From contig NZ_PDJI01000004.1 of the NCBI RefSeq assembly GCF_002563695.1, positions 1,364,001 through 1,428,000 of the forward strand: 64,000 bases of DNA. The letters are read 5' to 3'. The number at the start of each line of letters is the position of its first letter. Position 1 is the first letter of the stretch. Shown one piece after another: positions 1 to 64,000 of the stretch. The DNA is from Georgenia soli. Lineage in GTDB: Bacteria > Actinomycetota > Actinomycetes > Actinomycetales > Actinomycetaceae. A program made the position numbers and the translations under genes. The notes beneath the pieces are model-generated. The model did no database searches. It saw only the letters and a list, made by a program, of their open reading frames with translations, and had not been told where the DNA came from.

Positions 1-578
1 AGGTAGCGCCGCGCGCTGACCCGCGAGATCCCGGCCAGCTCGGCGGCCTCGGCGGCGGAGAGGTCGCCTCCGGCGTCGGACAGAACCTGCGCGACCAGCT
101 GGAGCGTCTCCACACTCAGCCCCTTGGGCAGGGTCGCCGCGGTCGTCCGCGGCGCGGCGAAGAGCCGGTCCACCTCCGTCTGTTCCGGCACCTTCCCCTC
201 CGGCAGGGCGCGATGGGTCTGCCGATAGTGCTGCAGCCGCTCGCGAAGGTCGGCAAAGGTGAACGGCTTCATCAGGTACTGCACCGCCCCGCCGCGCACC
301 GCCCGCTTGACCGTCTCGGCCTCCCGGGCGGCGGTGACCACGATGACGTCCATGTCCGGCGCCGCCTCTCGCATGCCGGCCAGGATGTCCAGGCCCGAGG
401 CGCCGGGCAGGAAGACGTCGAGCAGCACCAGGTCCGGCTGCAGCCGCGCGGCGGCCTCGAGCGCCGCGGCCGGGTCGTGCGCCACCCCGACCACCTCGAC
501 CCCCTCGCACCGCTTCACGAACCCCTCGTGGATGCGGGCCACCATGTAGTCGTCGTCGACGATCAGCACGCCGATCAC
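1..578 (-). CDS. CitB/DcuR-family response regulator (partial, cut by left edge)
   Basis: The first 192 codons are present and the C-terminus lies outside the window. The receiver domain covers about residues 1-115: an acidic cluster (IVDDD) near residues 6-10, the phospho-acceptor Asp in LVLLDVFLPG near residue 54, and the conserved Lys in LMKPF near 105. A linker follows, then the start of a helix-turn-helix (AGISRVSARRYL) at the edge. The start is GTG at 578, whose GTGA overlaps the kinase stop at 575-577, so the two are translationally coupled. By family, such regulators activate C4-dicarboxylate or citrate uptake genes when phosphorylated. The divergent tct operon is the obvious target (inference). 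Confidence 0.9.
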   Translation of the reverse strand, partial: MIGVLIVDDDYMVARIHEGFVKRCEGVEVVGVAHDPAAALEAAARLQPDLVLLDVFLPGASGLDILAGMREAAPDMDVIVVTAAREAETVKRAVRGGAVQYLMKPFTFADLRERLQHYRQTHRALPEGKVPEQTEVDRLFAAPRTTAATLPKGLSVETLQLVAQVLSDAGGDLSAAEAAELAGISRVSARRY

Positions 579-2152
579 GCCGCCACCTCCCTCTTGCCCA
601 GCCGCGCGGTGAACACCGCGCCGTCGTCGTTGTGCACGGCCACGTCCCCGCCGCGCCGGCGGCACACCAGCCGCACCAGCGCCAGCCCGTAGCCGCGCCC
701 GCCCGCCTGGTCCGAGCCCTTCGTGGAGTACCCGGAGCGGAACAGCCGCTCCGCCGTGGCCTCGATCCCGGGCCCGGAGTCGTGCACCCGCACCGTCACC
801 GCCTCCTCGTCCTCGGTCAGCTCGACCGCGACCAGCTTCTCCGGCGCCCCGGCCACGGCGTCGAGCGCGTTGTCCACCAGGTTCCCCACCACGGTCACCA
901 GATCCCGGGAGAGGTCCTCGTCCACCCGCGCCACCGCCGACTCCTCCGCCAGCACCAGCCGCGCCCCTCGCTCGGCGGCCAGGGAGTCCTTGGCGATGAG
1001 CAGCGCCGCGATCGGCGGGTCCGAGATCCGCGCCGTCACCTGCGTGTACAGGGTGTCGCGGTGCCGGCTGACGCCCTCGACGAAGCGCACCGCCTCGTCG
1101 TACTCCTCCAGCTGCAGCAGCCCGGAGATGGTGTGCAGGTGGTTGGCGAACTCGTGCGTCTGCGCCCGCAGCGTCCCGGTGGTGCGCCGCGAGGTGTCCA
1201 GCGCCCGCTCCAGCGCCTTCATCTCCGTGCGGTCGCGCATCGTGGTCACCGACCCGATCACCGCCCCGTGGGAGCGCACCGGCATCCGGTTCAGCGTCAG
1301 CAGCCGCGGGCCCACCACCACCAGCCGGTCCCGGGTGGCGTCCTCGGTCAGCGCCTCGCGCAGCTCCGGGTCCGCCGTCAGCTCCGCCAGCGGGCGGCCG
1401 ACGGCGTCCGGCGGCAGGGCGAGCAGGCGCCGTCCGGCGTCGTTCAGGAGCGTCACCCGCCCGGCGGTGTCCAGGGCGACGACGCCCTCGCGGATGCCGT
1501 GCAGCAGCGCCTCGCGGTGCTCCACCAGCCCCGCGATCTCCGTCGGCTCCAGCCCGAGGGTCTGCCGCTTGACCCGGCGGGCGAGCATGGTCGAGCCGAT
1601 GACCCCGATCGTCGTCGCCAGCCCCACGTAGACCAGCAGGCTGGGGCTGGCCAGCGTGAGCCGCTCGGTCACGTGGGGCAGCTCCCGCTCTACCCGGGCG
1701 ACGCCGACCAGCGCCCCCTCGTCGTCGAGCACCGGCACCTCCGCGGCGACGGCGGAGCCGGCCACGGGGCCGACCCAGGAGCGGGCGGCCGGGACCTCGG
1801 GGCGGTCGTCGTGCAGGGGGTCGCCCACCTCGGCCGGGCGGGAGGACGCCAGCACCGTGCGGTCGGGGCGCATGAGGACGGCGACGTCGGAGCCGGAGAC
1901 GGTCCGCACCGTCTCCCCCACCGCGGCGAGCGGGGCGCTCCCGCCGGGCAGCGCCGTCGGGACGAGCATGCGGACGGTGGCGTTGCCGGCGAGGTTCTCC
2001 GCCGCGGACAGCGCCCGCCGGTTCTCCGTGCGTTGCAGCTGCTCGCCGTGCTGGGCGAAGGAGAGCACGCCGACGGTGAGCACCACGAGGGCGACGATGA
2101 CGAGCTGGAGCACGAGGAACTGCCCGGCGAGCGTCATCCGGCTCCTGCGCAT
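575..2152 (-). CDS. CitA/DcuS-type sensor histidine kinase
   Basis: A membrane sensor kinase of 525 residues. TM1 is at about 10-33, an extracytoplasmic sensor region at about 35-165, TM2 at about 172-192, and a PAS domain at about 200-305. The H-box has the CitA/DcuS form (THEFANHLHTISGLLQL) near residue 335. The ATPase domain shows NLVDNALDAV (N box), DSGPGIE (G1) and GGRGYGLALVR (G2). ATG 2152 was chosen over a longer frame because it follows GGAGGAGGTGGGC and opens directly into the membrane anchor. The kinase probably senses an extracellular carboxylate and phosphorylates the overlapping downstream regulator. It diverges from tctC across about 240 bp, which suggests control of that operon. 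Confidence 0.93.
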   Translation of the reverse strand: MRRSRMTLAGQFLVLQLVIVALVVLTVGVLSFAQHGEQLQRTENRRALSAAENLAGNATVRMLVPTALPGGSAPLAAVGETVRTVSGSDVAVLMRPDRTVLASSRPAEVGDPLHDDRPEVPAARSWVGPVAGSAVAAEVPVLDDEGALVGVARVERELPHVTERLTLASPSLLVYVGLATTIGVIGSTMLARRVKRQTLGLEPTEIAGLVEHREALLHGIREGVVALDTAGRVTLLNDAGRRLLALPPDAVGRPLAELTADPELREALTEDATRDRLVVVGPRLLTLNRMPVRSHGAVIGSVTTMRDRTEMKALERALDTSRRTTGTLRAQTHEFANHLHTISGLLQLEEYDEAVRFVEGVSRHRDTLYTQVTARISDPPIAALLIAKDSLAAERGARLVLAEESAVARVDEDLSRDLVTVVGNLVDNALDAVAGAPEKLVAVELTEDEEAVTVRVHDSGPGIEATAERLFRSGYSTKGSDQAGGRGYGLALVRLVCRRRGGDVAVHNDDGAVFTARLGKREVAA

Positions 2153-2392
2153 GCCCACCTCCTCCTCCGGCCGCCCGCGGCCCGTTCGATCTGCGACGTC
2201 GCGCGGCCGGCGTGGCTCCGCCCCGTCGCGCGGCCACATCGTCGCACCCGGCGCGGCCCGCCGGGGCGCGCGGCCGCCGTCCGGTCCGTGACCACAAAGA
2301 ACTCAATGACCGCTGCGACCGCAAGGGTGGGTCCGGCTCCGCCGTCGTCCATGATCGTCCCCGTTCCTGCCCCCTCGACGAAGAGGCCGACA
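2153..2392. promoter_or_regulatory. Divergent control region between the CitA/DcuS-type system and tctCBA
   Basis: These 240 bases separate two divergent operons and must carry both promoters. The stretch around 2288-2315 is relatively A-rich (cacaaagaactcaatga), unlike its surroundings, and is the most likely place for a promoter or regulator site. I could not fix a confident -35/-10 pair. A binding site for the adjacent response regulator is expected here by analogy with CitB/TctD systems. Confidence 0.45.
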
Positions 2393-3415
2393 ATGACCCG
2401 TTCGACGTTCCGAATCCCCGCCCTGCTCGCCGCCGCGGCGCTCGCGCTGACCGCGTGCGGCGTCACCGGCAGCTCCGACGCCGAGCCCGCCGCCGGCGGC
2501 GGCACCACCGGCGCCGCCGAGGCCGAGCCGCTGACCGACAAGCGGATCATGGTCCCCAACTCCGCCGGCGGCGGGTACGACCAGACCGCCCGCACCGCCG
2601 CGCAGATCATGGAGGAGACCGGCATCTCCTCCGGCCTGGAGGTCTTCAACCTCGAGGGCGCCGGCGGCACCGTGGGCCTGGCCCGCACCGTCTCCGAGTC
2701 CGGCAACGGCGACCTCGCCATGCTCATGGGCCTCGGCGTGGTCGGCGCCAGCTACACCAACGAGTCCGAGGCCACCCTCACCGAGACCACCCCCCTGGCC
2801 AAGCTCATCGAGGAGCCGGGCGCGATCATGGTGCCCGCCGACTCCGAGTACCAGACCATCGACGACCTCGTCGAGGCGTGGAAGGCCGACCCGGGCGGCC
2901 TCTCCGTCGGCGGCGGCTCCAACCCCGGCGGCCCCGACCACCTCCTGCCCATGCAGCTGGCCCAGGCCGTCGGCATCGAGCCCTCCTCCGTCAACTTCGT
3001 CACCTTCGACGGCGGAGGCGACCTCCTGCCCGCCATCCTCGGCTCCAAGCTCGACTTCGCGACCTCCGGCGCGGGCGAGTTCAAGGACCAGATCGAGACC
3101 GGCGAGATCCGCGTGCTCGCCGTCTCCTCCGAGGAGCCGGTCGAGGGCATCGACGCCCCCACGCTCACCGAGTCCGGCATCGACCTGGTGTTCACGAACT
3201 GGCGCGGCATTGTCGCCCCGCCGGAGATCGAGGACGCCGACCGCGACGCCTGGATCGCCGCGCTCGAGCAGATGCACGCCTCCGAGGAGTGGAAGCAGGC
3301 GCTGGAGACCAACGGCTGGACCGACGCCTTCATCACCGGCGACGAGTACGCCGACTTCCTCGCCGAGCAGGACCAGCGCGTGGCCGACGTGCTGAAGGAG
3401 CTCGGGCTGGCATGA
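2393..3415 (+). CDS. tctC: Tripartite tricarboxylate transporter substrate-binding lipoprotein TctC
   Basis: A 340-residue solute-binding protein of the Bug/TctC family. It begins with a lipoprotein signal (MTRSTFRIP, an Ala/Leu core, lipobox LTAC with Cys about 20), then a low-complexity linker and the periplasmic-binding fold. The family signature for the carboxylate-binding loop is visible as PNSAGGGYDQTAR. Another conserved stretch is GGGSNPGGPDH. ATG 2393 is used because it is the only start giving a proper lipoprotein signal; the open frame extends much further upstream only as a shadow. The protein captures a di- or tricarboxylate outside the membrane for TctAB. Its stop overlaps the tctB start (ATGA). 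Confidence 0.95.
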   Translation: MTRSTFRIPALLAAAALALTACGVTGSSDAEPAAGGGTTGAAEAEPLTDKRIMVPNSAGGGYDQTARTAAQIMEETGISSGLEVFNLEGAGGTVGLARTVSESGNGDLAMLMGLGVVGASYTNESEATLTETTPLAKLIEEPGAIMVPADSEYQTIDDLVEAWKADPGGLSVGGGSNPGGPDHLLPMQLAQAVGIEPSSVNFVTFDGGGDLLPAILGSKLDFATSGAGEFKDQIETGEIRVLAVSSEEPVEGIDAPTLTESGIDLVFTNWRGIVAPPEIEDADRDAWIAALEQMHASEEWKQALETNGWTDAFITGDEYADFLAEQDQRVADVLKELGLA

Positions 3416-3981
3416 GCACCGCGTCCATGAGCGGTGCCGGGGCGGCGGGCGGTCAGCCGGCCGCCGCCCCGGCCGGCACGGGGCCCGGCGCAGGGCGGGC
3501 GTCCGGGCGCGCCGAGCTGGGCGTCGCCGTCCTGCTCGCCGCGCTCGGCGCGCTGATCCTGTGGGACACCGCCGGCCTGCACGCCCCCTACTCCCAGGCG
3601 GACCCGGTCGGGCCCAAGGCGCTGCCCAACATCGTGGCCGGGCTGCTGCTGGCGTGCGCCGTCGTCCTCGCGATCGACGTGCTGCGCGGCGGGCGCGGCG
3701 AGGCCGAGGGCGGGGAGGACGTCGACCTCACCCACCCCACCGACTGGCGCACCGTGGTGCCGCTGGTGGCCGTGTTCGCCGCGAACATCGTGCTCGTCGA
3801 CACCCTCGGGTGGGTGCTCTCCGGCACGCTGCTCTTCTTCGGGTCCGTGGTGGCCCTGGGCAGCCGGCACTACGTGCGCGACCTGGTCATCTCCGTGCTG
3901 CTCGCGCTCGGCAGCTTCTACGGGTTCTACCTGGGCCTGGGCATCCTGCTGCCCGCCGGCCTGCTGGAGGGGGTGCTCTAG
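3412..3981 (+). CDS. tctB: Tripartite tricarboxylate transporter small membrane subunit TctB
   Basis: A 189-residue protein with an Ala/Gly/Pro-rich cytoplasmic N-terminus (about 35 residues) followed by four hydrophobic segments at about 36-54, 70-88, 120-137 and 140-188 (the last a helical pair). The order of helices, the DPVGPKALP motif after helix 1 and the position between tctC and tctA identify it as TctB. It forms the membrane complex with TctA. ATG 3412 overlaps the tctC stop by four bases, and the stop at 3979-3981 abuts the tctA ATG with no gap, as expected for stoichiometric expression. Confidence 0.92.
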   Translation: MSTASMSGAGAAGGQPAAAPAGTGPGAGRASGRAELGVAVLLAALGALILWDTAGLHAPYSQADPVGPKALPNIVAGLLLACAVVLAIDVLRGGRGEAEGGEDVDLTHPTDWRTVVPLVAVFAANIVLVDTLGWVLSGTLLFFGSVVALGSRHYVRDLVISVLLALGSFYGFYLGLGILLPAGLLEGVL

Positions 3982-5697
3982 ATGGACGTCCTCAACGCCC
4001 TCGCCGAGGGCTTCCTCACCGCGGCCACCCCGATCAACCTGCTCTACGCCGTGATCGGCGTGCTGCTCGGCACCGCCGTCGGCGTCCTGCCGGGCCTCGG
4101 CCCGGCCATGACGATCGCGCTGCTGCTGCCCGTCACCTTCGCCCTCGAGCCGACGAGCGCCTTCATCATGTTCGCCGGCATCTACTACGGCGGCATGTAC
4201 GGCGGGTCGACGACGTCGATCCTGCTCAACACCCCCGGCGAGTCCTCCACGGTGGTCACCGCGATCGAGGGCCACAAGATGGCCAAGGCCGGCCGCGCCG
4301 CCCAGGCACTGGCGACGGCGGCCATCGGCTCCTTCGTGGCCGGCACCATCGGCACCGCGCTCCTGGCGTTCTTCGCGCCCGTGGTGGTGCGCTTCGCCGT
4401 CGAGCTCGGGGCGCCGAGCTACCTGGCGATCATGCTGCTCTCCCTGGTCGCCGTCACCGCGGTGCTCGGGAAGTCGCGGGTGCGCGGGTTCTCCGCCCTC
4501 GCGCTCGGGCTGGCGATCGGGCTCATCGGCCTCGACCCGGTGACCGGGCAGTCGCGCCTGACCTTCGGCGAGGCCCAGCTGGTGGACGGCATCGACATCG
4601 TGGTGGTCGCCGTGGCGATCTTCGCCGTCGGCGAGGCGCTGTGGGTGGCCGCGCACCTGCGCCGCTCGTCCGGGTCCGTGATCCCGGTGGGACGGCCGTG
4701 GATGTCCAAGGAGGACTGGGGCCGGTCCTGGAAGCCGTGGCTGCGCGGCACCGCGTACGGGTTCCCGTTCGGGGCCCTGCCCGCCGGCGGCGCGGAGATC
4801 CCCACGTTCCTCTCCTACGTCACGGAGAAGCGGCTGTCGAAGAAGTCCGAGGAGTTCGGCCGCGGCGCCATCGAGGGCGTGGCCGGGCCCGAGGCCGCGA
4901 ACAACGCCTCGGCCGCTGGGACGCTCGTGCCGATGCTGGCGCTCGGTCTGCCGACCAACGCCACCGCCGCGATCATGCTCGGCGCGTTCATCCAGTTCGG
5001 CATCCAGCCCGGGCCGCTGCTGCTCGAGCGCGAGCCGCAGCTGGTGTGGGGCCTGATCGCCTCGCTGTTCATCGGCAACGCGCTGCTGCTGGTGATCAAC
5101 CTGCCGCTCGCGCCGGCGTGGGCGAAGCTGCTGCAGATCCCGCGGCCGTACCTGTACGCGGGCATTCTGTTCTTCGCCACGCTCGGGGCGTACTCGGTGA
5201 ACCTGCAGACGTTCGACCTGGTGCTGCTGCTCCTGCTCGGGGCGCTGGGCCTGATGATGCGGCGCTTCGGGCTGCCCGTGCTGCCGCTGATCATCGGCGT
5301 CATCATCGGCCCGCTCGCGGAGCGGCAGCTGCGCCGGGCGCTGCAGCTCTCCTCCGGCAGCCCGTCGGGGCTGTTCGACGAGCCGCTCGCGATCGTCATC
5401 TACGTGCTCATCGCGATCATCCTCGTCTGGCCGTTCATCGCGGCGGGCGTGCGCAAGGCGCGGGGCACCACCGGCCCCGGCCTCCTGGCCGAGGCGATGG
5501 CGACCACCTCCCCGTCCCACCCCTCCCCCGGCGAGCCCGCCTCCCCCGGCGAGACGTCAAGTTCTCCCCGAGAGGTCACGAACTCCGAGCCCGCCTCTCC
5601 TAGCCCCTCCCCCGGCGAGACGTCAAGTTCTCCCCGAGAGGTCACGAACTCCGAGCCCGCCACCTCGACCCAGACCACACCCACGGAGAAGAGATGA
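3982..5697 (+). CDS. tctA: Tripartite tricarboxylate transporter large permease subunit TctA, with duplicated C-terminal tail
   Basis: A 571-residue permease with 10-12 membrane helices. It carries the two TctA signatures: [17 protein letters not shown] near residue 35 and, in the second half, [20 protein letters not shown]. It transports a carboxylate with Na+ or H+, fed by TctC. The core ends near residue 505. The last ~60 residues are a hydrophilic Ser/Pro/Thr-rich tail made of two copies of a 56-bp sequence (see the repeat entry), which is not typical of the family. The stop overlaps the start of the stress protein gene. Confidence 0.95.
5540..5661. repeat. 56-bp direct repeat inside the 3' end of tctA
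   Basis: Two identical 56-bp copies lie at 5540-5595 and 5606-5661 (period 66 bp, a multiple of three, so the frame is kept). Read on the minus strand, each copy holds two related half-sites, TGACCTCTCGG and TTGACGTCTCGC. The repeat adds a duplicated Ser/Pro-rich segment ([13 protein letters not shown]) to TctA. The organisation suggests a small dispersed genomic repeat that landed in, or extended, the 3' end of the gene, then duplicated. Confidence 0.9.
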
Positions 5698-6095
5698 CGA
5701 TCGTCGTCGGCTACATCCCGACCCCGGAGGGGCACGCCGCCCTCCAGCACGCCATCACGGTGGCGCGGAAGGAGGAGTCGCTGCTCGTCGTCGTGAACTC
5801 CTCCCGCGGCGAGTCCGCGGCCGACCCGCGGCTGCTCTCCGAGGAGGAGATCGGCACGGCCGAGCAACAGCTGAACGCCGCGGGCGTGGAGCACCTGCTG
5901 GTGCAGCCCTCGCGCGGGCGGTCGGCGGCGGACGAGGTGCTCTCCGCCGCGGACGAGCACCGGGCGGAGATGATCGTCATCGGGCTGCGTCGCCGGACGC
6001 CGGTGGGCAAGCTGCTGCTGGGGTCGAACTCGCAGCGCATCCTCCTTGAGGCGCACTGCCCCGTGCTCGCGGTCAAGCCGGACGGTGCCGCGTGA
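5694..6095 (+). CDS. Universal stress protein (UspA family)
   Basis: A single-domain USP of 133 residues. It has the N-terminal strand [15 protein letters not shown] and the nucleotide-binding signature [31 protein letters not shown] near the C-terminus, which matches the ATP-binding G-2x-G-9x-G(S/T) pattern. It overlaps tctA (ATGA) and the next gene (GTGA), so it belongs to the carboxylate operon. Stand-alone USPs often accompany transporters and may act as ATP-binding modulators. Its role here is inferred only from position. Confidence 0.9.
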
Positions 6096-6568
6096 CGGCG
6101 GTGGTCGGCACGGCCGACCTGTACGACGAGTACGAGGAGCGCCTGCAGTCGTGTGACCTGCAGCTGCGTCAGTACGGCGGGCGGCGGGTGTTCGCCGGCC
6201 CGATCGTCACGGTGCGGTGCTTCGAGGACAACGCGCTCGTGAAGACGGTGCTCGGGACGCCCGGTGACGGGCGGGTGCTCGTGGTCGACGGCGGCGGGTC
6301 GCTGCACACCGCGCTGATGGGTGACCTCATCGCCGGCTCCGCCGTCGCCAACGGCTGGGCGGGCGTGGTGATCCACGGTGCCGTGCGCGACGTCGCCGCG
6401 CTGGCCGAGCTCGACCTGGGTATCAAGGCGCTGGGGTCGAACCCGCGCAAGAGCGCGAAGACCGGGGCCGGTGAGCGGGACGTCGTCGTCTCGTTCGGCG
6501 GGGTGTCGTTCACGCCGGGCGCACGGCTGGTGAGCGACGACGACGGGATCGTGGTGCTGCCGGACTGA
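6092..6568 (+). CDS. RraA-like protein (probable 2-oxoacid aldolase/decarboxylase family)
   Basis: A 158-residue member of the RraA/HMG-CHA aldolase family. The conserved core is visible: [31 protein letters not shown] (the Arg-Asp pair used for metal and substrate in the aldolases) and the C-terminal DDDGIVVLP. The family includes the RNase E regulator RraA and 4-hydroxy-4-methyl-2-oxoglutarate aldolases that also decarboxylate oxaloacetate. As the last gene of a tricarboxylate uptake operon, a role in cleaving or decarboxylating the imported acid is at least as likely as RNase control. GTG 6092 overlaps the preceding stop. Confidence 0.85.
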
Positions 6569-6685
6569 GGACGGAGCTTCAGCCCAGGCACCGACCCCTC
6601 GCCGGGGCTGGTCCAGCTTGAGGAATCCTCCGGCGTCGGACTCATCGTCCGCCCAAGATGACCTTTTCGACGCCTGCCAGCACAG

Positions 6686-6720
6686 CGGGAGTGGTGCGAG
6701 CCCAGCTCGCACCACTCCCG
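6686..6720. terminator. Bidirectional hairpin between convergent operons
   Basis: A perfect 16-bp inverted repeat (6686-6701 with 6705-6720) with a three-base loop lies between the convergent ends of the tct operon and the catabolic operon. It has no long T tract. A close relative, with the same sequence spacing upstream, occurs at 42865-42893 between another convergent pair. Confidence 0.8.
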
Positions 6721-6760
6721 ATTGCCACGCCCAGCTGAACCCGTGACGTTGTATCGGTGG

Positions 6761-8134
6761 TTAGTGCACCGTTGCTCCCTCATGCGCTCGGCTTCCGGCA
6801 CCACGCAAGAATTGGCCGCCTCGCTCGTCCGCAGGGCGCCCCTCGGCCGCCACCAACTCACCGCGTAGGTAGGTGCCCACGGCTCGCCCGGTAACGGTGC
6901 GGCCCGCGTAGGGAGTCCATCCAGCCTTCGAAAGAACATCGGCGTTGCGCAGTGTTCGAGTGGCTGTGGGATCGACCAGCACGATGTCGGCATCTGCGCC
7001 CGGAAGAAGGCTGCCCTTGCGGGGCCACAGACCGTAGGCGCGGGCGGGAGCCTCGCTGTACACCCGAACTACGTCCTCGTACGAAAGGTGGCCGCGCGCG
7101 ACGGCGTCGAGCAGAAGTGAGAACGTGCTGTCCAAGCCGGGGAGGCCGAAGTGGACGTTCCAGATGTCTCCCGCGTGCTTCTGCTCCAGGGTCGATGGCG
7201 CGTGATCGCTGGAGATGTGGCTCAGCGCACCCGACCGCAACAGGCGCCACATATCCGCCTCGTCCTCGTCAAGCCGCGCCCTGGCTGGAGGAGTGAACTT
7301 GCGCAGAGGTCCCTGCTCGAGGACCTCGTCCTCGCGCAGGAGGAAGTATTGCGGACATGATTCGACACCGATCTGAGCCCCACGTGCCCTCTCCGCCGCG
7401 ATGTACTCGGCGACCTCAGGGTTGCTGACGTGGGCGATGGTCGCCCTGGCTCGCGTGCGCCGTAGGAGAAGAGCCGCAACGGCTGCTGCGACCAGTTCGG
7501 CGTCGCGGTTCCGCCAGTCGAGGAGGATGCCCGGGTCGTCTCGTCCCTGTTCGCGCAACAGCTCCTCGGCGGCCTCGGTGAGAGACTCATCCTCGCAGTG
7601 GAGCAGGCTGGTTGCGCCCGCTCGCGCCGTGGCCTGAAGGTGGGTCTTCAAAGCTGCGACGCTATGTCCAGGCACGCCGTGAGTCGTACAGGTGAACACC
7701 TTGAAGAATGCCACGCCAGCTGCCCAGAGGTCATCGACAGCGTGGGCGTGACCCGGCCAAGCGTGAGCTGCTAGTCCGAAATCAATGTTCGAGCGCCCAC
7801 GCAAGTAATCGATCTTGGCCTCGAGGTCCTCGACGGTCCGGACTGGCTGGCCGTGACTGTGCTCGATGATCGTCGTTACGCCGGAGACCGCCGCAGCGCT
7901 GGTCCCGGAGGGGAAGTCTTCACGCTCGGTGCTTCCCGGATCCATGAGGTGAACATGGGTATCCACGCCGCCGGGCATAAGTAGAAGCCCGGCCGCGTCG
8001 ACCGACTGTTTTGCAGTCGGTCGGTCCCGCCCGACGGAGAGGATGCGGCCGTCCTGCACGGCAACGTGCGCCGGCGCTCTCCCGTCAGGTGTCACGACAA
8101 CGGCGCCGGTGATCAGCAGGTCAACTTCAGGCAC
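6761..8134 (-). CDS. Cyclic amidohydrolase (dihydropyrimidinase/allantoinase/dihydroorotase superfamily)
   Basis: A 457-residue metal-dependent amidohydrolase. Zinc-ligand motifs appear in order: DTHVHLMDPG near residue 60, a candidate carboxylated Lys in FFKVFT near 145, HCEDES near 180, AHVSNPE near 240 and SSDHAP near 315. Such enzymes hydrolytically open cyclic amides or ureides. The exact substrate (hydantoin, dihydropyrimidine, allantoin or other) cannot be read from the sequence. The GTG start at 8134 has a GAAGGAGA ribosome site; the open frame upstream overlaps the aldehyde dehydrogenase gene and is rejected. It is the last gene of the minus-strand catabolic operon, 20 bp after the aldehyde dehydrogenase. 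Confidence 0.88.
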   Translation of the reverse strand: MPEVDLLITGAVVVTPDGRAPAHVAVQDGRILSVGRDRPTAKQSVDAAGLLLMPGGVDTHVHLMDPGSTEREDFPSGTSAAAVSGVTTIIEHSHGQPVRTVEDLEAKIDYLRGRSNIDFGLAAHAWPGHAHAVDDLWAAGVAFFKVFTCTTHGVPGHSVAALKTHLQATARAGATSLLHCEDESLTEAAEELLREQGRDDPGILLDWRNRDAELVAAAVAALLLRRTRARATIAHVSNPEVAEYIAAERARGAQIGVESCPQYFLLREDEVLEQGPLRKFTPPARARLDEDEADMWRLLRSGALSHISSDHAPSTLEQKHAGDIWNVHFGLPGLDSTFSLLLDAVARGHLSYEDVVRVYSEAPARAYGLWPRKGSLLPGADADIVLVDPTATRTLRNADVLSKAGWTPYAGRTVTGRAVGTYLRGELVAAEGRPADERGGQFLRGAGSRAHEGATVH

Positions 8135-8154
8135 AGCAGTCTCCTTCGGAGTTG

Positions 8155-9651
8155 TCAGGAGTAGCGCAGGTCCTCGACTGTGGCGAACCAGTCGAACGGT
8201 TGAGATGAGGTGTTGACGATGACGCTCTGCGGCCGCGTGTAGGCGTGGTAAGCCTCGAGTCCGTTCTCCGACCCGATCCCGCTGTCCTTGGCGCCGCCCC
8301 ACGGCGACGCGGGGTCGATGCGATGATGATCGTTGACCCATACGATGCCTATGTCGAGGTCTTGGCTCACCCGCACAGCCCTGCCCACATCCCGGGTCCA
8401 GACCGAGGCAGCGAGACCGAAGGGAGAGTCGTTAGCCTGACTGACGGCGTCGTCCTCGTCCTCGAACGGGGCGACGAGGGTCACCGGACCGAAGACCTCC
8501 TCGTACCAGAGGTCCTGCCCGCGGGATACGTCGGCGACAACTGTCGGCTCGAAGAACCAGCCGCTGCCCAAGCCGTTGTCCTCCGGGACCTGCCCACCGC
8601 ACAGGATGGTGGCGCCCTGCCGACGGGCACGGTCGACGGCGTCCGCGACCTTAGTGCGCTGAGCCTCCGACACCAGCGGACCGACCTGGGTCTGCAGGTC
8701 CATGGGGTCGCCCAGCGCGAGCTTCTGGGTGCGTTCCACCAATCCGTCCACCACGTCGCCGTAGACGTCCCGGTGGACAAGGACTCGCGCCCCCTGGACG
8801 CACGTCTGACCTGAAGCGATGAATGCGGCGAAGAGGGCGCCGGCGACGGCCTGGTCGACGTCTGCGTCGTCGAAGACGAGGACAGGAGCCTTGCCGCCGA
8901 GCTCGGCCGTGACCGGTATGAGTGCGCGTCCGGCGTTGGCGGCGATGACACGCCCGGTCTCGGTCCCTCCCGTCACATCGAGCTTGTTCAGTCCTCGGTG
9001 CTCGCTGAGCGCCCTCCCCGTCGTCGCCCCGAAGCCGGTGACGACGTTCACCACCCCCGGCGGGACGCCAGCCTCCTCAAGCAGGAGGGCCAGGTGGTGC
9101 GGCACAACAGGGCCCAGCTCACTGGGCTTGATGACCAACGAGTTCCCGGCCGCCAAGGAGGCGGAGACCTTCTTCATGGTAATGAGCAGAGGGTGGTTCC
9201 ACGGCGTGATGAGTCCGGCGACGCCGAGGGGGACGCGGCGCACGATGTTCAGGTGCCCGCCACCGAACTCGGGCACAGTCCCCTCGGCGGTCTGAGCGAC
9301 CGCGCCGAAGTACTCCAGCCACTCGGGCAGACGGCTTAGCTGGGCGCGCATCTCGCGCAGCGTCCGCCCGATCTGCAAGGTCTCCAGGCGCGCGTACTCG
9401 TCCACGCGGTCGGCGAGCAGGCCAGCAGCACGGTTGAGGATCCTCGCCCGGTCGCGGGGTCGCATGTCGCGCCAGCGCCCGTCCGCGAACGCAGTTCTGG
9501 CGGCGGTGACGGCGGTGTCGACGTCGTCGGCAGTGGCGTGCGCGACGTCGAACAGGTGCGCCCCGGTGGCCGGGTTCCGCACCACGAAGGTGCCTCCGTC
9601 CGCCGCGGGTACGTCCGCGCCGTCGATGTGCAGTTGCACGGTCTCAGCCAT
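8155..9651 (-). CDS. NAD(P)-dependent aldehyde dehydrogenase
   Basis: A full-length ALDH of 498 residues. The active-site Glu lies in TAELGGKAP, the catalytic Cys in ASGQTCVQGARV, and the cofactor motif TGGTETGR is present. It oxidises an aldehyde intermediate to the acid. Overall it resembles betaine-aldehyde and semialdehyde dehydrogenases; 2-aminomuconate-semialdehyde dehydrogenase would fit the ACMSD-like neighbour, but the substrate is not determinable. Its ATG overlaps the end of the upstream amidohydrolase by 8 bp, showing a tight operon. Confidence 0.92.
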   Translation of the reverse strand: MAETVQLHIDGADVPAADGGTFVVRNPATGAHLFDVAHATADDVDTAVTAARTAFADGRWRDMRPRDRARILNRAAGLLADRVDEYARLETLQIGRTLREMRAQLSRLPEWLEYFGAVAQTAEGTVPEFGGGHLNIVRRVPLGVAGLITPWNHPLLITMKKVSASLAAGNSLVIKPSELGPVVPHHLALLLEEAGVPPGVVNVVTGFGATTGRALSEHRGLNKLDVTGGTETGRVIAANAGRALIPVTAELGGKAPVLVFDDADVDQAVAGALFAAFIASGQTCVQGARVLVHRDVYGDVVDGLVERTQKLALGDPMDLQTQVGPLVSEAQRTKVADAVDRARRQGATILCGGQVPEDNGLGSGWFFEPTVVADVSRGQDLWYEEVFGPVTLVAPFEDEDDAVSQANDSPFGLAASVWTRDVGRAVRVSQDLDIGIVWVNDHHRIDPASPWGGAKDSGIGSENGLEAYHAYTRPQSVIVNTSSQPFDWFATVEDLRYS

Positions 9652-10645
9652 GGTCGGACTCCTTCAGGTTGAAGATTCGATCGGCGTTGCAGTGGGCCAC
9701 GGCCTCAAGCTCCTGATCCCCGAGGGCAGCCCCGGCCAGCTGGTCCTCGAAGCTCCCGCCGCCCATGTCGAACGGTGTGTCGGTGCCGTATAAGACACGG
9801 TCTGGGCCGACCTGAGCAATCAGCCATGCGGTCGCCTCTGGCCGGTGAGTGAGCGTGTCGTAGTGAAATCGGCGGAGATACTCGCTCGGAGCCTGCTTCG
9901 GTGCCGCGGCCTCGGAGCGCACCCGATGGCCGTGGTCCAGGCGGCCGATCTGGTACGGCAGATGTCCGCCGCCGTGGACTAGCACGCAGTCCAGTTCTTG
10001 CAAGTCATCAAGGGTGCCGGACAGGATCAACCGCGACGCGGCGACCGCCGTCTGCCAGGGATTTCCCTGGAGATTGGTCAGGTAGTAGTCGTCCAGCTCG
10101 GGTGAGCTACCCACGTAGTACGGATGCAGGATCAACGGGACGCCGAGCTCGTTCGCCGCGGCGAGCACCGGCCGGATGGCCTCGCTCTCGAGCGGTACCC
10201 CCTCGCAGTGCGGCCCGATCTGTGCCGAGGTCATCCCGTGCTCCCGGATGCACCGGCGCAGCTCGGCCACGGCTGCGTGCGGATCCTGCAGCGGCAGAGT
10301 CGCGACGGGTGTGAAACGGTCCGGTGCCTCGGCAGCCATCGCCGCGACAGCATCGTTGATCACCCGGGCGGCATCTACGGCGGCGGCCGCTTCGATCCAG
10401 TAGAGGAACAACGGTGGCGCGACAGAAAGGAGAGCGTGGTCGACGCCTGTGCCGTCCATGACCGCCAGCCGGGCCTCCACGTCGTGGAACGCGTCCAGGA
10501 ACGGGTACCGGTATCCCTGACGATGGACAACCCACGACCTTCCGCCGTCGTTCTCTAGGCGGATGCCGTCGGGCGCGCTCCCGGAGCGCATCATCTCCAC
10601 GATCGCCGGTGGAATCACGTGAGCATGGACGTCGACCACTCTCAC
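9644..10645 (-). CDS. ACMSD-like amidohydrolase (metal-dependent decarboxylase or hydrolase)
   Basis: A 333-residue amidohydrolase-2 family protein. It starts with the metal motif VDVHAHVIPP and also has LVHGGGHLPY (His ligand) and a conserved YGTDTPFDMGG (Asp) near the C-terminus. Relatives include 2-amino-3-carboxymuconate-6-semialdehyde decarboxylase and gamma-resorcylate decarboxylase, which remove CO2 without a redox cofactor; others hydrolyse. GTG 10645 forms a GTGA overlap with the isochorismatase-like gene. The order next to an aldehyde dehydrogenase suggests sequential steps on a ring-opened product (inference). Confidence 0.85.
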   Translation of the reverse strand: MRVVDVHAHVIPPAIVEMMRSGSAPDGIRLENDGGRSWVVHRQGYRYPFLDAFHDVEARLAVMDGTGVDHALLSVAPPLFLYWIEAAAAVDAARVINDAVAAMAAEAPDRFTPVATLPLQDPHAAVAELRRCIREHGMTSAQIGPHCEGVPLESEAIRPVLAAANELGVPLILHPYYVGSSPELDDYYLTNLQGNPWQTAVAASRLILSGTLDDLQELDCVLVHGGGHLPYQIGRLDHGHRVRSEAAAPKQAPSEYLRRFHYDTLTHRPEATAWLIAQVGPDRVLYGTDTPFDMGGGSFEDQLAGAALGDQELEAVAHCNADRIFNLKESDHG

Positions 10646-11283
10646 AGCGCAGCCATCTCCTCGTCGAGCGCGGCCACGACCTCATCTGTGGTGCCGACCC
10701 AACCGAAGGCCTGTCGGATGACTGCGAGGGCAGCAGTGTGCAGGGCCGGGTCCATCGTGTCCACGCACTCCTCGACCACGATGGCGGTGTAGTCCCTCGT
10801 GTTCGCGGCAACCGTGGTGGCCAGCACGCAGCTGTTCGTATTGACGCCCGTTAGGAACAGTGTGTCGATCCGCAAGGACCTAAGCGCATGGTCGAGGTCG
10901 GTGGCCGCGAAGCAGTCGTAGCGCTTCTTGGTGCTCACGACGAGGTCGTACCTGGGGTCGTAAACCTCCGCCATGAGCTCGAGCCCAGGGCTGCCGGGGA
11001 GCTGGTGGTTCAAGACGTTCGCTCGGGTGGCGTCGGTCCCGGCGACGGCGGACCACCACGGATTCGAGGCGATCTCCTCCACCGAGCGGTAAGAGGTGAC
11101 TACGTGGATCACCGGGATGCCGTGCTCGCGGGCCGCCTTCAGCAGGCGGGCGTTGGCCTGGGTCACGCGTTCCGCCTTGTCGGCTGAAAGCGGCATTGTG
11201 GCGACCGCGGGGTCGAGGTGGCCGCGGTGCATGTCGATGGTCACCACTGCCGGCCTGCGGCCGTGGAGGGTGGGGAGCGTCAT
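10642..11283 (-). CDS. Isochorismatase-like cysteine hydrolase
   Basis: A 213-residue cysteine hydrolase. The catalytic triad is readable: Asp in TIDMHRGHL (about 17), Lys in STKKRYDCFAATDLD (about 118) and Cys in TGVNTNSCVLATT (about 151). Family members with this triad hydrolyse amides or carbamoyl groups (N-carbamoylsarcosine amidase, maleamate amidase, RutB). In this operon it most likely removes ammonia or carbamate from a ring-opened intermediate. ATGA overlap with the upstream alpha/beta hydrolase and GTGA overlap with the downstream amidohydrolase. Confidence 0.9.
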   Translation of the reverse strand: MTLPTLHGRRPAVVTIDMHRGHLDPAVATMPLSADKAERVTQANARLLKAAREHGIPVIHVVTSYRSVEEIASNPWWSAVAGTDATRANVLNHQLPGSPGLELMAEVYDPRYDLVVSTKKRYDCFAATDLDHALRSLRIDTLFLTGVNTNSCVLATTVAANTRDYTAIVVEECVDTMDPALHTAALAVIRQAFGWVGTTDEVVAALDEEMAAL

Positions 11284-12590
11284 GCGAGCTTCTCCTTCGG
11301 GTGCGGACGGCGCTCAATGGCGCCGCTGGGCAGGACGTAGTCGACGTAGTCCTCTGCGGGCTCGCCGTTGACGCGGTCGAGCAGCCAGTCCGCCGCATAC
11401 GTGAGCCAGTTGGGCCCCAAGGCGACCGAGGGCGTGGGCAGTGACAACGCGTGGCGACCCTGCTGGTAGACGAGCATCGGTGAGGGGCTCGCGCAGTCGC
11501 GGGCGAGGTCGTAGCTGTGCTCGATCGGCGAGAGTTCGTCCTCATCACCGGCGATGACGAGCCAGGGCATCTGCATCTTGCCCATGAGGGGGCGGAGGTC
11601 GATCTCCTCGGTCATAGCGTCGAACGCCTCTTCGTCGTACTCGAGGCCGGACATCCACATGTACCTCGCTTTGAAACTCGGCGACGCCATCTCGAAGATC
11701 ATGTGGCCACCGGGCTCGTGGCAGACGAGCCCAACCACTGCCGCCTTCAGGTCGGGCTGCGTCGCCGCGATCTGGGACATCCAGTACGAACCGAATGACA
11801 AACCAAATCCGACCGTCCGGTCGTTGTCGACCTCTTCGCGCGAGCAGCACCATTCCATGACAGCCTCACCGGCGTCGATCCACGCGGTAGGGGTGAACTT
11901 CACTCCGCGGATGGGCGCCTCGCCCTGACCCGGGCCGTCGAAGGAGAGCACGGCGAAGCCACGCTGGAGGAACTTGTCCCCGTAGAGGTTGACGTTGAGC
12001 TCCTTGGGAGCGTCCATCCCGCCGCAGGCGATCACGGTCGGCACAGGGCCTCCCGAATAGCCCACAGGAAGGTGGAACCACCCGGGGATATATCCCTCTC
12101 CGAACGGGATTTCCACCCGCTCGACGTGGTGATCCGCGAATTTCGCGTAGCGGGAGAAGCAGTGGTTCTTCCTGTCGTCCAGTTCGACAAGCGCAGCGGT
12201 GTCCTCCCAGATCGGCCACTCGGCCGTCGCGTAGAGCAGCGCGGCGTGGAAATAGTGCTCCCGGGCAGTGACCTGCCGGCCGGCGGCCTCTGCCGCCTCC
12301 GCCTTGGACTGCCGCAGCTGAGCGAGCTCGATGAAGACGGGCGTGATGTCGGCGAACTTGTGGATTCGGGACTGCGCGACGCGGAAGTCGGGTGTCGCGT
12401 CGATGCCCATGGGGCGCAGGGTGTACGCCACCCGGGGCTGGTCCCACTCCAGGCCGTCGGTACGCAGCACGGAGTCGATCACCCAGCGTTGGTCGTGCCA
12501 CCGTCGTGGTCCGGACTTCCCGGTGATGTTGCGGTTTCCGCGGGTTGTCGTCGGCTCGGCGGTCGTCGACGCAGTGGGTCGGGGGGTCAT
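11280..12590 (-). CDS. Alpha/beta hydrolase (2,6-dihydroxypseudooxynicotine hydrolase/FrsA-like)
   Basis: A 436-residue alpha/beta hydrolase with a long N-terminal helical cap. The nucleophile elbow is GLSFGS, the acid is in AGDEDELSP and the His in QQGRHALS. Length and cap resemble the family containing the C-C hydrolase 2,6-dihydroxypseudooxynicotine hydrolase of nicotine breakdown and the FrsA esterases. ATG 12590 follows AAAGGAGACCCAG; the longer open frame would run into the MFS gene. As the first enzyme after the transporter, it may act on the imported compound or a C-C bond of an early intermediate (inference). Confidence 0.85.
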   Translation of the reverse strand: MTPRPTASTTAEPTTTRGNRNITGKSGPRRWHDQRWVIDSVLRTDGLEWDQPRVAYTLRPMGIDATPDFRVAQSRIHKFADITPVFIELAQLRQSKAEAAEAAGRQVTAREHYFHAALLYATAEWPIWEDTAALVELDDRKNHCFSRYAKFADHHVERVEIPFGEGYIPGWFHLPVGYSGGPVPTVIACGGMDAPKELNVNLYGDKFLQRGFAVLSFDGPGQGEAPIRGVKFTPTAWIDAGEAVMEWCCSREEVDNDRTVGFGLSFGSYWMSQIAATQPDLKAAVVGLVCHEPGGHMIFEMASPSFKARYMWMSGLEYDEEAFDAMTEEIDLRPLMGKMQMPWLVIAGDEDELSPIEHSYDLARDCASPSPMLVYQQGRHALSLPTPSVALGPNWLTYAADWLLDRVNGEPAEDYVDYVLPSGAIERRPHPKEKLA

Positions 12591-12628
12591 CTGGGTCTCC
12601 TTTGGCTCAGTGGTAGGGACGGCGAGGT

Positions 12629-13909
12629 TCAGTGGTGCGCGGCTACGCGTGCGTTGGAGAACTTCTTGACGTCGACGAACGCCAGGGTTGCGACGCCGAT
12701 AAGAGGCAGGATTGTCAGCTGCCAAAGTGCAGCACCGCCCCAACCGGTCGCAGCGACGAGCGCAGAGAAAAGGTATCCCGCGATAGCTGCAGGGATGTAG
12801 AAACTCGCAACGTACAGCCCTGAAGCCCTACCTACCATGTTGGGTCGCACTGCACGTTGCATTGAGGAGTAGATGTTCACGAACATGAAGCCGCTCGCGA
12901 GGGCGCCCTCGGCAAAGGACAACGCGACCTGCGGGCCGAGCGACGTGGGGCCGTTGAAGAGCAGGTATCCGACCACCGCCCCAGCGAGGAGCGCGGCGAT
13001 CATAAGGTTGCGCTGGTTGAGACGGTCTCCAAGCCAGCCTGCCGGCAGTCCCATGAGCGCACCGATGCCGAACATGCTCGCGGCGAGGCCTGCGTCGCCA
13101 CGACTAAAGCCGAGCTCCTCCTGCAGGAAGGTTGGGTAAAGGCCGATGTAGCCGTACATCGCCACACCAACCACCACAGCGGTGAGAGCCAGCAGCAGCA
13201 GATTCTTGTTGTAAAGATTCTGCGGCATGTGGTCGAAGCCCTGCGCGACAGAAGTCTTGGATTCCACCTGCTCGGTGAATCGTTTGCTCACGGTCAGACG
13301 GATGACAACCAACAGGACAATGCCAACGCCGCCGTAGATGAAGAAAGGTGCACGCCAGTCCCCGAATGACGTCGCGAACTGAGCACCCAGCAACGGCCCA
13401 AGGAAGCTGCCGATTCCGTAGGCGAAGTTGAGGCTGCCCAGTGCCAGCGCACGGTTCGCGAAGAAGTAGGCGCCCACGGCCGAGAATAGGGCGGCGTTCT
13501 GCATGGCCTCACCGACGCCCGAAAGAGCGCGGTACGCGAACATGTCCCAGTACCCCACGGCGAGCGCAGTCAGCACCGTAAACACCGAGAAGATCGCGAT
13601 CCCAAGCAGGATCACGCCTCGGCGAGACATCTTATCGAGCAGGTAGCCGGTCGGGAGCCCCGCCAGGCCGATTCCCAACGTGAAGATCGTGGCAAGGAAT
13701 CCGCCCTGCCCGAGCGAGAAACCGTACTCCGTGCGAATGTCCGGCAGGAGGACCGGGAAGACCTGACGGTCCATAGCATTCAGGACGTAAGACGCCCCTA
13801 GGACGGCGAGAGTGGCCAGAGCGACCGTCTTGGTCAGGCGTGCTAAACCGCCCGGTGTCTGCACCTCTTCTGATGGCGTGACTCTGCTGCTTCGGTTGCT
13901 GCTGCTCAC
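12629..13909 (-). CDS. Major facilitator superfamily importer
   Basis: A 426-residue MFS protein with 12 predicted helices. After helix 1, DRQVFPVLLPDI is present, and between helices 2 and 3 the MFS loop reads GYLLDKMSRRG. It is the first gene of the minus-strand catabolic operon, 38 bp ahead of the hydrolase, and probably imports the pathway substrate by proton symport. GTG 13909 has an AGAGGTGAACC ribosome site. Base composition is visibly less GC-rich than in genes outside 6.7-15.8 kb. Confidence 0.88.
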   Translation of the reverse strand: MSSSNRSSRVTPSEEVQTPGGLARLTKTVALATLAVLGASYVLNAMDRQVFPVLLPDIRTEYGFSLGQGGFLATIFTLGIGLAGLPTGYLLDKMSRRGVILLGIAIFSVFTVLTALAVGYWDMFAYRALSGVGEAMQNAALFSAVGAYFFANRALALGSLNFAYGIGSFLGPLLGAQFATSFGDWRAPFFIYGGVGIVLLVVIRLTVSKRFTEQVESKTSVAQGFDHMPQNLYNKNLLLLALTAVVVGVAMYGYIGLYPTFLQEELGFSRGDAGLAASMFGIGALMGLPAGWLGDRLNQRNLMIAALLAGAVVGYLLFNGPTSLGPQVALSFAEGALASGFMFVNIYSSMQRAVRPNMVGRASGLYVASFYIPAAIAGYLFSALVAATGWGGAALWQLTILPLIGVATLAFVDVKKFSNARVAAHH

Positions 13910-13990
13910 GGTTCACCTCTTCGGGGAGTGGGCTTCCTTGCCGAGACTGCATCCTATAAAGTGCAGGGTGCAACCTGTCAAGGAGGTCAC
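13910..13990. promoter_or_regulatory. Divergent promoter/operator between the MFS operon and the asparaginase-GntR pair
   Basis: This 81-bp AT-richer gap holds an inverted repeat CTGCA-N10-TGCAG at 13947-13966 whose spacer contains TATAAA (a -10-like element for the plus gene) and, on the minus strand, TATAGG. A palindrome straddling overlapping divergent -10 boxes is where a local repressor would bind. The GntR protein encoded at 15060 is the likely candidate (inference). Confidence 0.5.
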
Positions 13991-15022
13991 ATGCATCTTC
14001 CCCACGTCGCCGTCGGCTCGCTCGGGGGCACCATCACCATGACTCGACGACCGGCAGGCCAGGGCGTACTGCCGACTCTCGGAGCTCAAGAGCTCATCGC
14101 CGCTGTGCCACAGTTAGCCGAGATCGCACACATTGAGGCGACGACCCTCGCCTCGCTGCCGGGAGCCTCGCTGTCTTTTCATGATCTGATCGCCGCACTC
14201 GAGTGGGCGGAAGCGGCCGCCGATGGCGGCGCGTCCGGCGTTGTGCTGATCCAGGGCACCGACACCCTCGAAGAGACCGCCTTCTTTCTCGACCTCTTCT
14301 GGGATCGAGAGGAACCCCTTGTGATGACCGGCGCCATGCGCCCGCCAGCCACGCCCGGCGCAGATGGTCCGGCGAACCTTCTGGCCGGGGTCCTCACCGC
14401 AGTCTCGCCTCTCTCGAGCAATGCCGGGGTGGTGGTCGTCATGAACGACGTCATCCACGCGGCCAGCCGAGTCCGAAAATCAGACGCCACCGGGACGAAT
14501 GCATTCACCTCCCCCAGCTTCGGCCCACTGGGGCGGGTGCACGAGGGAGTGGTCACATATGGCAACACGCACGCGCGCATAGCGAAGCTTCCACGCCCCG
14601 GGCGCGAGATTGCTGCGGCTCCTCGCGTCGCCCTGATCGAGACATGTCTGGGCGACGACGCGAGGTTGCTGCAGTTAGCGCTTCAGGACGGCTACGACGG
14701 CGTCGTCGTCTCTGCTTTCGGCGCCGGACACGTGCCGCGCGCACTCGCGGATGCTATCGAGGCCGCGACGGAACAGGTTCCAGTGGTGTTCGCATCGAGG
14801 ACTGGCTCGGGCTCGACCCTTGCCCACACCTACGGTTTTCCAGGATCCGAGAGCGACCTCCTCCGGCGTGGCGCGGTCTCCGGCGGCTGGCTCGACGCAC
14901 GCAAGGCTCGGCTGCTGCTCTGGGCTCTGCTGGCGACCGGTGTGGCGGCAGATGGCGTGGCCGCCCAGTTCGAGCAGCGCAGTGGTTCCGTCCTGGCACG
15001 CACGGCGGATAATTTGCGTTAG
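13991..15022 (+). CDS. L-asparaginase-like amidohydrolase
   Basis: A 343-residue bacterial-type asparaginase. The first catalytic Thr lies in GSLGGTI (about 11), the second in IQGTDTLEE with the TDT motif (about 85), and a downstream Lys occurs in RKSDATGTNAF, where typical enzymes have TKT. It hydrolyses a side-chain amide. Placed opposite a catabolic operon with two other amide-cleaving enzymes, it may act on a pathway amide rather than asparagine. ATG 13991 has a perfect AAGGAGGTCAC ribosome site; the earlier in-frame ATG at 13928 lacks one. No export signal is visible. Confidence 0.87.
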   Translation: MHLPHVAVGSLGGTITMTRRPAGQGVLPTLGAQELIAAVPQLAEIAHIEATTLASLPGASLSFHDLIAALEWAEAAADGGASGVVLIQGTDTLEETAFFLDLFWDREEPLVMTGAMRPPATPGADGPANLLAGVLTAVSPLSSNAGVVVVMNDVIHAASRVRKSDATGTNAFTSPSFGPLGRVHEGVVTYGNTHARIAKLPRPGREIAAAPRVALIETCLGDDARLLQLALQDGYDGVVVSAFGAGHVPRALADAIEAATEQVPVVFASRTGSGSTLAHTYGFPGSESDLLRRGAVSGGWLDARKARLLLWALLATGVAADGVAAQFEQRSGSVLARTADNLR

Positions 15023-15059
15023 AGGCTTCGACGACTGTGATGGATTGGGGCGAGAACCA

Positions 15060-15731
15060 GTGACTCTGGGACGACTTGAGGTTGCGCCGCGAGCAGCTAC
15101 GGCATACGACCACGTTCGCGCGACTCTCAGGGCGGGGGTCCTAGACGGGACGCTCGCCGGTGGCGCCCGCCTTGTCCAGACCGAGCTAGCCGCGGCACTC
15201 GGCGTAAGCACGACGCCTGTGCGGGAAGCCTTGCGCGACCTGGCCAAAGAAGGCCTTGTAATCTTTGACGCCCACAAAGGAGCCCTCGTACGCCCACTGA
15301 ACTTCTCTGAGGTCCGGGAGATCTACGAGCTGCGCATAGCCCTCGAACCGCTGATGGTTGCGCGGGTCATCGACCAGTTGACGGCAGAGCAGCTGGGACG
15401 GGCGGAGGAACTTCGCACAAAGATGGAGGGTGAGACCGACACCGGCGCGTGGGTCAATCTCAATCGTGACTTCCATGCGATTTTCAGCGAACCTGACAAG
15501 GGCAGCCGTCTTGCGGACATCCTGGGAAACCTCCGTGACAGCGCCGCCCCTTACGTAGCCCTGTCCCTCAACGCCCGGCCGGCGCAGACGGACCAGGCGA
15601 ACTGCGAGCACGCCGAGATGCTGGACATGTATCGGCAACGAGATCAGGCTGCCGTAGTCCGGCTTACCGTCCAGCACCTGGAGTCAACACTTGTGGTGAT
15701 CGAAGAGGCCCACGCCAAGGGCGTTCTTTAG
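15060..15731 (+). CDS. GntR-family (FadR/FCD subfamily) transcriptional regulator
   Basis: A 223-residue regulator. The winged helix is at about 14-75 with LVQTELAAALGVSTTPVREALRDL, the classic GntR recognition region. An all-helical FCD ligand-binding domain follows at about 85-215, with metal/ligand His in NRDFHAIF and later CEHAEML and VQHLEST. FCD regulators usually bind small organic acids and repress adjacent catabolic genes. GTG 15060 is used (GGGGCGAGA upstream); it lies 37 bp after the asparaginase stop. It probably controls both arms of the 6.7-15.7 kb block. Confidence 0.88.
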   Translation: MTLGRLEVAPRAATAYDHVRATLRAGVLDGTLAGGARLVQTELAAALGVSTTPVREALRDLAKEGLVIFDAHKGALVRPLNFSEVREIYELRIALEPLMVARVIDQLTAEQLGRAEELRTKMEGETDTGAWVNLNRDFHAIFSEPDKGSRLADILGNLRDSAAPYVALSLNARPAQTDQANCEHAEMLDMYRQRDQAAVVRLTVQHLESTLVVIEEAHAKGVL

Positions 15732-16056
15732 AGGTAATCAATAGTCGCTAATGACGCTGCAGTGCTACCGGCACTACATGCGGAACCAACTCATGCGCAC
15801 ATTTTGCAGGTTCACGCTTAACGCGGCGCGTTCCCACACCTTCTGACCCGCGCGCAGGAACACCGCCCGAAGACGGTCAGCCGACCGGGCGACTTCTCAT
15901 AGCTTCATCTGCCCGGCCAACTCAGCCGCTTCGGCAGGGGCGCCGCCACCCTCATGGGAGGGGCGACGAGCGATCGACGTCACTGCGCCGGCCCGTTCCC
16001 CGCGGCTGGGACGCGGTGGGGCTGGGGAGGAGGATCCGCGGGTGTCACTCGACGAG
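15732..16056. other. Gene-free stretch at the edge of the catabolic block
   Basis: No convincing gene is seen in these 325 bases. The first ~120 bases (for example around 15735-15830) are AT-richer like the catabolic block, and the remainder returns to high GC. A short minus-strand open frame at 15897-16256 mostly overlaps the HAD gene in another frame and lacks family features. The composition change here plausibly marks the right boundary of transferred DNA. Confidence 0.5.
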
Positions 16057-16971
16057 CTAGTCCTGCGCCGCCATCCTGCTGAGCTCCGAGATGCGGCCCC
16101 CGGCTCGAAGGTGGTCCTCGAGCACCTGTGCCACACCGTCCTCGCCGGCCGGAGGCGCCAGGTGGGTCGCCGCGGCAACGGCCGCCGGATGCCCACCTTC
16201 CATGGCGTAGCCGCTGCCCGCCCAGGTGAGCATCTCGACGTCGTTCGGCATGTCACCGAAGGCGATCACCTCCGACCGGTCGACGGCCAGCGAGTCCGCG
16301 AGCGCGGCAAGCGTCGACGCCTTGGAGACGCCCAGGGGGCCGAGCTCCAGAAGAGCCAGCCCTGTGCTCGAGTGCGTGGGCGCCACCAGGTCTCCGACAG
16401 CATCCCTGCCTATGACGAGGAGTTCGTCGGGCGTGAGGCTGGCACTGATGGCGACCATCTTGATGATCGGCTCATCGTCCAAGAGGTCCTCTACACGGGG
16501 AGCCTCAGACTCGGGCGCGACAGAGCGCGGAGCGAGCCCCTCGGCCCGGCCGCGACCGCGACCGCGACCGCGACCGCGCACGTTGCGGTATCCCGACTCC
16601 ACCCGGAGTGAGTACGGCGTCTCGATCGCGAACAGCACGTCCGAAAGCCGCTCTCGCAGGCGCTCCACCACCCGGTGGACGGTGGGGACGGGAAGGCGGT
16701 GAACGGTCACCACCTCGTCGGTGGCGGCGTCGATGACGATCGCCCCGTTGGCGCAGATCATCGTGCCCCGGAAGCCCGTGGCGTCGAGGATCGGAGGCAT
16801 CCATCGCGGCGGCCGTCCCGTCACGAGCGTCACGTGAAGCCCGGTTCTGACGCACTCGGCCAGCGCGTCACGCGTTCTGGCGGAGACCGTCCCCCCATGG
16901 GGGACGATGGTGCCGTCGATGTCGGTCGCCACCATCCGAATGGTGGGCCCGAAGACATTGTCCGTCTGCAA
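16057..16971 (-). CDS. Cof-type HAD phosphatase with a repeat-bearing cap
   Basis: A 304-residue HAD hydrolase of the Cof/YbiV type. Motif I is MVATDIDGTIV, motif II is VTGR, motif III Lys lies in VSKASTLAAL and motif IV is GDMPNDVEM. These enzymes dephosphorylate sugar phosphates or nucleotides in the cytoplasm. I chose the TTG start at 16971 because AAGGAGAAT sits just upstream; ATG 16935 (at the DIDGT strand) lacks a ribosome site. The cap contains an Arg-Gly run from a CGCGAC hexanucleotide repeat (16551-16578), an odd insertion for the family. Confidence 0.82.
   Translation of the reverse strand: MQTDNVFGPTIRMVATDIDGTIVPHGGTVSARTRDALAECVRTGLHVTLVTGRPPRWMPPILDATGFRGTMICANGAIVIDAATDEVVTVHRLPVPTVHRVVERLRERLSDVLFAIETPYSLRVESGYRNVRGRGRGRGRGRAEGLAPRSVAPESEAPRVEDLLDDEPIIKMVAISASLTPDELLVIGRDAVGDLVAPTHSSTGLALLELGPLGVSKASTLAALADSLAVDRSEVIAFGDMPNDVEMLTWAGSGYAMEGGHPAAVAAATHLAPPAGEDGVAQVLEDHLRAGGRISELSRMAAQD
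16551..16578. repeat. CGCGAC hexanucleotide tandem repeat
   Basis: Four perfect CGCGAC units plus a partial fifth lie in the HAD phosphatase gene and encode an RGRGRG-type run in its cap domain. Loss or gain of a unit keeps the frame, so length variation would change the protein rather than inactivate it. Confidence 0.85.
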
Positions 16972-17283
16972 AATTCTCCTTGTCCGGCGGACTCTGCAGT
17001 GTCCCATGGCCAGTAGCCGGTCAGAAATTCCCGTCGAACGATTGCCTGACGGTGCGTGCAAACATCGACACGAGAACCGCCTTTGAGGACCCGGCGGAGA
17101 AACTGGGCACGACATTCTTGCCTTCGCGAGGGGAGGCGTAGCGGGGGCGGACCACTTCGGCTCTGAACGGTCAACGGCGCTCCATATCGCCGTCGTCCCT
17201 GCTCCAACTGCCGTTCACGTGCGCCTGGGAGCGTCGGTCCCGGCCGGTCAGGGGGACCGGCCGAAACCAACAGGAGCCGATAC
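16972..17283. other. Divergent intergenic region, HAD phosphatase and secreted phosphoesterase
   Basis: These 312 bases have no supported gene. They must contain the promoters of the two divergent flanking genes. A single GTTCACGTGCG at 17214-17224 resembles half of an actinobacterial PHO box, but no second direct repeat follows, so I do not call it. The phosphoesterase ribosome site (AGGAG) is at about 17271-17275. Confidence 0.4.
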
Positions 17284-19116
17284 GTGAACATGCCCCAACG
17301 CTCGTCGAGCGCCCGCGGTCACCGACCGATCCGCCTCACCACCACCGCCCTGGCCCTCGCGGCCTGCGGCGCGGTGCTCTCCACCACCGTCGCCACCGCC
17401 GCACCCGGCCGGAACGCGCCGACCGCCACCGACGGCGCCAGCTGGGCGGAGACGGCCTACCGCGGCGGGGTCGACGTCGTCGCCGGCGCCGACGAGACCG
17501 CCGAGATCCTCGACGGGACCGTCTTCGACGACAAGAACCGCAACTCCGTCCAGGACTCCGGCGAGCCCGGCCTGCCCGGCGTCACCGTCTCCAACGGCCG
17601 CGACGTCACCACCACCGACGGCCAGGGCCGCTACGAGCTCCCGGCGTTCGACAACATGACCGTGTTCGTCACCCAGCCGCGCGGCTACCAGGTGCCGGTC
17701 GACGGCGACAACGTCGCCCAGTTCTTCTACCACCACCTGCCCGAGGGCTCCCCGGAGCTCCGCTACGGCGGCCTCGAGCCCACCGGCCCCCTCCCGGACG
17801 CGGTGAACTTCCCGCTGGCCCAGAGCTCGCTCACCCAGAACCCCGAGCAGCACTGCGTCATCGGCGGCGACATCCAGACCTACAAGCAGGCCGAGGTCGA
17901 GTACGCCCGGGCCGGCGCCTTCGCCGACCTCGCGCAGCGAACCGACTACGCCGGGTGCGGGGTCACCTTCATCGGCGACGTCGTCGGCGACGACCTCTCC
18001 CTCTACCCGCAGACCCGCGAGCTGGCCGGCATGCTCAACGGCCCGGCCCGCTTCCTGCCCGGCAACCACGACCTCGACTTCGACGCCGCCACCAGCGAGC
18101 ACACCTTCGACACGTTCAAGGCCAAGCTGGGCCCGGAGTACTACTCCTACGACTCGGGCAAGGCCCACGTCGTCGCCCTCAACACCGTCGAGTACAAGGC
18201 CGGCACCAGCTACACCGGCGCCCTCGACGCCCAGCAGCTCGAGTGGCTGCGCAACGACATCGCCCAGGTGCCCGAGAACAAGCTGATCGTCCTCGCCTCG
18301 CACATCCCGCTCCTCGACTACGCCGACCAGGGCGCCGCCCGCCACCAGGTGGCCCAGGTGCAGGAGATCTACGAGATCCTCGCCGGCCACGAGGTGGTCG
18401 CCGTCGGCGGCCACACCCACAGCCTCGAGAACCTCCGCGAGGGCGACAGCCTCGCCGGCTGGAGCGACCTCTTCGGCGTCGAGGGCCTGCCCTTCACCCA
18501 CATCACCTCCGGCGCCATCTCCGGCGACTGGTACTCCGGCCGCATGCTCGAGGCCGGCTACCCCACCGCCCTCCAGCGCGACGGCGCTAAGCCCGGCGTC
18601 CTCACCCTCGACATCAAGAACAACACCTTCGTCGAGCGCTTCACCGTCCGCGGCGAGGACGACAGCCACCAGATGGCCCTCGGCCTGAACACCCCGCGCT
18701 ACCGCGACTGGTACGCCGCCAACCTTGGCAACCGCGGCTCCGCGCCCGCGCTGGAGAACCCGCTCGCCGTCTCCCAGGCGGACCTGGCCGGCACCACCTG
18801 GCTGACCACCAACTTCTGGATGGGCTCCACCGGCTCCACCGTCCAGGTCACGCTCGACGGCGGCGAGACCGTCGAGGCCGTCCGCACCCAGCAGCTGCAG
18901 GGCGAGGGCCAGAACGTCGGCGCCGAGTGGTCCGACCCGGCCGCCGTCCAGGAGCAGCTCGTCCACGGCGGCTCCGTCGCCGACCGCTCCATGCACCTGT
19001 GGCGCCTCGAGCTGCCCGCCGACCTCGCCGTCGGCCAGCACACCGCCGAGGTGACCGCGACCGACGTCCACGGCCGCACCTTCACCGAGACGATCTCCTT
19101 CGAGGTCACCGACTAG
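17284..19116 (+). CDS. Secreted calcineurin-like metallophosphoesterase
   Basis: A 610-residue exported protein. The signal peptide runs to about residue 40 (cleavage near ATA-APG). An SdrD-B/MetallophosN-like beta domain at about 75-135 contains GTVFDDKNRNSVQDSGEPG (calcium-type loop). The phosphoesterase domain is at about 190-430 with GGDIQTY, FIGDVVGDD, LPGNHDLD, ASHIPLLD and GGHTHSLEN, giving the two-metal ligand set. A C-terminal beta domain ends the protein. The three-domain order matches calcineurin-like phosphoesterases with N- and C-terminal accessory domains. It probably hydrolyses extracellular phosphoesters. GTG 17284 follows AGGAGCCGATAC. Confidence 0.9.
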   Translation: MNMPQRSSSARGHRPIRLTTTALALAACGAVLSTTVATAAPGRNAPTATDGASWAETAYRGGVDVVAGADETAEILDGTVFDDKNRNSVQDSGEPGLPGVTVSNGRDVTTTDGQGRYELPAFDNMTVFVTQPRGYQVPVDGDNVAQFFYHHLPEGSPELRYGGLEPTGPLPDAVNFPLAQSSLTQNPEQHCVIGGDIQTYKQAEVEYARAGAFADLAQRTDYAGCGVTFIGDVVGDDLSLYPQTRELAGMLNGPARFLPGNHDLDFDAATSEHTFDTFKAKLGPEYYSYDSGKAHVVALNTVEYKAGTSYTGALDAQQLEWLRNDIAQVPENKLIVLASHIPLLDYADQGAARHQVAQVQEIYEILAGHEVVAVGGHTHSLENLREGDSLAGWSDLFGVEGLPFTHITSGAISGDWYSGRMLEAGYPTALQRDGAKPGVLTLDIKNNTFVERFTVRGEDDSHQMALGLNTPRYRDWYAANLGNRGSAPALENPLAVSQADLAGTTWLTTNFWMGSTGSTVQVTLDGGETVEAVRTQQLQGEGQNVGAEWSDPAAVQEQLVHGGSVADRSMHLWRLELPADLAVGQHTAEVTATDVHGRTFTETISFEVTD

Positions 19117-19131
19117 CTTCCCGACGGCGGG

Positions 19132-19157
19132 GGGGCGGGGTCTGCGGACCCCGCCCC
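19132..19157 (+). terminator. Terminator of the phosphoesterase gene
   Basis: An 11-bp perfect stem (19132-19142 with 19147-19157) capped by TGCG is followed by TTTCGTCGTC. The same GGTC-TGCG-GACC centre recurs in the terminator at 23223. Confidence 0.8.
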
Positions 19158-19385
19158 TTTCGTCGTCGTCCCGTGGGGAACCGCCGGCCGTCACTTGGCC
19201 GGACCGATCGCCGTCCCGTCGGGAACCGCTGGTGCCCTCAGCGCTGGACCGGCCAGCCCCGCCGAGGGCTTCAGAGCACGGTCCGGTGCGTATGGGGCCG
19301 ATTCCGTCCCGAATGTCGGAGGGTTCCGGCACACTACCCCGGACGGGCGACGTCGCCCCGAACCCCCCGGACGAGAGGACGCGGC

Positions 19386-22300
19386 ATGCGTCTGGCTAGA
19401 CCCCTGCTCACCTTCGCGCTGTCCGCGGCGCTCGTCGGCACTGCTGTGGCCGCACCGGCCGCGGCCGGGCCGGCTGACGAGGCGGCCAGCTGGATCGTCG
19501 AGGTCGCACCAGGTGCGCAGGACGACGTCCGGGCTGCCCTGGGCGAGATGGGGGCCGAGCCCGAGGCCGAGTTCGAGGAGGTCGTCGAGGGCTTCGCGGT
19601 CACGCTCGACGGTGCGGCGGCGGAGGAGCTCGCCGACGCCCCGGGCGTCGAGGGCGTCTTTCCCAACAACCCGGTGAGCGTCGCCGAGCCGATCCGGGAC
19701 GGGAGTGCCCAGCCCGTCCAGACGGACGGGATCCGGGCGTCCGGCGCCACAGAGGTCTGGGGGCTCGACCGGATCGACCAGAAGAACCTGCCGCTGGACG
19801 GCTACTACAACGAGTCCTCGTCAGCGGGATCCGGTGTGCGGGTCTACGTGCTCGACACCGGTGTCGTGGCCACCCATTCCGACATGCCGGGTGTCGCACC
19901 CGGATTCTCGGCGTTCGGCGGCGGCACCAAAGACTGCGACGGGCACGGCAGCCACGTCGCCGGCACGATCGCCAGCCGCACGTGGGGCGTCGCCGAAGGC
20001 GCCACCATCGTCCCGGTGCGGGTGCTCGACTGCAACGGATACGGCGACACGAGCACCTTCCTCGCCGGCCTGGACTGGGTGCTCGCCACGCACCCGGCAG
20101 GCACTCCCGCCGTGATCAACATGAGCCTGGGCTCGGACGAGCCGGACCACGCGATCGACGCGGCCGTCGTGCGGATGTTCGACGCCGGTTTCTTCATCGC
20201 CGCTGCGGCCGGCAACGACGGCGCCGACGCCTGCCAGACGTCACCGGCGCGCTCGTACGGCTCGTACACGGTCGGCGCGACCGACCGGGAGGACCGGCGC
20301 GCCGAGTTCTCCAACTGGGGGCCTTGCCTCGACATCTTCGCCCCCGGGGACGAAATCGCCTCGTTGCACAGGCTCGATCCCTACTGGACCATCGACTCCG
20401 GAACGTCGATGGCGGCCCCGCACGTCGCTGGGGCTGCCGCGGTCTACCTCGGACAGCACCCCGACGCCACGCCCCAGGAGGTCCAAGCTGCTCTGGCCGC
20501 CGCGGCGTCAGGCTGGGTGGAGGACGCCGGGTACCAGAGCCCGTCCAAGGTGCTGACCATGGGCGCGTCGCTGACCCCCGGGGCACCGGCGAACCTCGTC
20601 GCCACCGCGGGCGGACCCGGCTACGCGCACGTGTCGTGGTCCGCGCCGTCGGGCGCGCTGGTCGCACCGAGCTACGTGGTCGAGGTACGGCGGAGCGGCG
20701 GATCGTGGCAGACCAGCACGACGACGAGCCAGACGGACGCCCGGATCAGCACCGGCGTGCCGCTCGCCGGCTCGTACGACGTGCGCGTGACCGCGAACGT
20801 CGGACAGTTCGCCGGGGTCCCCTCGGCCATCCTCAGCCTGACCCCTCTGGTGACGCCGGCCGACGTCGTCTTCCGCGACACCGACGGGAACGACAAGGAC
20901 ACCTACACCGTCCCGGCCGCCCGAGGGGTGGAGTACCTCGTCGACGGTGACGTGGTCGCCGCCGGCACGTACCCGGGCAGCGGCACCGTGACGGTCACCG
21001 CCCGCGCGGCGGCGAGCTTCGTCCTGGTCGAAGGCGCCGCCACCGAGTGGACCCACACCTTCGACGCCCGGCCCTACCCGGCCGAGCCCGCCGCCGTCGT
21101 CTTCACCGACACCGACGGGACCGAGGAGGATAGCTACACGATCCCGGCCGTCGACGGGGTGGAGTACCTCATCGGCGGCGAGATCGTCGCGGCCGGCACC
21201 TACCCCGGCGCCGGCACCGTGACGGTCACGGCTCGCGCGGCGGCGGACCACGTCCTGGTCGAGGGCGCCGCCACCGAGTGGACCCACACCTTCGACGCCC
21301 GCCCCTACCCGGCCGAGCCCGCCGCCGTCGTCTTCACCGACGAGGACGGCGCCGAGAACGACACCTACACGATCCCCGCGGTCGACGGCGTCGAGTACCT
21401 GGTCGACGGCAGGGTCGTGCAGGCGGGGACCCACCCGGGCAGCGGCACCGTCACGGTCGCCGCCCTCGCGGCGGCGGACCACGTCCTCGTCGAGGGCGCC
21501 GCCACCGAGTGGACCCACACCTTCGACGCCCGGCCCTACCCGGCCGAGCCCGCCGCCGTCGTCTTCACCGACGAGCGCGGGACCGAGAACGACACCTACA
21601 CGATCCCCGCTGTCGAGGGCGTCGAGTACCTCGTCGGCGGCGAGATCGTCGACGCCGGCACGTACCCGGGCAGCGGCACCGTCACGGTCACCGCCCGCGC
21701 GGCGGCGGACCACGTCCTGATCGAGGGCGCCACCACCGAGTGGACCCACACCTTCGACGCGTCCCTCGCGCCGGTCAGCGCCACGCCTGCAGCGGTCACC
21801 TTCACCGACGAGGACGGCACCGAGAAGGACAGCTACACGATCCCCGCCGTCAGAGGGGTGGAGTACGTCATCGGCGGCGAGCCGGTCGCCGCGGGCACCT
21901 ACCCGGGCACCGGCACGGTGACGGTCACCGCGCGCGCCCTGGACGGTTGGGTCCTGACCGGCACCACCGAGTGGACCCACACGTTCGACGTCCGCCCCGT
22001 TGCGGTTCGGCCCGCAGCCGTGGCGTTCGTCGACCAGGACGGCACCGCGAAGGACACCTACACGATCCCGGCGGTCGAAGGGGTCGAGTACCTCGTCGGC
22101 GGCAAGGTCGTCGGTGCGGGCACCTACCCCGGCACCGGCACCGTGACCGTGACGGCGCGCGCCAGGCCGGGCTACGTCCTCGTCGCGGGCTCGACCGCGA
22201 GCTGGAGCCGCACCTTCAACTCCAGCTTCCCGCAGGCGTCGATCGCCAGGTGGGCCGGGGCGGACCGGTACGCCGTCTCCGCCGCCGTCTCGAGGGCGAA

Positions 22301-23138
22301 CTTCGACCCCGGCGTGCCGGTGGTCTACATCGCCAACGGCCTGACCTCCGTCGATGCCCTCTCCGCCGCCCCGGTGGCCGGCATGACCAAGGGTCCCGTC
22401 CTGCTCACCCGGGCCGACTCCCTGCCGACCGAGGTCACCAACGAGATCCGACGCCTCAAGCCCGGCCGCATCGTCATCCTCGGCGGCACCGGCGCCGTCA
22501 GCTCCGGCATCCAGCAACAGCTGCGCGGATACGCCGGCACCGTCGACCGCTGGGCCGGGGCGGACCGGTACGCCGTCTCCGCCGCCGTCTCGAGGGCGAA
22601 CTTCGACCCAGGTGTGCCGGTGGTCTACATCGCCAACGGGCTGACCTCCGTCGACGCCCTCTCCGCCGCACCCGTGGCCGGCATGACCAAGGGCCCCGTC
22701 CTCCTCACCCGGGCCGGCTCCCTGCCGACCGAGGTCGCCAACGAGATCCGACGCCTCAAGCCCCGCCGCATCGTCATCCTCGGCGGCACCGGCGCCGTCA
22801 GCTCCGGCATCCGGCAACAGCTGCGCGGATACGCCGGCACCGTCGACCGCTGGGCCGGCGCGGACCGGTACGCCGTCTCCGCCGCCGTCTCGAGGGCGAA
22901 CTTCGACCCCGGCGTGCCGGTGGTCTACATCGCCAACGGCCTCACCTCCGTCGACGCCCTCTCCGCCGCCCCCGTGGCCGGCATGACCAAGGGCCCCGTC
23001 CTCCTCACCCGGGCCGACTCCCTGCCGACCGACGTCGCCAACGAGATCCGGCGCCTCAAGCCCCGCCGCATCGTCATCCTCGGCGGCACCGGCGCCGTCA
23101 GCACGAACGTGCAACGAGAGCTGGATCGGATCAGCTAG
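19386..23138 (+). CDS. Secreted subtilisin-family protease with FN3, six 77-residue repeats and three cell-wall-binding repeats
   Basis: A 1,250-residue modular exoprotein. Domains: signal peptide 1-28; inhibitor-I9-like propeptide about 35-100; S8 catalytic domain about 120-395 with Asp in VLDTGV (about 156), His in DGHGSHVAGT (about 187), Asn in AAAGNDG and Ser in SGTSMAAPHVAG (about 341). A fibronectin-III-like domain follows at about 399-490. Six repeats of about 77 residues (TYTIPAVxGVEYLVGG, then GTVTVTARA and TEWTHTFD) span about 491-950. Three 100-residue CWB2 repeats with WAGADRYAVS and GGTGAVS cover about 955-1250. CWB2 modules bind cell-wall polymers non-covalently, so the protease is likely surface-held. 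ATG 19386 begins the signal peptide. Confidence 0.95.
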   Translation: MRLARPLLTFALSAALVGTAVAAPAAAGPADEAASWIVEVAPGAQDDVRAALGEMGAEPEAEFEEVVEGFAVTLDGAAAEELADAPGVEGVFPNNPVSVAEPIRDGSAQPVQTDGIRASGATEVWGLDRIDQKNLPLDGYYNESSSAGSGVRVYVLDTGVVATHSDMPGVAPGFSAFGGGTKDCDGHGSHVAGTIASRTWGVAEGATIVPVRVLDCNGYGDTSTFLAGLDWVLATHPAGTPAVINMSLGSDEPDHAIDAAVVRMFDAGFFIAAAAGNDGADACQTSPARSYGSYTVGATDREDRRAEFSNWGPCLDIFAPGDEIASLHRLDPYWTIDSGTSMAAPHVAGAAAVYLGQHPDATPQEVQAALAAAASGWVEDAGYQSPSKVLTMGASLTPGAPANLVATAGGPGYAHVSWSAPSGALVAPSYVVEVRRSGGSWQTSTTTSQTDARISTGVPLAGSYDVRVTANVGQFAGVPSAILSLTPLVTPADVVFRDTDGNDKDTYTVPAARGVEYLVDGDVVAAGTYPGSGTVTVTARAAASFVLVEGAATEWTHTFDARPYPAEPAAVVFTDTDGTEEDSYTIPAVDGVEYLIGGEIVAAGTYPGAGTVTVTARAAADHVLVEGAATEWTHTFDARPYPAEPAAVVFTDEDGAENDTYTIPAVDGVEYLVDGRVVQAGTHPGSGTVTVAALAAADHVLVEGAATEWTHTFDARPYPAEPAAVVFTDERGTENDTYTIPAVEGVEYLVGGEIVDAGTYPGSGTVTVTARAAADHVLIEGATTEWTHTFDASLAPVSATPAAVTFTDEDGTEKDSYTIPAVRGVEYVIGGEPVAAGTYPGTGTVTVTARALDGWVLTGTTEWTHTFDVRPVAVRPAAVAFVDQDGTAKDTYTIPAVEGVEYLVGGKVVGAGTYPGTGTVTVTARARPGYVLVAGSTASWSRTFNSSFPQASIARWAGADRYAVSAAVSRANFDPGVPVVYIANGLTSVDALSAAPVAGMTKGPVLLTRADSLPTEVTNEIRRLKPGRIVILGGTGAVSSGIQQQLRGYAGTVDRWAGADRYAVSAAVSRANFDPGVPVVYIANGLTSVDALSAAPVAGMTKGPVLLTRAGSLPTEVANEIRRLKPRRIVILGGTGAVSSGIRQQLRGYAGTVDRWAGADRYAVSAAVSRANFDPGVPVVYIANGLTSVDALSAAPVAGMTKGPVLLTRADSLPTDVANEIRRLKPRRIVILGGTGAVSTNVQRELDRIS
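20856..22235 (+). repeat. Six tandem ~231-bp repeats in the protease gene
   Basis: Units start at about 20856, 21087, 21318, 21549, 21786 and 22011. Units 2 to 4 are the most alike, with long identical stretches around TEWTHTFD. They encode a beta-rich stalk between the protease and the wall-binding repeats. Confidence 0.9.
22251..23138 (+). repeat. Three nearly identical 300-bp CWB2-encoding repeats
   Basis: Copies begin at 22251, 22551 and 22851 with exact 300-bp spacing and differ at only scattered bases. The last copy diverges at its 3' end, where it reads STNVQREL instead of SSGIQQQL. Such near identity means recent duplication or gene conversion, and copy number could vary. Confidence 0.95.
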
Positions 23139-23222
23139 CGCCGGTCAAGATCGGCGGCTGGACGGCAGCGGCAGCCACCAGCGTTCGGTGCGGGTGGGCG
23201 CACCGACCGGCAGGCGCAGCGC

Positions 23223-23257
23223 CGGGAGGGGCGGGTCTGCGGACCCCGCCCCTCCCG
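23223..23257 (+). terminator. Terminator of the protease gene
   Basis: A 15-bp stem with one bulged C (23223-23237 with 23242-23257) around TGCG follows the protease stop by about 85 bp. It then runs into TTCGTGACC. Confidence 0.75.
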
Positions 23258-23299
23258 TTCGTGACCGTTACGGACGGCCGGCCGCCTAGGCTGCGAGCC

Positions 23300-23515
23300 A
23301 TGCGGGGGCTGAGGTTGGTGCTGCGGCGAGGCTGGCACGCGCTCACCAACGGGTTCCCTGTCGACGAGCCGCACGAGTGCATGTACGGCAACACCCCCGG
23401 TGCCCTGGAGAACTGCACGGTGATCGTCCCGCCGGGCCAGGGATGGCGGCGTGGGCGCCGGGTCTTCTGCTCGGCCGAGCACGCCGTCCGGGACCGGCGG
23501 GAGGAGCAGATCTGA
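23300..23515 (+). CDS. Small cysteine-containing protein, possible FCS-type zinc finger
   Basis: A 71-residue basic protein that I do not recognise as a named family. It holds four candidate zinc ligands: Cys in HECMYG, Cys in ENCTV, and FCSAEH near residue 57, whose FCS-x-x-H/C form resembles MYM/TRASH-type fingers. A -10-like TAGGCT at 23287-23292 lies 7 bases before the ATG, and no ribosome site is present, so translation is probably leaderless. It sits alone between a protease terminator and a convergent operon. Confidence 0.7.
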   Translation: MRGLRLVLRRGWHALTNGFPVDEPHECMYGNTPGALENCTVIVPPGQGWRRGRRVFCSAEHAVRDRREEQI

Positions 23516-23549
23516 CCGAGCCGACCCAGGAGTCACCGTCGAAGCAGGC

Positions 23550-25151
23550 TCAGGCGTGCTCCAGCGCCCCCTCGAACAACCGCCGCACCGCCTTCTTGTC
23601 CACCTTCAGGTTCGGCGTCAACGGAAGCTCCTCGCAGAACCGGTAGTGCCGCGGGATCTGGTACGTCGCCAGGCGCGCCCGCAGCGCGGCGGGGATCGTC
23701 CCGGGATCGACTGCCGCTCCGGCGTCGACTGCCAGCAGCGCGGCGGGCTCCTCGCCGTAGACGGAATGAGGCACCCCCACCACGGCGGCGTCACGGACGC
23801 CCGGCAGACGGCGAAGCTCCTCCTCGACGTCGATGCACCAGACCTTCTCGCCACCGCGGTTGATCATGTCCTTGGTGCGGTCCACCACGTAGACGTAGCC
23901 CGCGGCGTCGGCGTAGCCCACGTCCCCGGTGGACAGCCAGCCGTCCGCGGTCAGGGCCGGGGTGTCGAGGCCGTCGTACCGCCGCAGGACGTTGGTGCCC
24001 CGCAGCCAGATCTCACCGCGCTCCCCCACCTCGGCCTCGCTCCCGTCCGGCCGGCGGATCGCCACCACCAGGCCCGGGATCGGAATGCCCGAGGACCCCC
24101 GATGCGGGCTGGTGGCCGAGTCACCCGGGAAGACGAGGGCGGGCGAGGAGGTCTCCGTCAGGCCGTACACCGTGTGGAACGCCATCCCGGGCAACCAGGC
24201 GTGCAGCTCCTCCAGTCGCGACACCGGCATGTGCGCGGCCCCGCAGGCCATCGACCGCAGGTGGGGCAGGTCCGGGAAGCGGTCCGCCAGCTGCAGCAGC
24301 ATGGTGAAGACGGTGGGGGACGCGTGCAGGAAGGTGACGGCCTCGTCGCGCGCCGTCTCCAGCACGCGCACCGCGTCGAAGCGCCGCTGCAGGTGCACCC
24401 GGCCACCGATGTGTACGAAGAGCCCGAGCACGGCGACGAGCCCGGTGATGTGGTAGATCGGGACGGGCAGAATGGTGGAGTCCCCGGCGCCCAGACCAAG
24501 GGTGCGCTCGTAGGCGACGATGGCGTGCCCGGCGTTGCGGTTGGTCAGCAGCACCCCCTTCGAGCGCGCCGTGGTGCCCGAGGTGTACATGAGGACGGCG
24601 TCCGCGTCCGGGTCCTGCGAAGGCACGGGGGCCGGCCGCGCCGGGTCCTTGCTCCACAGCTCGTCGACGTGGTCGCGGTCCGCCCAGAGCACCGGCACAG
24701 CGCCACCGGTGAGGCACTCCAGCGACTCGAACCGCCGGTCCGCGATCACCAGCACAGCGCCCGCGCGCTCGAGGAGCGACTCGACCTCCGGCTCCCGGTA
24801 CTTCGTGGGCACGGGGACGACCACGGCACCGAGCCTGTTAGCCGCGTACAGCGCGACGGCGAACTCGATGGAGGTGTCGAGCAGGAACGCCACCCGCTCC
24901 CCGGGGCGCACGCGTTCGGACAGCACGCCGGCGAAGCGCTCCACCGCCGCGAGCAGCTCGGCGAAGGTGCAGCGCCGGCCGTCCTCCTCAGTGAGCGCCA
25001 CGTCCCCGGGCTGCCGGGCGGCCGTGGCCGCGAGCGAGGCGTACAGGCTCGGCGGGGCGTCGTCGAACACCCGCACAACGCGCCCGCCCGCCTCGACGTC
25101 GCGCAGCCCGGTGGTGACGGCGGCGTCCCACAGCTGGTCCCCGACAATCAT
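23550..25151 (-). CDS. AMP-forming acyl-CoA synthetase/ligase
   Basis: A 533-residue ANL-superfamily ligase. The P-loop-like motif YTSGTTARSKGVLL is near residue 185, YGLTETSSP near 320, DGWLSTGDVGY near 400 and DRTKDMINRGGEKV near 420. The C-terminal catalytic Lys region reads PLTPNLKVDKKAVRR. It activates a carboxylic acid with ATP and CoA. As last gene of the LacI-headed operon, it may make the CoA thioester of the imported hydroxy-acid. ATG 25151 has AAGGAG upstream and overlaps the glycerate kinase stop. Confidence 0.92.
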   Translation of the reverse strand: MIVGDQLWDAAVTTGLRDVEAGGRVVRVFDDAPPSLYASLAATAARQPGDVALTEEDGRRCTFAELLAAVERFAGVLSERVRPGERVAFLLDTSIEFAVALYAANRLGAVVVPVPTKYREPEVESLLERAGAVLVIADRRFESLECLTGGAVPVLWADRDHVDELWSKDPARPAPVPSQDPDADAVLMYTSGTTARSKGVLLTNRNAGHAIVAYERTLGLGAGDSTILPVPIYHITGLVAVLGLFVHIGGRVHLQRRFDAVRVLETARDEAVTFLHASPTVFTMLLQLADRFPDLPHLRSMACGAAHMPVSRLEELHAWLPGMAFHTVYGLTETSSPALVFPGDSATSPHRGSSGIPIPGLVVAIRRPDGSEAEVGERGEIWLRGTNVLRRYDGLDTPALTADGWLSTGDVGYADAAGYVYVVDRTKDMINRGGEKVWCIDVEEELRRLPGVRDAAVVGVPHSVYGEEPAALLAVDAGAAVDPGTIPAALRARLATYQIPRHYRFCEELPLTPNLKVDKKAVRRLFEGALEHA

Positions 25152-26323
25152 GAGAACTCCTTGGATCGGGTGCCGACCGCGCCGGGCCGGTCGACGGTCG
25201 CGGTGATGAGGCGGCTGGCGAGCGCGGCGGCGCGCTCGAGGTTCGTGGGCCCCTCCGCGAGCGCGTGCGGCAGGTCGCTGACGCCGCGGACGATGGGGAC
25301 GATCGCCCGGACCCCGGGCGGCATGGCGGCGTCGACGGCGTCGTCGACGTGGCCGGCGAACACCACCACGGGTACGCCGACCTCGAGGGCGAGCTGCGCC
25401 ACGCCCCACGGCACCTTCCCTGCGGCGGACTGGGCGTCCATGCTGCCCTCCCCCGTGAAGATCAGGTCGGCGGAGCCGACGAGTCGCGCGAGCCCGACCG
25501 CGTCCATGACGACCTCGATGCCCGGGCGAATCCGGGCGCCGGTGAAGGCGAGGAACGCCGCGCCCAGGCCGCCGGCGGCACCGGCGCCGGGCACGTCGCG
25601 CACCGAGACCCCACGTGCCTTCTCGACGACGTCAGCCCAGCGGGTGAGCGCACCGTCGAGCTCCTCGACCGCCTGAGGCGTCGCACCCTTCTGGGGCCCG
25701 AACACCTTGCTGGCCCCGTCCGGGCCGAGCAGGGGGTTGGTGACGTCGCAGGCCAGGAGGATCTCGACGTCGGCAAGGTTGATGCGCAACCCGGAGTCGT
25801 CGACACGGGCGAGACGGGCGAGGTCGGCACCACCGGGGCGCAGCTCGAGGCCCTGCTCGTCGAGGAACCGCACGCCCAGCGCCTGGAGCATGCCGGTGCC
25901 GGCGTCGTTGGTGGCGGAGCCGCCGAGGCCGATCACCAGGTGCCGCGCCCCGAGGTCGAGCGCGGCGGTCACCAGCTCGCCGGCACCGAAGCTGGTGGTG
26001 GTGCGCGCGTCGCGCAGCTCCGCGGGCACCTGCTCGAGCCCGCAGGCGCTGGCCACCTCGATGACCGCGAGCGCCCGGTCGGCGACCCAGCCGACGGTGC
26101 CGGTGGACGGGCGGCCCAGCGCGTCGGTGCATGGCACGTGAACGAGCTCGCCGCCGAGGACCTCCACGAGGGTGGCGCAGGTGCCCTCACCGCCGTCGGC
26201 GAGCGGGACCTCCACGACGTCCGCGCCGGGTAGTACCCGGCGGATCCCGCGCGCCATGGCTGCCGCGGCCTCGGCCGCCGTCATCGACTCCTTGAACGAG
26301 TCGGGGGCGCAGACGATCCTCAT
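25148..26323 (-). CDS. Glycerate kinase (GarK/GlxK family)
   Basis: A 391-residue type-1 glycerate kinase. It begins with the signature IVCAPDSFKESMTAAEAAAAM, followed by PLADGGEGT, GLGGSATNDAGTG and FTGEGSMDAQS, all diagnostic of the GarK/GlxK family that makes 2-phosphoglycerate from D-glycerate. Length is typical. ATG 26323 follows ACAGGAGGAGCTCCC. In an operon of CoA-dependent beta-oxidation-like enzymes, it implies that one cleavage product is glycerate. Confidence 0.94.
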   Translation of the reverse strand: MRIVCAPDSFKESMTAAEAAAAMARGIRRVLPGADVVEVPLADGGEGTCATLVEVLGGELVHVPCTDALGRPSTGTVGWVADRALAVIEVASACGLEQVPAELRDARTTTSFGAGELVTAALDLGARHLVIGLGGSATNDAGTGMLQALGVRFLDEQGLELRPGGADLARLARVDDSGLRINLADVEILLACDVTNPLLGPDGASKVFGPQKGATPQAVEELDGALTRWADVVEKARGVSVRDVPGAGAAGGLGAAFLAFTGARIRPGIEVVMDAVGLARLVGSADLIFTGEGSMDAQSAAGKVPWGVAQLALEVGVPVVVFAGHVDDAVDAAMPPGVRAIVPIVRGVSDLPHALAEGPTNLERAAALASRLITATVDRPGAVGTRSKEFS

Positions 26324-26390
26324 GGGAGCTCCTCCTGTCTTTCGAGCGTGCCGGCACGGGTGCAGCGGGCCCCGTGCCGGCACGGCACTG

Positions 26391-27749
26391 CTAGGAAACG
26401 CTGACGGTCTCCGCCTGGTAGGTGGCGCGCTGGCGCGCGCCCTTCAGGCCCCAGGCGAGGGCCGAGCCGATCACCGTCAGGACGACGATGAACCACAGAC
26501 CGGCCAGCGGGTTGCCGGTGGAGGTCTCGAGCGAGCCCATGATGGTGGGGCCGAGGAAACCGCCCAGGAGGCCGAACATGTTCACCATGGCGATGCCGGC
26601 CGCCGTCGCCGCGCCGGAGAGACGCCGCCCCGGGAAGGTGAACAGCACGGACTGGATCACGAAGAACCAGAACGCCGCGAACGCGAAGCCGAGCACGGCC
26701 AGCACCAGGTTGTTGTTCGACGTGGCGGCGACCACGAGTCCGACCGCCACGGAGAAGAGCCCGCCGGAGACGAGCATCTTCTGCAGCCGCAGCGTGGTGC
26801 CGAACCGGGGCAGCGTCGAGGAGCCGACCGCCGCCGCGATCCACGGGATGGCGGTGATGAGGCCGACGGTCAGGTTGGACATGCCGTCGTCGAAGTTGCG
26901 GATCATCGACGGCAGGAAGTAGCTGAGCGAGTACACCGCCACCTGGTGGGTGAAGTAGATCGCGATGACGAGCCAGATGATCTTGTCCTTGGCCACCGGG
27001 ATGAGGGCCTTGAAGCCGTGGCTCTGCGAGGCGGCGCCGTCGTCCTCCGCGGCGAGCTGCTGGTCGAGCAGAGCCTTGTCCTCGGCGGTGAGCCACTTGG
27101 CCTGGTGGGGCTTGTCCGGCAGCCAGAACCAGACGACGAACGCCAGCAGCACGGCGGGCAGGCCCTCGATGATGAACATCCACTGCCACCCGTGGAGCCC
27201 GCCCATGCCGTCGAGGCCGAGGAGCAGGCCGCCCAGCGGGGCGCCGATGACGTTCGCCAGGGACACACCGAGCAGGAAGATGCCGATGGCGCGCGCCCGG
27301 TGCGCCCGGGGGAACCAGTAGGTGATGTACAGGATCATGCCCGGGTAGAGACCGGCCTCGGCGGCACCGAGCAGGATGCGCAGGACGTAGAAGCTGGTCT
27401 CGTTCCAGACGATGGCCATCGCCATCGAGATGATGCCCCAGGTGATCATGATGCGCGCGATCCAGAAGCGCGCACCGACCTTGTGCATGATCAGGTTGGA
27501 GGGGATCTCCAGCAGGGCGTAGAAGGCGAAGAACAGCCCGGCACCGAGCCCGTACGCGGCGGCACTCAGCCCGATGTCGACCTCGAGGGCCTCCTTGGCC
27601 ATCCCGATGTTGGTGCGGTCGATGAAACTGATCACGTAGACGATGACCAGCAGCGGCATGAGCTTGCGGAAGTTGGTGGCCGAGATGGCCTCCAGCCGCG
27701 ACCGCTTGGTGGGCTCCGCCATTGGGCCCACGTCGGTGGTTTCCGACAT
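26391..27749 (-). CDS. MFS transporter of the anion:cation symporter family
   Basis: A 452-residue 12-helix MFS protein. The family mark is YVISFIDRTNIGMAKEAL in helix 1, with IPSNLIMHKVGARFWIAR between helices 2 and 3, as in tartrate, phthalate and sugar-acid importers. It likely imports the hydroxy-acid handled by the operon. ATG 27749 has AAAGGAAGACGA upstream. It starts 107 bp after the thiolase stop, past a strong hairpin, so its level may be set separately. Confidence 0.9.
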   Translation of the reverse strand: MSETTDVGPMAEPTKRSRLEAISATNFRKLMPLLVIVYVISFIDRTNIGMAKEALEVDIGLSAAAYGLGAGLFFAFYALLEIPSNLIMHKVGARFWIARIMITWGIISMAMAIVWNETSFYVLRILLGAAEAGLYPGMILYITYWFPRAHRARAIGIFLLGVSLANVIGAPLGGLLLGLDGMGGLHGWQWMFIIEGLPAVLLAFVVWFWLPDKPHQAKWLTAEDKALLDQQLAAEDDGAASQSHGFKALIPVAKDKIIWLVIAIYFTHQVAVYSLSYFLPSMIRNFDDGMSNLTVGLITAIPWIAAAVGSSTLPRFGTTLRLQKMLVSGGLFSVAVGLVVAATSNNNLVLAVLGFAFAAFWFFVIQSVLFTFPGRRLSGAATAAGIAMVNMFGLLGGFLGPTIMGSLETSTGNPLAGLWFIVVLTVIGSALAWGLKGARQRATYQAETVSVS

Positions 27750-27810
27750 TCGTCTTCCTTTCAGGAGGGTTGCTGCTCCACAGCGAGCGGGGTGGGGGGT
27801 GCCCTCGGTG

Positions 27811-27842
27811 CGCCCTGCCGGGGGTCGTTCCCCGGCAGGGCG
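27811..27842 (-). terminator. Intra-operon hairpin between thiolase and MFS genes
   Basis: A 13-bp perfect stem (27811-27823 with 27830-27842) and six-base loop sits in the only long gap of the operon. There is no T tract. It could cause partial termination or protect the 3' end of the upstream message. Confidence 0.6.
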
Positions 27843-27856
27843 TACAGGGGGTGGTT

Positions 27857-29038
27857 TCAGAGCGCCCGGAAGAGGGCAGCCACGGCCTGGCCGCCTCCGA
27901 TGCACATGGACACGAGGCCGTGCTCCAGGTTGTTGCGGTGCAGCGCCTCGATGAGCCGGACCGTGAGGATGCCGCCCGTGGCGCCGATCGGGTGGCCCCA
28001 CGCGATGGCCCCGCCGAGGGGGTTCACCTTCTCGGGGTCGAGACCGGCGTCGCGGATGACCGCCACCGCCTGGGCGGCGAACGCCTCGTTGAGCTCGATC
28101 CAGCCGATGTCGGCGGCGGACATGCCCTGGCGGTCCAGGAGCTTCTCGATGGCGACCTTCGGCGCGTACCCCATGATCTCGGGGTCGACGCCCGCCTTGG
28201 TGAAGTCGACCAGCTCCGCGCGCGGCTTCAGCCCGCGGCGCTCCGCCTCGGCAGCGGTCGTGACGACGACGGCGGACCCGGCGTCGTTGATCCCGGAGGA
28301 GTTCCCGGCGGTGACGGACCCGTCCTTCTTGAAGGCGGGCCGCATCTTCGCCAGCCGCTCCACCGTCACGCCGGCGCGCGGGTGCTCGTCCGTGTCGACG
28401 ACGCGATCGCCCTTGCGCTCGGAGATGGTGATCGGCTCGATCTCGCCCTTGACCGTGCCCTCGGCGATCGCCACCTGGGCGCGCCGCTGGGACTCGACGG
28501 CGAACTCGTCCTGCATCTCACGCGTGATGCCGTAGCGCTCGGCGACGTTCTCCGCCGTCATGCCCATGGGGTAGTTGCCCCAGGGGTCGGTGACGAGCGA
28601 GAGGGTTCCGTCCACCAGGTTGTGGTGGCCGAGCTTCCAGCCGTTGCGGGCGTCGAAGTCCATGAAGGGCTGGCGGGACATGTTCTCGGTGCCGCCGGCG
28701 ACGGCGACCTTGGCCTCGCCGACGAGCAGCTCCTGGGCCGCCGTCGCGATGGCCTGCAGACCGGAGCCGCACAGGCGGTTGACCGCCATGGCAGTCGACT
28801 CCGGGCGGGCGCCGGCCGCGAGCGAGACGCGGCGGCCGATGAAGGCGTCGCCGCCGACCTGGCCCACGCAGCCGATGACGAACTCGTCGACGTCCTCCAC
28901 GGCGACGCCGGCCCGGGCGCAGGCGGCCTTCACGGCGTGGGCGCCGAGCTCGTGGTTGGGCACCGCGGCGAGCGCCCCGCCGAAGCTGCCGGTGGGCGTG
29001 CGCGCGCCGTCGACGATGACGATCCTGTCCTTGCTCAT
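27857..29038 (-). CDS. Acetyl-CoA C-acyltransferase (beta-ketothiolase)
   Basis: A 393-residue thiolase. The nucleophile Cys lies in NRLCGSGLQA (about 88), NEAFAAQ precedes the active-site His in WGHPIGATG (about 348), and the second Cys lies in SMCIGGGQ (about 378). It cleaves a 3-oxoacyl-CoA with CoA to acetyl-CoA and a shortened acyl-CoA. ATG overlaps the CoA-transferase stop (ATGA). Downstream of an oxidoreductase and next to glycerate kinase, the shortened product may be glyceryl-CoA (inference). Confidence 0.94.
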   Translation of the reverse strand: MSKDRIVIVDGARTPTGSFGGALAAVPNHELGAHAVKAACARAGVAVEDVDEFVIGCVGQVGGDAFIGRRVSLAAGARPESTAMAVNRLCGSGLQAIATAAQELLVGEAKVAVAGGTENMSRQPFMDFDARNGWKLGHHNLVDGTLSLVTDPWGNYPMGMTAENVAERYGITREMQDEFAVESQRRAQVAIAEGTVKGEIEPITISERKGDRVVDTDEHPRAGVTVERLAKMRPAFKKDGSVTAGNSSGINDAGSAVVVTTAAEAERRGLKPRAELVDFTKAGVDPEIMGYAPKVAIEKLLDRQGMSAADIGWIELNEAFAAQAVAVIRDAGLDPEKVNPLGGAIAWGHPIGATGGILTVRLIEALHRNNLEHGLVSMCIGGGQAVAALFRAL

Positions 29039-30510
29039 GCTGAAACTTCCTCCGTCAGTGCGATCTTGATGGCGTCGAGGGCGGCGTCGGCGTCGGGGCC
29101 CTCGTCCCGGTCGAGCAGGACCCAGCCACGCCCGGTGAGCTGAAGCAGGTAGTGCTGGGTGGCGAGGTAGACCTCCTGCCCCTTGGCCAGGGCGCGGCGG
29201 CCGTTGTAGCTGACCTGGTCGACCTTCTCCACGAACTTGGTGTGCTTGCCGCTGGCGGACATGAGGAAGCACAGCTTGCGTGCGCCGTCGACGATGTCCA
29301 TGAACCCGCCGCAGCCGATGGCCTTGCCGCCGAGGAAGGAGACGTTGACGTTGCCCACGCCGTCGAACTGGCCGATCCCCATGAACGTGATGTCCACGCC
29401 GCCGCCGTTGTAGAAGTCCATCTGCTGCGGGTGGCCGATGATGGCCTGCGGATGGATGCTGCAACCGAAGTCCACGACTCCGAGCGGGATGCCGCCGTAG
29501 GTTCCCGACTCGACCGTCAGGTGCACCTTGTCGAGCAGGTTCGCGCGGGTGAGGGCGCGGCCGATGGTGTCGGCCGGGATGCCGGTGCCCACGTTGATCA
29601 CGTCGCCGGGCTGGACCAGGGTGACGCCGCGGACGCCCACGGCGACCCGGTCCTCCGCCATGTCCTGCGCCTCGAACGCCTGGCCGACGTTCTCCGGGGA
29701 GACGTAGCCGGTGATGAGGTCGGCGTTGAACTCCGGGAACGTGTGCGACTGGCGGTGGTGCGCCGCCGCGTCGGAGGTCTGCACCACGTAGTCGACCAGC
29801 ACGGCGGGGACGGTGACGTCGCGGGCGTCGATCTCCCCGGGCTCGACGACGTCGCGCACCTGGGCGATGACGATGCCGCCGCTGTTGTGGACGGCCTGGG
29901 CGATCGCCAGGGCGTCGAGCCCGGAGACCTCCTCACGCTGGCTGAGGTTGCCGAGCCGGTCGACGGCGGAGCCGCGGATGATGGCGACGTCGAGCTTGAA
30001 GGACTTGTAGAAGAGGTACTCCTCGCCGTGCAGCTCGAGGAGCTCGACGTACTCGTCCGGCGCGATGTTCGCCTTCGCGGAGGCGTTGATGCGGCCGCCG
30101 TCGCCGCGGGGGTCGACGTAGGTGCCCAGGCCGACGGTGGAGAGCTGGCCGGGGCGCTTCGCGGCGATCGTGCGGAAGAGGGTGGACAGCTGCCCCTGCG
30201 GCAGGCACACCGCCTCCGCCTTGTCGTCGCCGAGCAGCTCCGCCATCGGCGGGTTGAGACCCCAGTGCGAACCGACGACCCGGCGCAGCAGACCCTCGTG
30301 CGCGACCCGGGCCAGGCCCTCGACCCGGTTGCTCTGGCCCGCGGAGTGCACCCAGGTGAGGTCGCGCGGCTGAGCCGTGGAGAGGAAGGACCTCTCGATG
30401 GCGGCCAGCACCTCGTCGGCCACGCCCATGAGGGTCATGCCGTCGGACACGACGGTGGCCCCGTCGGGCACCAGACCGGCGACCTCGTCGATGGTGATGA
30501 ACCGGGTCAC
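29035..30510 (-). CDS. Acetate/propionate CoA-transferase family protein (fused alpha-beta)
   Basis: A 491-residue single-chain CoA-transferase of the YdiF/Pct type, with both half-domains. The catalytic Glu is in LTVESGTYGG (about 318) and the conserved GTGIPAD and GVNVSFLGG-like stretches flank it. It swaps CoA between acyl-CoA and a free acid. In this operon it could pass CoA from the thiolysis product to the incoming acid, freeing glycerate. GTG 30510 overlaps the SDR stop (GTGA); the longer open frame upstream is only the shadow of the SDR gene. Confidence 0.92.
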   Translation of the reverse strand: MTRFITIDEVAGLVPDGATVVSDGMTLMGVADEVLAAIERSFLSTAQPRDLTWVHSAGQSNRVEGLARVAHEGLLRRVVGSHWGLNPPMAELLGDDKAEAVCLPQGQLSTLFRTIAAKRPGQLSTVGLGTYVDPRGDGGRINASAKANIAPDEYVELLELHGEEYLFYKSFKLDVAIIRGSAVDRLGNLSQREEVSGLDALAIAQAVHNSGGIVIAQVRDVVEPGEIDARDVTVPAVLVDYVVQTSDAAAHHRQSHTFPEFNADLITGYVSPENVGQAFEAQDMAEDRVAVGVRGVTLVQPGDVINVGTGIPADTIGRALTRANLLDKVHLTVESGTYGGIPLGVVDFGCSIHPQAIIGHPQQMDFYNGGGVDITFMGIGQFDGVGNVNVSFLGGKAIGCGGFMDIVDGARKLCFLMSASGKHTKFVEKVDQVSYNGRRALAKGQEVYLATQHYLLQLTGRGWVLLDRDEGPDADAALDAIKIALTEEVSA

Positions 30511-31247
30511 AGCTTGTAACCCCCGCCGACGTTGACGACCTCGCCGGTGACGTAGGCGGCGTCGTCGCTCGCGAGGAAGGCGACCACGCGGGCGACGTCC
30601 TCGGGCTGGCCGGCGCGCTGGAGCGGGATCTTGTCCAGCTGCGCCGCGAACAGGTTCTCCGGCATCCCGCGCGTCATGTCCGTCTCGATGAAGCCGGGGC
30701 AGATCGCGTTGGCGGTGATCTGCGAGCGGGCGAGCTCCTTGGCGATGGATCGGGTGAGGCCGACGACGCCCGCCTTGGCGGCGGCGTAGTTGGTCTGCCC
30801 GATGTTGCCCATCCAGGACGCCGAGGAGATGTTGACGATGCGGCCGTACTTCTGCTGGCGCATGTGGGCCCCGACCGCGCGGCACATGTAGAAGACGCCG
30901 GACAGGTCGACGGCGATGACGTCGTCCCACTGCTCGTCCGTCATCTTCCACAGCATCGCGTCGCGGTTAATGCCCGCGTTGTTGACGAGGATGTCGATCT
31001 TGCCGTGCCGCTCGACCACCTCGGCGACGGCGGCGTCGACCGCCTCCCGGTCCGCGACGTTCAGCGCGAGACCCGTGCTGCCGTTGCCGGCCGCCTCGGC
31101 GGTGGCGCTCGCCTGGTCCGCGTCCATGTCCGCGACGACCACGGTGGCGCCACGCTCGGCGAGCACCAGGGCGATGCCTCGCCCGATGCCGCGGGCGGCC
31201 CCCGTGACGAGGGCGACCTTCCCGTCGAGAGGCTTGCTGTCAGACAT
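30507..31247 (-). CDS. Short-chain dehydrogenase/reductase (FabG-like)
   Basis: A 246-residue classical SDR. The cofactor motif is TGAARGIG at about 13-20, NNAG at about 85, catalytic Ser in NISSASW, and YAAAK (Tyr-xxx-Lys) at about 153. Asp in VVADMD after beta-2 suggests NAD preference. It probably oxidises a 3-hydroxyacyl-CoA or hydroxy-acid to the 3-oxo form for the thiolase. ATG 31247 follows GGAGAAGATCC and lies 8 bp inside the LacI gene end. Confidence 0.93.
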   Translation of the reverse strand: MSDSKPLDGKVALVTGAARGIGRGIALVLAERGATVVVADMDADQASATAEAAGNGSTGLALNVADREAVDAAVAEVVERHGKIDILVNNAGINRDAMLWKMTDEQWDDVIAVDLSGVFYMCRAVGAHMRQQKYGRIVNISSASWMGNIGQTNYAAAKAGVVGLTRSIAKELARSQITANAICPGFIETDMTRGMPENLFAAQLDKIPLQRAGQPEDVARVVAFLASDDAAYVTGEVVNVGGGYKL

Positions 31248-32292
31248 GGATCTTCTCCGTTCTTGTGGCACAGCCACAGCTCTTTCCGATGTACAGGCCG
31301 TGCGGGAGCACGATGGACTGGGCGGGAGCGTTCGGGGTGCGCTGCCGCTCGTGAAGGAGACGGACCGCCTCGGCCGCCATGCGGGGTCGCGGCTGCACGA
31401 CGGTGGTGATGTCCACGAGGCTCGTGCGGGCGGTGGTCAGCCCGTCGAACCCCGTCACCGCGATGTCGTCGGGGACCTGCAGGCCGCGGCCAGCGAGGAC
31501 GGCGATCACGCCCAGGGCGATCGCGTCGGTCCCGCAGACGATGACCTCGGGCAGCTCCGGCTGGTCGAGGAGGTGCCGGGCGGCACGTGCGCCGTCGACC
31601 TCGTTCAGGCCGCCGGTGATGTTCCAGGCACGCGGCAGGTCGACGCCGCGGACGCGGAGCGCGCGGCGGAAGCCGTCGGCCCGGTGCGCCGACGCGGATG
31701 AGCTGACGGGGCCTCCCACCACGGCGACCTTGGTGTAGCCGTGATCGAGCACGTGGTCCATCACCTCGGCGCCGGCCGCGAGGTCGTCGATCCCGACGAA
31801 GTCCGCCTCGGCGGAGAGCATCCGGCGCGAGATCTGGACGAAGGGGATGCGGGCCGCACGCAGGGGGCGGCATACGTCGGCGTTGCCCGCCTGCAGGGCG
31901 GTGATCAGCACGCCGTCCACGCCGTGGTGGATCATCGCGTCGACGGCGGCAGCCACCGACTCAGGGGCGTCGCTGCTGTTGCTGAGGAACACCTCGAACC
32001 CGCGCTCCCGGGCCGCGTCGGTGACCGAGATCGCCATCTCCGAGTAGTACGGGTTGCCGACGTCGGCCAGCACCAGCCCCAGCACGGGCTGGGTGGCGGG
32101 CCGAAGAGCCGCCGCCGGGATGTCCATCCCGTGCTCGACGGCGGCGTCGAGGATGCGTCGCCGCAGCTCGTCGGACACGCCCCGTCGTCCGTTCAAGGCG
32201 TAGGAGACGGCCGCCGAGCTGACGCCGAGCAGGCGTGCCAGACCGGCCGCGGAGACAGCCCTGCCCCCGCCCAAAATGTCATCGTTGCTCAT
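31240..32292 (-). CDS. LacI-family transcriptional regulator heading the operon
   Basis: A 350-residue LacI/GalR protein. The DNA-binding domain at about 12-62 has AGLARLLGVSSAAVSYALNGRRGVS, including the hinge-proximal LNG motif. The periplasmic-binding-like domain starts at LGLVLADVGNPYYSEM (about 70). The C-terminus ends in a Cys-containing CGCATRTEKIHV tail. It is the first gene of the seven-gene operon and its stop overlaps the SDR gene, so it is cotranscribed and probably autoregulates. The ligand is unknown; a sugar acid would fit the enzymes. Confidence 0.93.
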   Translation of the reverse strand: MSNDDILGGGRAVSAAGLARLLGVSSAAVSYALNGRRGVSDELRRRILDAAVEHGMDIPAAALRPATQPVLGLVLADVGNPYYSEMAISVTDAARERGFEVFLSNSSDAPESVAAAVDAMIHHGVDGVLITALQAGNADVCRPLRAARIPFVQISRRMLSAEADFVGIDDLAAGAEVMDHVLDHGYTKVAVVGGPVSSSASAHRADGFRRALRVRGVDLPRAWNITGGLNEVDGARAARHLLDQPELPEVIVCGTDAIALGVIAVLAGRGLQVPDDIAVTGFDGLTTARTSLVDITTVVQPRPRMAAEAVRLLHERQRTPNAPAQSIVLPHGLYIGKSCGCATRTEKIHV

Positions 32293-32666
32293 CAGCCCAC
32301 CGTCGCGCTCAGGTCCGTAGGACCAAACCTGTGCCCACCATCCGGGCGGGCGACGGCCTTAAGCAACGTTAAGTGGGGCCTGACGACCGTCACGCCGGGC
32401 CGGTATGCCCGGTCGTGGGGGGGTCTGCCAGGTCTGCCCGGTCGTGCCCTTTCTGCCCGGTGTGCCCCGTCTGGCCGGCGCGGAGCAGGTGTCCGCTGTC
32501 CGGCGGCCCCGGGATAGAATCGGGCTCGGACGTCCCCATTTGCGTCGGCGCAGGCCCGGGTCGGTCATCCGCCCTGGTCACTCGGCTGCGGGAACCGCCG
32601 ACGCCGATCGAACGACAGGACCAGCTGAGCCGAATGCCCGCCGTGCAGCCTCCGGAGGTGAGCCAG
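32293..32666. promoter_or_regulatory. Divergent upstream region of the LacI operon and coiled-coil pair
   Basis: An inverted repeat CTTAA-N6-TTAAG lies at 32358-32373, 66 bp ahead of the LacI start, in an otherwise GC-rich region; it is the best candidate operator. From 32403 to 32480 there is a degenerate tandem pattern (TGCCCGGTC-type units repeated about four times). No gene is supported before the coiled-coil start. The low-complexity Cys/Pro frame through the repeats is probably untranslated. Confidence 0.5.
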
Positions 32667-34094
32667 GTGGACGCCGTGATCTCGCCGGACGCTGGCGTGG
32701 CGCTCCCGCCACCCGCGGCGCCGACGACGGCGGACGAGGCCGTCCATCTGCTCTCGCTGGCCCAGCGTCACGCCGACGCGATCCGCGCCGAGGCGGACCG
32801 GCTGCACGCCGAGGCTCTGCGCCTGCACGCCGAGGCCGAGGAGGCGCGACGTGCCGCCGTCGTCCAGCTGGACGAGGCGCAGGAGGAGGCCACCCAGCTC
32901 GTCGCCGACGCCGCCGAGCAGGCGGCCCTCGTGCTGGCGGAGGCAGACCGGGCGCGCGACGAGGTGCTGGGTGAGGCGGAGTCGGCCGCCGCGGTGGTGC
33001 GCGCCCGCGCGGAACGGGCCGCCGTCGAGGCCGACGGGCGGTCCGCGCGCCTCGTCGAGGAGGCACAGGAACGCAGCCGGCAGCTCCTGGCCGAGGCGGA
33101 GGCCGAGGTCGCGCGGCGCACGGCCGCCCTCGCCGCCGAGGAGGAAAGGGTCCGTCAGGCCGGCGCCGACGAGGCGGAGCGGACGGTGCGCGAGGCCCGC
33201 GAGGAGGCCGAGCGGCTCCGAGCGGACGCCGCCGACGCCGCCGACGCGATGCGCGGCGAGGCGACGACGGAGCTGGAGCGGGCCCGCGGCCACGCGGCGG
33301 CCGAGCTGGCCACGGCCGCGGAGCAGGCGGCCCGGATCCGCGACGAGGCACGGGCCACCGCGGAGGCGGACATCGCCCTCGCCGCGGAGCAGATGGACTG
33401 GACGCAGCGCACGGTCGAGCAGCTGGTGTCCGCGGCCGAGCTGGAGGCCGAGCGGCTCCACGGCCGGGGCCACGCGGCCGCGGCCGAGAGGGTGCGGTCG
33501 GTCCGCCGTCGTCTGCAGCCGGTGATCGGCGCCGTGGCCGCCAAGGTCCGCGCGCGGCTCGCAGCCGCCGAGGAGGCCGCGGCGGCCGTGCGGGCCGAGG
33601 CCGACGACCACCTGGCGTCCGCGCGGGCGGCGGCCGAGGCGGAGCGTCTGAGCGCCCGGGAGGACGCCGCCCGGACGCTGGCCGAGGCGGAGGCGCGCGC
33701 CGCCGCGATGGTGGAGCGGGCGGAACGGCGCCTTGCCGGCGCGGAGCAGGGCGCCCGCGTGCTGCGGGAGCAGGCTGCCCAGCAGTCCGGAGCCGCCCAG
33801 CGCGCGGTCCAGGACCGGCTCCGCGAGGCCCGCACGGAGGCGGCGAGCCTCGTGGCCGAGGCCCGGACCGAGGCCGACGACCTGCGCGCCCGTGCGCGCG
33901 AGCTCCTCGACGCCGCCCGCGCCGAGGTGCGCGCCCTCACCGAGCGCCGCGACCGCATCGCGACCGAGCTGGGTCAGCTCTCCGGCGTCATCGACGCCCT
34001 CGCGGTGCCCGACCCCTTCCCTGACCTCTCCCCCGACCCCCCGTCCACCGACGACCTCACCACCCACCACGACAAGGAACGCGACGCCCGATGA
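32667..34094 (+). CDS. Long Ala/Glu/Arg-rich coiled-coil protein (Scy/FilP-like context)
   Basis: About 475 residues, almost entirely predicted alpha-helical coiled coil from about residue 20 to 445, built from heptads such as AEADRLHAEALRLHAEAEEA. No enzymatic domain or membrane segment is seen. The C-terminus is a short acidic/proline tail. GTG 32667 is chosen because GGAGGTGAGCCAG lies just upstream; ATG 32634 in the same frame is the alternative. It overlaps the next coiled-coil gene (ATGA), which has a DivIVA-like start. The tandem pair recalls Streptomyces scy-filP polarity genes, but homology needs testing. Confidence 0.8.
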   Translation: MDAVISPDAGVALPPPAAPTTADEAVHLLSLAQRHADAIRAEADRLHAEALRLHAEAEEARRAAVVQLDEAQEEATQLVADAAEQAALVLAEADRARDEVLGEAESAAAVVRARAERAAVEADGRSARLVEEAQERSRQLLAEAEAEVARRTAALAAEEERVRQAGADEAERTVREAREEAERLRADAADAADAMRGEATTELERARGHAAAELATAAEQAARIRDEARATAEADIALAAEQMDWTQRTVEQLVSAAELEAERLHGRGHAAAAERVRSVRRRLQPVIGAVAAKVRARLAAAEEAAAAVRAEADDHLASARAAAEAERLSAREDAARTLAEAEARAAAMVERAERRLAGAEQGARVLREQAAQQSGAAQRAVQDRLREARTEAASLVAEARTEADDLRARARELLDAARAEVRALTERRDRIATELGQLSGVIDALAVPDPFPDLSPDPPSTDDLTTHHDKERDAR

Positions 34095-35320
34095 GCCAGA
34101 CATCCTTCCGAACCGTCCTTCGGGGCTACGACCCCGCCGAGGTCGAGCAGCACCTCGGGGAGCTGACCGCGGCGCTGCAGGGCGCCCGCGAGCAGACCGA
34201 CGAGCTCGCCCGCCGGGTGCAGGCCCTCGAGGCGGCCGAGAGCGCCGCGGCGGCCGCGGTCACCGAGGCCAACCGTCAGCGGGAGGAGGCCGAGCGCCGC
34301 GCCGAGCAGCCGGCCCCCGAACCGACCTGGTCGGACTTCGGCGCCCGGATCGGCTCGATCCTGCAGCTGGCGGAGGAGGAGGCCGAGGAGCTGCGGGAGA
34401 CCGCGCGGCAGGAGGTGGCGGAGCAGCGGGAGCAGGCGGCGGCGGAGGCCGAGGGCCTGCGGGCCGAGGCGGAGCGGTACGCCGCGCAGACCCGCAGCGC
34501 CGCCGAGGCGGACGCCACCCGCACCCTCGAGCGCGCCCGCCGCGAGGCCGACGACATCCTCGACCAGGCCGACCACGACGCCACCGTGCGCCGCGAGGAG
34601 GCCGAGGCCGTGTACGAGCAGCAGCGCGCCCGGGCGGCGCAGGCGGCGGCGGACTTCGAGACGACGCTGGCGCAGCGCCGGCAGCAGGCGGAGGAGGACT
34701 TCGCGAGCCGTGCCGTCGCCGCGGAGCAGCAGCTGGTGGCGGTGCAGAACCGCGCGGAGCTGATCCGCTACGAGAGCGAGCAGCTGCAGGCCGACGCCGA
34801 GCAGAAGGCCCGCCGCGCGCTGGAGGAGGCCGAGCGGCAGGCGCACGAGCTCGTCAGCGAGGCCCGGACCCGCGCGGAGCGGATCCGCAACGAGTCCGAC
34901 CGCGAGCTGGCGGCCGCCACCCAGCGCCGCGACAGCATCAACGCCCAGCTCGCCAACGTCCGGCAGATGCTGGCCACGCTCACCGGTGGCAGCGCCCCCG
35001 TCGACCCGCTGGCCGTGCCCGCGCCCGCGCCGCAGGCGGCGCCTGTGGCCGAGGCGACGGACGGCGGCCAGGCGGTCCCGGCCGACGACGCAGCAGCGGC
35101 CGACGACGCGACCACCGCCGACGACGCGTCGGCCGAGGATCCGACGGCCGAGAACCCGACGGCCGGTACCGGCGATGCCGACGACGGCGACGCGACGCCC
35201 GCCGCCGTCGACGACTCCGCCGAGGCGGGTGCGCCCACCCCCACGGAGGATGAGCTGGCCGATGCGGACCAGCCGGACTCGGTGGAGCCGGCGGAGACGG
35301 CCGGGGCCCGCGCGCGCTGA
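34091..35320 (+). CDS. DivIVA-like coiled-coil protein (FilP/Scy-type)
   Basis: A 409-residue protein. The N-terminus SFRTVLRGYDPAEVEQHLGEL matches the DivIVA-type membrane-curvature/lipid-binding segment and the FilP start. A long coiled coil follows from about 25 to 300 with a break at about 77-90 (PAPEPTW). The last ~100 residues are acidic, disordered Ala/Asp/Thr-rich sequence. Proteins of this type assemble filaments at cell poles and interact with DivIVA. ATG 34091 overlaps the preceding gene. Role in growth polarity is inferred from family and pairing. Confidence 0.83.
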   Translation: MSQTSFRTVLRGYDPAEVEQHLGELTAALQGAREQTDELARRVQALEAAESAAAAAVTEANRQREEAERRAEQPAPEPTWSDFGARIGSILQLAEEEAEELRETARQEVAEQREQAAAEAEGLRAEAERYAAQTRSAAEADATRTLERARREADDILDQADHDATVRREEAEAVYEQQRARAAQAAADFETTLAQRRQQAEEDFASRAVAAEQQLVAVQNRAELIRYESEQLQADAEQKARRALEEAERQAHELVSEARTRAERIRNESDRELAAATQRRDSINAQLANVRQMLATLTGGSAPVDPLAVPAPAPQAAPVAEATDGGQAVPADDAAAADDATTADDASAEDPTAENPTAGTGDADDGDATPAAVDDSAEAGAPTPTEDELADADQPDSVEPAETAGARAR

Positions 35321-35348
35321 CGCCGAGCCCTGCTGCGGGGACCCACGA

Positions 35349-35380
35349 AGGGGGCGAGGTCCACGGACCCGCCCCCTTCG
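35349..35380 (+). terminator. Terminator of the coiled-coil pair
   Basis: GAAGGGGGCGAGGTCC pairs with GGACC-CGCCCCCTTC around a short loop, with one unpaired base. It lies about 30 bp after the stop and is followed by GCCGTCGTCC. The GGTC/GACC centre resembles those at 19132 and 23223. Confidence 0.75.
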
Positions 35381-35555
35381 CCGTCGTCCCGGGCAGGCAG
35401 CCAGGCCGGCCGACGAGGCCCCGTCCCGGCCGCGGATCTCGTCGCGGCCGCACCCGGCTGAGCGCCGCACGCGCCCTCCGTTGTGCGGGTCCGCGTTATC
35501 GTGGCGCCGGGTGGCCGGACGCGACCCGCAGGCGCAGGACGAAGGGCGACGAGGA

Positions 35556-37550
35556 GTGGCAGACCACCCCGACGAGCGAGCAGGAGGCCGCGACGGCGGC
35601 ACCGCAACGACCCCGCACCAGCTCGCGGCCGCGGGCGTCGGCACCTACGAGGTCGACCTGGGAACCCGCCGGCTGAGCACCGACGCGAGCGCTCGGGAGA
35701 TCTTCGGCGCCGACTCCGTCACCGAGCTCGAGCAGCGCGTGCACCCCGACGACCTGCCGCCGCTGCGGGACGTGCTGAACGGGATGCTCGGGGACGAGCC
35801 GGAGTACGACCTGCGCTTCCGGGTGCGCGACGGTGACGGGACCGTGCGGTGGGCCGCCACCCACGGCCGCCTGCAGCGGGATCCCGACGGCGCGCCGAGC
35901 CGGCTGATCGGCGTGGTCTTCGCCGCCACACCCGTGCGCGAGGAGTACCTGCCCGACGCCGCGTTCCTGGAGACGGTGCCGGCGGCGTTCATGGCGCTGA
36001 GCCACTTCTGGCGGTTCACCTACGTCAACACGGCCGCCGAACGCGTGCTGGGCCGCACCCGGGAGGAGCTGCTCGGCCACGAGCTGTGGGAGCTCTTCCC
36101 GGCGCTCGTGGGCTCGGAGTTCGAGCACCAGTACCGGCGGGCGATGACCACCGGGCACCCCGTGGCCTTCGACGCCTTCTACGCCCCGCTGGACGCCTGG
36201 TACGAGGTCCGTGCCGCACTGGGCCCGCACGGGCTCTCCGTCTACATCCTCGACGTCACCACCCGGCACGCGCTGCAGGAGCACACCGAGCGGGCCGCCC
36301 GCCGGACGCAGCTGACGGCGCGCCTGATGACCGAGCTCGTCGGCACCCTCAACGTGCAGGAGACGGCGAGCCGCATCGCACGCACGGTCGTCCCGGAGCT
36401 CGGGGACTGGGGCGTCGTGTCGGTGGCCGGGCTGGACGACGTGGGCGGCCTGCGGGGCATGGCCGACGTCGGCTGGTGGCACCCCGACCCCGCGCGCCGA
36501 CCCCTGGTGGAGCGGTACGCCCATCACCGGCAGGAGGCCCTGCGGGACGACTCCTTCCTCAACCGCGCGCTGGCCAGCGGCGAGGTCGTCAGCGTGCCGG
36601 CGGACGCCGTCGCACGCATCCAGCAGGCCATGGCCCCCGGGCCGGCTCGCGAGCTCATCGCCGAGCTGGCTCCGGCCTCCGCGACGATGCTGCCGCTGCG
36701 ATCCCGCGGCCGCACCCTCGGCGCGATCAGCCTGTTCAACGGCCCGGGCCGCACGCCGCTGGGCGGGGCGGACCTCGAGACGGCCCGCGAGATCGCCGAC
36801 CGGGCCGCCCTGGTCCTCGACAACGCCTACCTCTACCAGCGGCAGCGGCAGGTGGCCGAGGAGCTGCAGCTCTCGCTGCTGACCGACCCGCCGGTCCTGG
36901 ACCACCTCGACGTCGCGGTGCGGTACGTCCCGGCGGCCGAGGCGGCCAAGGTGGGCGGCGACTGGTACGACGTCTTCGCCCCCGGCCGCGACGCCACCGT
37001 CGTCATCGGCGACGTCACCGGCCACGACCTCCACGCCGCCGCTTTCATGGGGCAGATCCGCTCGCTGCTGCGCGGCATCGCGGTGACCACCGGCTCGGGT
37101 CCCGCAGACCTGCTCGCCGAGGTCGACCGCGCGCTGCACGCGCTCGGGCACACCACGCCCGCCTCCGGCGTGGTCGCCCAGCTCGACGCGCACACCCAGC
37201 CCGTCCGCGTGCGCTGGTCCAACGCCGGCCACCCGCCGCCGATGCTGGTCCGGCCGGACGGCGCCGTGGAGATGCTGGCGGGCTCGAACCTGCTCCTCGG
37301 GGTCCGCCCCGGCACGCAGCGGTCCGAGTCGGCGCTCACCCTGGAGCCGGGCGCCACGCTCCTGCTCTACACCGACGGGCTGGTCGAGCGCCGCGACGGT
37401 GGGCTCCTCGCGGGGGTCCGGCGGCTGCGCGGGGTCCTCGCCGAGGTGGGCGCCCTGGGCGTGGAGGAGCTGTGCGACGCCCTGCTCGCCACCCTGCTGC
37501 CGGACCAGCCGGACGACGACGTCGCACTCGTCGTGATCCGCCCCCGCTAG
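35556..37550 (+). CDS. PAS-PAS-GAF-PP2C (SpoIIE-type) serine phosphatase
   Basis: A 664-residue soluble sensor phosphatase. PAS 1 at about 15-125 (ends RLIGVVF), PAS 2 at about 130-245 (ALSHFWRFTYVNTAAERVLG), GAF at about 260-430 and a SpoIIE/PP2C domain at about 445-664. The metal-binding motifs GGDWYDVF, GDVTGHDLHAA and DGLVERRD are present, so it should be active. Such proteins dephosphorylate STAS anti-sigma antagonists to release stress sigma factors. No partner is adjacent; the STAS gene at 56097 is a candidate. GTG 35556 was chosen from AAGGG spacing; GTG 35511 is possible. Confidence 0.88.
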   Translation: MADHPDERAGGRDGGTATTPHQLAAAGVGTYEVDLGTRRLSTDASAREIFGADSVTELEQRVHPDDLPPLRDVLNGMLGDEPEYDLRFRVRDGDGTVRWAATHGRLQRDPDGAPSRLIGVVFAATPVREEYLPDAAFLETVPAAFMALSHFWRFTYVNTAAERVLGRTREELLGHELWELFPALVGSEFEHQYRRAMTTGHPVAFDAFYAPLDAWYEVRAALGPHGLSVYILDVTTRHALQEHTERAARRTQLTARLMTELVGTLNVQETASRIARTVVPELGDWGVVSVAGLDDVGGLRGMADVGWWHPDPARRPLVERYAHHRQEALRDDSFLNRALASGEVVSVPADAVARIQQAMAPGPARELIAELAPASATMLPLRSRGRTLGAISLFNGPGRTPLGGADLETAREIADRAALVLDNAYLYQRQRQVAEELQLSLLTDPPVLDHLDVAVRYVPAAEAAKVGGDWYDVFAPGRDATVVIGDVTGHDLHAAAFMGQIRSLLRGIAVTTGSGPADLLAEVDRALHALGHTTPASGVVAQLDAHTQPVRVRWSNAGHPPPMLVRPDGAVEMLAGSNLLLGVRPGTQRSESALTLEPGATLLLYTDGLVERRDGGLLAGVRRLRGVLAEVGALGVEELCDALLATLLPDQPDDDVALVVIRPR

Positions 37551-37571
37551 GTGCGGCCACGAGCCAGGCTC

Positions 37572-37643
37572 CGACGTCGGCAGTCAGGGGCGGACCGACG
37601 TCGGCAGTCAGGGGCGGACCGACGTCGGGAGTCAGGGGCGGAC
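37572..37643. repeat. Three tandem 24-bp repeats between convergent genes
   Basis: Copies at 37572-37595, 37596-37619 and 37620-37643 are identical except for one base in the third. They follow the phosphatase stop and cover the stop codon of the minus-strand small gene. Confidence 0.95.
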
Positions 37644-37781
37644 GGGCTCCAGCTCCCGCTCGGCCTCCGCGAGCACGGCGAGGGCCTGCGCGGCGGCGGC
37701 GACGGTCTCCGGGCCGTACTCGATCCCGAGGTGGCGGAGCGCGGCGACGAGTCGCGCGTCGGGCCGTGAGATCTCGAGCAT
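37632..37781 (-). CDS. Small hypothetical protein, 49 residues
   Basis: A short helical protein (MLEISRPDARLVAALRHLGI start, Ala/Glu-rich end). I do not recognise a family. A GAGAGGAC sequence lies 10-17 bases before ATG 37781, and codon usage has high third-position GC. An in-frame extension to ATG 37829 has no ribosome site. The stop falls inside the 24-bp repeat array, so the C-terminus could have been reshaped by the repeats. It may not be a real gene. Confidence 0.45.
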   Translation of the reverse strand: MLEISRPDARLVAALRHLGIEYGPETVAAAAQALAVLAEAERELEPVRP

Positions 37782-38056
37782 CACGACCGTCCTCTCGTGA
37801 GGGACCGTCAGGGGGCCGGGTGCAGACATGGAACAGCAGAATCGGGCGGACGTCCGGTGAATGAAGCGGCTCGTTGACGCCGCATCCCGTCGGTTTTGTT
37901 GCGCAATCGGCAGACTGGCGGGCGGTGCTTCCGTACCGTGGGTCCGAGTCGGGATTCCCGGTGGCGGGGGCGCCGCCCGGCAGCGTGCGGGAAGTATCCG
38001 AACGCTGCTCTCCAAAAGTCTGCGGTGACTCCAGGCATCCCCATATCTTGGGACTC

Positions 38057-38332
38057 GTGGCGGCATACCTGGTGACCTATGACCTGCATCGGCCGGCCTG
38101 TGCCTACCCGGGCCTCCTCGAGCAGCTCGCCAAGTTTCCGGCCTCGTGCCAGGGGCTGGACTCCAGCTGCTTCGTCGTCGCCGAGGGCACGGCCGACGAC
38201 GTCCGCGACGCGCTCGTGCCCCACCTCCACCCGGGCGACGGCCTCATCGTCACGGCGCTGACGAGCAGCATCGCCTCGTGGACCGGGCTCCGCCCGGAGG
38301 CCCGGCGCTGGATCCACACCCACATGAACTGA
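38057..38332 (+). CDS. Stand-alone Cas2-like (SinR-type) small protein
   Basis: A 91-residue protein with a beta-alpha-beta start YLVTYDLHRP, then SCFVVAEGTADDVRDAL and DGLIVTALTSSIASW. This pattern matches the ferredoxin-like Cas2/SinR family: first-strand YLVxYDL with Asp, then a long helix. No cas1 or CRISPR array is nearby, so it is probably a solitary relative of the VapD/SinR group, possibly a nuclease or RNA-binding protein. GTG 38057 is preceded by TATCTT at 38043-38048 and no ribosome site, which suggests a leaderless message. Confidence 0.75.
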   Translation: MAAYLVTYDLHRPACAYPGLLEQLAKFPASCQGLDSSCFVVAEGTADDVRDALVPHLHPGDGLIVTALTSSIASWTGLRPEARRWIHTHMN

Positions 38333-38516
38333 GGCGACGAACGCCGCGTCGCCCGGACGCGGAGCCCAGGGCTCTCCCAAGACTCGTAAAGGCGCAGGTC
38401 AAGCAGGTACGGCGCTGGATACATGTGACCGAACCGAGACCATATTTGGCCGCGGTGCGTCCGGAGCCGGCCCTAGTCTGCCGATCACACCACCTGAACA
38501 AACAGAAAGTCCGAAC

Positions 38517-39050
38517 ATGCGCAAGACAGCACTGGCCGCCCTGGCCCTCGCCGGCACCTTCGCCCTCGCAGGCTGCAGCGACAGCGCCGGGGAGGAGGCG
38601 GCCGCCCCCGCTCCCGCGACCTCCGCCGCCGCCGAGGAGACCCAGGCGGAGTCGGAGACGGTCGACGCGTTCGACGTCGAGGTCGGCGACTGCATCCTCT
38701 ACCCCGAGGAGCAGGCCGCCGAGCAGGCGACCGGGACCACCGAGGCGCCCGCCGAGATCGAGACCGTCTCCTGCGACCAGCCGCACGACAGCCAGGTCTA
38801 CACCGTCTTCGACCTGCCCGGCGGCGACTTCCCCGGCGACGACGAGATCATCGCCGCCGCGGACGAGCGGTGCGGGGCCGACTTCGAGGGCTTCGTCGGC
38901 AACTCCTACGACAACTCCGTGCTCGACATCGAGTACTTCTTCCCGTCCGAGGAGTCCTGGAACTTCGACGACGACCGCGAGGTCGCGTGCATGGTCTACC
39001 ACATGGAGGGTGAGCAGCTCACCGCCTCCGCCGAGGGCTCCGCGCTCTGA
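38517..39050 (+). CDS. Septum-formation-domain lipoprotein
   Basis: A 177-residue lipoprotein. The signal ends at lipobox LAGC (Cys about 19). A disordered Ala/Glu/Thr linker runs to about 45. The domain matches the actinobacterial septum-formation family: VGDCILYP, VSCDQPHDSQVYTVF, PGDDEIIAAADERCGADFEGFVG and a final REVACMVYH, giving four conserved Cys that likely form disulfides. It is expected at the outer face of the membrane; molecular role unknown. ATG 38517 starts the signal peptide. Confidence 0.87.
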   Translation: MRKTALAALALAGTFALAGCSDSAGEEAAAPAPATSAAAEETQAESETVDAFDVEVGDCILYPEEQAAEQATGTTEAPAEIETVSCDQPHDSQVYTVFDLPGGDFPGDDEIIAAADERCGADFEGFVGNSYDNSVLDIEYFFPSEESWNFDDDREVACMVYHMEGEQLTASAEGSAL

Positions 39051-39109
39051 GCAGGCACCTCCGCGTGGAACCACGGTGACGCCGTAGCACCTCGGTAGCC
39101 GGCGAACCG

Positions 39110-39148
39110 CCCGCGCGCCTCCCGTCCGACGGACGGGAGGTGCGCGGG
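39110..39148 (+). terminator. Terminator after the lipoprotein gene
   Basis: A stem of about 17 bp with one mismatch around a three-base loop (CCTCCCGTCC/GGACGGGAGG core) is followed by CGTTCTCGTT. It lies 60 bp after the lipoprotein stop. Confidence 0.75.
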
Positions 39149-39282
39149 CGTTCTCGTTCCAGCCGGGCCTTTCAGGCCTGGAGCGTGGCGGTCAGCCTCG
39201 TGCCCGTGCGCCGAGACCAGGTCTGGCACCCGCGGGCCCGAGGCACGATCGACGAAAAGCCGGGGCGCCGTCGTCGCCAAGG

Positions 39283-39936
39283 TCAGGCCGCGGGAGAGCC
39301 CGGCGGCCCGGGGAGGACGGTCGGCACGTACTCCAGCAGCTGGAGCCGGCGGTCGAACGTGCGGCTCTGGACCAGGTCGAGGGCGACGTCGGGATAGCCC
39401 TCGAAGATCCGCTCACGGCCGGTCCTGCCCGTGATCACCGGGAAGACGACCAGCCGCAGCCGGTCCACCAGTCCGGCGGCGAGGAGCGACCGGCACAGGG
39501 TCAGGCTCCCCATCGTGCGCATCGGTCCGGCACCGCTCCGCTTCATCTCCGTCACGGCCGCCACGGCGTCCCCGCGCACCAGGCGGGTGTTCGGCCACGG
39601 CGGCTCCCCCTCGAGCGTCGAGGAGAAGACGATCTTCTGCGCCCGGCCCAGCTCGTCGATGCTCGACTGCTCGTCCGTCGGCTCCTCGGCGGCCGCGGCG
39701 TCGAACTCGGCGGCGAAGCCGGACATCAGCCGGTACGTGTTGGCGCCCATCAGGATCGTGTACCTGCCCTCGGGCTGCTCCTCGAGCCAGTCGAGGTACT
39801 CCGGCCCCTCCAGCCCCCACCACCCCGGCCACCCCTCCGCGGACGCGAAGCCGTCCAACGAGACGATGAAGTCCACCAGCAGCTCCGACCGGGACGTCCC
39901 GAACATGTCGGACGCCCCGCCGGTCTCCTCGGCCAT
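39283..39936 (-). CDS. DHFR/RibD C-terminal-domain reductase-like protein
   Basis: A 217-residue protein of the RibD_C/dihydrofolate-reductase-like family. It has LVDFIVSLDGFASAEGWPGWWG (substrate strand with Asp), ILMGANTYRLM (NADPH-binding helix) and GPMRTMGSLTLCRSLLAAGLVDRLRL (glycine-rich loop and following helix). These are NADPH-dependent reductases of mostly unknown substrate. ATG 39936 has GGAAGGAAGAGACCC upstream. It is a single-gene unit, convergent with the lipoprotein gene. Confidence 0.87.
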   Translation of the reverse strand: MAEETGGASDMFGTSRSELLVDFIVSLDGFASAEGWPGWWGLEGPEYLDWLEEQPEGRYTILMGANTYRLMSGFAAEFDAAAAEEPTDEQSSIDELGRAQKIVFSSTLEGEPPWPNTRLVRGDAVAAVTEMKRSGAGPMRTMGSLTLCRSLLAAGLVDRLRLVVFPVITGRTGRERIFEGYPDVALDLVQSRTFDRRLQLLEYVPTVLPGPPGSPAA

Positions 39937-40383
39937 GGGTCTCTTCCTTCCTCCGCGACGTTGCGGCACGCCCTGAGCGCCCGCCGGACGGGGCCCGCCC
40001 GGGTCGGGCTACGAGAACGCAAGCACACTTCGGGCTTTTCCGGCACCCCTCTCCCGCATCCCGCTCACCGCGGGAGTGGCGCGGTCAGCACTGCTAACCC
40101 GCCGCCGCGCAACGCCAGGCGGTCCCTTGACCCGGGGCAGGCCCGGCCCGACAGCCGTTGGCCCGGGCTTTGCGTGACCTTGATGACTTTTCCGACATAG
40201 CGTTGGAATGCGGGCGGCTCGTACGTATCGTGAAAGGCGAGCCAGTGTCCCCACGGCGGTAGCACGGCTGGGTGCTTGAACCGCCGGGACCGGTCTCCCC
40301 GTGTCGCCTCGGAACTGAGGAGTTGGCTGCGGCTCGCGCCCTGCCGCCCCGCCCCAGATCAGGTCCCGAGGCAAGGAGAACGC
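39937..40383. promoter_or_regulatory. Long 5' region of the BCCT transporter with a promoter
   Basis: These 447 bases hold no supported gene. A good sigma-70-type promoter for the plus strand is TTGGAA (40203-40208), 17 bp, TATCGT (40226-40231). It would give a leader of about 145 bases before GTG 40384. The leader contains several short GC-rich stems but no riboswitch class I recognise. Osmotic control of this class of transporter is common. Confidence 0.5.
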
Positions 40384-42618
40384 GTGACAGCCGAGCACGA
40401 AGCGACACCCAGCACCGAAGAGTCGAGGATCGACCGCGGCCGGTTCGGCGCGACGGAGCGGCGCCGGCCCCGGACCGACGACGAGCGCCGGGCCCCCATC
40501 TCCAGCGCCGAGCTCAGCAAGGGCCCCACCGAGCTGGCGGAGGACCGCGGCCCGCGCGTGAACTGGCGCGTGTTCATCATCTCGGCCGCCGTGATCGTGG
40601 CCTTCTCGCTGTGGGCGATGCTCGCCCCCACCCACGCCGCGAACGTCATGCGCGAGATGGTCCTGGGCATCGCGACGAACCTCGGCTGGGTCTACGTCGT
40701 CACCGTGGTCGCGGTGATCCTCTTCGTGCTCTGGGTGGCCTTCTCGAAGGAGGGCCAGGTGCGCCTGGGACCGGACCACTCCCGGCCCCAGTACAACCTG
40801 TTCACGTGGGTGGCCATGCTCTTCGGCGCCGGCGTCGGCATCGACCTGCTGTTCTACTCGGTCACCGGCCCGATCGCGCAGTACATGATGCCGCCGACGG
40901 GCGACCCGCAGTCCGCCCAGGCCGCCCAGGACGCCGTCGTGTGGACGATGTTCCACTACGGCATCTCCGGCTGGTCGATGTACTCCCTGCTGGGGATGGC
41001 GATGGGCTACTTCGCCTACCGGTGGGGCATGCCGCTGTCGATCCGCGCGGCGCTGTACCCGCTGCTCGGCAAGCGGGTGCGCGGCGCCGCCGGTGACGCC
41101 ATCGACATCTTCGCCCTCATCGGCACCGTCTTCGGCGTCGCGACCTCCATGGGCATCGGGGTCGTCCTGCTCAACGTCGGCTTCTCCTGGCTGTTCGGCC
41201 TGCCCGAGGGGCTGGCGCTGCAGATCGCCCTGGTGCTGGTCGCCGTCGTCATGACCATCGCCGGCTGCCTCTCCGGCGTGGACAAGGGCATCCGCATCGT
41301 CTCGGAGCTCAACCTGTGGATCGCCGGCGCGATGATGCTCTACATCCTCGTCACCGGGCAGACCGCGTTCCTGCTCAACGCCCTCGTCACCAACATCGGC
41401 CGGTTCATCGGCACCCTGCCCGCCCGCACCCTGGAGACCTTCGCCTACGAGGCCGACGGTGCCAGCTGGATGGGCGGCTGGACCCTCTTCTTCTGGGCGT
41501 TCTGGCTGGCGTGGGGCCCGTTCGTCGGCCTGTTCCTGGCCCGCATCTCCCGCGGCCGCACCCTGCGCGAGTTCGTCATCGCCGCCATCACCGCGCCGGT
41601 GCTGTGCGACTTCGTCATCGTCTCGATCTTCGGCAACTCCGCGCTGTCGGTCGTCATGGGAGGCGACACCGAGTTCGCCCAGCTCGCCATCGACCAGCCG
41701 GAGCAGGGCTGGTACGCGCTGCTGGAGATGTTCCCCGGCGCCGCGTTCCTCATCGGCCTGGCCACCCTGTCCGGCCTGCTCTTCTACCTCACCAGCGCCA
41801 ACTCCGGCGCCATGGTGATGGCGAACTTCTCCTCCACCATCCCCGACCCCGCCCAGGACGGCGCCAAGTGGCTCCGGATCTTCTGGGCCGTGGTCACCGC
41901 GCTGCTGACCATCGCCATGCTCGTGGCCGGCGGCGTCACCACCATGGAGTACGCGACGCTGATCTTCGCCTTCCCGGTCACGATCATCGCCTACCTCGTG
42001 ATGGCCTCGTTCTCGAAGGTGCTGCGCATGGAGCGGGCCGAGCGCGAGGGGCAGGTCGTCCGCCGGCGCTCCGCCGCGGCCCACGGCGGCCAGGTGCCCG
42101 AGAAGACGTGGAAGCAGCGCCTCGCCCAGCTGCGCTCGTACCCGTCGAAGCGGGCGGTCGCGCAGTTCATGGAGCGGGTGGTGCACCCGGCCCTGACCGC
42201 CGTCGCCGCCGAGTTCCGGGAGCAGGGCTACGAGGCGACGCTGACGACCACCCCGAACCCCGAGACGGACGTCGACGAGCACACGCTGGTGGTCAACATG
42301 GAGGAGCACCGCGACTTCCACTACCAGACGGCCGCGGTCCAGGCCCCGGTGCCCAGCATCGGCGGCCGGCCCATGTCCAAGGGCGACGACATCTACTACA
42401 AGATCGAGGTCTTCACCCAGACCGGCACCGAGGGCTACGACCTCATGGGCCTGACCCAGCAGCAGGTCATCAACGACGTCCTCGACCGCTACGAGGCGCA
42501 CCTGTCGTTCCTGCGCTACTCCAGCGAGCACGACTACGCTTCGGTCCTCACTCCCGCGGCCCCGGCCGGCCCGCCGGTCCCGGTCGTCGCGGACGACGTC
42601 GAGCGCGTCGAGAGCTAG
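40384..42618 (+). CDS. BCCT-family choline/glycine betaine-type transporter with long cytoplasmic tail
   Basis: A 744-residue transporter. A ~60-residue hydrophilic N-terminus precedes 12 helices. The BCCT signature on helix 8 appears as GGWTLFFWAFWLAWGPFVG, and GAGVGIDLLFY is the helix 3 substrate/ion region (typically GxGxGxxxxFW). A cytoplasmic C-terminal domain of about 200 residues (from ASFSKVLRM) resembles the BetT tail that senses osmotic stress and includes VVNMEEHRDFHYQTA. Substrate is likely choline or a related betaine. GTG 40384 follows GCAAGGAGAACGC. Confidence 0.92.
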   Translation: MTAEHEATPSTEESRIDRGRFGATERRRPRTDDERRAPISSAELSKGPTELAEDRGPRVNWRVFIISAAVIVAFSLWAMLAPTHAANVMREMVLGIATNLGWVYVVTVVAVILFVLWVAFSKEGQVRLGPDHSRPQYNLFTWVAMLFGAGVGIDLLFYSVTGPIAQYMMPPTGDPQSAQAAQDAVVWTMFHYGISGWSMYSLLGMAMGYFAYRWGMPLSIRAALYPLLGKRVRGAAGDAIDIFALIGTVFGVATSMGIGVVLLNVGFSWLFGLPEGLALQIALVLVAVVMTIAGCLSGVDKGIRIVSELNLWIAGAMMLYILVTGQTAFLLNALVTNIGRFIGTLPARTLETFAYEADGASWMGGWTLFFWAFWLAWGPFVGLFLARISRGRTLREFVIAAITAPVLCDFVIVSIFGNSALSVVMGGDTEFAQLAIDQPEQGWYALLEMFPGAAFLIGLATLSGLLFYLTSANSGAMVMANFSSTIPDPAQDGAKWLRIFWAVVTALLTIAMLVAGGVTTMEYATLIFAFPVTIIAYLVMASFSKVLRMERAEREGQVVRRRSAAAHGGQVPEKTWKQRLAQLRSYPSKRAVAQFMERVVHPALTAVAAEFREQGYEATLTTTPNPETDVDEHTLVVNMEEHRDFHYQTAAVQAPVPSIGGRPMSKGDDIYYKIEVFTQTGTEGYDLMGLTQQQVINDVLDRYEAHLSFLRYSSEHDYASVLTPAAPAGPPVPVVADDVERVES

Positions 42619-42737
42619 GCCGTCCCCACGACGGATGGTCGGCTCCCGGCACCGGACCGCACCGCCGTCGCACACTCGGCTTCCGCCGTCGGGCTCCGCG
42701 CGATATCAGCGCTACCGCTCGCGACCGGGGCAACACA

Positions 42738-42786
42738 ACAACGGGGAAGATCCCTGTCGTCTGGCGACAGTGATCTTCCCCGTTGT
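42738..42786. terminator. Long perfect hairpin after the BCCT gene
   Basis: A 15-bp outer stem (42738-42752 with 42772-42786) encloses a second short stem (CTGTCG with CGACAG). It contains the inverted halves ACAACGGGGAAGATC and its complement. It lies in the convergent gap and could stop transcription from either side. Confidence 0.8.
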
Positions 42787-42864
42787 CGTCCGTCAGGGCG
42801 TCTGGATGCCCTCATTTGCCCGGACCGGTGAAGGACACCTTTTCAGCGGGTGCCAGCCCGGCAG

Positions 42865-42893
42865 GAGTGGTGCGAGCCTGGCTCGCACCACTC
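42865..42893. terminator. Second bidirectional hairpin, copy of the 6686 element
   Basis: A 13-bp perfect stem (42865-42877 with 42881-42893) with loop CTG ends 9 bp before the flavoprotein stop. The stem sequence is nearly the same as at 6686-6720, and the ACCTTTT motif lies 28 bases upstream of the stem in both places. Confidence 0.8.
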
Positions 42894-42902
42894 TCGCGTG
42901 GC

Positions 42903-44750
42903 TCACGCGGAGACGCGCGCCGCCTGCGTGGAGGCCTGCCGACGGGCTGCCTCTCGTCCCGCGAGGTGACCGAACACCAGGCCGAGCGAGATGGTTCCGC
43001 CGGCGCCGCCGTAGAAGCCCTTCGTGGGCGCGCCGCCCGCGTTGCCGGCGGAGTACAGGCCCGGGATGACCTGGCCCTCCTTGTTGAGCGCCCGGCCGAC
43101 GGCGTCGGTCCTCGGCCCGCCCACGGTGCCGAGCGCGCTGGCCTCGACCTTGAGCGCGTAGTACGGCGCGGTGTCGATCGGCCCGAGCACGCTCGACCGG
43201 GGGCTCTTGAGCACGGGCCGGATGATCTTCGCCAGCGGCCCGACCACGAGAGAACGGATGCGCTCGAAGTCGTTCTTCTTCGCCACCCGTCCGGCGAGCT
43301 TGCTGACGACCGGGCCGATCGCGCCGGCGATGGCCGTGCGAGCCTTGGCGGTGGCGGCGGGGAACCGCGCGTCCGGCGAGTTCTTGCCCAGCCGGGGGTA
43401 GTAGGCGCCGAAGTAGCGGTCGAACATCGTGCCGCCGCGGTTGAACTCCGGGTCGCGGGCGCGTGCAGCCTCGGGGTTGAACCGGTCGACGGTGCGGAGC
43501 AGCCCCACCTCGTCGACCCCGATCTTCGCCGCGAGCTCCGACAAGGTGCTGGCGCGCTCGAGGTAGTCGGGCACCTCCCCGCCCGGGGTGACGCCGAAGA
43601 TGCCGAACTTCTCCCAGTAGTTCTGGTCGAAGATCAGCCACGCGGTGGCGTTCGGCATGGTGCCCGTCTCCGGGTCGATCTCGCGCATGATCTGGCCGAA
43701 CTGGTCGTAGGCCAGCGCCTCGTTCGCGAAGCGCTCACCCTTGCTGTTCACCATGATGCTGTGCGGGAGGGCCCGCTCCCCGAGGAACACGCGAGCCAGC
43801 GGGCGGCCCTCGAGCTCCTCACCGGGGAGCTGCACGCCGGGCATCCACCAGGCGTCCTCCATGCCGGTCAGGTCGGCGCCGACCTCCTCGGCCAGCTGCA
43901 CGGCGATGCCGTCGTGCCCCTTGGGAGAGACCTGCACGCCGAAGGGTGCGCCGAGGTAGGCCGTGGTGGTCTCGTCCGAGCTCTCGAACCCGCCGCTGGC
44001 CAGGAGCACGCCGCGGGTGGCGCGGACCGTGTGCTCGGCGCCGCCGGAACTCACGACGACGCCCCTCACCTCGGAGTCCTCCACGACCAGTCGGGTCGCG
44101 GGCGCCTCGACGCGCACGTCGACACCGTTGCGCAGGGACGCCTCGAGCAGGGCCCCGACAAGTGCCGGTCCGGCGAGCCAGACGTCGTCGATGCCGATCC
44201 CGCCGAGCAGCCAGAACGGGAGCGGGTTCTTGGCCATGCCGGTCGTCAGGGCCGGTCGCACGTACTTCGCGGCCTCGCCGAGCCCCGCGGGCGAGTACGG
44301 CCCGGGGAAGAGCGCCCGGCCGACGGACGCGCCGTCGATGTCGGAGCGGTAGTCCGGCCAGATCGTCGGGATCCACCCGAAGGCGGTGTGCTTCTCGATG
44401 TACCTGGCGACGTAGGGGCCGGTCTCCAGGAACTTCTCCACGAGGTCGTGGTCGAGGGTCTGGTCGCGGCCCTGGCCGTAGATGTACCGCCGGGCCTCGT
44501 CCAGAGAGTCCTTCACCTTCAGCTCCTTGGTGGAGAAGCCGTGGTTGGGGATCCACGCGGCGCCGGCGGAGATCCCGGTGGCGCCACCGACCAGCTCCCG
44601 GGACTCGACGACGAGAACGCGCGCTCCCTCCTTGGCCGCTGTGAGGGCTGCCATCAGCCCCGCCCCGCCGGACCCGACGATCGCGACGTCGACCTCCTCG
44701 GGGAGACCCTCCTCCGCCACCGTCCCGATGGATCCTCGCTCGAACTTCAT
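42903..44750 (-). CDS. FAD-dependent dehydrogenase (3-ketosteroid-delta1-dehydrogenase/fumarate reductase family)
   Basis: A 615-residue flavoprotein. The FAD-binding motif VGSGGAGLMAALTAAKEGARVLVVE is near residue 25, the ATGISAGAAWIPNH segment matches KstD-like enzymes, and the C-terminal FAD motif reads GLYSAGNAGGAPTKGFYGGAGGT. KstD relatives insert a 1,2 double bond in 3-ketosteroids; others reduce fumarate-like substrates. A Tyr-rich KstD catalytic set is not securely readable, so the substrate is open. ATG 44750 has GGAGGAAGTTGCC upstream. No other steroid gene is adjacent. Confidence 0.87.
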   Translation of the reverse strand: MKFERGSIGTVAEEGLPEEVDVAIVGSGGAGLMAALTAAKEGARVLVVESRELVGGATGISAGAAWIPNHGFSTKELKVKDSLDEARRYIYGQGRDQTLDHDLVEKFLETGPYVARYIEKHTAFGWIPTIWPDYRSDIDGASVGRALFPGPYSPAGLGEAAKYVRPALTTGMAKNPLPFWLLGGIGIDDVWLAGPALVGALLEASLRNGVDVRVEAPATRLVVEDSEVRGVVVSSGGAEHTVRATRGVLLASGGFESSDETTTAYLGAPFGVQVSPKGHDGIAVQLAEEVGADLTGMEDAWWMPGVQLPGEELEGRPLARVFLGERALPHSIMVNSKGERFANEALAYDQFGQIMREIDPETGTMPNATAWLIFDQNYWEKFGIFGVTPGGEVPDYLERASTLSELAAKIGVDEVGLLRTVDRFNPEAARARDPEFNRGGTMFDRYFGAYYPRLGKNSPDARFPAATAKARTAIAGAIGPVVSKLAGRVAKKNDFERIRSLVVGPLAKIIRPVLKSPRSSVLGPIDTAPYYALKVEASALGTVGGPRTDAVGRALNKEGQVIPGLYSAGNAGGAPTKGFYGGAGGTISLGLVFGHLAGREAARRQASTQAARVSA

Positions 44751-44798
44751 GGCAACTTCCTCCAACCTGGCCGGCCTCGCGCCGGCGGAACCACACAG

Positions 44799-44816
44799 TC
44801 AATGCAATCGCATTCA
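44799..44816. promoter_or_regulatory. Palindromic candidate operator upstream of the flavoprotein gene
   Basis: TCAATGC-AATC-GCATTCA is an inverted repeat with one mismatch, about 50 bp upstream of the flavoprotein ATG, in the only AT-rich patch of this gap. Size and symmetry suit a dimeric regulator (TetR or GntR type). The regulator itself is not adjacent. Confidence 0.55.
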
Positions 44817-44985
44817 ATCCTCCGGTCCAACGCCCGGCCCACCTCGGGCATTCCCGACGACGATCGGCCGCCGCGGTTCTGACAGGACGCGCCGATGACC
44901 GGAGGCGTTCCCGACGGCGGTCGTCACGTCGGCCGGGCAGGCCCAGGGCGTCGGCGGGTCGGGACGTTTCTGGCACGCTGGGTCG

Positions 44986-45720
44986 GTGAGCGAGGGCAGC
45001 CCGGGGCGTCGGGGCCCGGCCGCGCCGTCGGCCGTCCGGCTGGCTTTCCCGCGCCGGTCCCCCTGGCGGTCCGCGCTGCTGCTCCTCGGCTGGGCGGTGC
45101 TGCTGCTGACCGCGGCCACAGGCGTCGGCCTGCTGATCGGGTCAGGCGTCTCCCCGACCGACCGCGCCGTCGTCGCGTGGGCGGCGAGCGTGCGCACGGC
45201 CCCGCTGACGTCCGGGATGACCACGCTGACCGAGCTCGGCTCCATGCGCACCCTCGGCCCGCTGCTGGCCGTCGCGGCCGCGTGGCTGGTGATCCGCCGT
45301 CGGCCCGCGTGGACGGTGGCCGCGTGTGCCGCGGCCGTCGGGATCGTGGTCCTGGTGGACACGACGAAACTGCTCGTCGGCCGCGTCCGGCCGTCGCTCG
45401 GTCCGGTGCTCGACGTCGTCTCGCCCAGCTTTCCCTCAGGGCACGCGGCGCAGTCGGCCGCCGTCCTGGTGGTCCTCGCGGTAGTTCTCACGGGGCACGG
45501 GTCCGCCCGGGCGGCGGCGCCCGCGGTCGCCGTCGTCCTCGTCGTCGGCGTAGGTGTCACGCGGGTGTATCTCGGCGTCCACTACCCCAGCGACGTGCTG
45601 GCGGGCTGGCTGCTCGGGGCGCTGTGGGCCGCCGTCGTCCTGCGGGTGGTGGCGCAGCCGGGGCCGGAGTCGGGTGACGGTCCTGCCCGCGCGGTCGGCC
45701 GGGCGTCAGCTGCCGGGTGA
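44986..45720 (+). CDS. PAP2-family membrane phosphatase
   Basis: A 244-residue membrane protein with six predicted helices. The three phosphatase signature motifs are present: KLLVGRVRPS (KxxxxxxRP, about 126), PSFPSGHA (about 147) and TRVYLGVHYPSDVLAG (about 188). It likely dephosphorylates a lipid phosphate such as undecaprenyl pyrophosphate or phosphatidic acid on the outer face. GTG 44986 has no clear ribosome site and may be leaderless. Confidence 0.9.
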   Translation: MSEGSPGRRGPAAPSAVRLAFPRRSPWRSALLLLGWAVLLLTAATGVGLLIGSGVSPTDRAVVAWAASVRTAPLTSGMTTLTELGSMRTLGPLLAVAAAWLVIRRRPAWTVAACAAAVGIVVLVDTTKLLVGRVRPSLGPVLDVVSPSFPSGHAAQSAAVLVVLAVVLTGHGSARAAAPAVAVVLVVGVGVTRVYLGVHYPSDVLAGWLLGALWAAVVLRVVAQPGPESGDGPARAVGRASAAG

Positions 45721-45778
45721 CTACCGGCCCACGAGCCGAGCGGATCCCCACGTCACCGCTGGCCGATACGCTCGGACC

Positions 45779-46024
45779 ATGGCGAACCTGCACCTGTTCC
45801 AGCGCCGCGCGGACCCCCCGCCGGCCAAGGTCAACGCCATCACGCTGACGGTGGACGGCACGGTGCTGTGGGGCGTCGCCACCGTGGTCATCGCCGTGCT
45901 GGCCGGGCAGGGCCGGGTGGACGAGAACTGGCTGCACGTCTGCTACGCCGGGCTCGCGATGGGTGTCCTCGGGGTCGGCTGGGGCTTCGTCCACGAGCAC
46001 CGCGGACGCCGCCGGAGCACCTGA
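45779..46024 (+). CDS. DUF2530-type small membrane protein
   Basis: An 81-residue protein with two predicted helices (TVLWGVATVVIAVLAG and WLHVCYAGLAMGVLGVGWGFVHEH). Small size, two helices, the central Trp and the basic C-terminus fit DUF2530, which is common in actinobacteria and has no known function. ATG 45779 follows GATACGCTCGGACC with no ribosome site, so translation is probably leaderless. It lies 58 bp after the PAP2 gene. Confidence 0.75.
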   Translation: MANLHLFQRRADPPPAKVNAITLTVDGTVLWGVATVVIAVLAGQGRVDENWLHVCYAGLAMGVLGVGWGFVHEHRGRRRST

Positions 46025-46130
46025 CGCCAGGGGCGAAGGCGCCGTCGGAAAAGATCCGTGGTCGAACCGGGAACCATTCCGCACCCGCCGGTGTTGTACT
46101 GGGTACCCCCGGGGGCGACGGTGCGGCTTT

Positions 46131-46165
46131 CCCCCAGACGCATCGGCTGCCTCCGGGGGCCTTTT
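46131..46165 (+). terminator. Terminator after the DUF2530 gene
   Basis: CCCCC at 46131-46135 pairs with GGGGG at 46155-46159, with an inner GCA/TGC stem, followed by CTTTTC. The U-rich end favours intrinsic termination. Confidence 0.6.
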
Positions 46166-46224
46166 CTCTGCCTCCGCCGGCCGTGGCAGGCGGCACGCCT
46201 CCCAGGAGGCGGCGCCCGTTGCCC

Positions 46225-47028
46225 TCACCCGCGGGAGCGGCCGCCGGTTCTCGGACGATCGGCTCCCCCGCGTCGACCGGCACCAGCACCGACGGCGTAG
46301 ACGTCTCCGGGGCGTTCGTCGGCCGGGAGGCTCGCGAGCACGTCGCTGATGCCCGCGGCGTCCAGCCAGCCGGGCGTGGCGAAACGGAAGGACTCGAGCC
46401 GGGAGAACGTGAACCGGTAGTCGCCGAGCTCGGTCAGCCGCTTCACGCACCCGAGCGCCCGGTCCATCACCACGGGGATGTACTCGAAGGAGAGCGCGGG
46501 CAGGGGCCGCGTGAGGCCGCGCAGCGCCTCGAGCTCGAAACCTTCCACGTCGATCTTGCAGAAGTGTGGCGTGCCGTGACGCTCGATCAGCTCGTCCAGC
46601 GTCCGCACCGTCACGGTCACCTCGCCGTCCCACGTGGTGGCCCGGAAGCTGGCGGCGCGCTGCACGTCGTCCACCCACGAGTGCGCCAACGTGGAAACGG
46701 TGGGGGTCCGCGTGCTCACGCGCATCTGGGCCGTCCCGCGTTCCGCCCCCACCGCGCACGCCTCGATCTGCACACCGCGGTCGCGCCCGTAGAGCAGCTG
46801 GAGGACCCGGACGAAGTCCGGCTGGGGCTCGACCGCCACCACCCGCGCACCGATCCGGCGGAACGCCAGCACCCGGTTGCCGGCGTGCGAGCCGACGTCG
46901 AAGGCGAGATCCCCGGGGCCGACGAACGCCCCGTAGAAGGCGCGTTTGCGGCGCTGCCCCCAGTCGGTGCCGTAGGACCAGGCGAGGGACCGGAACATGC
47001 CGCGGGCTCGGGCGAGCGCGTGAGCCAT
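46225..47028 (-). CDS. FkbM-family SAM-dependent methyltransferase
   Basis: A 267-residue methyltransferase. The SAM motif is FDVGSHAGNRVLAF (about 44), followed by VVAVEPQPD, and the FkbM hallmark KIDVEGFELEALRG lies near residue 168. The fold methylates O atoms of sugars or polyketides; the substrate here is not evident. The start is ATG 47028 after GAGAGGCTGCC. It is a single gene with no glycan cluster nearby. Confidence 0.87.
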   Translation of the reverse strand: MAHALARARGMFRSLAWSYGTDWGQRRKRAFYGAFVGPGDLAFDVGSHAGNRVLAFRRIGARVVAVEPQPDFVRVLQLLYGRDRGVQIEACAVGAERGTAQMRVSTRTPTVSTLAHSWVDDVQRAASFRATTWDGEVTVTVRTLDELIERHGTPHFCKIDVEGFELEALRGLTRPLPALSFEYIPVVMDRALGCVKRLTELGDYRFTFSRLESFRFATPGWLDAAGISDVLASLPADERPGDVYAVGAGAGRRGGADRPRTGGRSRG

Positions 47029-47120
47029 GTGGCAGCCTCTCACGGTGGTCCGGCGGTGTGCAGGCGTTCTCCCGTTCGGGTACGTGCGGTCGAGGAGGCA
47101 CTGCCTGCCAGACTCGTGAC

Positions 47121-47804
47121 ATGCACGAGGACGACTACCCGAGCCGCAAGCGCCTGTGGGAGCCGACCGAGAAGGCGCTCAAGGACGACACCGCGGACCT
47201 GCGCGCGGCCGTCCTGCAGGCGCGCGGCCAGGCCGTCTGGGGCAAGGCCGTCACGGCGGTCGACGACGTCACCACCGTGCCCGACCTCGGTCGCTACCTC
47301 CCGCCCCGCCCGCGGCTCGACGAGGTGCTGCTCACCGAGCCTCCGGCGATCGTCGTCCGGGCCGTGAACCGGTTCGTGCTCGTGCTCGCCGAGGCGGCCC
47401 TGATGCGGCAGGTGCAGGAGGCGTCGACCCGGTTCGAGGCCGACGACCGCGTCCGGGTGTCCGGCTACGCGGACGGCAACGCCGACGAGGCGATCGAGAT
47501 CCTCCTGACCGACCTCACCCCCGGGCTTCACGAGGTGATCGCCCGCCGGCGCCGCTACCGCCTCGGCGAGATCCCCGACGACGTCAGCGGTGAGAACTTC
47601 GTCGAGCAGGACCCCTACCCGTGGACCACTCCCCGCCGGGACGCCTGCTGGGAGAGCACGGCTGCGAGCTGGCAGGCCCAGTTCGCGGCCCTGGCCGCGG
47701 ACATGACGGTCGCCGACGACGTCGCCCGCGCGATCGCCGCCCCACGACTCGGCTCGTCGCGCACGTCGGTCCGGATGACGCCGCGCGCGATCCTCGGCGA
47801 CTGA
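47121..47804 (+). CDS. Hypothetical protein, 227 residues
   Basis: I do not recognise a family. The protein is soluble and mixed helical/beta, with DDYPSRKRLWEPTEKAL at the start, a hydrophobic strand AIVVRAVNRFVLVLAEAAL at about 75-93, and a conserved-looking PYPWTTPRRDACWESTAASW near 170. No signal peptide or membrane helix is apparent. No ribosome site precedes ATG 47121, which suggests a leaderless message. It is divergent from the FkbM gene. Confidence 0.75.
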   Translation: MHEDDYPSRKRLWEPTEKALKDDTADLRAAVLQARGQAVWGKAVTAVDDVTTVPDLGRYLPPRPRLDEVLLTEPPAIVVRAVNRFVLVLAEAALMRQVQEASTRFEADDRVRVSGYADGNADEAIEILLTDLTPGLHEVIARRRRYRLGEIPDDVSGENFVEQDPYPWTTPRRDACWESTAASWQAQFAALAADMTVADDVARAIAAPRLGSSRTSVRMTPRAILGD

Positions 47805-47878
47805 TCACCGGGCCGCACCGACCTCACCGGGCCGTCGTGGGCCCCGCCGAGCGTCCCCGCCCGTCGACGCGGCCGGGG

Positions 47879-49135
47879 TCACTCGCAGACGACGCCGTCG
47901 CCGTCACCGTCCCGGTACCAGTCGTACTCCGCGTCCCGGCCCGCCACGTAGGGGCCGTAGCCGGCGGCGAGCGCCTCCTTGCAGGTCCCGAACCGCGGGT
48001 CCCCCGCTCCCCCGGGGGCGGCGGGAGCGGGCGCGGGCGCCGGGGCAGGTGCGGGAGCGACCGGGGCGGGAGCCGGAGCCGGGGCCGGAGCAGGTACCGG
48101 CGCCGCAGCCTCGCGCTCAGGCGCCAGCGGAGCTGTCTCGCCCACCGGCAGCGGCTCGTCCGGGCAGGTGGACAGCACGCCGACCATCGCGTCGCGCTCC
48201 GCCTCGGTCACCCACAGCTCGTAGCCGACCTTCACCGCGACCTGCCGCGCGACGTACGCGCAGCGGAACGCCTTGTTCGGCGGCAGCCAGGTGGCGGTGT
48301 CTCCATCACCCTTCTGCGCGTTCAGCGGTCCGTCGACGGCGAGCAGGTTGAGCGGGTCGTTGCCGAACTGGCGCATCCGCGACTCGTCCCACTGCTGCGC
48401 GCCCTTCTGCCAGGCGTCGGAGAGGGCGACCACGTGGTCGATCTGCACGTCGCTCGAGGTGTCCACGCCCCGCACGAAGGGGATGACGGCCCCGGAGTAC
48501 GGGTCGGCCAGCATCCCGGTGTCGACGACGCAGCCGTTGCTCCCCGGCCTGATCGACACCTCCGTGAGGTCACGGCGCAGGACGTCGTTGCGCACGTCGC
48601 AGCCGTTGCGGTCCAGGTCCACCTCGCGGTAGGCGAAGAGATCGCGGTCGTACCCGGTCTTCGGCGCGCGGCCCTTGACCTCGAGCGTCCCGGCGGCGGC
48701 CAGCGCGCTCCCGGGCGGCGCCTCCGCGGCGGCCTCCGGGGCCGTCACCCCGCCGGCGGGCGTCGGGCTCGGGGCCGACGACGGCGCCGCGGTGACGTCC
48801 GCCGTCGCCTCCGCCGTCGTGGAGGGAGAGCGGACGACGGCGGGAGCGGCCGCCGGCTCCGGCTCGCTGGAGGCGGCCGGGATGGTCGCGGCACCGAAGC
48901 CGAGGAGCACGAAAGATGCGACGACGGCGCGCGCCCCGCCCTTGCGGCCGGGCAGGGAGAGCACCGTGCGGCCGGTGACGAGCGCGAGCAGCCCCATCAG
49001 CAACGCGCCGAGGCCCAGCAGCATCAGGGCGCCGGTGAGGCCGTCGACGGCGAGGCCGAGGAGGATGACCGCAACGGTGACGATGCCGCGCATGCGCCAG
49101 GGAGATCTGCGCGGAGGAGCTGCTTTTACGGACAC
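47879..49135 (-). CDS. Membrane-anchored HNH-type nuclease with excalibur domain
   Basis: A 418-residue protein. Two or three helices at about 14-55 and 68-88 precede a Pro/Ala/Thr linker. An HNH/DUF1524-type nuclease domain at about 150-300 has QIDHVVALSDAWQ (catalytic His) and FGNDPLNLLAVDGPLNAQKGD. A second Ala-Pro linker leads to the C-terminal excalibur domain (TCKEALAAGYGPY, DGDGDGVVCE), a calcium-binding type motif with two Cys. It is probably an extracellular DNase. GTG 49135 lies 9 bases after a TAACAT -10-like box, suggesting a leaderless message. Confidence 0.87.
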   Translation of the reverse strand: MSVKAAPPRRSPWRMRGIVTVAVILLGLAVDGLTGALMLLGLGALLMGLLALVTGRTVLSLPGRKGGARAVVASFVLLGFGAATIPAASSEPEPAAAPAVVRSPSTTAEATADVTAAPSSAPSPTPAGGVTAPEAAAEAPPGSALAAAGTLEVKGRAPKTGYDRDLFAYREVDLDRNGCDVRNDVLRRDLTEVSIRPGSNGCVVDTGMLADPYSGAVIPFVRGVDTSSDVQIDHVVALSDAWQKGAQQWDESRMRQFGNDPLNLLAVDGPLNAQKGDGDTATWLPPNKAFRCAYVARQVAVKVGYELWVTEAERDAMVGVLSTCPDEPLPVGETAPLAPEREAAAPVPAPAPAPAPAPVAPAPAPAPAPAPAAPGGAGDPRFGTCKEALAAGYGPYVAGRDAEYDWYRDGDGDGVVCE

Positions 49136-49193
49136 CTTTCGATGTTACGTTTCACGGGAGCGCGGCGATGTGGAATGCGGCGTGCCGCACCTC

Positions 49194-49640
49194 TCAGGCG
49201 CCGGTCAGCGCCGCGATCCCGGCCAGCGCACCGAGCGACAGGAACAACGCTCCGACCAGGCCGAAGATCTTCACGAAGGTCCGGGTCTGGGTGTCGCCCT
49301 CGATGAACCACCGGGTGGGTCTGTCGGGGTCGTACCGGACGCGCACCTGCTCGCCGACGTCGTAGCCGACGTCCACGTGGCCGTGCGTCCGCGCCCCGAC
49401 GCGGAAGGTCGTGCCCTTGTTGACGGTCACCTGCTTGCGCCGGTCGTACACCCGGTCGGCGACCTCGTAGCGGATCACCGGGTAGTACATGTCGCTGGAG
49501 CGGACGATCCGGACCACCGAGCCGTCAGTGACCGCGGTGCACAGCCTCTCCATCCTCGTGACGAGGAAGTGGTTGACGCCCGCCGCCACCAGGGCGAACA
49601 CGGCACCCACCCCTGCGAGCACGAGAGCGGCGACGTCCAC
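49194..49640 (-). CDS. DUF3592-family membrane protein
   Basis: A 148-residue protein with a helix at each end (about 4-22 and 124-145) flanking a soluble beta domain. The domain contains YYPVIRYEVADRVYDRRKQV and VGEQVRVRYDPDRPTRWFIEG, the typical DUF3592 pattern. Function is unknown. GTG 49640 is the start. It lies between the nuclease gene and a large membrane protein gene on the same strand. Confidence 0.82.
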   Translation of the reverse strand: MDVAALVLAGVGAVFALVAAGVNHFLVTRMERLCTAVTDGSVVRIVRSSDMYYPVIRYEVADRVYDRRKQVTVNKGTTFRVGARTHGHVDVGYDVGEQVRVRYDPDRPTRWFIEGDTQTRTFVKIFGLVGALFLSLGALAGIAALTGA

Positions 49641-49652
49641 GGTCCGTTTCTA

Positions 49653-50711
49653 TCACCGGGGGCCGGTTCGCCCCCGTACGGCGTCCATGGGATCCCGGCC
49701 GTCCCCCGCGGGTGCTCCCGCTCCGGACCGCGTCCGCGCCGGAAGCAGGCTCGCCCCGCTCAGCGCACAACCCCAGGCGATCGCGAGTGCGCCCCACAGC
49801 GAACCGAGGGAGGCGGCGACGTCCTGGTACAGCAGCGAGAACGCGCCGAGCAGGATCCCCGTCAGCCCCGCGGTCGCCCCGGCCAGCCGCACGGAGCCCC
49901 GGCCGAGCACCGCGGACACCGGCAGGGCGAGCACCGCGAGAGTGCCCGCGGCCTGTGCCGGCCAGTGGTCGATGCCGTTGGTGAGGTAGGAGTCGACGTG
50001 CCGGGCCGTGGAGCAGAGGTGCCACAGGTAGACGAGCCACGGCGCGGCGCCCAGCGCGACGACACCCAGCACGGCGGTCGTGGCCCGGTCCCGCACCGCG
50101 GGCCCCCCAGACGGCCGACGCCGCGACACGGCGGCGAGCAGCCACGCCGCAGCCACCGTGGCGAGCAGCAGGATCGCGCCGTTGCGCGAGCCGGCCGGGT
50201 AGTAGTCGCCGGAGGTCCGCATGAAGCCGCCCCACGGGAGACCCGCGAAGACCGCGAGCGTGGCCGCCGCCCACCCCACGGTGAGCCGGCGCCGGTCGCC
50301 CGGCCGACGCCGTCGTCCCTCGCGTGCCGGCCACGCCACGGGAAGGGCCGTCACGGCCAGGACGGCGCCGAAGAGCAACAACGCCGCGTCCAGCGAGAGC
50401 GCGGCGACGGGCACGGTGCATGCCGCGACGACGCCGAGCTGGGTCACCACCGCGCGACCGAGGTCGGGGCGCAGCACCAGCGCCAGCAGCGGGAGCACCA
50501 CGAGGCAGCTGAGGTAGATGCCCCACCCGGCCTCGAGCATCGCCTCGTCCGCGGCGAAGAGCGGGTGGCCGGGCGGGATGACCACCCACAGGTCCGTCGT
50601 CGCGAACCCCACCGTGGACCAGGCCAGCGCCAGGACCAGGGCGACGGCGCGGAGGAAGGTCGCCCGCTCCGCCGTCGGGACGCTGGCTGCGGTGAGGCGC
50701 GTCGTCGGCAC
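49653..50711 (-). CDS. Polytopic membrane protein of unknown function
   Basis: A 352-residue protein with about nine hydrophobic segments and no family signature I recognise. Helices include VALVLALAWSTVGFATTDLW and YLSCLVVLPLLALVL. Loops carry WGGFMRTSGDYYPAGSRNGA (about 177) and TARHVDSYLTNGIDHWPA (about 240), likely on the outer face. GTG 50711 follows TACGCT by about 7 bases with no ribosome site, indicating a leaderless message. It sits 12 bp ahead of the DUF3592 gene on the same strand. Confidence 0.8.
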   Translation of the reverse strand: MPTTRLTAASVPTAERATFLRAVALVLALAWSTVGFATTDLWVVIPPGHPLFAADEAMLEAGWGIYLSCLVVLPLLALVLRPDLGRAVVTQLGVVAACTVPVAALSLDAALLLFGAVLAVTALPVAWPAREGRRRRPGDRRRLTVGWAAATLAVFAGLPWGGFMRTSGDYYPAGSRNGAILLLATVAAAWLLAAVSRRRPSGGPAVRDRATTAVLGVVALGAAPWLVYLWHLCSTARHVDSYLTNGIDHWPAQAAGTLAVLALPVSAVLGRGSVRLAGATAGLTGILLGAFSLLYQDVAASLGSLWGALAIAWGCALSGASLLPARTRSGAGAPAGDGRDPMDAVRGRTGPR

Positions 50712-50812
50712 GGCGGGAGCGTAGCGACGCGACGCGCGTTCACGGGCCCGTTCGGACGCCGCTCCCGTCAGAGGCTCCCGCCGCCCGCCGTGGTCGAGCC
50801 CGACCCGCGGGG

Positions 50813-52465
50813 CTACCCCAGCCCGAGCAGCGCGCCCATCCCCATCACGCCGGCGACGATGAGCACGATCCCGACGATGTCGAAGACAATCCCAGAGCGG
50901 ACCATCTTCATGATCGGGACCATGCCGGTGCCGTAGACGATCGCGTTCGGCGGGGTGGAGACCGGCAGCATGAACCCGAAGGACGCCCCGAAGATCGCGG
51001 CGACGGCCGGGATGACGGGGTTGACGCCCGCGGCCTCGGCCAGCGGGATGACGATCGGCACCACCACGCCGACGCTCGCGGTGTTCGACGTCGTCTCGCT
51101 GATGATGACCGCGATGACGGTGGCGAGGAGCGTCAGGCCGAGCAGCGAGCTGACGCCGAGGAGGTCGCTGAGCGAGGCGCCCATCGTCTCGGCCAGGCCG
51201 GTGGAGCCGAGCAGGCTGCCGAGGGTGATGCCGGCGCCGAAGAGGAGGATGGTGCCCCAGTCGATCTTGGTGGCGTCGTTCCAGCTGATGGTGAACTGGC
51301 GCCGCGAGAAGTCGACGGGCAGCAGGAACAGCAGGCTCGCCGCGACGACGGCGACGGCACCCTCGTTCATGCGCGCCGTGACGTTCTCGTACAGCGCCCC
51401 CTCGCCGCCGGTGACGAGACCGACGACGCCGGGCGTCACCCACAGCACGACGGCGACGGCGAAGGCGATGAGGGTGTTCCGCCCGCCGGGGCCCATGGGG
51501 CCGAGCTGGTCGCGCTCCAGGCGGACGTACTCGTCCACGCCGGAGATGCGCTTGACCTCGGGCCGGTTGAGGGCGACGAGGATGACGCACAGCGCGACGA
51601 ACATCAGCAGCACGATCGGGAAGGCGAGCACCATCCACGTGAAGAACGGGATGGTCTCCCCCGTCGCCTCCTCGATCAGCCCGCGCCCGATGAGGTTGGG
51701 CGGGCTGCCGACCGGGGTGAGCAGGCCGCCGACGCTCGCGCCGTAGGCGACCATGAGCATCAGGGCGGTGGCGAAGCGCAGCCGTCGAGGGTCGAGCTCC
51801 TTCCCGGCCTCGGCCGACATGACGCCGGCGATGAAGGTGACGATGCCGACGCCGATGGGCATCATCATCGCCGCGGTCGCCGTGTTGGAGACGAAGGCGC
51901 TGAGCAGCGCGGTGATCGCGCCGAACGCGATGATGATCCGCACGACCGAGCTGCCCACGCCCGGCAGGCTCAGGACCCCGAAGGCGAAGCGGCGGTCCAG
52001 GCCGTGCTTGCGCATGGACTCGGCGATGATGAAGCCGCCGAGGAAGACGAACAGGGTCGGGTTGCCGAAGAGGGCGAACACGTCGGCGGCCGGCGCGACC
52101 TCGAAGATCACCACGAGCGAGATCGCGAGGATCGCCGTCACCGGGATCGGGATGGCCTCGGTGATCCAGTAGACGATGACGAAGGTGAGGATCCCGGCCA
52201 GGCGCTGGGCCGGCTCGTCGAGCGTGCCGGTGGCGAGGTAGACGGCGATCCCGGCGAGCGGGCCGAGGAACAGGCCGGCCGTGCGGCGCAGCCGCTCCAG
52301 CCTCTGCTCGGCCGGGCTGAGGATCTCCTGCACCTCGTCGAACGTGCGGTAGGTGCCCCCGGTTCGTTCGGTGGTGGGGCCGGGCGGCGCCGACGCCCGC
52401 TCGGCGAACCCGGTGGCGGTGGCGGGCTGCTCCGGCCCCGGCCGGCTGCGGTTGCTGTCAGACAT
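50813..52465 (-). CDS. DASS/SLC13-family anion:Na+ symporter
   Basis: A 550-residue transporter. After a ~65-residue cytoplasmic N-terminus, it has the two DASS repeat signatures: VSNTATAAMMMPI with GSPPNLIGRG in the first half, and TTSNTASVGVVVPI with VSTPPNAIVYGTG in the second. These Ser-Asn-Thr loops bind Na+ and carboxylate. Substrates are usually C4-dicarboxylates, citrate or sulfate. ATG 52465 has AAGGAGCGAAGAGC upstream. The window thus has two carboxylate-type uptake systems, this and TctABC. Confidence 0.92.
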   Translation of the reverse strand: MSDSNRSRPGPEQPATATGFAERASAPPGPTTERTGGTYRTFDEVQEILSPAEQRLERLRRTAGLFLGPLAGIAVYLATGTLDEPAQRLAGILTFVIVYWITEAIPIPVTAILAISLVVIFEVAPAADVFALFGNPTLFVFLGGFIIAESMRKHGLDRRFAFGVLSLPGVGSSVVRIIIAFGAITALLSAFVSNTATAAMMMPIGVGIVTFIAGVMSAEAGKELDPRRLRFATALMLMVAYGASVGGLLTPVGSPPNLIGRGLIEEATGETIPFFTWMVLAFPIVLLMFVALCVILVALNRPEVKRISGVDEYVRLERDQLGPMGPGGRNTLIAFAVAVVLWVTPGVVGLVTGGEGALYENVTARMNEGAVAVVAASLLFLLPVDFSRRQFTISWNDATKIDWGTILLFGAGITLGSLLGSTGLAETMGASLSDLLGVSSLLGLTLLATVIAVIISETTSNTASVGVVVPIVIPLAEAAGVNPVIPAVAAIFGASFGFMLPVSTPPNAIVYGTGMVPIMKMVRSGIVFDIVGIVLIVAGVMGMGALLGLG

Positions 52466-52607
52466 GCTCTTCGCTCCTTCGCGACGGGCAGACCTCGAGA
52501 ACCACATCATGAGGGGACGGCGCACGGTCGGCATCTCGGGTGCCGGCGGAGGGGGCCGCGGCTCGGCAGCCTGGTTCGCCGCCACCCTGCGACCGCTGCA
52601 CGACACC

Positions 52608-52635
52608 GCGAGCGCCACTGGCGCACTGCGCTCGC
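52608..52635 (-). terminator. Possible terminator between TauE and DASS genes
   Basis: An 8-bp stem GCGAGCGC/GCGCTCGC (52608-52615 with 52628-52635) lies 47 bp after the TauE stop on the minus strand. The rest of this 216-bp gap shows no gene. Confidence 0.4.
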
Positions 52636-52681
52636 CGTGTCGAGCAGCGCTCGTGGGCGGGCGCCGAGCGGCGTTCCGCAC

Positions 52682-53440
52682 TCAGGTCGTCGTCACGAGC
52701 CTGGCGACCCCGCGCACGAGCGTCCCCATCGCCCCGACCGACACCACGACGACGGCGAGCCGGCGCGCCGCGCCAGCTGAGACCCTGCGTGCCACACGTC
52801 CGCCGAGCAGGACGCCGACCGGCACGGCGCACGCCACGGCGGCCACCAGCCACCCGTCGGGCGGACCGGCGGGACCCGCCGCGCCGACGCCCAGCTTGGT
52901 CACGAGGGACACCGTTCCCATGGTGAGGAAGATCGGCTGGAGCGTGGCGGCGAAGGGCCGCTGCTCCCACCCGGTGGCGCGGGCGTAGATCAGCATCGCC
53001 GGCGCGGCCACGCCGACCGCGGTGTTGAGGAAGCCCCCGACCACGCCCGCGGCCAGGCCCGGGACCCGGCCGCCCACGACCGGCATGCCCCGCCACAGCA
53101 CCGCCCCGCCCAGGCCGGTCAGCACCACGACGCCGATGATCACCTCGAGCACGCCGGTGTCCGCCTCGCGGACCAGCAGCGCGGCCGGGACCGCCCCGAG
53201 GACCACCACCGGAGCCACGACGGCGTAGCGCCGCCAGTCGATCTCCGCCCGCGCCGCCAGGGTCAGCAGGAGCGCGGACATGATCGTCGTCGCGTTCGTC
53301 AGCATCACGCCGGTGACGGGCCCGATCGCGAGCGCGAGTGCAGGAGCCACCACGAGGCCGGTGCCCATGCCGCTCGTGCGCTGCAGCACGCACCCCAGGA
53401 TGACCGCGGCCAGCACGAGGGCCAGCAGCCCGGCGTTCAT
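52682..53440 (-). CDS. TauE/SafE-family anion exporter
   Basis: A 252-residue membrane protein with about eight helices. The family shows two similar halves; here GMGTGLVVAPALAL in the first half and GVVGGFLNTAVGVAAPAMLIY in the second match the TauE/SafE glycine-rich signatures. Members export sulfite, sulfoacetate or related organic anions. The start is ATG 53440. It is separate from the E1 operon by a strong hairpin at 53508. Confidence 0.88.
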   Translation of the reverse strand: MNAGLLALVLAAVILGCVLQRTSGMGTGLVVAPALALAIGPVTGVMLTNATTIMSALLLTLAARAEIDWRRYAVVAPVVVLGAVPAALLVREADTGVLEVIIGVVVLTGLGGAVLWRGMPVVGGRVPGLAAGVVGGFLNTAVGVAAPAMLIYARATGWEQRPFAATLQPIFLTMGTVSLVTKLGVGAAGPAGPPDGWLVAAVACAVPVGVLLGGRVARRVSAGAARRLAVVVVSVGAMGTLVRGVARLVTTT

Positions 53441-53507
53441 GGGACCACCCTCGCCGGTCTCAGCCGCTCAGGCCAGCCATCAGCTCGTAGCGGACGAGCA
53501 CGCACGA

Positions 53508-53541
53508 GCGCGCCCACCGGGTGTGGGTCCGGTGGGCGCGC
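53508..53541 (-). terminator. Terminator of the E1-lipoyl operon
   Basis: A 13-bp perfect stem (53508-53520 with 53529-53541) with an 8-base loop follows the lipoyl gene stop on the minus strand. Further partial pairing outside lengthens it. Confidence 0.75.
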
Positions 53542-53553
53542 CGCGTCGTGTGC

Positions 53554-53787
53554 CTACTCGATCCGCGCGATGGGCGCCCCCTGCCTGACGGCGTCGTCCT
53601 CGGCGACCAGGAGCCGTACCGTTCCGGCGGCCGGGGCCGTCACCTCCGCGTCGACCTTGTCCACCTGCACCTCGCCGAGGAGCTGCCCCTCGGACACCTG
53701 CTCGCCGTCGGCGACGTACCAGGTGGCGAGCACCCCCTCGGTGTCGGGCCTGGTCTCGTCGAGGGGCGGGAAGAGCACGTCCGTCAT
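53554..53787 (-). CDS. Stand-alone lipoyl-carrier protein
   Basis: A 77-residue single biotinyl/lipoyl domain. The modified Lys is in VQVDKVDAEV (about 43), the typical DK-(V/A) turn, and AAGTVRLLVAEDDAV follows. It lacks the E1/E3-binding and acyltransferase domains of a normal E2, and also the GcvH length. It is coupled to E1 beta by ATGA overlap. It likely carries the acyl or redox group made by the upstream E1, but the partner that completes the reaction is not in the window. Confidence 0.87.
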   Translation of the reverse strand: MTDVLFPPLDETRPDTEGVLATWYVADGEQVSEGQLLGEVQVDKVDAEVTAPAAGTVRLLVAEDDAVRQGAPIARIE

Positions 53788-54815
53788 GCCAGCACCCTCC
53801 GCACCGCGGCCTCGATGCGCTCCTGCCGCGGCAGGACGGCGTACTCGAGGTCGTGGGCGTACGGGATCGGGATGTCCGGCATCGTCACCCGCTGCACCGG
53901 TGCCTTGAGCATCGACGGATCCTTGTCGGTGATCGTCGCGGCCACCTCCCCCGAGAGCCCGAAGGAGAGATAGTCCTCGTCCACGACGACGAGCCGGCCC
54001 GTCTTCCCCACGGACTCCAGGATCGCCTCCCGGTCGAGCGGCACGAGCGAGCGCAGGTCGAGGATCTCGGCGCTGACGCCCTCGCCGTCGAGCCTCTCGG
54101 CGACGTCGAGCGCGTGGTGGACGGACAGGGAGAGCGTCACCACCGTCACGTCGGTCCCGGGCCGGACCACGTTGGCCTTGCCGCTGGGCACGAGGTGCTC
54201 ACCCTCGGGGACGACGTCGATCGCGCGGCGGTTCTTGGCCATCCAGGGCAGGCCCATGATGCCCTTGTGGAACATGTACACGACGGGGCTGTCGTCGCGG
54301 ATGGCGGAGGTCATCAGGCCCTTGGCGTCCGCCGGGTTGGACGGCACGACGACCTTCATCCCCGGCAGGTGCGCGAAGGTGGCCCACAGGCACTGCGAGT
54401 GCTGCCCGCCGTCGGAGTACCCGCCGCCGACCGCCGTCGTCAGCACCATCGGCACCTTGACGTTGCCGCCGGAGAAGTAGTGGATCTTCGCCATGTGGTT
54501 GTAGATCTGGTCGAGGCAGACGCCCATGAAGTCGGCGAACATCAGCTCCACGATCGGCCGCATGCCCTCGGTGGCCGCGCCGATGCCGAGGCCGATGAAC
54601 GCGGTCTCCGAGATCGGGGTGTCGATGACCCGGTCCTTGCCGAACCTCTCGAGCAGGCCGGTGGTGGAGGAGAAGATGCCGCCGTACTCGCCGACGTCCT
54701 CCCCCAGGTACACGACGGTCTCGTCGCGCTCCATCTCCTGGGCGATGGCCTCGACCATCGCCTTGGAGGTGTTGAGGCGCCGGGTGGCCGGCTGGGTGGG
54801 GGCGGTGGTGGTCAT
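53784..54815 (-). CDS. 2-oxoacid/acetoin dehydrogenase E1 beta subunit
   Basis: A 343-residue transketolase-like E1 beta. It has VYLGEDVGEYGGIF (Glu that activates ThDP), IDTPISETAFIGLGIGAA, AVGGGYSDGGQHSQ (ThDP/phosphate region) and the C-terminal VVVDEDYLSFGLSGEVAA. With E1 alpha it decarboxylates a 2-oxoacid or cleaves acetoin with ThDP and passes the acyl group to lipoamide. ATG 54815 has GGAGGACCG upstream and overlaps the E1 alpha stop. Confidence 0.93.
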   Translation of the reverse strand: MTTTAPTQPATRRLNTSKAMVEAIAQEMERDETVVYLGEDVGEYGGIFSSTTGLLERFGKDRVIDTPISETAFIGLGIGAATEGMRPIVELMFADFMGVCLDQIYNHMAKIHYFSGGNVKVPMVLTTAVGGGYSDGGQHSQCLWATFAHLPGMKVVVPSNPADAKGLMTSAIRDDSPVVYMFHKGIMGLPWMAKNRRAIDVVPEGEHLVPSGKANVVRPGTDVTVVTLSLSVHHALDVAERLDGEGVSAEILDLRSLVPLDREAILESVGKTGRLVVVDEDYLSFGLSGEVAATITDKDPSMLKAPVQRVTMPDIPIPYAHDLEYAVLPRQERIEAAVRRVLA

Positions 54816-55867
54816 CGGTCCTCCTCGGCGAAGACGTGCTTCATGACGTCGGCGACGTCGGGCACGGGGCTGTCCTTGGCGAAGGCGACGGCGGCCTCGA
54901 CCTTCTCGGTGGCCTGCTCCTTGGTCCGGGCGACGGCTGCGTCGTCGAGGACGCCTGCCTCCCGCAGCCGGGTCTCGTACAGGGGGATGGGATCGAGGGC
55001 GGAGACGCTCTCGAGGTCCGCCCGGTAGCCCTGTGCGTCGCCCTCGAAGTGGCCCCACATCCGCAGGGTCGCGACCTCGATCAGGCTCGGGCCCTCCCCC
55101 GCCCGGGCGCGGCCGACCGCCCGTTCGGCTGCGGCGTAGACGGCGTCGACGTCGTTGTGCTCCACCCGCTCGCCGGGGATCCCGTAGGCGGCCGCCCGCA
55201 CGGCGTTGGACGGCACGGACGTGGACGCGGTCCGCGGGACCGAGATGCCCCACTCGTTGTCCTCGACGACGAACACGACCGGGAGCTTCCACAGCGCGGC
55301 AAGGTTGAGGGACTCGTGGAAGGCCCCCTGGTTCGCGGCCCCCTCACCGGTCACGGCGACGGCGATCCCGCCGGTCCCCCGACGTTTGAACGCGAACGCC
55401 ATGCCCAACGCGGGCGGGTAGCCCTCGGCGATGATGCCGGAGCAGGAGAAGTGCGTCTCGGGGTCGAACAGGTGCATGTGGCCGCCTCGGCCGCGGCCGA
55501 GGCCGGTCTCACGGCCGAAGATCTCGGCGGTCATCTTCTTCAGGTCGACGCCGTGGGCGACGGCGAAGTGGTGCGGCCGGTGCGTGGCGGTGACGGCGTC
55601 GTCCGTGGTCAGGTGCGCGCACACCCCCGCCGCGACGGGTTCCTGGCCGGCGGAGAGGTGCATCTCCCCCGGGACCAGGCCCTTGCCGATGTCGAAACCG
55701 GGTCCCTTGTCGGCGTGGTACTCGCGGAGGATGGCCTCCTCGAAGGTGCGGGAGAGCACCATCGTCTCGTAGAGCCGGGCCCGTACGTCGTCGGGCAGCT
55801 CGGGTGCGGGTGACCCGGCGTCGGTGGGTGCCGGGACAGGTGCCGGCCTGGACACGTCTGTCGACAT
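54812..55867 (-). CDS. 2-oxoacid/acetoin dehydrogenase E1 alpha subunit
   Basis: A 351-residue ThDP-binding subunit. The ThDP motif starts TGEGAANQGAFHESLN (a GEG variant of GDG, common in AcoA) and ends VVFVVEDNEW. HRPHHFAVAHG and GRGRGGHMHLFD are the conserved substrate and phosphorylation-loop-like regions. It is closest in pattern to acetoin dehydrogenase alpha (AcoA) rather than PDH, though the substrate is not fixed. ATG 55867 has AACGGAGGCAACC upstream. First gene of a three-gene operon. Confidence 0.92.
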   Translation of the reverse strand: MSTDVSRPAPVPAPTDAGSPAPELPDDVRARLYETMVLSRTFEEAILREYHADKGPGFDIGKGLVPGEMHLSAGQEPVAAGVCAHLTTDDAVTATHRPHHFAVAHGVDLKKMTAEIFGRETGLGRGRGGHMHLFDPETHFSCSGIIAEGYPPALGMAFAFKRRGTGGIAVAVTGEGAANQGAFHESLNLAALWKLPVVFVVEDNEWGISVPRTASTSVPSNAVRAAAYGIPGERVEHNDVDAVYAAAERAVGRARAGEGPSLIEVATLRMWGHFEGDAQGYRADLESVSALDPIPLYETRLREAGVLDDAAVARTKEQATEKVEAAVAFAKDSPVPDVADVMKHVFAEEDR

Positions 55868-56096
55868 GGTTGCCTCCGTTGGCTAGATGTCCTTGCTCTC
55901 ACTCTGGTTCGTCCGGCAGCCGCGGGCAACGGTCGAGATTTCAGATGGTGATAGCGGCACGCGTGGGCGCTTTGCCCGTCGACAACTGCCGGTGCGCGCG
56001 TGCACACTCGACGGAGACGGAACGTCGTCCCGAGGCTCCAGCACAGCGGCCAGGGACCGAGGTGCGGGGTCCTCCGAGGGGGGCCGCACAGGCGAG

Positions 56097-56450
56097 GTGA
56101 CGACGTCGATGATGCCCACCGGACAGACCGCGCGATCGCGGCACGAGGCGGGCGCTGTCGCGCTCCTGACCACCGAGGGCGCGGTGCGGCTGGTGCTCTC
56201 CGGGCCGATCGACCAGCTCTGCGCCGCGGACGTCGACGCGGCCGTGGGCGAGGCCGTCGCGTCCGGGCTGCCCGTCGAGGTCGACACCCGCCACGTGACC
56301 TTCATGGACACCGCGGGCGTGGCGGCGCTCCAGTCGCTCACCGCAGCGTTCCCGCTGCGCGCCACGTTCGTCACTCCCACGGACCTCGTGCGATTCCTCC
56401 TCCAGGTGACCCACCTCGACGAGTCGGTGGAGATCGCGCCGGAGACCTAG
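56097..56450 (+). CDS. STAS-domain protein (anti-sigma factor antagonist-like)
   Basis: A 117-residue single STAS domain. It has AVRLVLSGPIDQLCAADVDAAV (first strand-helix) and VEVDTRHVTFMDTAGVAAL, where the phosphorylatable residue would be Thr in the MDTAG loop (usually D-S/T-x-G). Such proteins bind anti-sigma kinases when unphosphorylated. The PP2C at 35556 could act on it (inference). GTG 56097 is used; in-frame ATG 56109 is equally possible. Confidence 0.8.
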   Translation: MTTSMMPTGQTARSRHEAGAVALLTTEGAVRLVLSGPIDQLCAADVDAAVGEAVASGLPVEVDTRHVTFMDTAGVAALQSLTAAFPLRATFVTPTDLVRFLLQVTHLDESVEIAPET

Positions 56451-56476
56451 AGCCAGCCTGAGTCGGGGGGACGGTC

Positions 56477-56507
56477 GGGCCGTCGGTGCAGGGGGCACCG
56501 GCGGCCC
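56477..56507. terminator. Hairpin between convergent STAS and ANTAR genes
   Basis: A 13-bp stem with one G-T pair (56477-56489 with 56495-56507) lies in the convergent gap. It can serve both genes. Confidence 0.65.
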
Positions 56508-56578
56508 GGCGCCGTCCCGACCGAGCACCGACCGCCGGGGGTTCGGCAGCGCCTGAACCTGGAGGGGCCGCGGCCTGC

Positions 56579-57922
56579 TCAGCCCTCCGTCGCCGTCCTC
56601 CCCGCACGGCGCCCGGCCGCCTCCTGCACGATCCGCGCCGCCAGCACGCGCAGCTTCACGTTGCTGTCGCGACTCCTCTTCACCAGCCGGGCGAAGGCCT
56701 CGTCGGCGTCGACGCCGGCCTGCGCCATGATGACGCCCTTGGCCTGCTCGATCGTCGCGCGCGACTCCAGCGCCTGGCTGAGGGTCCGCGCGGTGTCCTC
56801 GAGCTCCGCCTTGAGCTCGATCTCGTGGAGCACCGCCGCCATGGCCGCCACCAGCAGCTCGGCGACGTCGCGCAGCCCGCCGTCGAACCCGTTCAGCTCC
56901 GTGCTGTAGAGGGCGAGCACGCCCACCGGATCGTTGCCGGCCGTGATCGGCAGTGCGAGCACCGACCGCACGCCGGACCCGGAGGCCAGGTCGGTGAGGC
57001 GCCGCCAGCCGCTGTGCCCGAGCAGGTCGGCCACCTGCACCGCCCGCCGGTTGTCCCAGGCGTCGAAGCCAGGCCCCTCCATCGCCACCATCTGGGCGCC
57101 GTCGACGACCTGGGCCGCCTTGGAGGTGGTCGCCACGAGCTGGGGCTCGCGCGGTGTCCCCACCGTGACGCTGACCCCGGCATCCGGGCGGAGCGCCTGT
57201 GCGCAGATCTCCGCCAGGCGCGCGACGCTCGCCGCCCGTCCGATGCGGTGCAGCGGAAGCTTGCTCATCTCGACCAGCGCGGCGGCCGCCGGCGGGCGCA
57301 GGACCGCCGGGAGCCCGTACTCCTCGCGCGCGCCCGAACGAAGCAGCACCCAGGTCACCTCGGTGACGTCCGTGACGGCGTCGTACGACACGCTCGCCAC
57401 CAGCTCGGTGCTGGCCCCCTCCCCACCGCGGGGCACGAGCGCGACGACCTGCCGGAAGGGCGCGTGCTCCCGTACCGCCGTCGCCAGCCGGCGGCGCAGC
57501 TTCGGGCGGTCCTCGGCGAGGACGAAACTGACGAGCGGGCGGCCGGGCAGGCTCTCGGCCCGGACGTGCAGGAGCTCGGCAGCGGCGGCGTTTCCGGACC
57601 GGATCAGCCCGTCCGCGTCGCTGACCACGACGGCGACCGGCAGCACCTGGATCAGCCGCTCGTGCTGCCACCGCCGGGTGTGCACGCTCTCCAGCAGCCG
57701 TGCCACCTCGGCACGCTGCATCCGGATCTCCTCGTCGGCGACACGCAGCTCCTCGTGCGCGGACTGCAGGTCCGCGAGCAGGGCGTCGGAGTCGGCGCGA
57801 CTCAGCGCACCCCGGACGGCCTCGATCTGCTTCTCGAGCGCGTCGAGCTGGTCGTCGAAGGCATCGGCCGGACCGCCTGCCTGGGAGTGCTCCACCACAG
57901 GTGGCTCCTCGCATCCCGTCAT
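56579..57922 (-). CDS. PAS-GAF-ANTAR regulator
   Basis: A 447-residue cytoplasmic regulator. A coiled coil at about 15-75, a PAS domain at about 85-195 (LPVAVVVSDADGLIRSGNAAAAELL), a GAF domain at about 225-375, and a C-terminal ANTAR helix bundle at about 380-440 with QALESRATIEQAKGVIMAQAGV. ANTAR domains bind paired hexaloop RNA hairpins to prevent termination. The ATG at 57922 lacks a strong ribosome site; GTG codons about 10 residues upstream are alternatives. It diverges from the small coiled-coil gene. Confidence 0.87.
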   Translation of the reverse strand: MTGCEEPPVVEHSQAGGPADAFDDQLDALEKQIEAVRGALSRADSDALLADLQSAHEELRVADEEIRMQRAEVARLLESVHTRRWQHERLIQVLPVAVVVSDADGLIRSGNAAAAELLHVRAESLPGRPLVSFVLAEDRPKLRRRLATAVREHAPFRQVVALVPRGGEGASTELVASVSYDAVTDVTEVTWVLLRSGAREEYGLPAVLRPPAAAALVEMSKLPLHRIGRAASVARLAEICAQALRPDAGVSVTVGTPREPQLVATTSKAAQVVDGAQMVAMEGPGFDAWDNRRAVQVADLLGHSGWRRLTDLASGSGVRSVLALPITAGNDPVGVLALYSTELNGFDGGLRDVAELLVAAMAAVLHEIELKAELEDTARTLSQALESRATIEQAKGVIMAQAGVDADEAFARLVKRSRDSNVKLRVLAARIVQEAAGRRAGRTATEG

Positions 57923-57987
57923 GCTCAGCCACGGCCGTGCTCCCGTGACCACCACACTGTGGCAAGGACCGAGAGTACCGTGGTGAC
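57923..57987. promoter_or_regulatory. Divergent promoter between ANTAR regulator and CheB/CheR cluster
   Basis: The sequence GAGAGTACCGT around 57971-57981 contains TACCGT for the plus strand (about 7 bases before GTG 57988, a leaderless arrangement) and TACTCT on the minus strand. The two -10-like boxes overlap, so expression of the two sides may compete. Confidence 0.5.
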
Positions 57988-58383
57988 GTGGAGCAGGCGA
58001 GGGCCGACGAGGTTGCCCGTCGTCGCGCCCGGGCCGCCGAGAGGGTGCGGGAGCTGGTCGCGCTCCGGTCAAGGCTGACCACCGGCGGACCGGTCACCCC
58101 GGAGGATGTCGACCTCGCGGTGAGCCACGCCGAGGAGTCCCGCGTGCTTGCGGAGGAGGCGCACGAGCACGCGGCGGAGGCGCACCACCATGCCGCGCTC
58201 GCGCACACGACGGCGGCAGAGATGCTCGAGCTGCTCGGCGGCCGCGACGGCGGGGCGCGCGCCGCCCAGCACCGCGACGCCGCCCGTGCGCACCTCGCGC
58301 TCGAGCAGGCCGACCGGCTGCGGACGGCGGAGAACGGTGCCGACCCGGCGAGCTCCCACCGGCCGGACGAGCAGAGGGTGTGA
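57988..58383 (+). CDS. Small Ala/His/Glu-rich coiled-coil protein
   Basis: A 131-residue protein, mostly helical. The first 40 residues are Arg/Ala-rich, and about 55-85 is a His-rich amphipathic segment (EEAHEHAAEAHHHAALAH). I do not recognise a family. It precedes cheB by 4 bp, so it is likely a partner in that signalling unit. GTG 57988 is preceded by a -10-like box and no ribosome site. Confidence 0.75.
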   Translation: MEQARADEVARRRARAAERVRELVALRSRLTTGGPVTPEDVDLAVSHAEESRVLAEEAHEHAAEAHHHAALAHTTAAEMLELLGGRDGGARAAQHRDAARAHLALEQADRLRTAENGADPASSHRPDEQRV

Positions 58384-58387
58384 GTGC

Positions 58388-59428
58388 GTGGCCAGACGTG
58401 ACGTCGTCGTCGTCGGCGCCTCCGCGGGCGGGGTCGAGGCCCTCCGCCAGCTCGCCGGTGGCCTGCCCGCCGACTTCCCGGCCACCGTGGTCGTCGTGCT
58501 GCACGTGCCCTCCACGGGTACCAGCGCGCTGCCCCGCATCCTCGACCGCGCCGGTCCCCTGCCCGCACGGCACGCCGTCGAGGGCGACAGGCTCCGGCAC
58601 GGGCAGATTCTCGTCGCCGCACCCGACCAGCACCTCATCGTCTACGACGACGCCGTCACCCTCTCGCGCGGCCCGCGGGAGAACGGTCACCGGCCCGCCG
58701 TCGACGTGCTCTTCCGCTCCGCCGCGGCCGCCCTCGGTCCCCGGGTGGTCGCCGTCGTCCTCTCGGGCGCCCTGGACGACGGCGCCGCGGGCATGGTCGC
58801 GGTGAAGTCGCGCGGCGGCGTCGGCATCTGCCAGGACCCTGGCGAGGCGCTGCACGAGTCCATGCCGAGCGCCGCCATGCAGGCCGTCGAGGTGGACCGG
58901 GTCGTCCCGGCCGCGATGATCCCCGCCCTCCTGAGCCGCATCGTCCTCGAGGAGGTCACCGACGTGCCGACGCCGCCGCCCGATCGCATGCGGAACGAGG
59001 CGCTGGTGGCCGAGTTCGACCTCGAGGCGATCGACAACGGCGGTGACCGACCCGGGATGCCGTCGGACTACACCTGCCCCGACTGTCAGGGTCCGCTGTA
59101 CGAGATCGTCGAGAGCGGGCTGCTGCGGTTCCGGTGCCGCGTGGGTCACGCCTGGTCCGTCGCGAGCCTCGCCGCGCAGCAGACCGCCACGCTGCAGGGT
59201 GCGCTCTGGATGGCCCTCAGGTCGCTGGAGGAGAAGGCCACGCTCACGCGCCGGCTCGGGCAGCAGGCGGTGAGCCAGGGCAGACCCCTGACGTCGGAGG
59301 CCCTCGGCGCCGAGACCGACGACGTGCTGCGCGCCGCCGCCACGTTGCGTGACCTGATCGACCAGATCACCGCCCACGGGACCGTGACCGGGCAGGAGGG
59401 CGGGTCGAGACGTGAACGGGAGAACTGA
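58388..59428 (+). CDS. CheB-type methylesterase with C-terminal zinc ribbon
   Basis: A 346-residue protein lacking the usual receiver domain. The CheB catalytic triad is readable: Ser in VGASAGGVEAL (about 13), His in LHVPSTGT (about 40) and Asp in LSGALDDGAAG (about 135). After about residue 200, a short zinc ribbon YTCPDCQGPLYE with FRCRVGHAWS is present. It resembles CheB paralogues found in stress or blue-light pathways rather than chemotaxis. GTG 58388 is used. Overlaps cheR by 17 bp. Confidence 0.87.
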   Translation: MARRDVVVVGASAGGVEALRQLAGGLPADFPATVVVVLHVPSTGTSALPRILDRAGPLPARHAVEGDRLRHGQILVAAPDQHLIVYDDAVTLSRGPRENGHRPAVDVLFRSAAAALGPRVVAVVLSGALDDGAAGMVAVKSRGGVGICQDPGEALHESMPSAAMQAVEVDRVVPAAMIPALLSRIVLEEVTDVPTPPPDRMRNEALVAEFDLEAIDNGGDRPGMPSDYTCPDCQGPLYEIVESGLLRFRCRVGHAWSVASLAAQQTATLQGALWMALRSLEEKATLTRRLGQQAVSQGRPLTSEALGAETDDVLRAAATLRDLIDQITAHGTVTGQEGGSRREREN

Positions 59429-61337
59429 CGGGACCGCAGGGCCTGTGCCCACGGCCGGTCAGGAGCCGTCTCGTCCGGCGGGCAGGCCCGACGACGACGC
59501 CGCCTCCAACGGGACGGACCCGGACTTCGAGTCGCTCGTGCAGTACCTGAAGGAGGAGCGCGGGTTCGACTTCACCGGCTACAAGCGCAGCAGCCTCGTC
59601 CGGAGGGTCCGGCGACGCATGGAGTCGGTCGGCCTCACCGACTTCGAGCAGTACCACGACCACCTGCTGCTCCACCCCGGCGAGTTCACCGCCCTGTTCA
59701 ACACCATCCTCATCAACGTCACGGGTTTCTTCCGCGACCCCGAGGCGTGGGAGTACCTGGCGAGGTCCGTCGTCCCCGACCTGCTGGCGCGGCGGGACGA
59801 CCAGGACCTGCGCCTGTGGTGTGCCGGCTGCGCGTCCGGGGCGGAGGCGTACTCGCTGGCGATGGTGCTCGCCGAGGCGATGGGCCTGGCCGCGGTGCGC
59901 GAGCGGGTCAAGATCTACGCGACCGACGTCGACGAGGAGGCCCTCGCCCACGCGCGGCTCGCGACGTACACGGCGAAGGACGTCCACGCCGTCCCGACGC
60001 ACATGCGGGAGAAGTACCTCGAGCCGGTCGGCGAGCGGTTCACGGTCCGCAAGGAGCTGCGGCGGGTGGTGATCTTCGGCCGCAACGACCTGGTGCGGGA
60101 CGCGCCGATCTCGCACGTCGACATCCTGACGTGCCGCAACACGTTGATGTACTTCAACGCTGAGACGCAGGGGCAGATCCTCAACAGGTTCCACTTCGCG
60201 CTGAAGCCCGACGGTCTCCTCATGCTCGGCAAGGCCGAGATGCTGCTCAACCACGCCACCCGGTTCCGCCCCGTCGACCTGCGCCGACGGATCTTCCGCA
60301 AGGTGGCCGACGCCGGGCGCGACCGCCGTTTCGTCCTCCCCCCGGCAGCGCAGCAGCCCGTCACCGACCCCCCGGAGCTCACGCGGGCACGCAGCGCGGC
60401 CCTGATGGCGATGGCGCCCGCGACTCTGCTCGTGGACGTCGCGGGCCACCTCGTGCTCGCCAACCGGCGAGCGTCCCAGCTGCTGGGCATCAGCACGGCC
60501 GACCTCGGACGGCCGCTCGAGGATCTGCAGCTCGCCCTCCGTCCGGAGGGTCTGCAGGGGCGCGTCGCGGCGGTGATCGACACGCAGCGCCCCGTCCACC
60601 TCCGGGACGTGCGCTGGGAGGTGGCCCCGGCAGACCCGGGCGCGTTCGACGTGCTCATCACCCCGCTCGCCGACGAGACGAGCCGGCTGGGCGCCGCCGT
60701 CGTCTTCGAGGACGTCACGTCCTACCGGCAGCTCCACAGCGAGCTCGAGAGCGCCAACCAGCACCTGGAGACGGCGTACACGGAGCTGCAGAGCAGCAAC
60801 GAGGAGCTCGAGAGCACCAACCAGGAGCTGCAGTCCACGGTCGAGGAGCTCGAGACCACGAACGAGGAGCTGCAGAGCACCAACGAAGAGCTCGAGACCA
60901 TGAACGAGGAGCTGCAGTCGATGAACGACGAGCTCCACGTGACCAACGAGGCCCTGCGTGAGGGGCAGGACGAGATCACCCGTCTCAGCTCGTTCATGGC
61001 CTCGGTGCTCGACAGCCTGGTCGGCGCAGTGGTGGTGGTGGACCAGGACCTGCAGATCCTGGCGTGGAACTCCGTCGCCGAGGAGCTGTGGGGCGTCCGC
61101 AGCGACGAGGCGGTCGGTGCTCGTCTGCCCGACCTCGACATCGGCCTGCCGGTCGACCGGCTGCGGCAGCCGCTGCTCCACCAGATCGACGTCCCCTCCG
61201 CGGGGCCCGAGCGGCTCGAGCTGGAGGCGGTCAACCGGCGGGGACGCCTGCTCCGGGTGCGGGTGACGGTCTCTCGCCTCGCGACCGGCTCCGAGCCCTC
61301 GTCCGGCGCGGTGATCGTCATGGACCCCGCCGGGTAG
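59412..61337 (+). CDS. CheR-type methyltransferase fused to two PAS domains
   Basis: A 641-residue protein. CheR N-terminal helices at about 38-95 (FDFTGYKRSSLVRRVRRRM), SAM-binding domain at about 95-295 with WCAGCASGAEAYSLAM (usual form GCATGEEAYS) and YATDVDEEAL, and ILTCRNTLMYF. A PAS domain at about 325-435 is followed by a strict heptad coiled coil at about 440-515 (units like EELQSTNEELET) and a second PAS at about 525-635. It is the CheR partner of the preceding CheB. No methyl-accepting receptor is nearby, so the methylated target is unknown. GTG 59412. Confidence 0.88.
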   Translation: MNGRTDGTAGPVPTAGQEPSRPAGRPDDDAASNGTDPDFESLVQYLKEERGFDFTGYKRSSLVRRVRRRMESVGLTDFEQYHDHLLLHPGEFTALFNTILINVTGFFRDPEAWEYLARSVVPDLLARRDDQDLRLWCAGCASGAEAYSLAMVLAEAMGLAAVRERVKIYATDVDEEALAHARLATYTAKDVHAVPTHMREKYLEPVGERFTVRKELRRVVIFGRNDLVRDAPISHVDILTCRNTLMYFNAETQGQILNRFHFALKPDGLLMLGKAEMLLNHATRFRPVDLRRRIFRKVADAGRDRRFVLPPAAQQPVTDPPELTRARSAALMAMAPATLLVDVAGHLVLANRRASQLLGISTADLGRPLEDLQLALRPEGLQGRVAAVIDTQRPVHLRDVRWEVAPADPGAFDVLITPLADETSRLGAAVVFEDVTSYRQLHSELESANQHLETAYTELQSSNEELESTNQELQSTVEELETTNEELQSTNEELETMNEELQSMNDELHVTNEALREGQDEITRLSSFMASVLDSLVGAVVVVDQDLQILAWNSVAEELWGVRSDEAVGARLPDLDIGLPVDRLRQPLLHQIDVPSAGPERLELEAVNRRGRLLRVRVTVSRLATGSEPSSGAVIVMDPAG

Positions 61338-61378
61338 GGACCTCGGCCCCGGAGCGGCGGCCCTGCCATCATGTGCCC

Positions 61379-61852
61379 ATGAGCGACGAGTCCGACGACC
61401 TGCTCCTCTTCTGCGACCGAGCCGTGCGGGAGATGGGCGACATCCTGCTCTCCCTCGGTGACCAGCTCGCCAACGACCGCCCCGACCTGGCGGGCGCCAA
61501 CTCGCCCTACGCGATCCTCAACCACTGCCTGGGCGTGATCGAGTACTGGATCGGCGCCGTCGTCGTCGGCCGCCCGGACCACCGGGACCGCGACGCCGAG
61601 TTCACGGCCTCCGGCCCGGTCGCCCCGCTCGTCGCGCGGTCCCGGGAGGCGCTGGCACGGCTGCACGACGACGTCGCCGACCTCGACCTCGGCGCGGCCG
61701 TCGAGGGGGGACCGCGCAAGCCGTGGATGCCCACCGACCGGCCGTTCACCCGCCGCGCCGCGCTGGTGCACGTGCTGGAGGAGCTGGTCCAGCACCACGG
61801 GCACATGGAGCTCACGCGCGACATCCTCCTCGCGCGCGAGGTCTCGAACTGA
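61379..61852 (+). CDS. DinB/DUF664-family protein
   Basis: A 157-residue four-helix-bundle protein. Metal-ligand His residues fit DinB: NHCLGVIEYWIG (about 48) and VQHHGHMELTRD (about 138-142). Family members include mycothiol- or bacillithiol-dependent transferases and unassigned detoxification enzymes. ATG 61379 follows a CATCAT -10-like box at 61367-61372 with no ribosome site. It lies 41 bp after cheR but probably has its own promoter. Confidence 0.8.
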   Translation: MSDESDDLLLFCDRAVREMGDILLSLGDQLANDRPDLAGANSPYAILNHCLGVIEYWIGAVVVGRPDHRDRDAEFTASGPVAPLVARSREALARLHDDVADLDLGAAVEGGPRKPWMPTDRPFTRRAALVHVLEELVQHHGHMELTRDILLAREVSN

Positions 61853-61874
61853 CCGATCCGCCGGTCCAGGGCTG

Positions 61875-61912
61875 ACGGGCGCCCGCCGGCGCCGCAGCCG
61901 GCCGGTGCCCGT
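61875..61912. terminator. Convergent hairpin between DinB and IclR genes
   Basis: ACGGGC (61875-61880) pairs with GCCCGT (61907-61912), with an inner CCGGC/GCCGG stem and a GCCGCAGCCG loop. It touches the IclR stop codon. Confidence 0.45.
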
Positions 61913-62635
61913 TCAGGCCCCGCCCGCGAGCGCGACGAGGCGGGCCGCCCGACGCAACGCACCCGCCCTGGCGAGCACGGCCGGCGCCCGCTGGACGGGC
62001 ACGGACACGGCGACAGCCATCGGGGCGTCCGGCACGGGGGTCGCCAGGCAGACCGTGCCGAGCGCGTACTCCTCGTGGTCGACGGCGATGTCACTGCCGC
62101 CCTCGAGCTCCTGGAGCAGCGCCCGGGTCGAGGTGACCGTGCGCGGGGTGAGGTCGACCAGCGGGTGCGACGCCAGGTACTCGAGGCGGTCCTCCTCGGG
62201 CAGCGTGGCGAGGACGGCCTTGCCGAGCGCGGTGGCGTGGGCGGCGTCGTGGAAACCCACCCACAGGTCGGTCCGGGGCGCGGCGGGCGAGTCGACGATC
62301 TCGGCCAGGCGGATCTCGCCGTCGTCCAGGACGGAGAGGTAGGCGGCGGCGCCGAGCTCGTCGTGGAGCTGCTGGAGCACCTGCCGCGAGCGCCGCGGCT
62401 GCGCGCCGCCCGCTGCGAGGGCGTCCACCCGGTCCCCGACGACGTAGCCGTCCGGGGTGCGGGCCAGGTAGCCCTCGTGCACGAGGGTGCGCAGCAGGTG
62501 GTAGGTGGTGGGCAGCGGGAGGCCGACGGCGTGCGCGAGGCGTTTGGCGGGCACGGGGGCGCTCGCGGACCCGACCGCGTCGAGCAGGTTCAGGGCACGG
62601 ACGACCGAGTTGATCAGGGTGGGCTGCGCTGCCAC
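61913..62635 (-). CDS. IclR-family transcriptional regulator
   Basis: A 240-residue regulator. The winged helix at about 8-70 includes PAKRLAHAVGLPLPTTYHLLRTLVHEGYL. The effector domain at about 85-235 has HATALGKAVLATLPEEDRLEYL and ends with VPDAPMAVAVSVPV. IclR proteins control aromatic or organic-acid breakdown. The target is not adjacent in an obvious way. GTG 62635 follows GCAGGAGGTCGAC. Confidence 0.9.
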   Translation of the reverse strand: MAAQPTLINSVVRALNLLDAVGSASAPVPAKRLAHAVGLPLPTTYHLLRTLVHEGYLARTPDGYVVGDRVDALAAGGAQPRRSRQVLQQLHDELGAAAYLSVLDDGEIRLAEIVDSPAAPRTDLWVGFHDAAHATALGKAVLATLPEEDRLEYLASHPLVDLTPRTVTSTRALLQELEGGSDIAVDHEEYALGTVCLATPVPDAPMAVAVSVPVQRAPAVLARAGALRRAARLVALAGGA

Positions 62636-63043
62636 GTCGACCTCCTGCGGCCAAGGGTAGACAGGAACCTGCGCAGGTACGTCACGTTGAGGTCACGTGG
62701 AGCGTGCGGCACCTCCGCGGCAGCACGGGGTCGCGGCGGGCGGCGTCGCGGCACGGGGTCGCGGGGCGGGCGAGCCCCCTGTGCCCGCCCGCCCCGCGTC
62801 CAGCCGACCGACACCGCAGCGAGGCGACGCTTCCGGCCGGTGCCGGCACAGAGCTAGCCGACCACAGAGGAAGCGGGAGGGGCGACGGAAGTGCCTGGTG
62901 ATGACTGGGTGAATACCGCGGTCACCCCGGGGGCGAGCGCAGGGCGGAAGCCTGACGTCGGTCCGGGCACCGACACCTTCTCGCCGCGCGCGATCCGGAC
63001 ACCGTCGGTATCTTGTGATCGACCTCACCCTGCAGGAGACGTC
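62636..63043. promoter_or_regulatory. Divergent upstream region of IclR and the repeat-rich surface protein
   Basis: No gene is supported in these 408 bases. An 11-bp perfect hairpin lies at 62761-62771/62787-62797. A -10-like TATCTT at 63009-63014 would start the plus transcript about 25 bases before ATG 63044. The bases 62860-62990 look structured but match no riboswitch consensus I can recall, and they lie upstream of the proposed start. Confidence 0.45.
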
Positions 63044-64000
63044 ATGGCGCACCCAGCTCAGCGACGCGAGGACGGCATCGACCGCCTCGCGAGCTGGGCG
63101 CGGCGCGGCCTTCTGGCCCTCGGCGGTACCGGCGCCGCGGTGCTTCTCTCCGCAGGTCTCACCACCTCCGCCGCGGCCGACGACTACGGCGACGACGACG
63201 GCGAGGCGCTCCTACGGGGCGTCACCTCCGTCGTCGCCGAGACGGTGGACGACGCCGCAGCGCCGGCGGTGCGAGAGCTCCCCTCCCCGGTCGGCGAGGT
63301 CGTCTCCGGAACCGTGAGACCCGCAGCCCGTGCGGTGGCCGAGCCAGTCGTGCAGGGGGCGACCGGGCCGGTCGCGCAGAAGCTGGTCACGCCGGCCGTG
63401 CAGGAGGTGGCCGCGCCGGCCACGGACGAGGTAGTTGCACCGGTGGTGCGAGAGGTTGCCGAGCCGGTGACCCGGGTGACGGAGCCGGTGGTCGACGCCG
63501 CCGCGCCTGTGGTGGGCGCGGTCCTCCAGGACGTCGTCGAACCGGTGACCGAGGGCGTCGTCGCCCCCGTCGTCGAGCCGGTCAGGGAAAGGCTCGACGC
63601 GCCGATCGTCGATCCGGTGGCGGACGGCGTCCTGGCGCCCCTCGTCGGCGCAGTGGTGACGCCCGTCCTCGACGGCGTCCTCGCCCCGGTCGCCGACGGG
63701 GTGGTGACGCCTGTCCTCGGCGGTGTGGTGACGCCTCTCCTCGGCGGTGTTCTCGACCCGGTGAGCGCTGTGCCCGTCATGCCGGCAGTCGACGCCGTCA
63801 TGGAAGCCGGCGTCGACGTGACAGGGCACGGCGCGAGGACTTCCGGCTCCCTAGCAGGTGATCTTGCGGCGACGCGGCCCGACTCGGCAGCCGCGCCCGA
63901 CACCCTGCCTGTCCGGCATGCTCACACGGCGGTCTCCCGCGGCACCGACGCCACAGGCGTCGATGTCGCCCTCCTGCTCGACACATCACTCTCCCCGTCG
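63044..64000 (+). CDS. Secreted octapeptide-repeat protein (partial, cut by right edge)
   Basis: The frame is open from ATG 63044 (GCAGGAGACGTC upstream) to the window end, 319 codons with no stop. A signal peptide is visible at about 15-45 (RRGLLALGGTGAAVLLSAG, ending TTSAAADD). From about 60 to 250 the chain is a degenerate eight-residue repeat of the form GVVTPVLG or EVVAPVVR, with Pro at a fixed position. The rest is Ala/Thr-rich and low in structure. I recognise no family. It is probably an exported wall-spanning or surface protein. Confidence 0.82.
   Translation, partial: MAHPAQRREDGIDRLASWARRGLLALGGTGAAVLLSAGLTTSAAADDYGDDDGEALLRGVTSVVAETVDDAAAPAVRELPSPVGEVVSGTVRPAARAVAEPVVQGATGPVAQKLVTPAVQEVAAPATDEVVAPVVREVAEPVTRVTEPVVDAAAPVVGAVLQDVVEPVTEGVVAPVVEPVRERLDAPIVDPVADGVLAPLVGAVVTPVLDGVLAPVADGVVTPVLGGVVTPLLGGVLDPVSAVPVMPAVDAVMEAGVDVTGHGARTSGSLAGDLAATRPDSAAAPDTLPVRHAHTAVSRGTDATGVDVALLLDTSLSPS

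Follow-up and report, generated by a model that had tools for sequence, protein, structure and literature searches.

A LacI-type operon of Georgenia soli predicted to serve 2-deoxy-D-ribonate catabolism through acyl-CoA intermediates

Seven adjacent orfs of Georgenia soli (GCF_002563695.1, contig NZ_PDJI01000004.1) probably constitute a LacI-controlled operon for the catabolism of 2-deoxy-D-ribonate, a sugar acid from the sugar of DNA. They were located within a 64,000-nt window (contig positions 1,364,001-1,428,000), the whole stretch of DNA analysed, and the positions below are those within this window. The seven orfs, spanning 23550..32292, were all encoded by the minus strand, and each was open and in frame by an ORF check, with which the family scans agreed. 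The features are as follows.

32359..32373, minus strand: proposed LacI operator CTTAACGTTGCTTAA (arms ACTTAA...TTAAG), lying 66 bp before lacI
31240..32292, minus strand: LacI-family regulator, 350 aa (PF00356 and Peripla_BP)
30507..31247, minus strand: FabG/PhaB-type SDR, 246 aa, proposed 2-deoxyribonyl-CoA 3-dehydrogenase
29035..30510, minus strand: CoA-transferase of the YdiF / propionate CoA-transferase type, 491 aa, GTG start (PF01144)
27857..29038, minus strand: BktB-like thiolase, 393 aa, proposed to cleave 3-keto-deoxyribonyl-CoA
27811..27842, minus strand: stem-loop with a 13-bp stem between the thiolase and MFS genes (111 nt folding at -48.7 kcal/mol; z -4.2)
26391..27749, minus strand: MFS importer (MFS1) of the galactonate/HpaX kind, 452 aa
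26345..26388, minus strand: stem-loop between the MFS and kinase genes (73 nt folding at -38.3 kcal/mol; z -2.7, with 3 of 200 shuffled sequences reaching this stability)
25148..26323, minus strand: glycerate kinase of the GarK/GlxK family, 391 aa (PF02595, TIGR00045)
23550..25151, minus strand: AMP-forming acyl-CoA ligase, 533 aa, proposed 2-deoxyribonate--CoA ligase

The order, position and single strand that the first-pass annotation had given for LacI, SDR, CoA-transferase, thiolase, MFS, kinase and ligase were borne out, all orfs being intact. In the proposed pathway, MFS1 would bring in 2-deoxy-D-ribonate as the free acid, which the ligase, together with the CoA-transferase once the route is running, would convert to 2-deoxyribonyl-CoA. 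The SDR would oxidize C3 of this ester; the thiolase, with CoA, would split the 3-keto product into acetyl-CoA and D-glyceryl-CoA; and the CoA-transferase would hand the CoA of glyceryl-CoA on to either a further deoxyribonate molecule or acetate, releasing D-glycerate, which the kinase would convert to phosphoglycerate for entry into glycolysis. LacI would bind CTTAACGTTGCTTAA until the substrate or a pathway intermediate releases it. At C3, 2-deoxy-D-ribonate is of the D configuration used by FabG/PhaB-type SDRs, and its C4 yields D-glycerate, the substrate of the GarK/GlxK kinase family. All reactions and substrates, the LacI binding and the inducer are predictions from sequence. The same chemistry, outlined in the first-pass annotation, is the scheme that Price et al. 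proposed for Klebsiella michiganensis (PMC6365646).

Eight genes of K. michiganensis M5al, BWI76_RS23695-RS23730, are described as important for deoxyribonate use and as important in none of 92 other previously profiled conditions (Price et al. 2019, PMC6365646). The reference used here was K. pneumoniae CP125156, searched as a whole record; its link to K. michiganensis is gene order alone, the eight genes of its cluster being arranged as in RS23695-RS23730. Comparison with the Klebsiella deoxyribonate genes, suggested by the first-pass annotation as a check, came out in favour for the SDR, CoA-transferase, thiolase, ligase and importer, but not for the glycerate kinase. The SDR shared 54-55% identity with that of the Klebsiella cluster (272.6 bits versus 226.9 for the runner-up) and was a reciprocal best hit (273.2 versus 168.2 bits); identities were 51% for the thiolase (387.4 versus 297.4 bits), 54% for MFS1 (465.5 versus 309.9 bits), 41% for the ligase (345.6 bits versus 131.6 for the runner-up), and 41% for the CoA-transferase, for which the cluster enzyme was the sole match in that Klebsiella record. 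For the glycerate kinase, which scored 446 with TIGR00045 (cut-off 168), the Klebsiella cluster kinase ranked third (264.9 versus 331.7 and 309.4 bits). In a quick tree, 44 neighbourhood thiolases including that of Klebsiella separated from 4 Klebsiella paralogues (SH-aLRT 95); in the ligase tree the Klebsiella ligase grouped with paralogues, whose branches were very long. Expected motifs were found in the SDR (glycine-rich, NNAG and YxxxK), the thiolase (NRLCGSG, GHP and CIGGG) and the ligase (TSGTT, YGLTET and STGD), and the CoA-transferase had an ESGxxGG motif, with E334 invariant across 19 aligned sequences. The acyl-CoA deoxyribonate reading is adopted because the SDR, thiolase, ligase and MFS matched best in one Klebsiella cluster, and because of the SDR reciprocal best hit, the thiolase tree, the conserved synteny and the unique operator (see below). 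With five proteins having their best hits in that cluster, and with the lactonase and second transporter (MFS2) of Klebsiella type found in sister operons, the route put forward at first pass gained support.

This reading is tempered because the kinase was not a best-hit partner, because G. soli had no Klebsiella-like lactonase or MFS2 (see below) and because enzymes of Bacillota were closer to those of Klebsiella. The Klebsiella SDR, thiolase and CoA-transferase shared at best 64%, 62% and 61% identity, respectively, with cluster enzymes from Bacillota (and one Rhodoplanes), versus 54%, 51% and 41% with the actinobacterial operon, and in trees the Klebsiella SDR and thiolase fell outside the actinobacterial clade. 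Many of the Bacillota clusters differed in their transporters and were devoid of a kinase or ligase of the operon's type; therefore, possession of the SDR-thiolase-CoA-transferase core does not by itself indicate deoxyribonate as the substrate. It is conceivable, but unlikely, that the same route acts on a stereoisomer or close relative (e.g. 2-deoxy-xylonate or an L form), deoxyribonate being a side substrate. The Bacillota clusters and two more distant actinobacterial genomes possessed a 3HCDH-type dehydrogenase beside or in place of the SDR, suggesting that C3 stereoisomers are processed somewhere in the cluster family, and the operon enzymes were just 41-55% identical to those of Klebsiella; however, a FabG-type SDR was the only dehydrogenase of the operon, as in the Klebsiella cluster, and the five best hits point to deoxyribonate itself. 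Two loci from actinobacteria of another family (L107 and L108), left out of the same-operon counts, encoded a related ligase, with a PTS and a class II aldolase beside the 3HCDH-type version.

The 24 closest (L021-L044) of 74 loci retrieved served as the set of related loci. SDR, CoA-transferase and thiolase genes were common to all 24 and LacI to 23, while 18 had the kinase and 16 the ligase, several loci being truncated by contig ends; the exact order LacI-SDR-CoA-transferase-thiolase-MFS-kinase-ligase was observed in six (L022, L023, L026, L027, L028 and L033). Since it is conserved across these 24 loci, the gene set is not a chance assembly. The CoA-transferase was retained even in stretches lacking the ligase. 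Carriers included Varibaculum, Arcanobacterium and Actinomyces, genera living on animals and people. A recent mobile origin was considered and rejected, as the GC content of the operon (0.69-0.74) was inside the range of its flanks (0.65-0.79) and the window contained no tRNAs. In 8 genomes of the same genus, the top CoA-transferase match had only 41% identity; this patchy occurrence fits either transfer or loss.

The closest NCBIfam model to the LacI protein was RbsR (160.5 bits versus a cut-off of 531). The protein has the features of a local regulator, namely an HTH and a ligand domain, with a conserved upstream site to which it is predicted to bind. An exact copy of this site occurred once in the 4.27-Mb genome, no second operator was detected in the window when up to 3 mismatches were allowed, and the motif (with at most 2 mismatches) was located upstream of lacI or of the first gene in 18 of the 24 related loci, across genera. 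Overlaps of mostly 4-8 bp, as initially noted, were present at four of the six junctions (8, 4, 4 and 4 bp); at the other two, 107 bp separated the thiolase from the MFS and 67 bp the MFS from the kinase. A stable structure at the thiolase-MFS junction was also observed in L022, L023, L024 and L026 and a weak one in L027, and L028 and L033 had no gap there; of 17 related loci in which the gap preceding the kinase was measured, 14 folded at -0.30 kcal/mol per nt or lower, a count made with no shuffle control. Strong stem-loops in both gaps, and the single operator of the window, would agree with two units, in which LacI, SDR, CoA-transferase and thiolase are under the operator and the MFS, kinase and ligase are expressed apart, partly for different substrates. 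Such a division is rather improbable, given that the six loci named above keep all seven genes together in the same order and that, where the MFS was split off (L021 and L043), it was preceded by its own operator copy.

A generic fatty-acid/PHB operon, which single-gene models suggest, was set aside on the best hits in the Klebsiella cluster. That the operon handles a plain 3-hydroxy fatty acid or 3-hydroxybutyrate, next to an unrelated glycerate kinase, is very improbable: the SDR passed the cut-off of NCBIfam NF004198 (FabG), the thiolase is BktB-like and the ligase matched fatty acyl-CoA ligase models, but all 25 of the ligase matches listed were below cut-off, kinase and ligase recur among the related loci in the numbers given above, and SDR, thiolase and ligase were nearest the deoxyribonate cluster among all matches in the Klebsiella record. 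A BKACE route was also rejected, a thiolase being found in place of a beta-keto acid cleavage enzyme among the seven genes.

In the K. michiganensis cluster, the first MFS shows a strong phenotype, and the SMP-30 lactonase and second MFS a mild one; why two transporters seem to be required is stated not to be understood (PMC6365646). Neither a Klebsiella-like lactonase nor MFS2 was found in the operon or elsewhere in the G. soli genome (best matches 34% and 24%, respectively). Among the related loci, 12 of 24 possessed the Klebsiella-type lactonase and 10 of 24 MFS2, sharing in the sister actinobacterial operons 55-60% and 53-62% identity, respectively, with those of the Klebsiella cluster; MFS2 adjoined the lactonase in all 10. 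MFS1 was often present without the lactonase, including two Burkholderia-type BKACE clusters: relatives sharing 56-58% identity with Klebsiella MFS1 adjoined an SDR and BKACE in Burkholderia arboris and Caballeronia sp. NK8 (both of the two examined). The acyl-CoA and BKACE routes thus share an importer and therefore probably a substrate. For MFS1, 6 of 10 plasmid records with a relative were examined (Klebsiella CP125156 and CP091979, P. oryzihabitans, Rhodococcus WB1, B. arboris and Caballeronia NK8); for MFS2, 38 records matched, those at the threshold of at least 49% identity being 3 of Klebsiella and 2 of Acinetobacter, from which 2 and 1, respectively, were examined. In P. oryzihabitans, an MFS1 relative and a Klebsiella-type lactonase (56%) were separated by about 6 kb, with no MFS2 and with neighbours unlike the deoxyribonate pathway, a weak counter-example to a module swap; in Rhodococcus WB1, an MFS1 relative adjoined an SMP-30 protein only 24% identical to the Klebsiella lactonase.

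What is new is the module swap: the acid may be taken up by MFS1 and the lactone by MFS2, and the puzzle raised by Price et al. over the two transporters would then be explained. The CoA-transferase is likewise a candidate for the missing glyceryl-CoA step: the hydrolase acting on glyceryl-CoA in deoxyribonate oxidation is given as unknown in the GapMind paper (PMC9007349), and Price et al. already propose a glyceryl-CoA role for the Klebsiella CoA-transferase (PMC6365646). Put together, there may be two exchangeable uptake modules, MFS1 for the free acid and MFS2 with the SMP-30 lactonase to import and open the lactone, and a CoA-transferase that carries out the missing deacylation of glyceryl-CoA, recycling CoA onto incoming substrate and leaving the ligase for priming only; this combined proposal is tentative, and on balance we stop just short of favouring it. 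A module swap offers a specific answer to the two-transporter gap, and both gaps are made testable.

Among the matches listed by a literature search, none dealt with the catabolism of deoxyribonate by actinobacteria or with its control by LacI; the main text of PMC6365646 does not contain the word Actinobacteria, and in PMC11237515, PMC12215611, PMC10754987 and PMC12543098 deoxyribonate appears solely inside a citation. The operon would take into a different phylum a pathway for which the genetic evidence comes from one Klebsiella strain, and adds a predicted regulon and operator to it. Human urine contains deoxyribonate (PMC6365646), to which the animal- and human-associated carriers may be linked ecologically.

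As judged by gene content, the actinobacterial operon resembles the known Klebsiella-type cluster but is under a different regulator. Like the cluster of K. michiganensis M5al as described, it combines ligase, CoA-transferase, dehydrogenase, thiolase, MFS and glycerate kinase genes; in contrast, its gene order differs, it has no lactonase or second MFS, its kinase is not a best-hit partner, and it is headed by lacI, whereas in the K. pneumoniae copy a gene for a sugar-diacid-recognition (CdaR-like) regulator stands last. The BKACE route for deoxyribose/deoxyribonate, reported for Pseudomonas simiae, Paraburkholderia bryophila and B. phytofirmans (PMC6365646), has in common with it C3 oxidation, cleavage to acetyl and glyceryl units, a glycerate kinase and, in B. 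arboris and Caballeronia sp. NK8, the MFS1 relative beside SDR and BKACE genes, but there the free acid is oxidized and cut by a beta-keto acid cleavage enzyme, with no C5-acid ligase or thiolase. The solved structure closest to the CoA-transferase was YdiF (PDB 2ahu; 235 bits over nearly full length), which shares the ESGxxGG motif; unlike YdiF and propionate CoA-transferase, the operon enzyme would, from its context, act on glyceryl-CoA / deoxyribonyl-CoA instead of short fatty acids. BktB and FabG/PhaB were among the top family models and solved structures for the thiolase and SDR, respectively, and both operon enzymes were nearer to their counterparts in the Klebsiella deoxyribonate cluster than to the other Klebsiella paralogues.

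All seven genes of the operon named in the first-pass annotation were present, intact and correctly placed. They encoded a LacI regulator, a FabG-type SDR, a YdiF-type CoA-transferase, a BktB-like thiolase, an MFS transporter of the galactonate/HpaX kind, a glycerate kinase of the GarK/GlxK family, and an AMP-forming ligase, and the motifs sought in these proteins were found. The overlaps described earlier occurred at four of the six junctions, whereas the two junctions flanking the MFS gene were gaps, both containing strong stem-loops. The region comprised:

18927-23138, plus strand, subtilase (PF00082) whose C-terminus carries three cell wall binding domain 2 repeats (PF04122), with several repeats of like kind in between
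23550-32292, minus strand, the seven-gene operon
26345-26388 and 27811-27842, the stem-loops in the gaps flanking the MFS gene
32359-32373, proposed LacI operator, CTTAACGTTGCTTAA, 66 bp upstream of lacI
32373-35320, plus strand, two long ORFs side by side, Ala/Glu/Arg-rich and coiled-coil-like by eye, adjoining the operon promoter region; a Pfam scan of both returned zero matches

Judged by energy per nt alone, the gap preceding the kinase gene had a folding energy of at most -0.30 kcal/mol per nt in 14 of the 17 related loci measured, with weaker folds in L025 and L041 and no gap in L027. Stem-loops on either side of the transporter gene perhaps lead to unequal expression.

The acyl-CoA chemistry of the earlier annotation proved to be that proposed by Price et al. 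for K. michiganensis, whose cluster encodes, in locus-tag order, a CoA-synthetase, CoA-transferase, beta-hydroxyacyl-CoA dehydrogenase, thiolase, MFS, lactonase, MFS, and glycerate kinase; they found that the cluster matters for deoxyribonate, whereas deoxynucleosides and the 92 conditions profiled earlier showed no such dependence (PMC6365646). Sequences were compared with K. pneumoniae CP125156 (5.4 Mb), which stood for K. michiganensis by gene order, possessing the identical eight genes in identical order. The record CP125156.1 (5.37 Mb) is titled a plasmid and looks like a Klebsiella chromosome. The whole cluster, with ISKpn1 inserted between thiolase and MFS genes, was also observed on K. 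pneumoniae plasmid L097 (NZ_CP091979.1), where it adjoins a deoC locus. With the window proteins as queries against the whole 5.4-Mb record, the cluster copy was the best match for the SDR (55%, 272.6 versus 226.9 bits), thiolase (51%, 387.4 versus 297.4 bits), ligase (41%, 345.6 versus 131.6 bits), and MFS (54%, 465.5 versus 309.9 bits), and the CoA-transferase matched one place, inside the cluster (41%). The comparison suggested earlier thus held for these five proteins but not for glycerate kinase, for which two other CP125156 kinases scored above the cluster copy. In the return search, made for the SDR only with the Klebsiella cluster SDR as query, the window SDR ranked first of 30 matches in its own genome (273.2 versus 168.2 bits).

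When 84,980 species genomes were scanned once with an alignment of 19 CoA-transferase sequences, 412 encoding stretches were detected, the best 80 of which gave 74 loci. The closest 24 (L021-L044, 51-74% identity) were 23 titled actinobacteria plus L034, titled Tissierella yet matching Varibaculum; this label looks off, a Varibaculum-like operon lying on a Tissierella-titled contig. All 24 possessed SDR, CoA-transferase and thiolase, 23 LacI, 18 the kinase, and 16 the ligase (L024, L038 and L039 end at a contig edge). L041-L043 kept kinase and CoA-transferase with no such ligase within the stretch, which fits a CoA-transferase charging new substrate. Of 396 genomes sampled across the phylum, three, own included, had the ligase at E <= 1e-80 (best few candidates per genome scored), and among 59 near genomes, own included, a close CoA-transferase occurred in the own genome only (next best 43%). 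The operon is rare and patchy in distribution.

Quick trees were made from L021-L063 (43 of the 74 loci), the Klebsiella cluster and some paralogues. The 44 neighbourhood thiolases, Klebsiella's included, separated from four Klebsiella paralogues (SH-aLRT 95); in the SDR tree nine paralogues branched off (support 85), a tenth, long-branched, being placed elsewhere. The Klebsiella SDR and thiolase fell outside the actinobacterial clades (support 97 and 100, the latter clade without L021 and L036), and the ligase tree, in which Klebsiella ligase fell with very long-branched paralogues, gave no support. Thiolases of the actinobacterial loci L021 and L036 clustered with Lachnospiraceae-type and Klebsiella ones, apart from other actinobacterial thiolases, suggesting gene replacement within the operon.

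Among the loci compared, the nearest relatives of Klebsiella SDR, thiolase and CoA-transferase were Bacillota cluster enzymes (best 64%, 62% and 61%), versus 54%, 51% and 41% for those of the window; the three-enzyme core therefore belongs to a wider family, and what links it specifically to deoxyribonate is its setting among importer, ligase, lactonase and kinase genes. L045, L046 and L047 (Lachnospiraceae/Clostridia) carry ligase, CoA-transferase and SDR genes in Klebsiella order, with thiolase in L045 and L047; their CoA-transferases, 59-61% identical to that of Klebsiella, may indicate the same pathway in anaerobes. Six Bacillota loci (L050, L054, L056, L060, L062, L063) have LacI-thiolase-SDR-3HCDH-CoA-transferase followed by three genes resembling a TRAP transporter (by eye, L050), which looks like a second LacI-linked route for a putative 3-hydroxy acid. 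In L107 and L108, from two actinobacterial genomes of another family, a ligase-CoA-transferase-thiolase-glycerate kinase set is accompanied by genes for a class II aldolase, a PTS EIIC-like protein and a 3HCDH-type dehydrogenase (confirmed by Pfam in L107), and would represent a related route.

When CTTAACGTTGCTTAA was taken from the window and scanned across the 24 loci, 18 had it, with <=2 mismatches, ahead of lacI or of the unit's first gene, and L039 had it before the SDR gene. L025-L027 had spacing or sequence variants, L044 a different palindrome, and L037 no such site. Reversed sequences (471,652 bases) gave 0 matches at <=2 mismatches and 5 at <=3. All remaining <=2-mismatch sites in the 24 loci preceded split-off units:

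L021, MFS/thiolase
L036, SDR
L043, ABC/lactonase unit and MFS

In the own genome the exact sequence occurred once, <=2 mismatches adding one further place; the backward control pattern likewise hit one place. A pattern search found no such site in the Klebsiella locus or in L045-L063, the Bacillota loci. We propose this sequence as the LacI operator.

Two uptake modules were distinguished in the 24 loci, counted as raw loci uncorrected for relatedness: MFS1, the importer type of the window operon (10 loci), and an SMP-30 lactonase (12) with MFS2, the second Klebsiella MFS (10). MFS2 adjoined the lactonase in all 10 (both matching in pieces in L026); L042 and L043 had lactonase without MFS2, with ABC-transporter-like genes nearby. 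Six of the 10 MFS1 loci had no lactonase in the stretch (L024 ends at the MFS), and both occurred in L026, L027, L036 and L043. The modules are exchanged within genera at the same spot between thiolase and kinase:

Varibaculum: V. cambriense, MFS1; V. vaginae, lactonase-MFS2
Arcanobacterium: sp. L028, MFS1; A. bovis and A. pluranimalium, lactonase-MFS2; A. ihumii, neither

Beyond this phylum, lactonase and MFS2 were adjacent in one Acinetobacter stretch, where MFS1 matches reached only 34-38%, and both Burkholderia/Caballeronia stretches examined, out of five such records, had SDR, BKACE (a mark of the other deoxyribonate route) and MFS1 without lactonase; P. oryzihabitans is a weak counter-example, an MFS1 relative lying ~6 kb from a lactonase with no MFS2. 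Identity to the Klebsiella cluster proteins was 55-60% for the actinobacterial lactonases and 53-62% for MFS2. Klebsiella fitness defects were strong for MFS1 (-4.0) and mild for lactonase (~-1.2, polarity being possible per the authors) and MFS2 (~-1.4) (PMC6365646). From this contrast and the module pattern, we propose that MFS1 imports the acid, while MFS2 and the lactonase handle the lactone.

Deoxyribonate would enter through MFS1, be converted to its CoA ester, oxidised at C3, and cleaved to acetyl-CoA and glyceryl-CoA, from which CoA would be removed and the glycerate phosphorylated. The C3 configuration of deoxyribonate is that preferred by FabG-type SDRs, and its C4 yields D-glycerate. 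Although the kinase best-match test, the closer Bacillota relatives of the Klebsiella enzymes, and the lack of Klebsiella-type lactonase and MFS2 in the own genome count against it, the operon quite probably encodes an actinobacterial version, under LacI control, of the acyl-CoA deoxyribonate pathway of Klebsiella.
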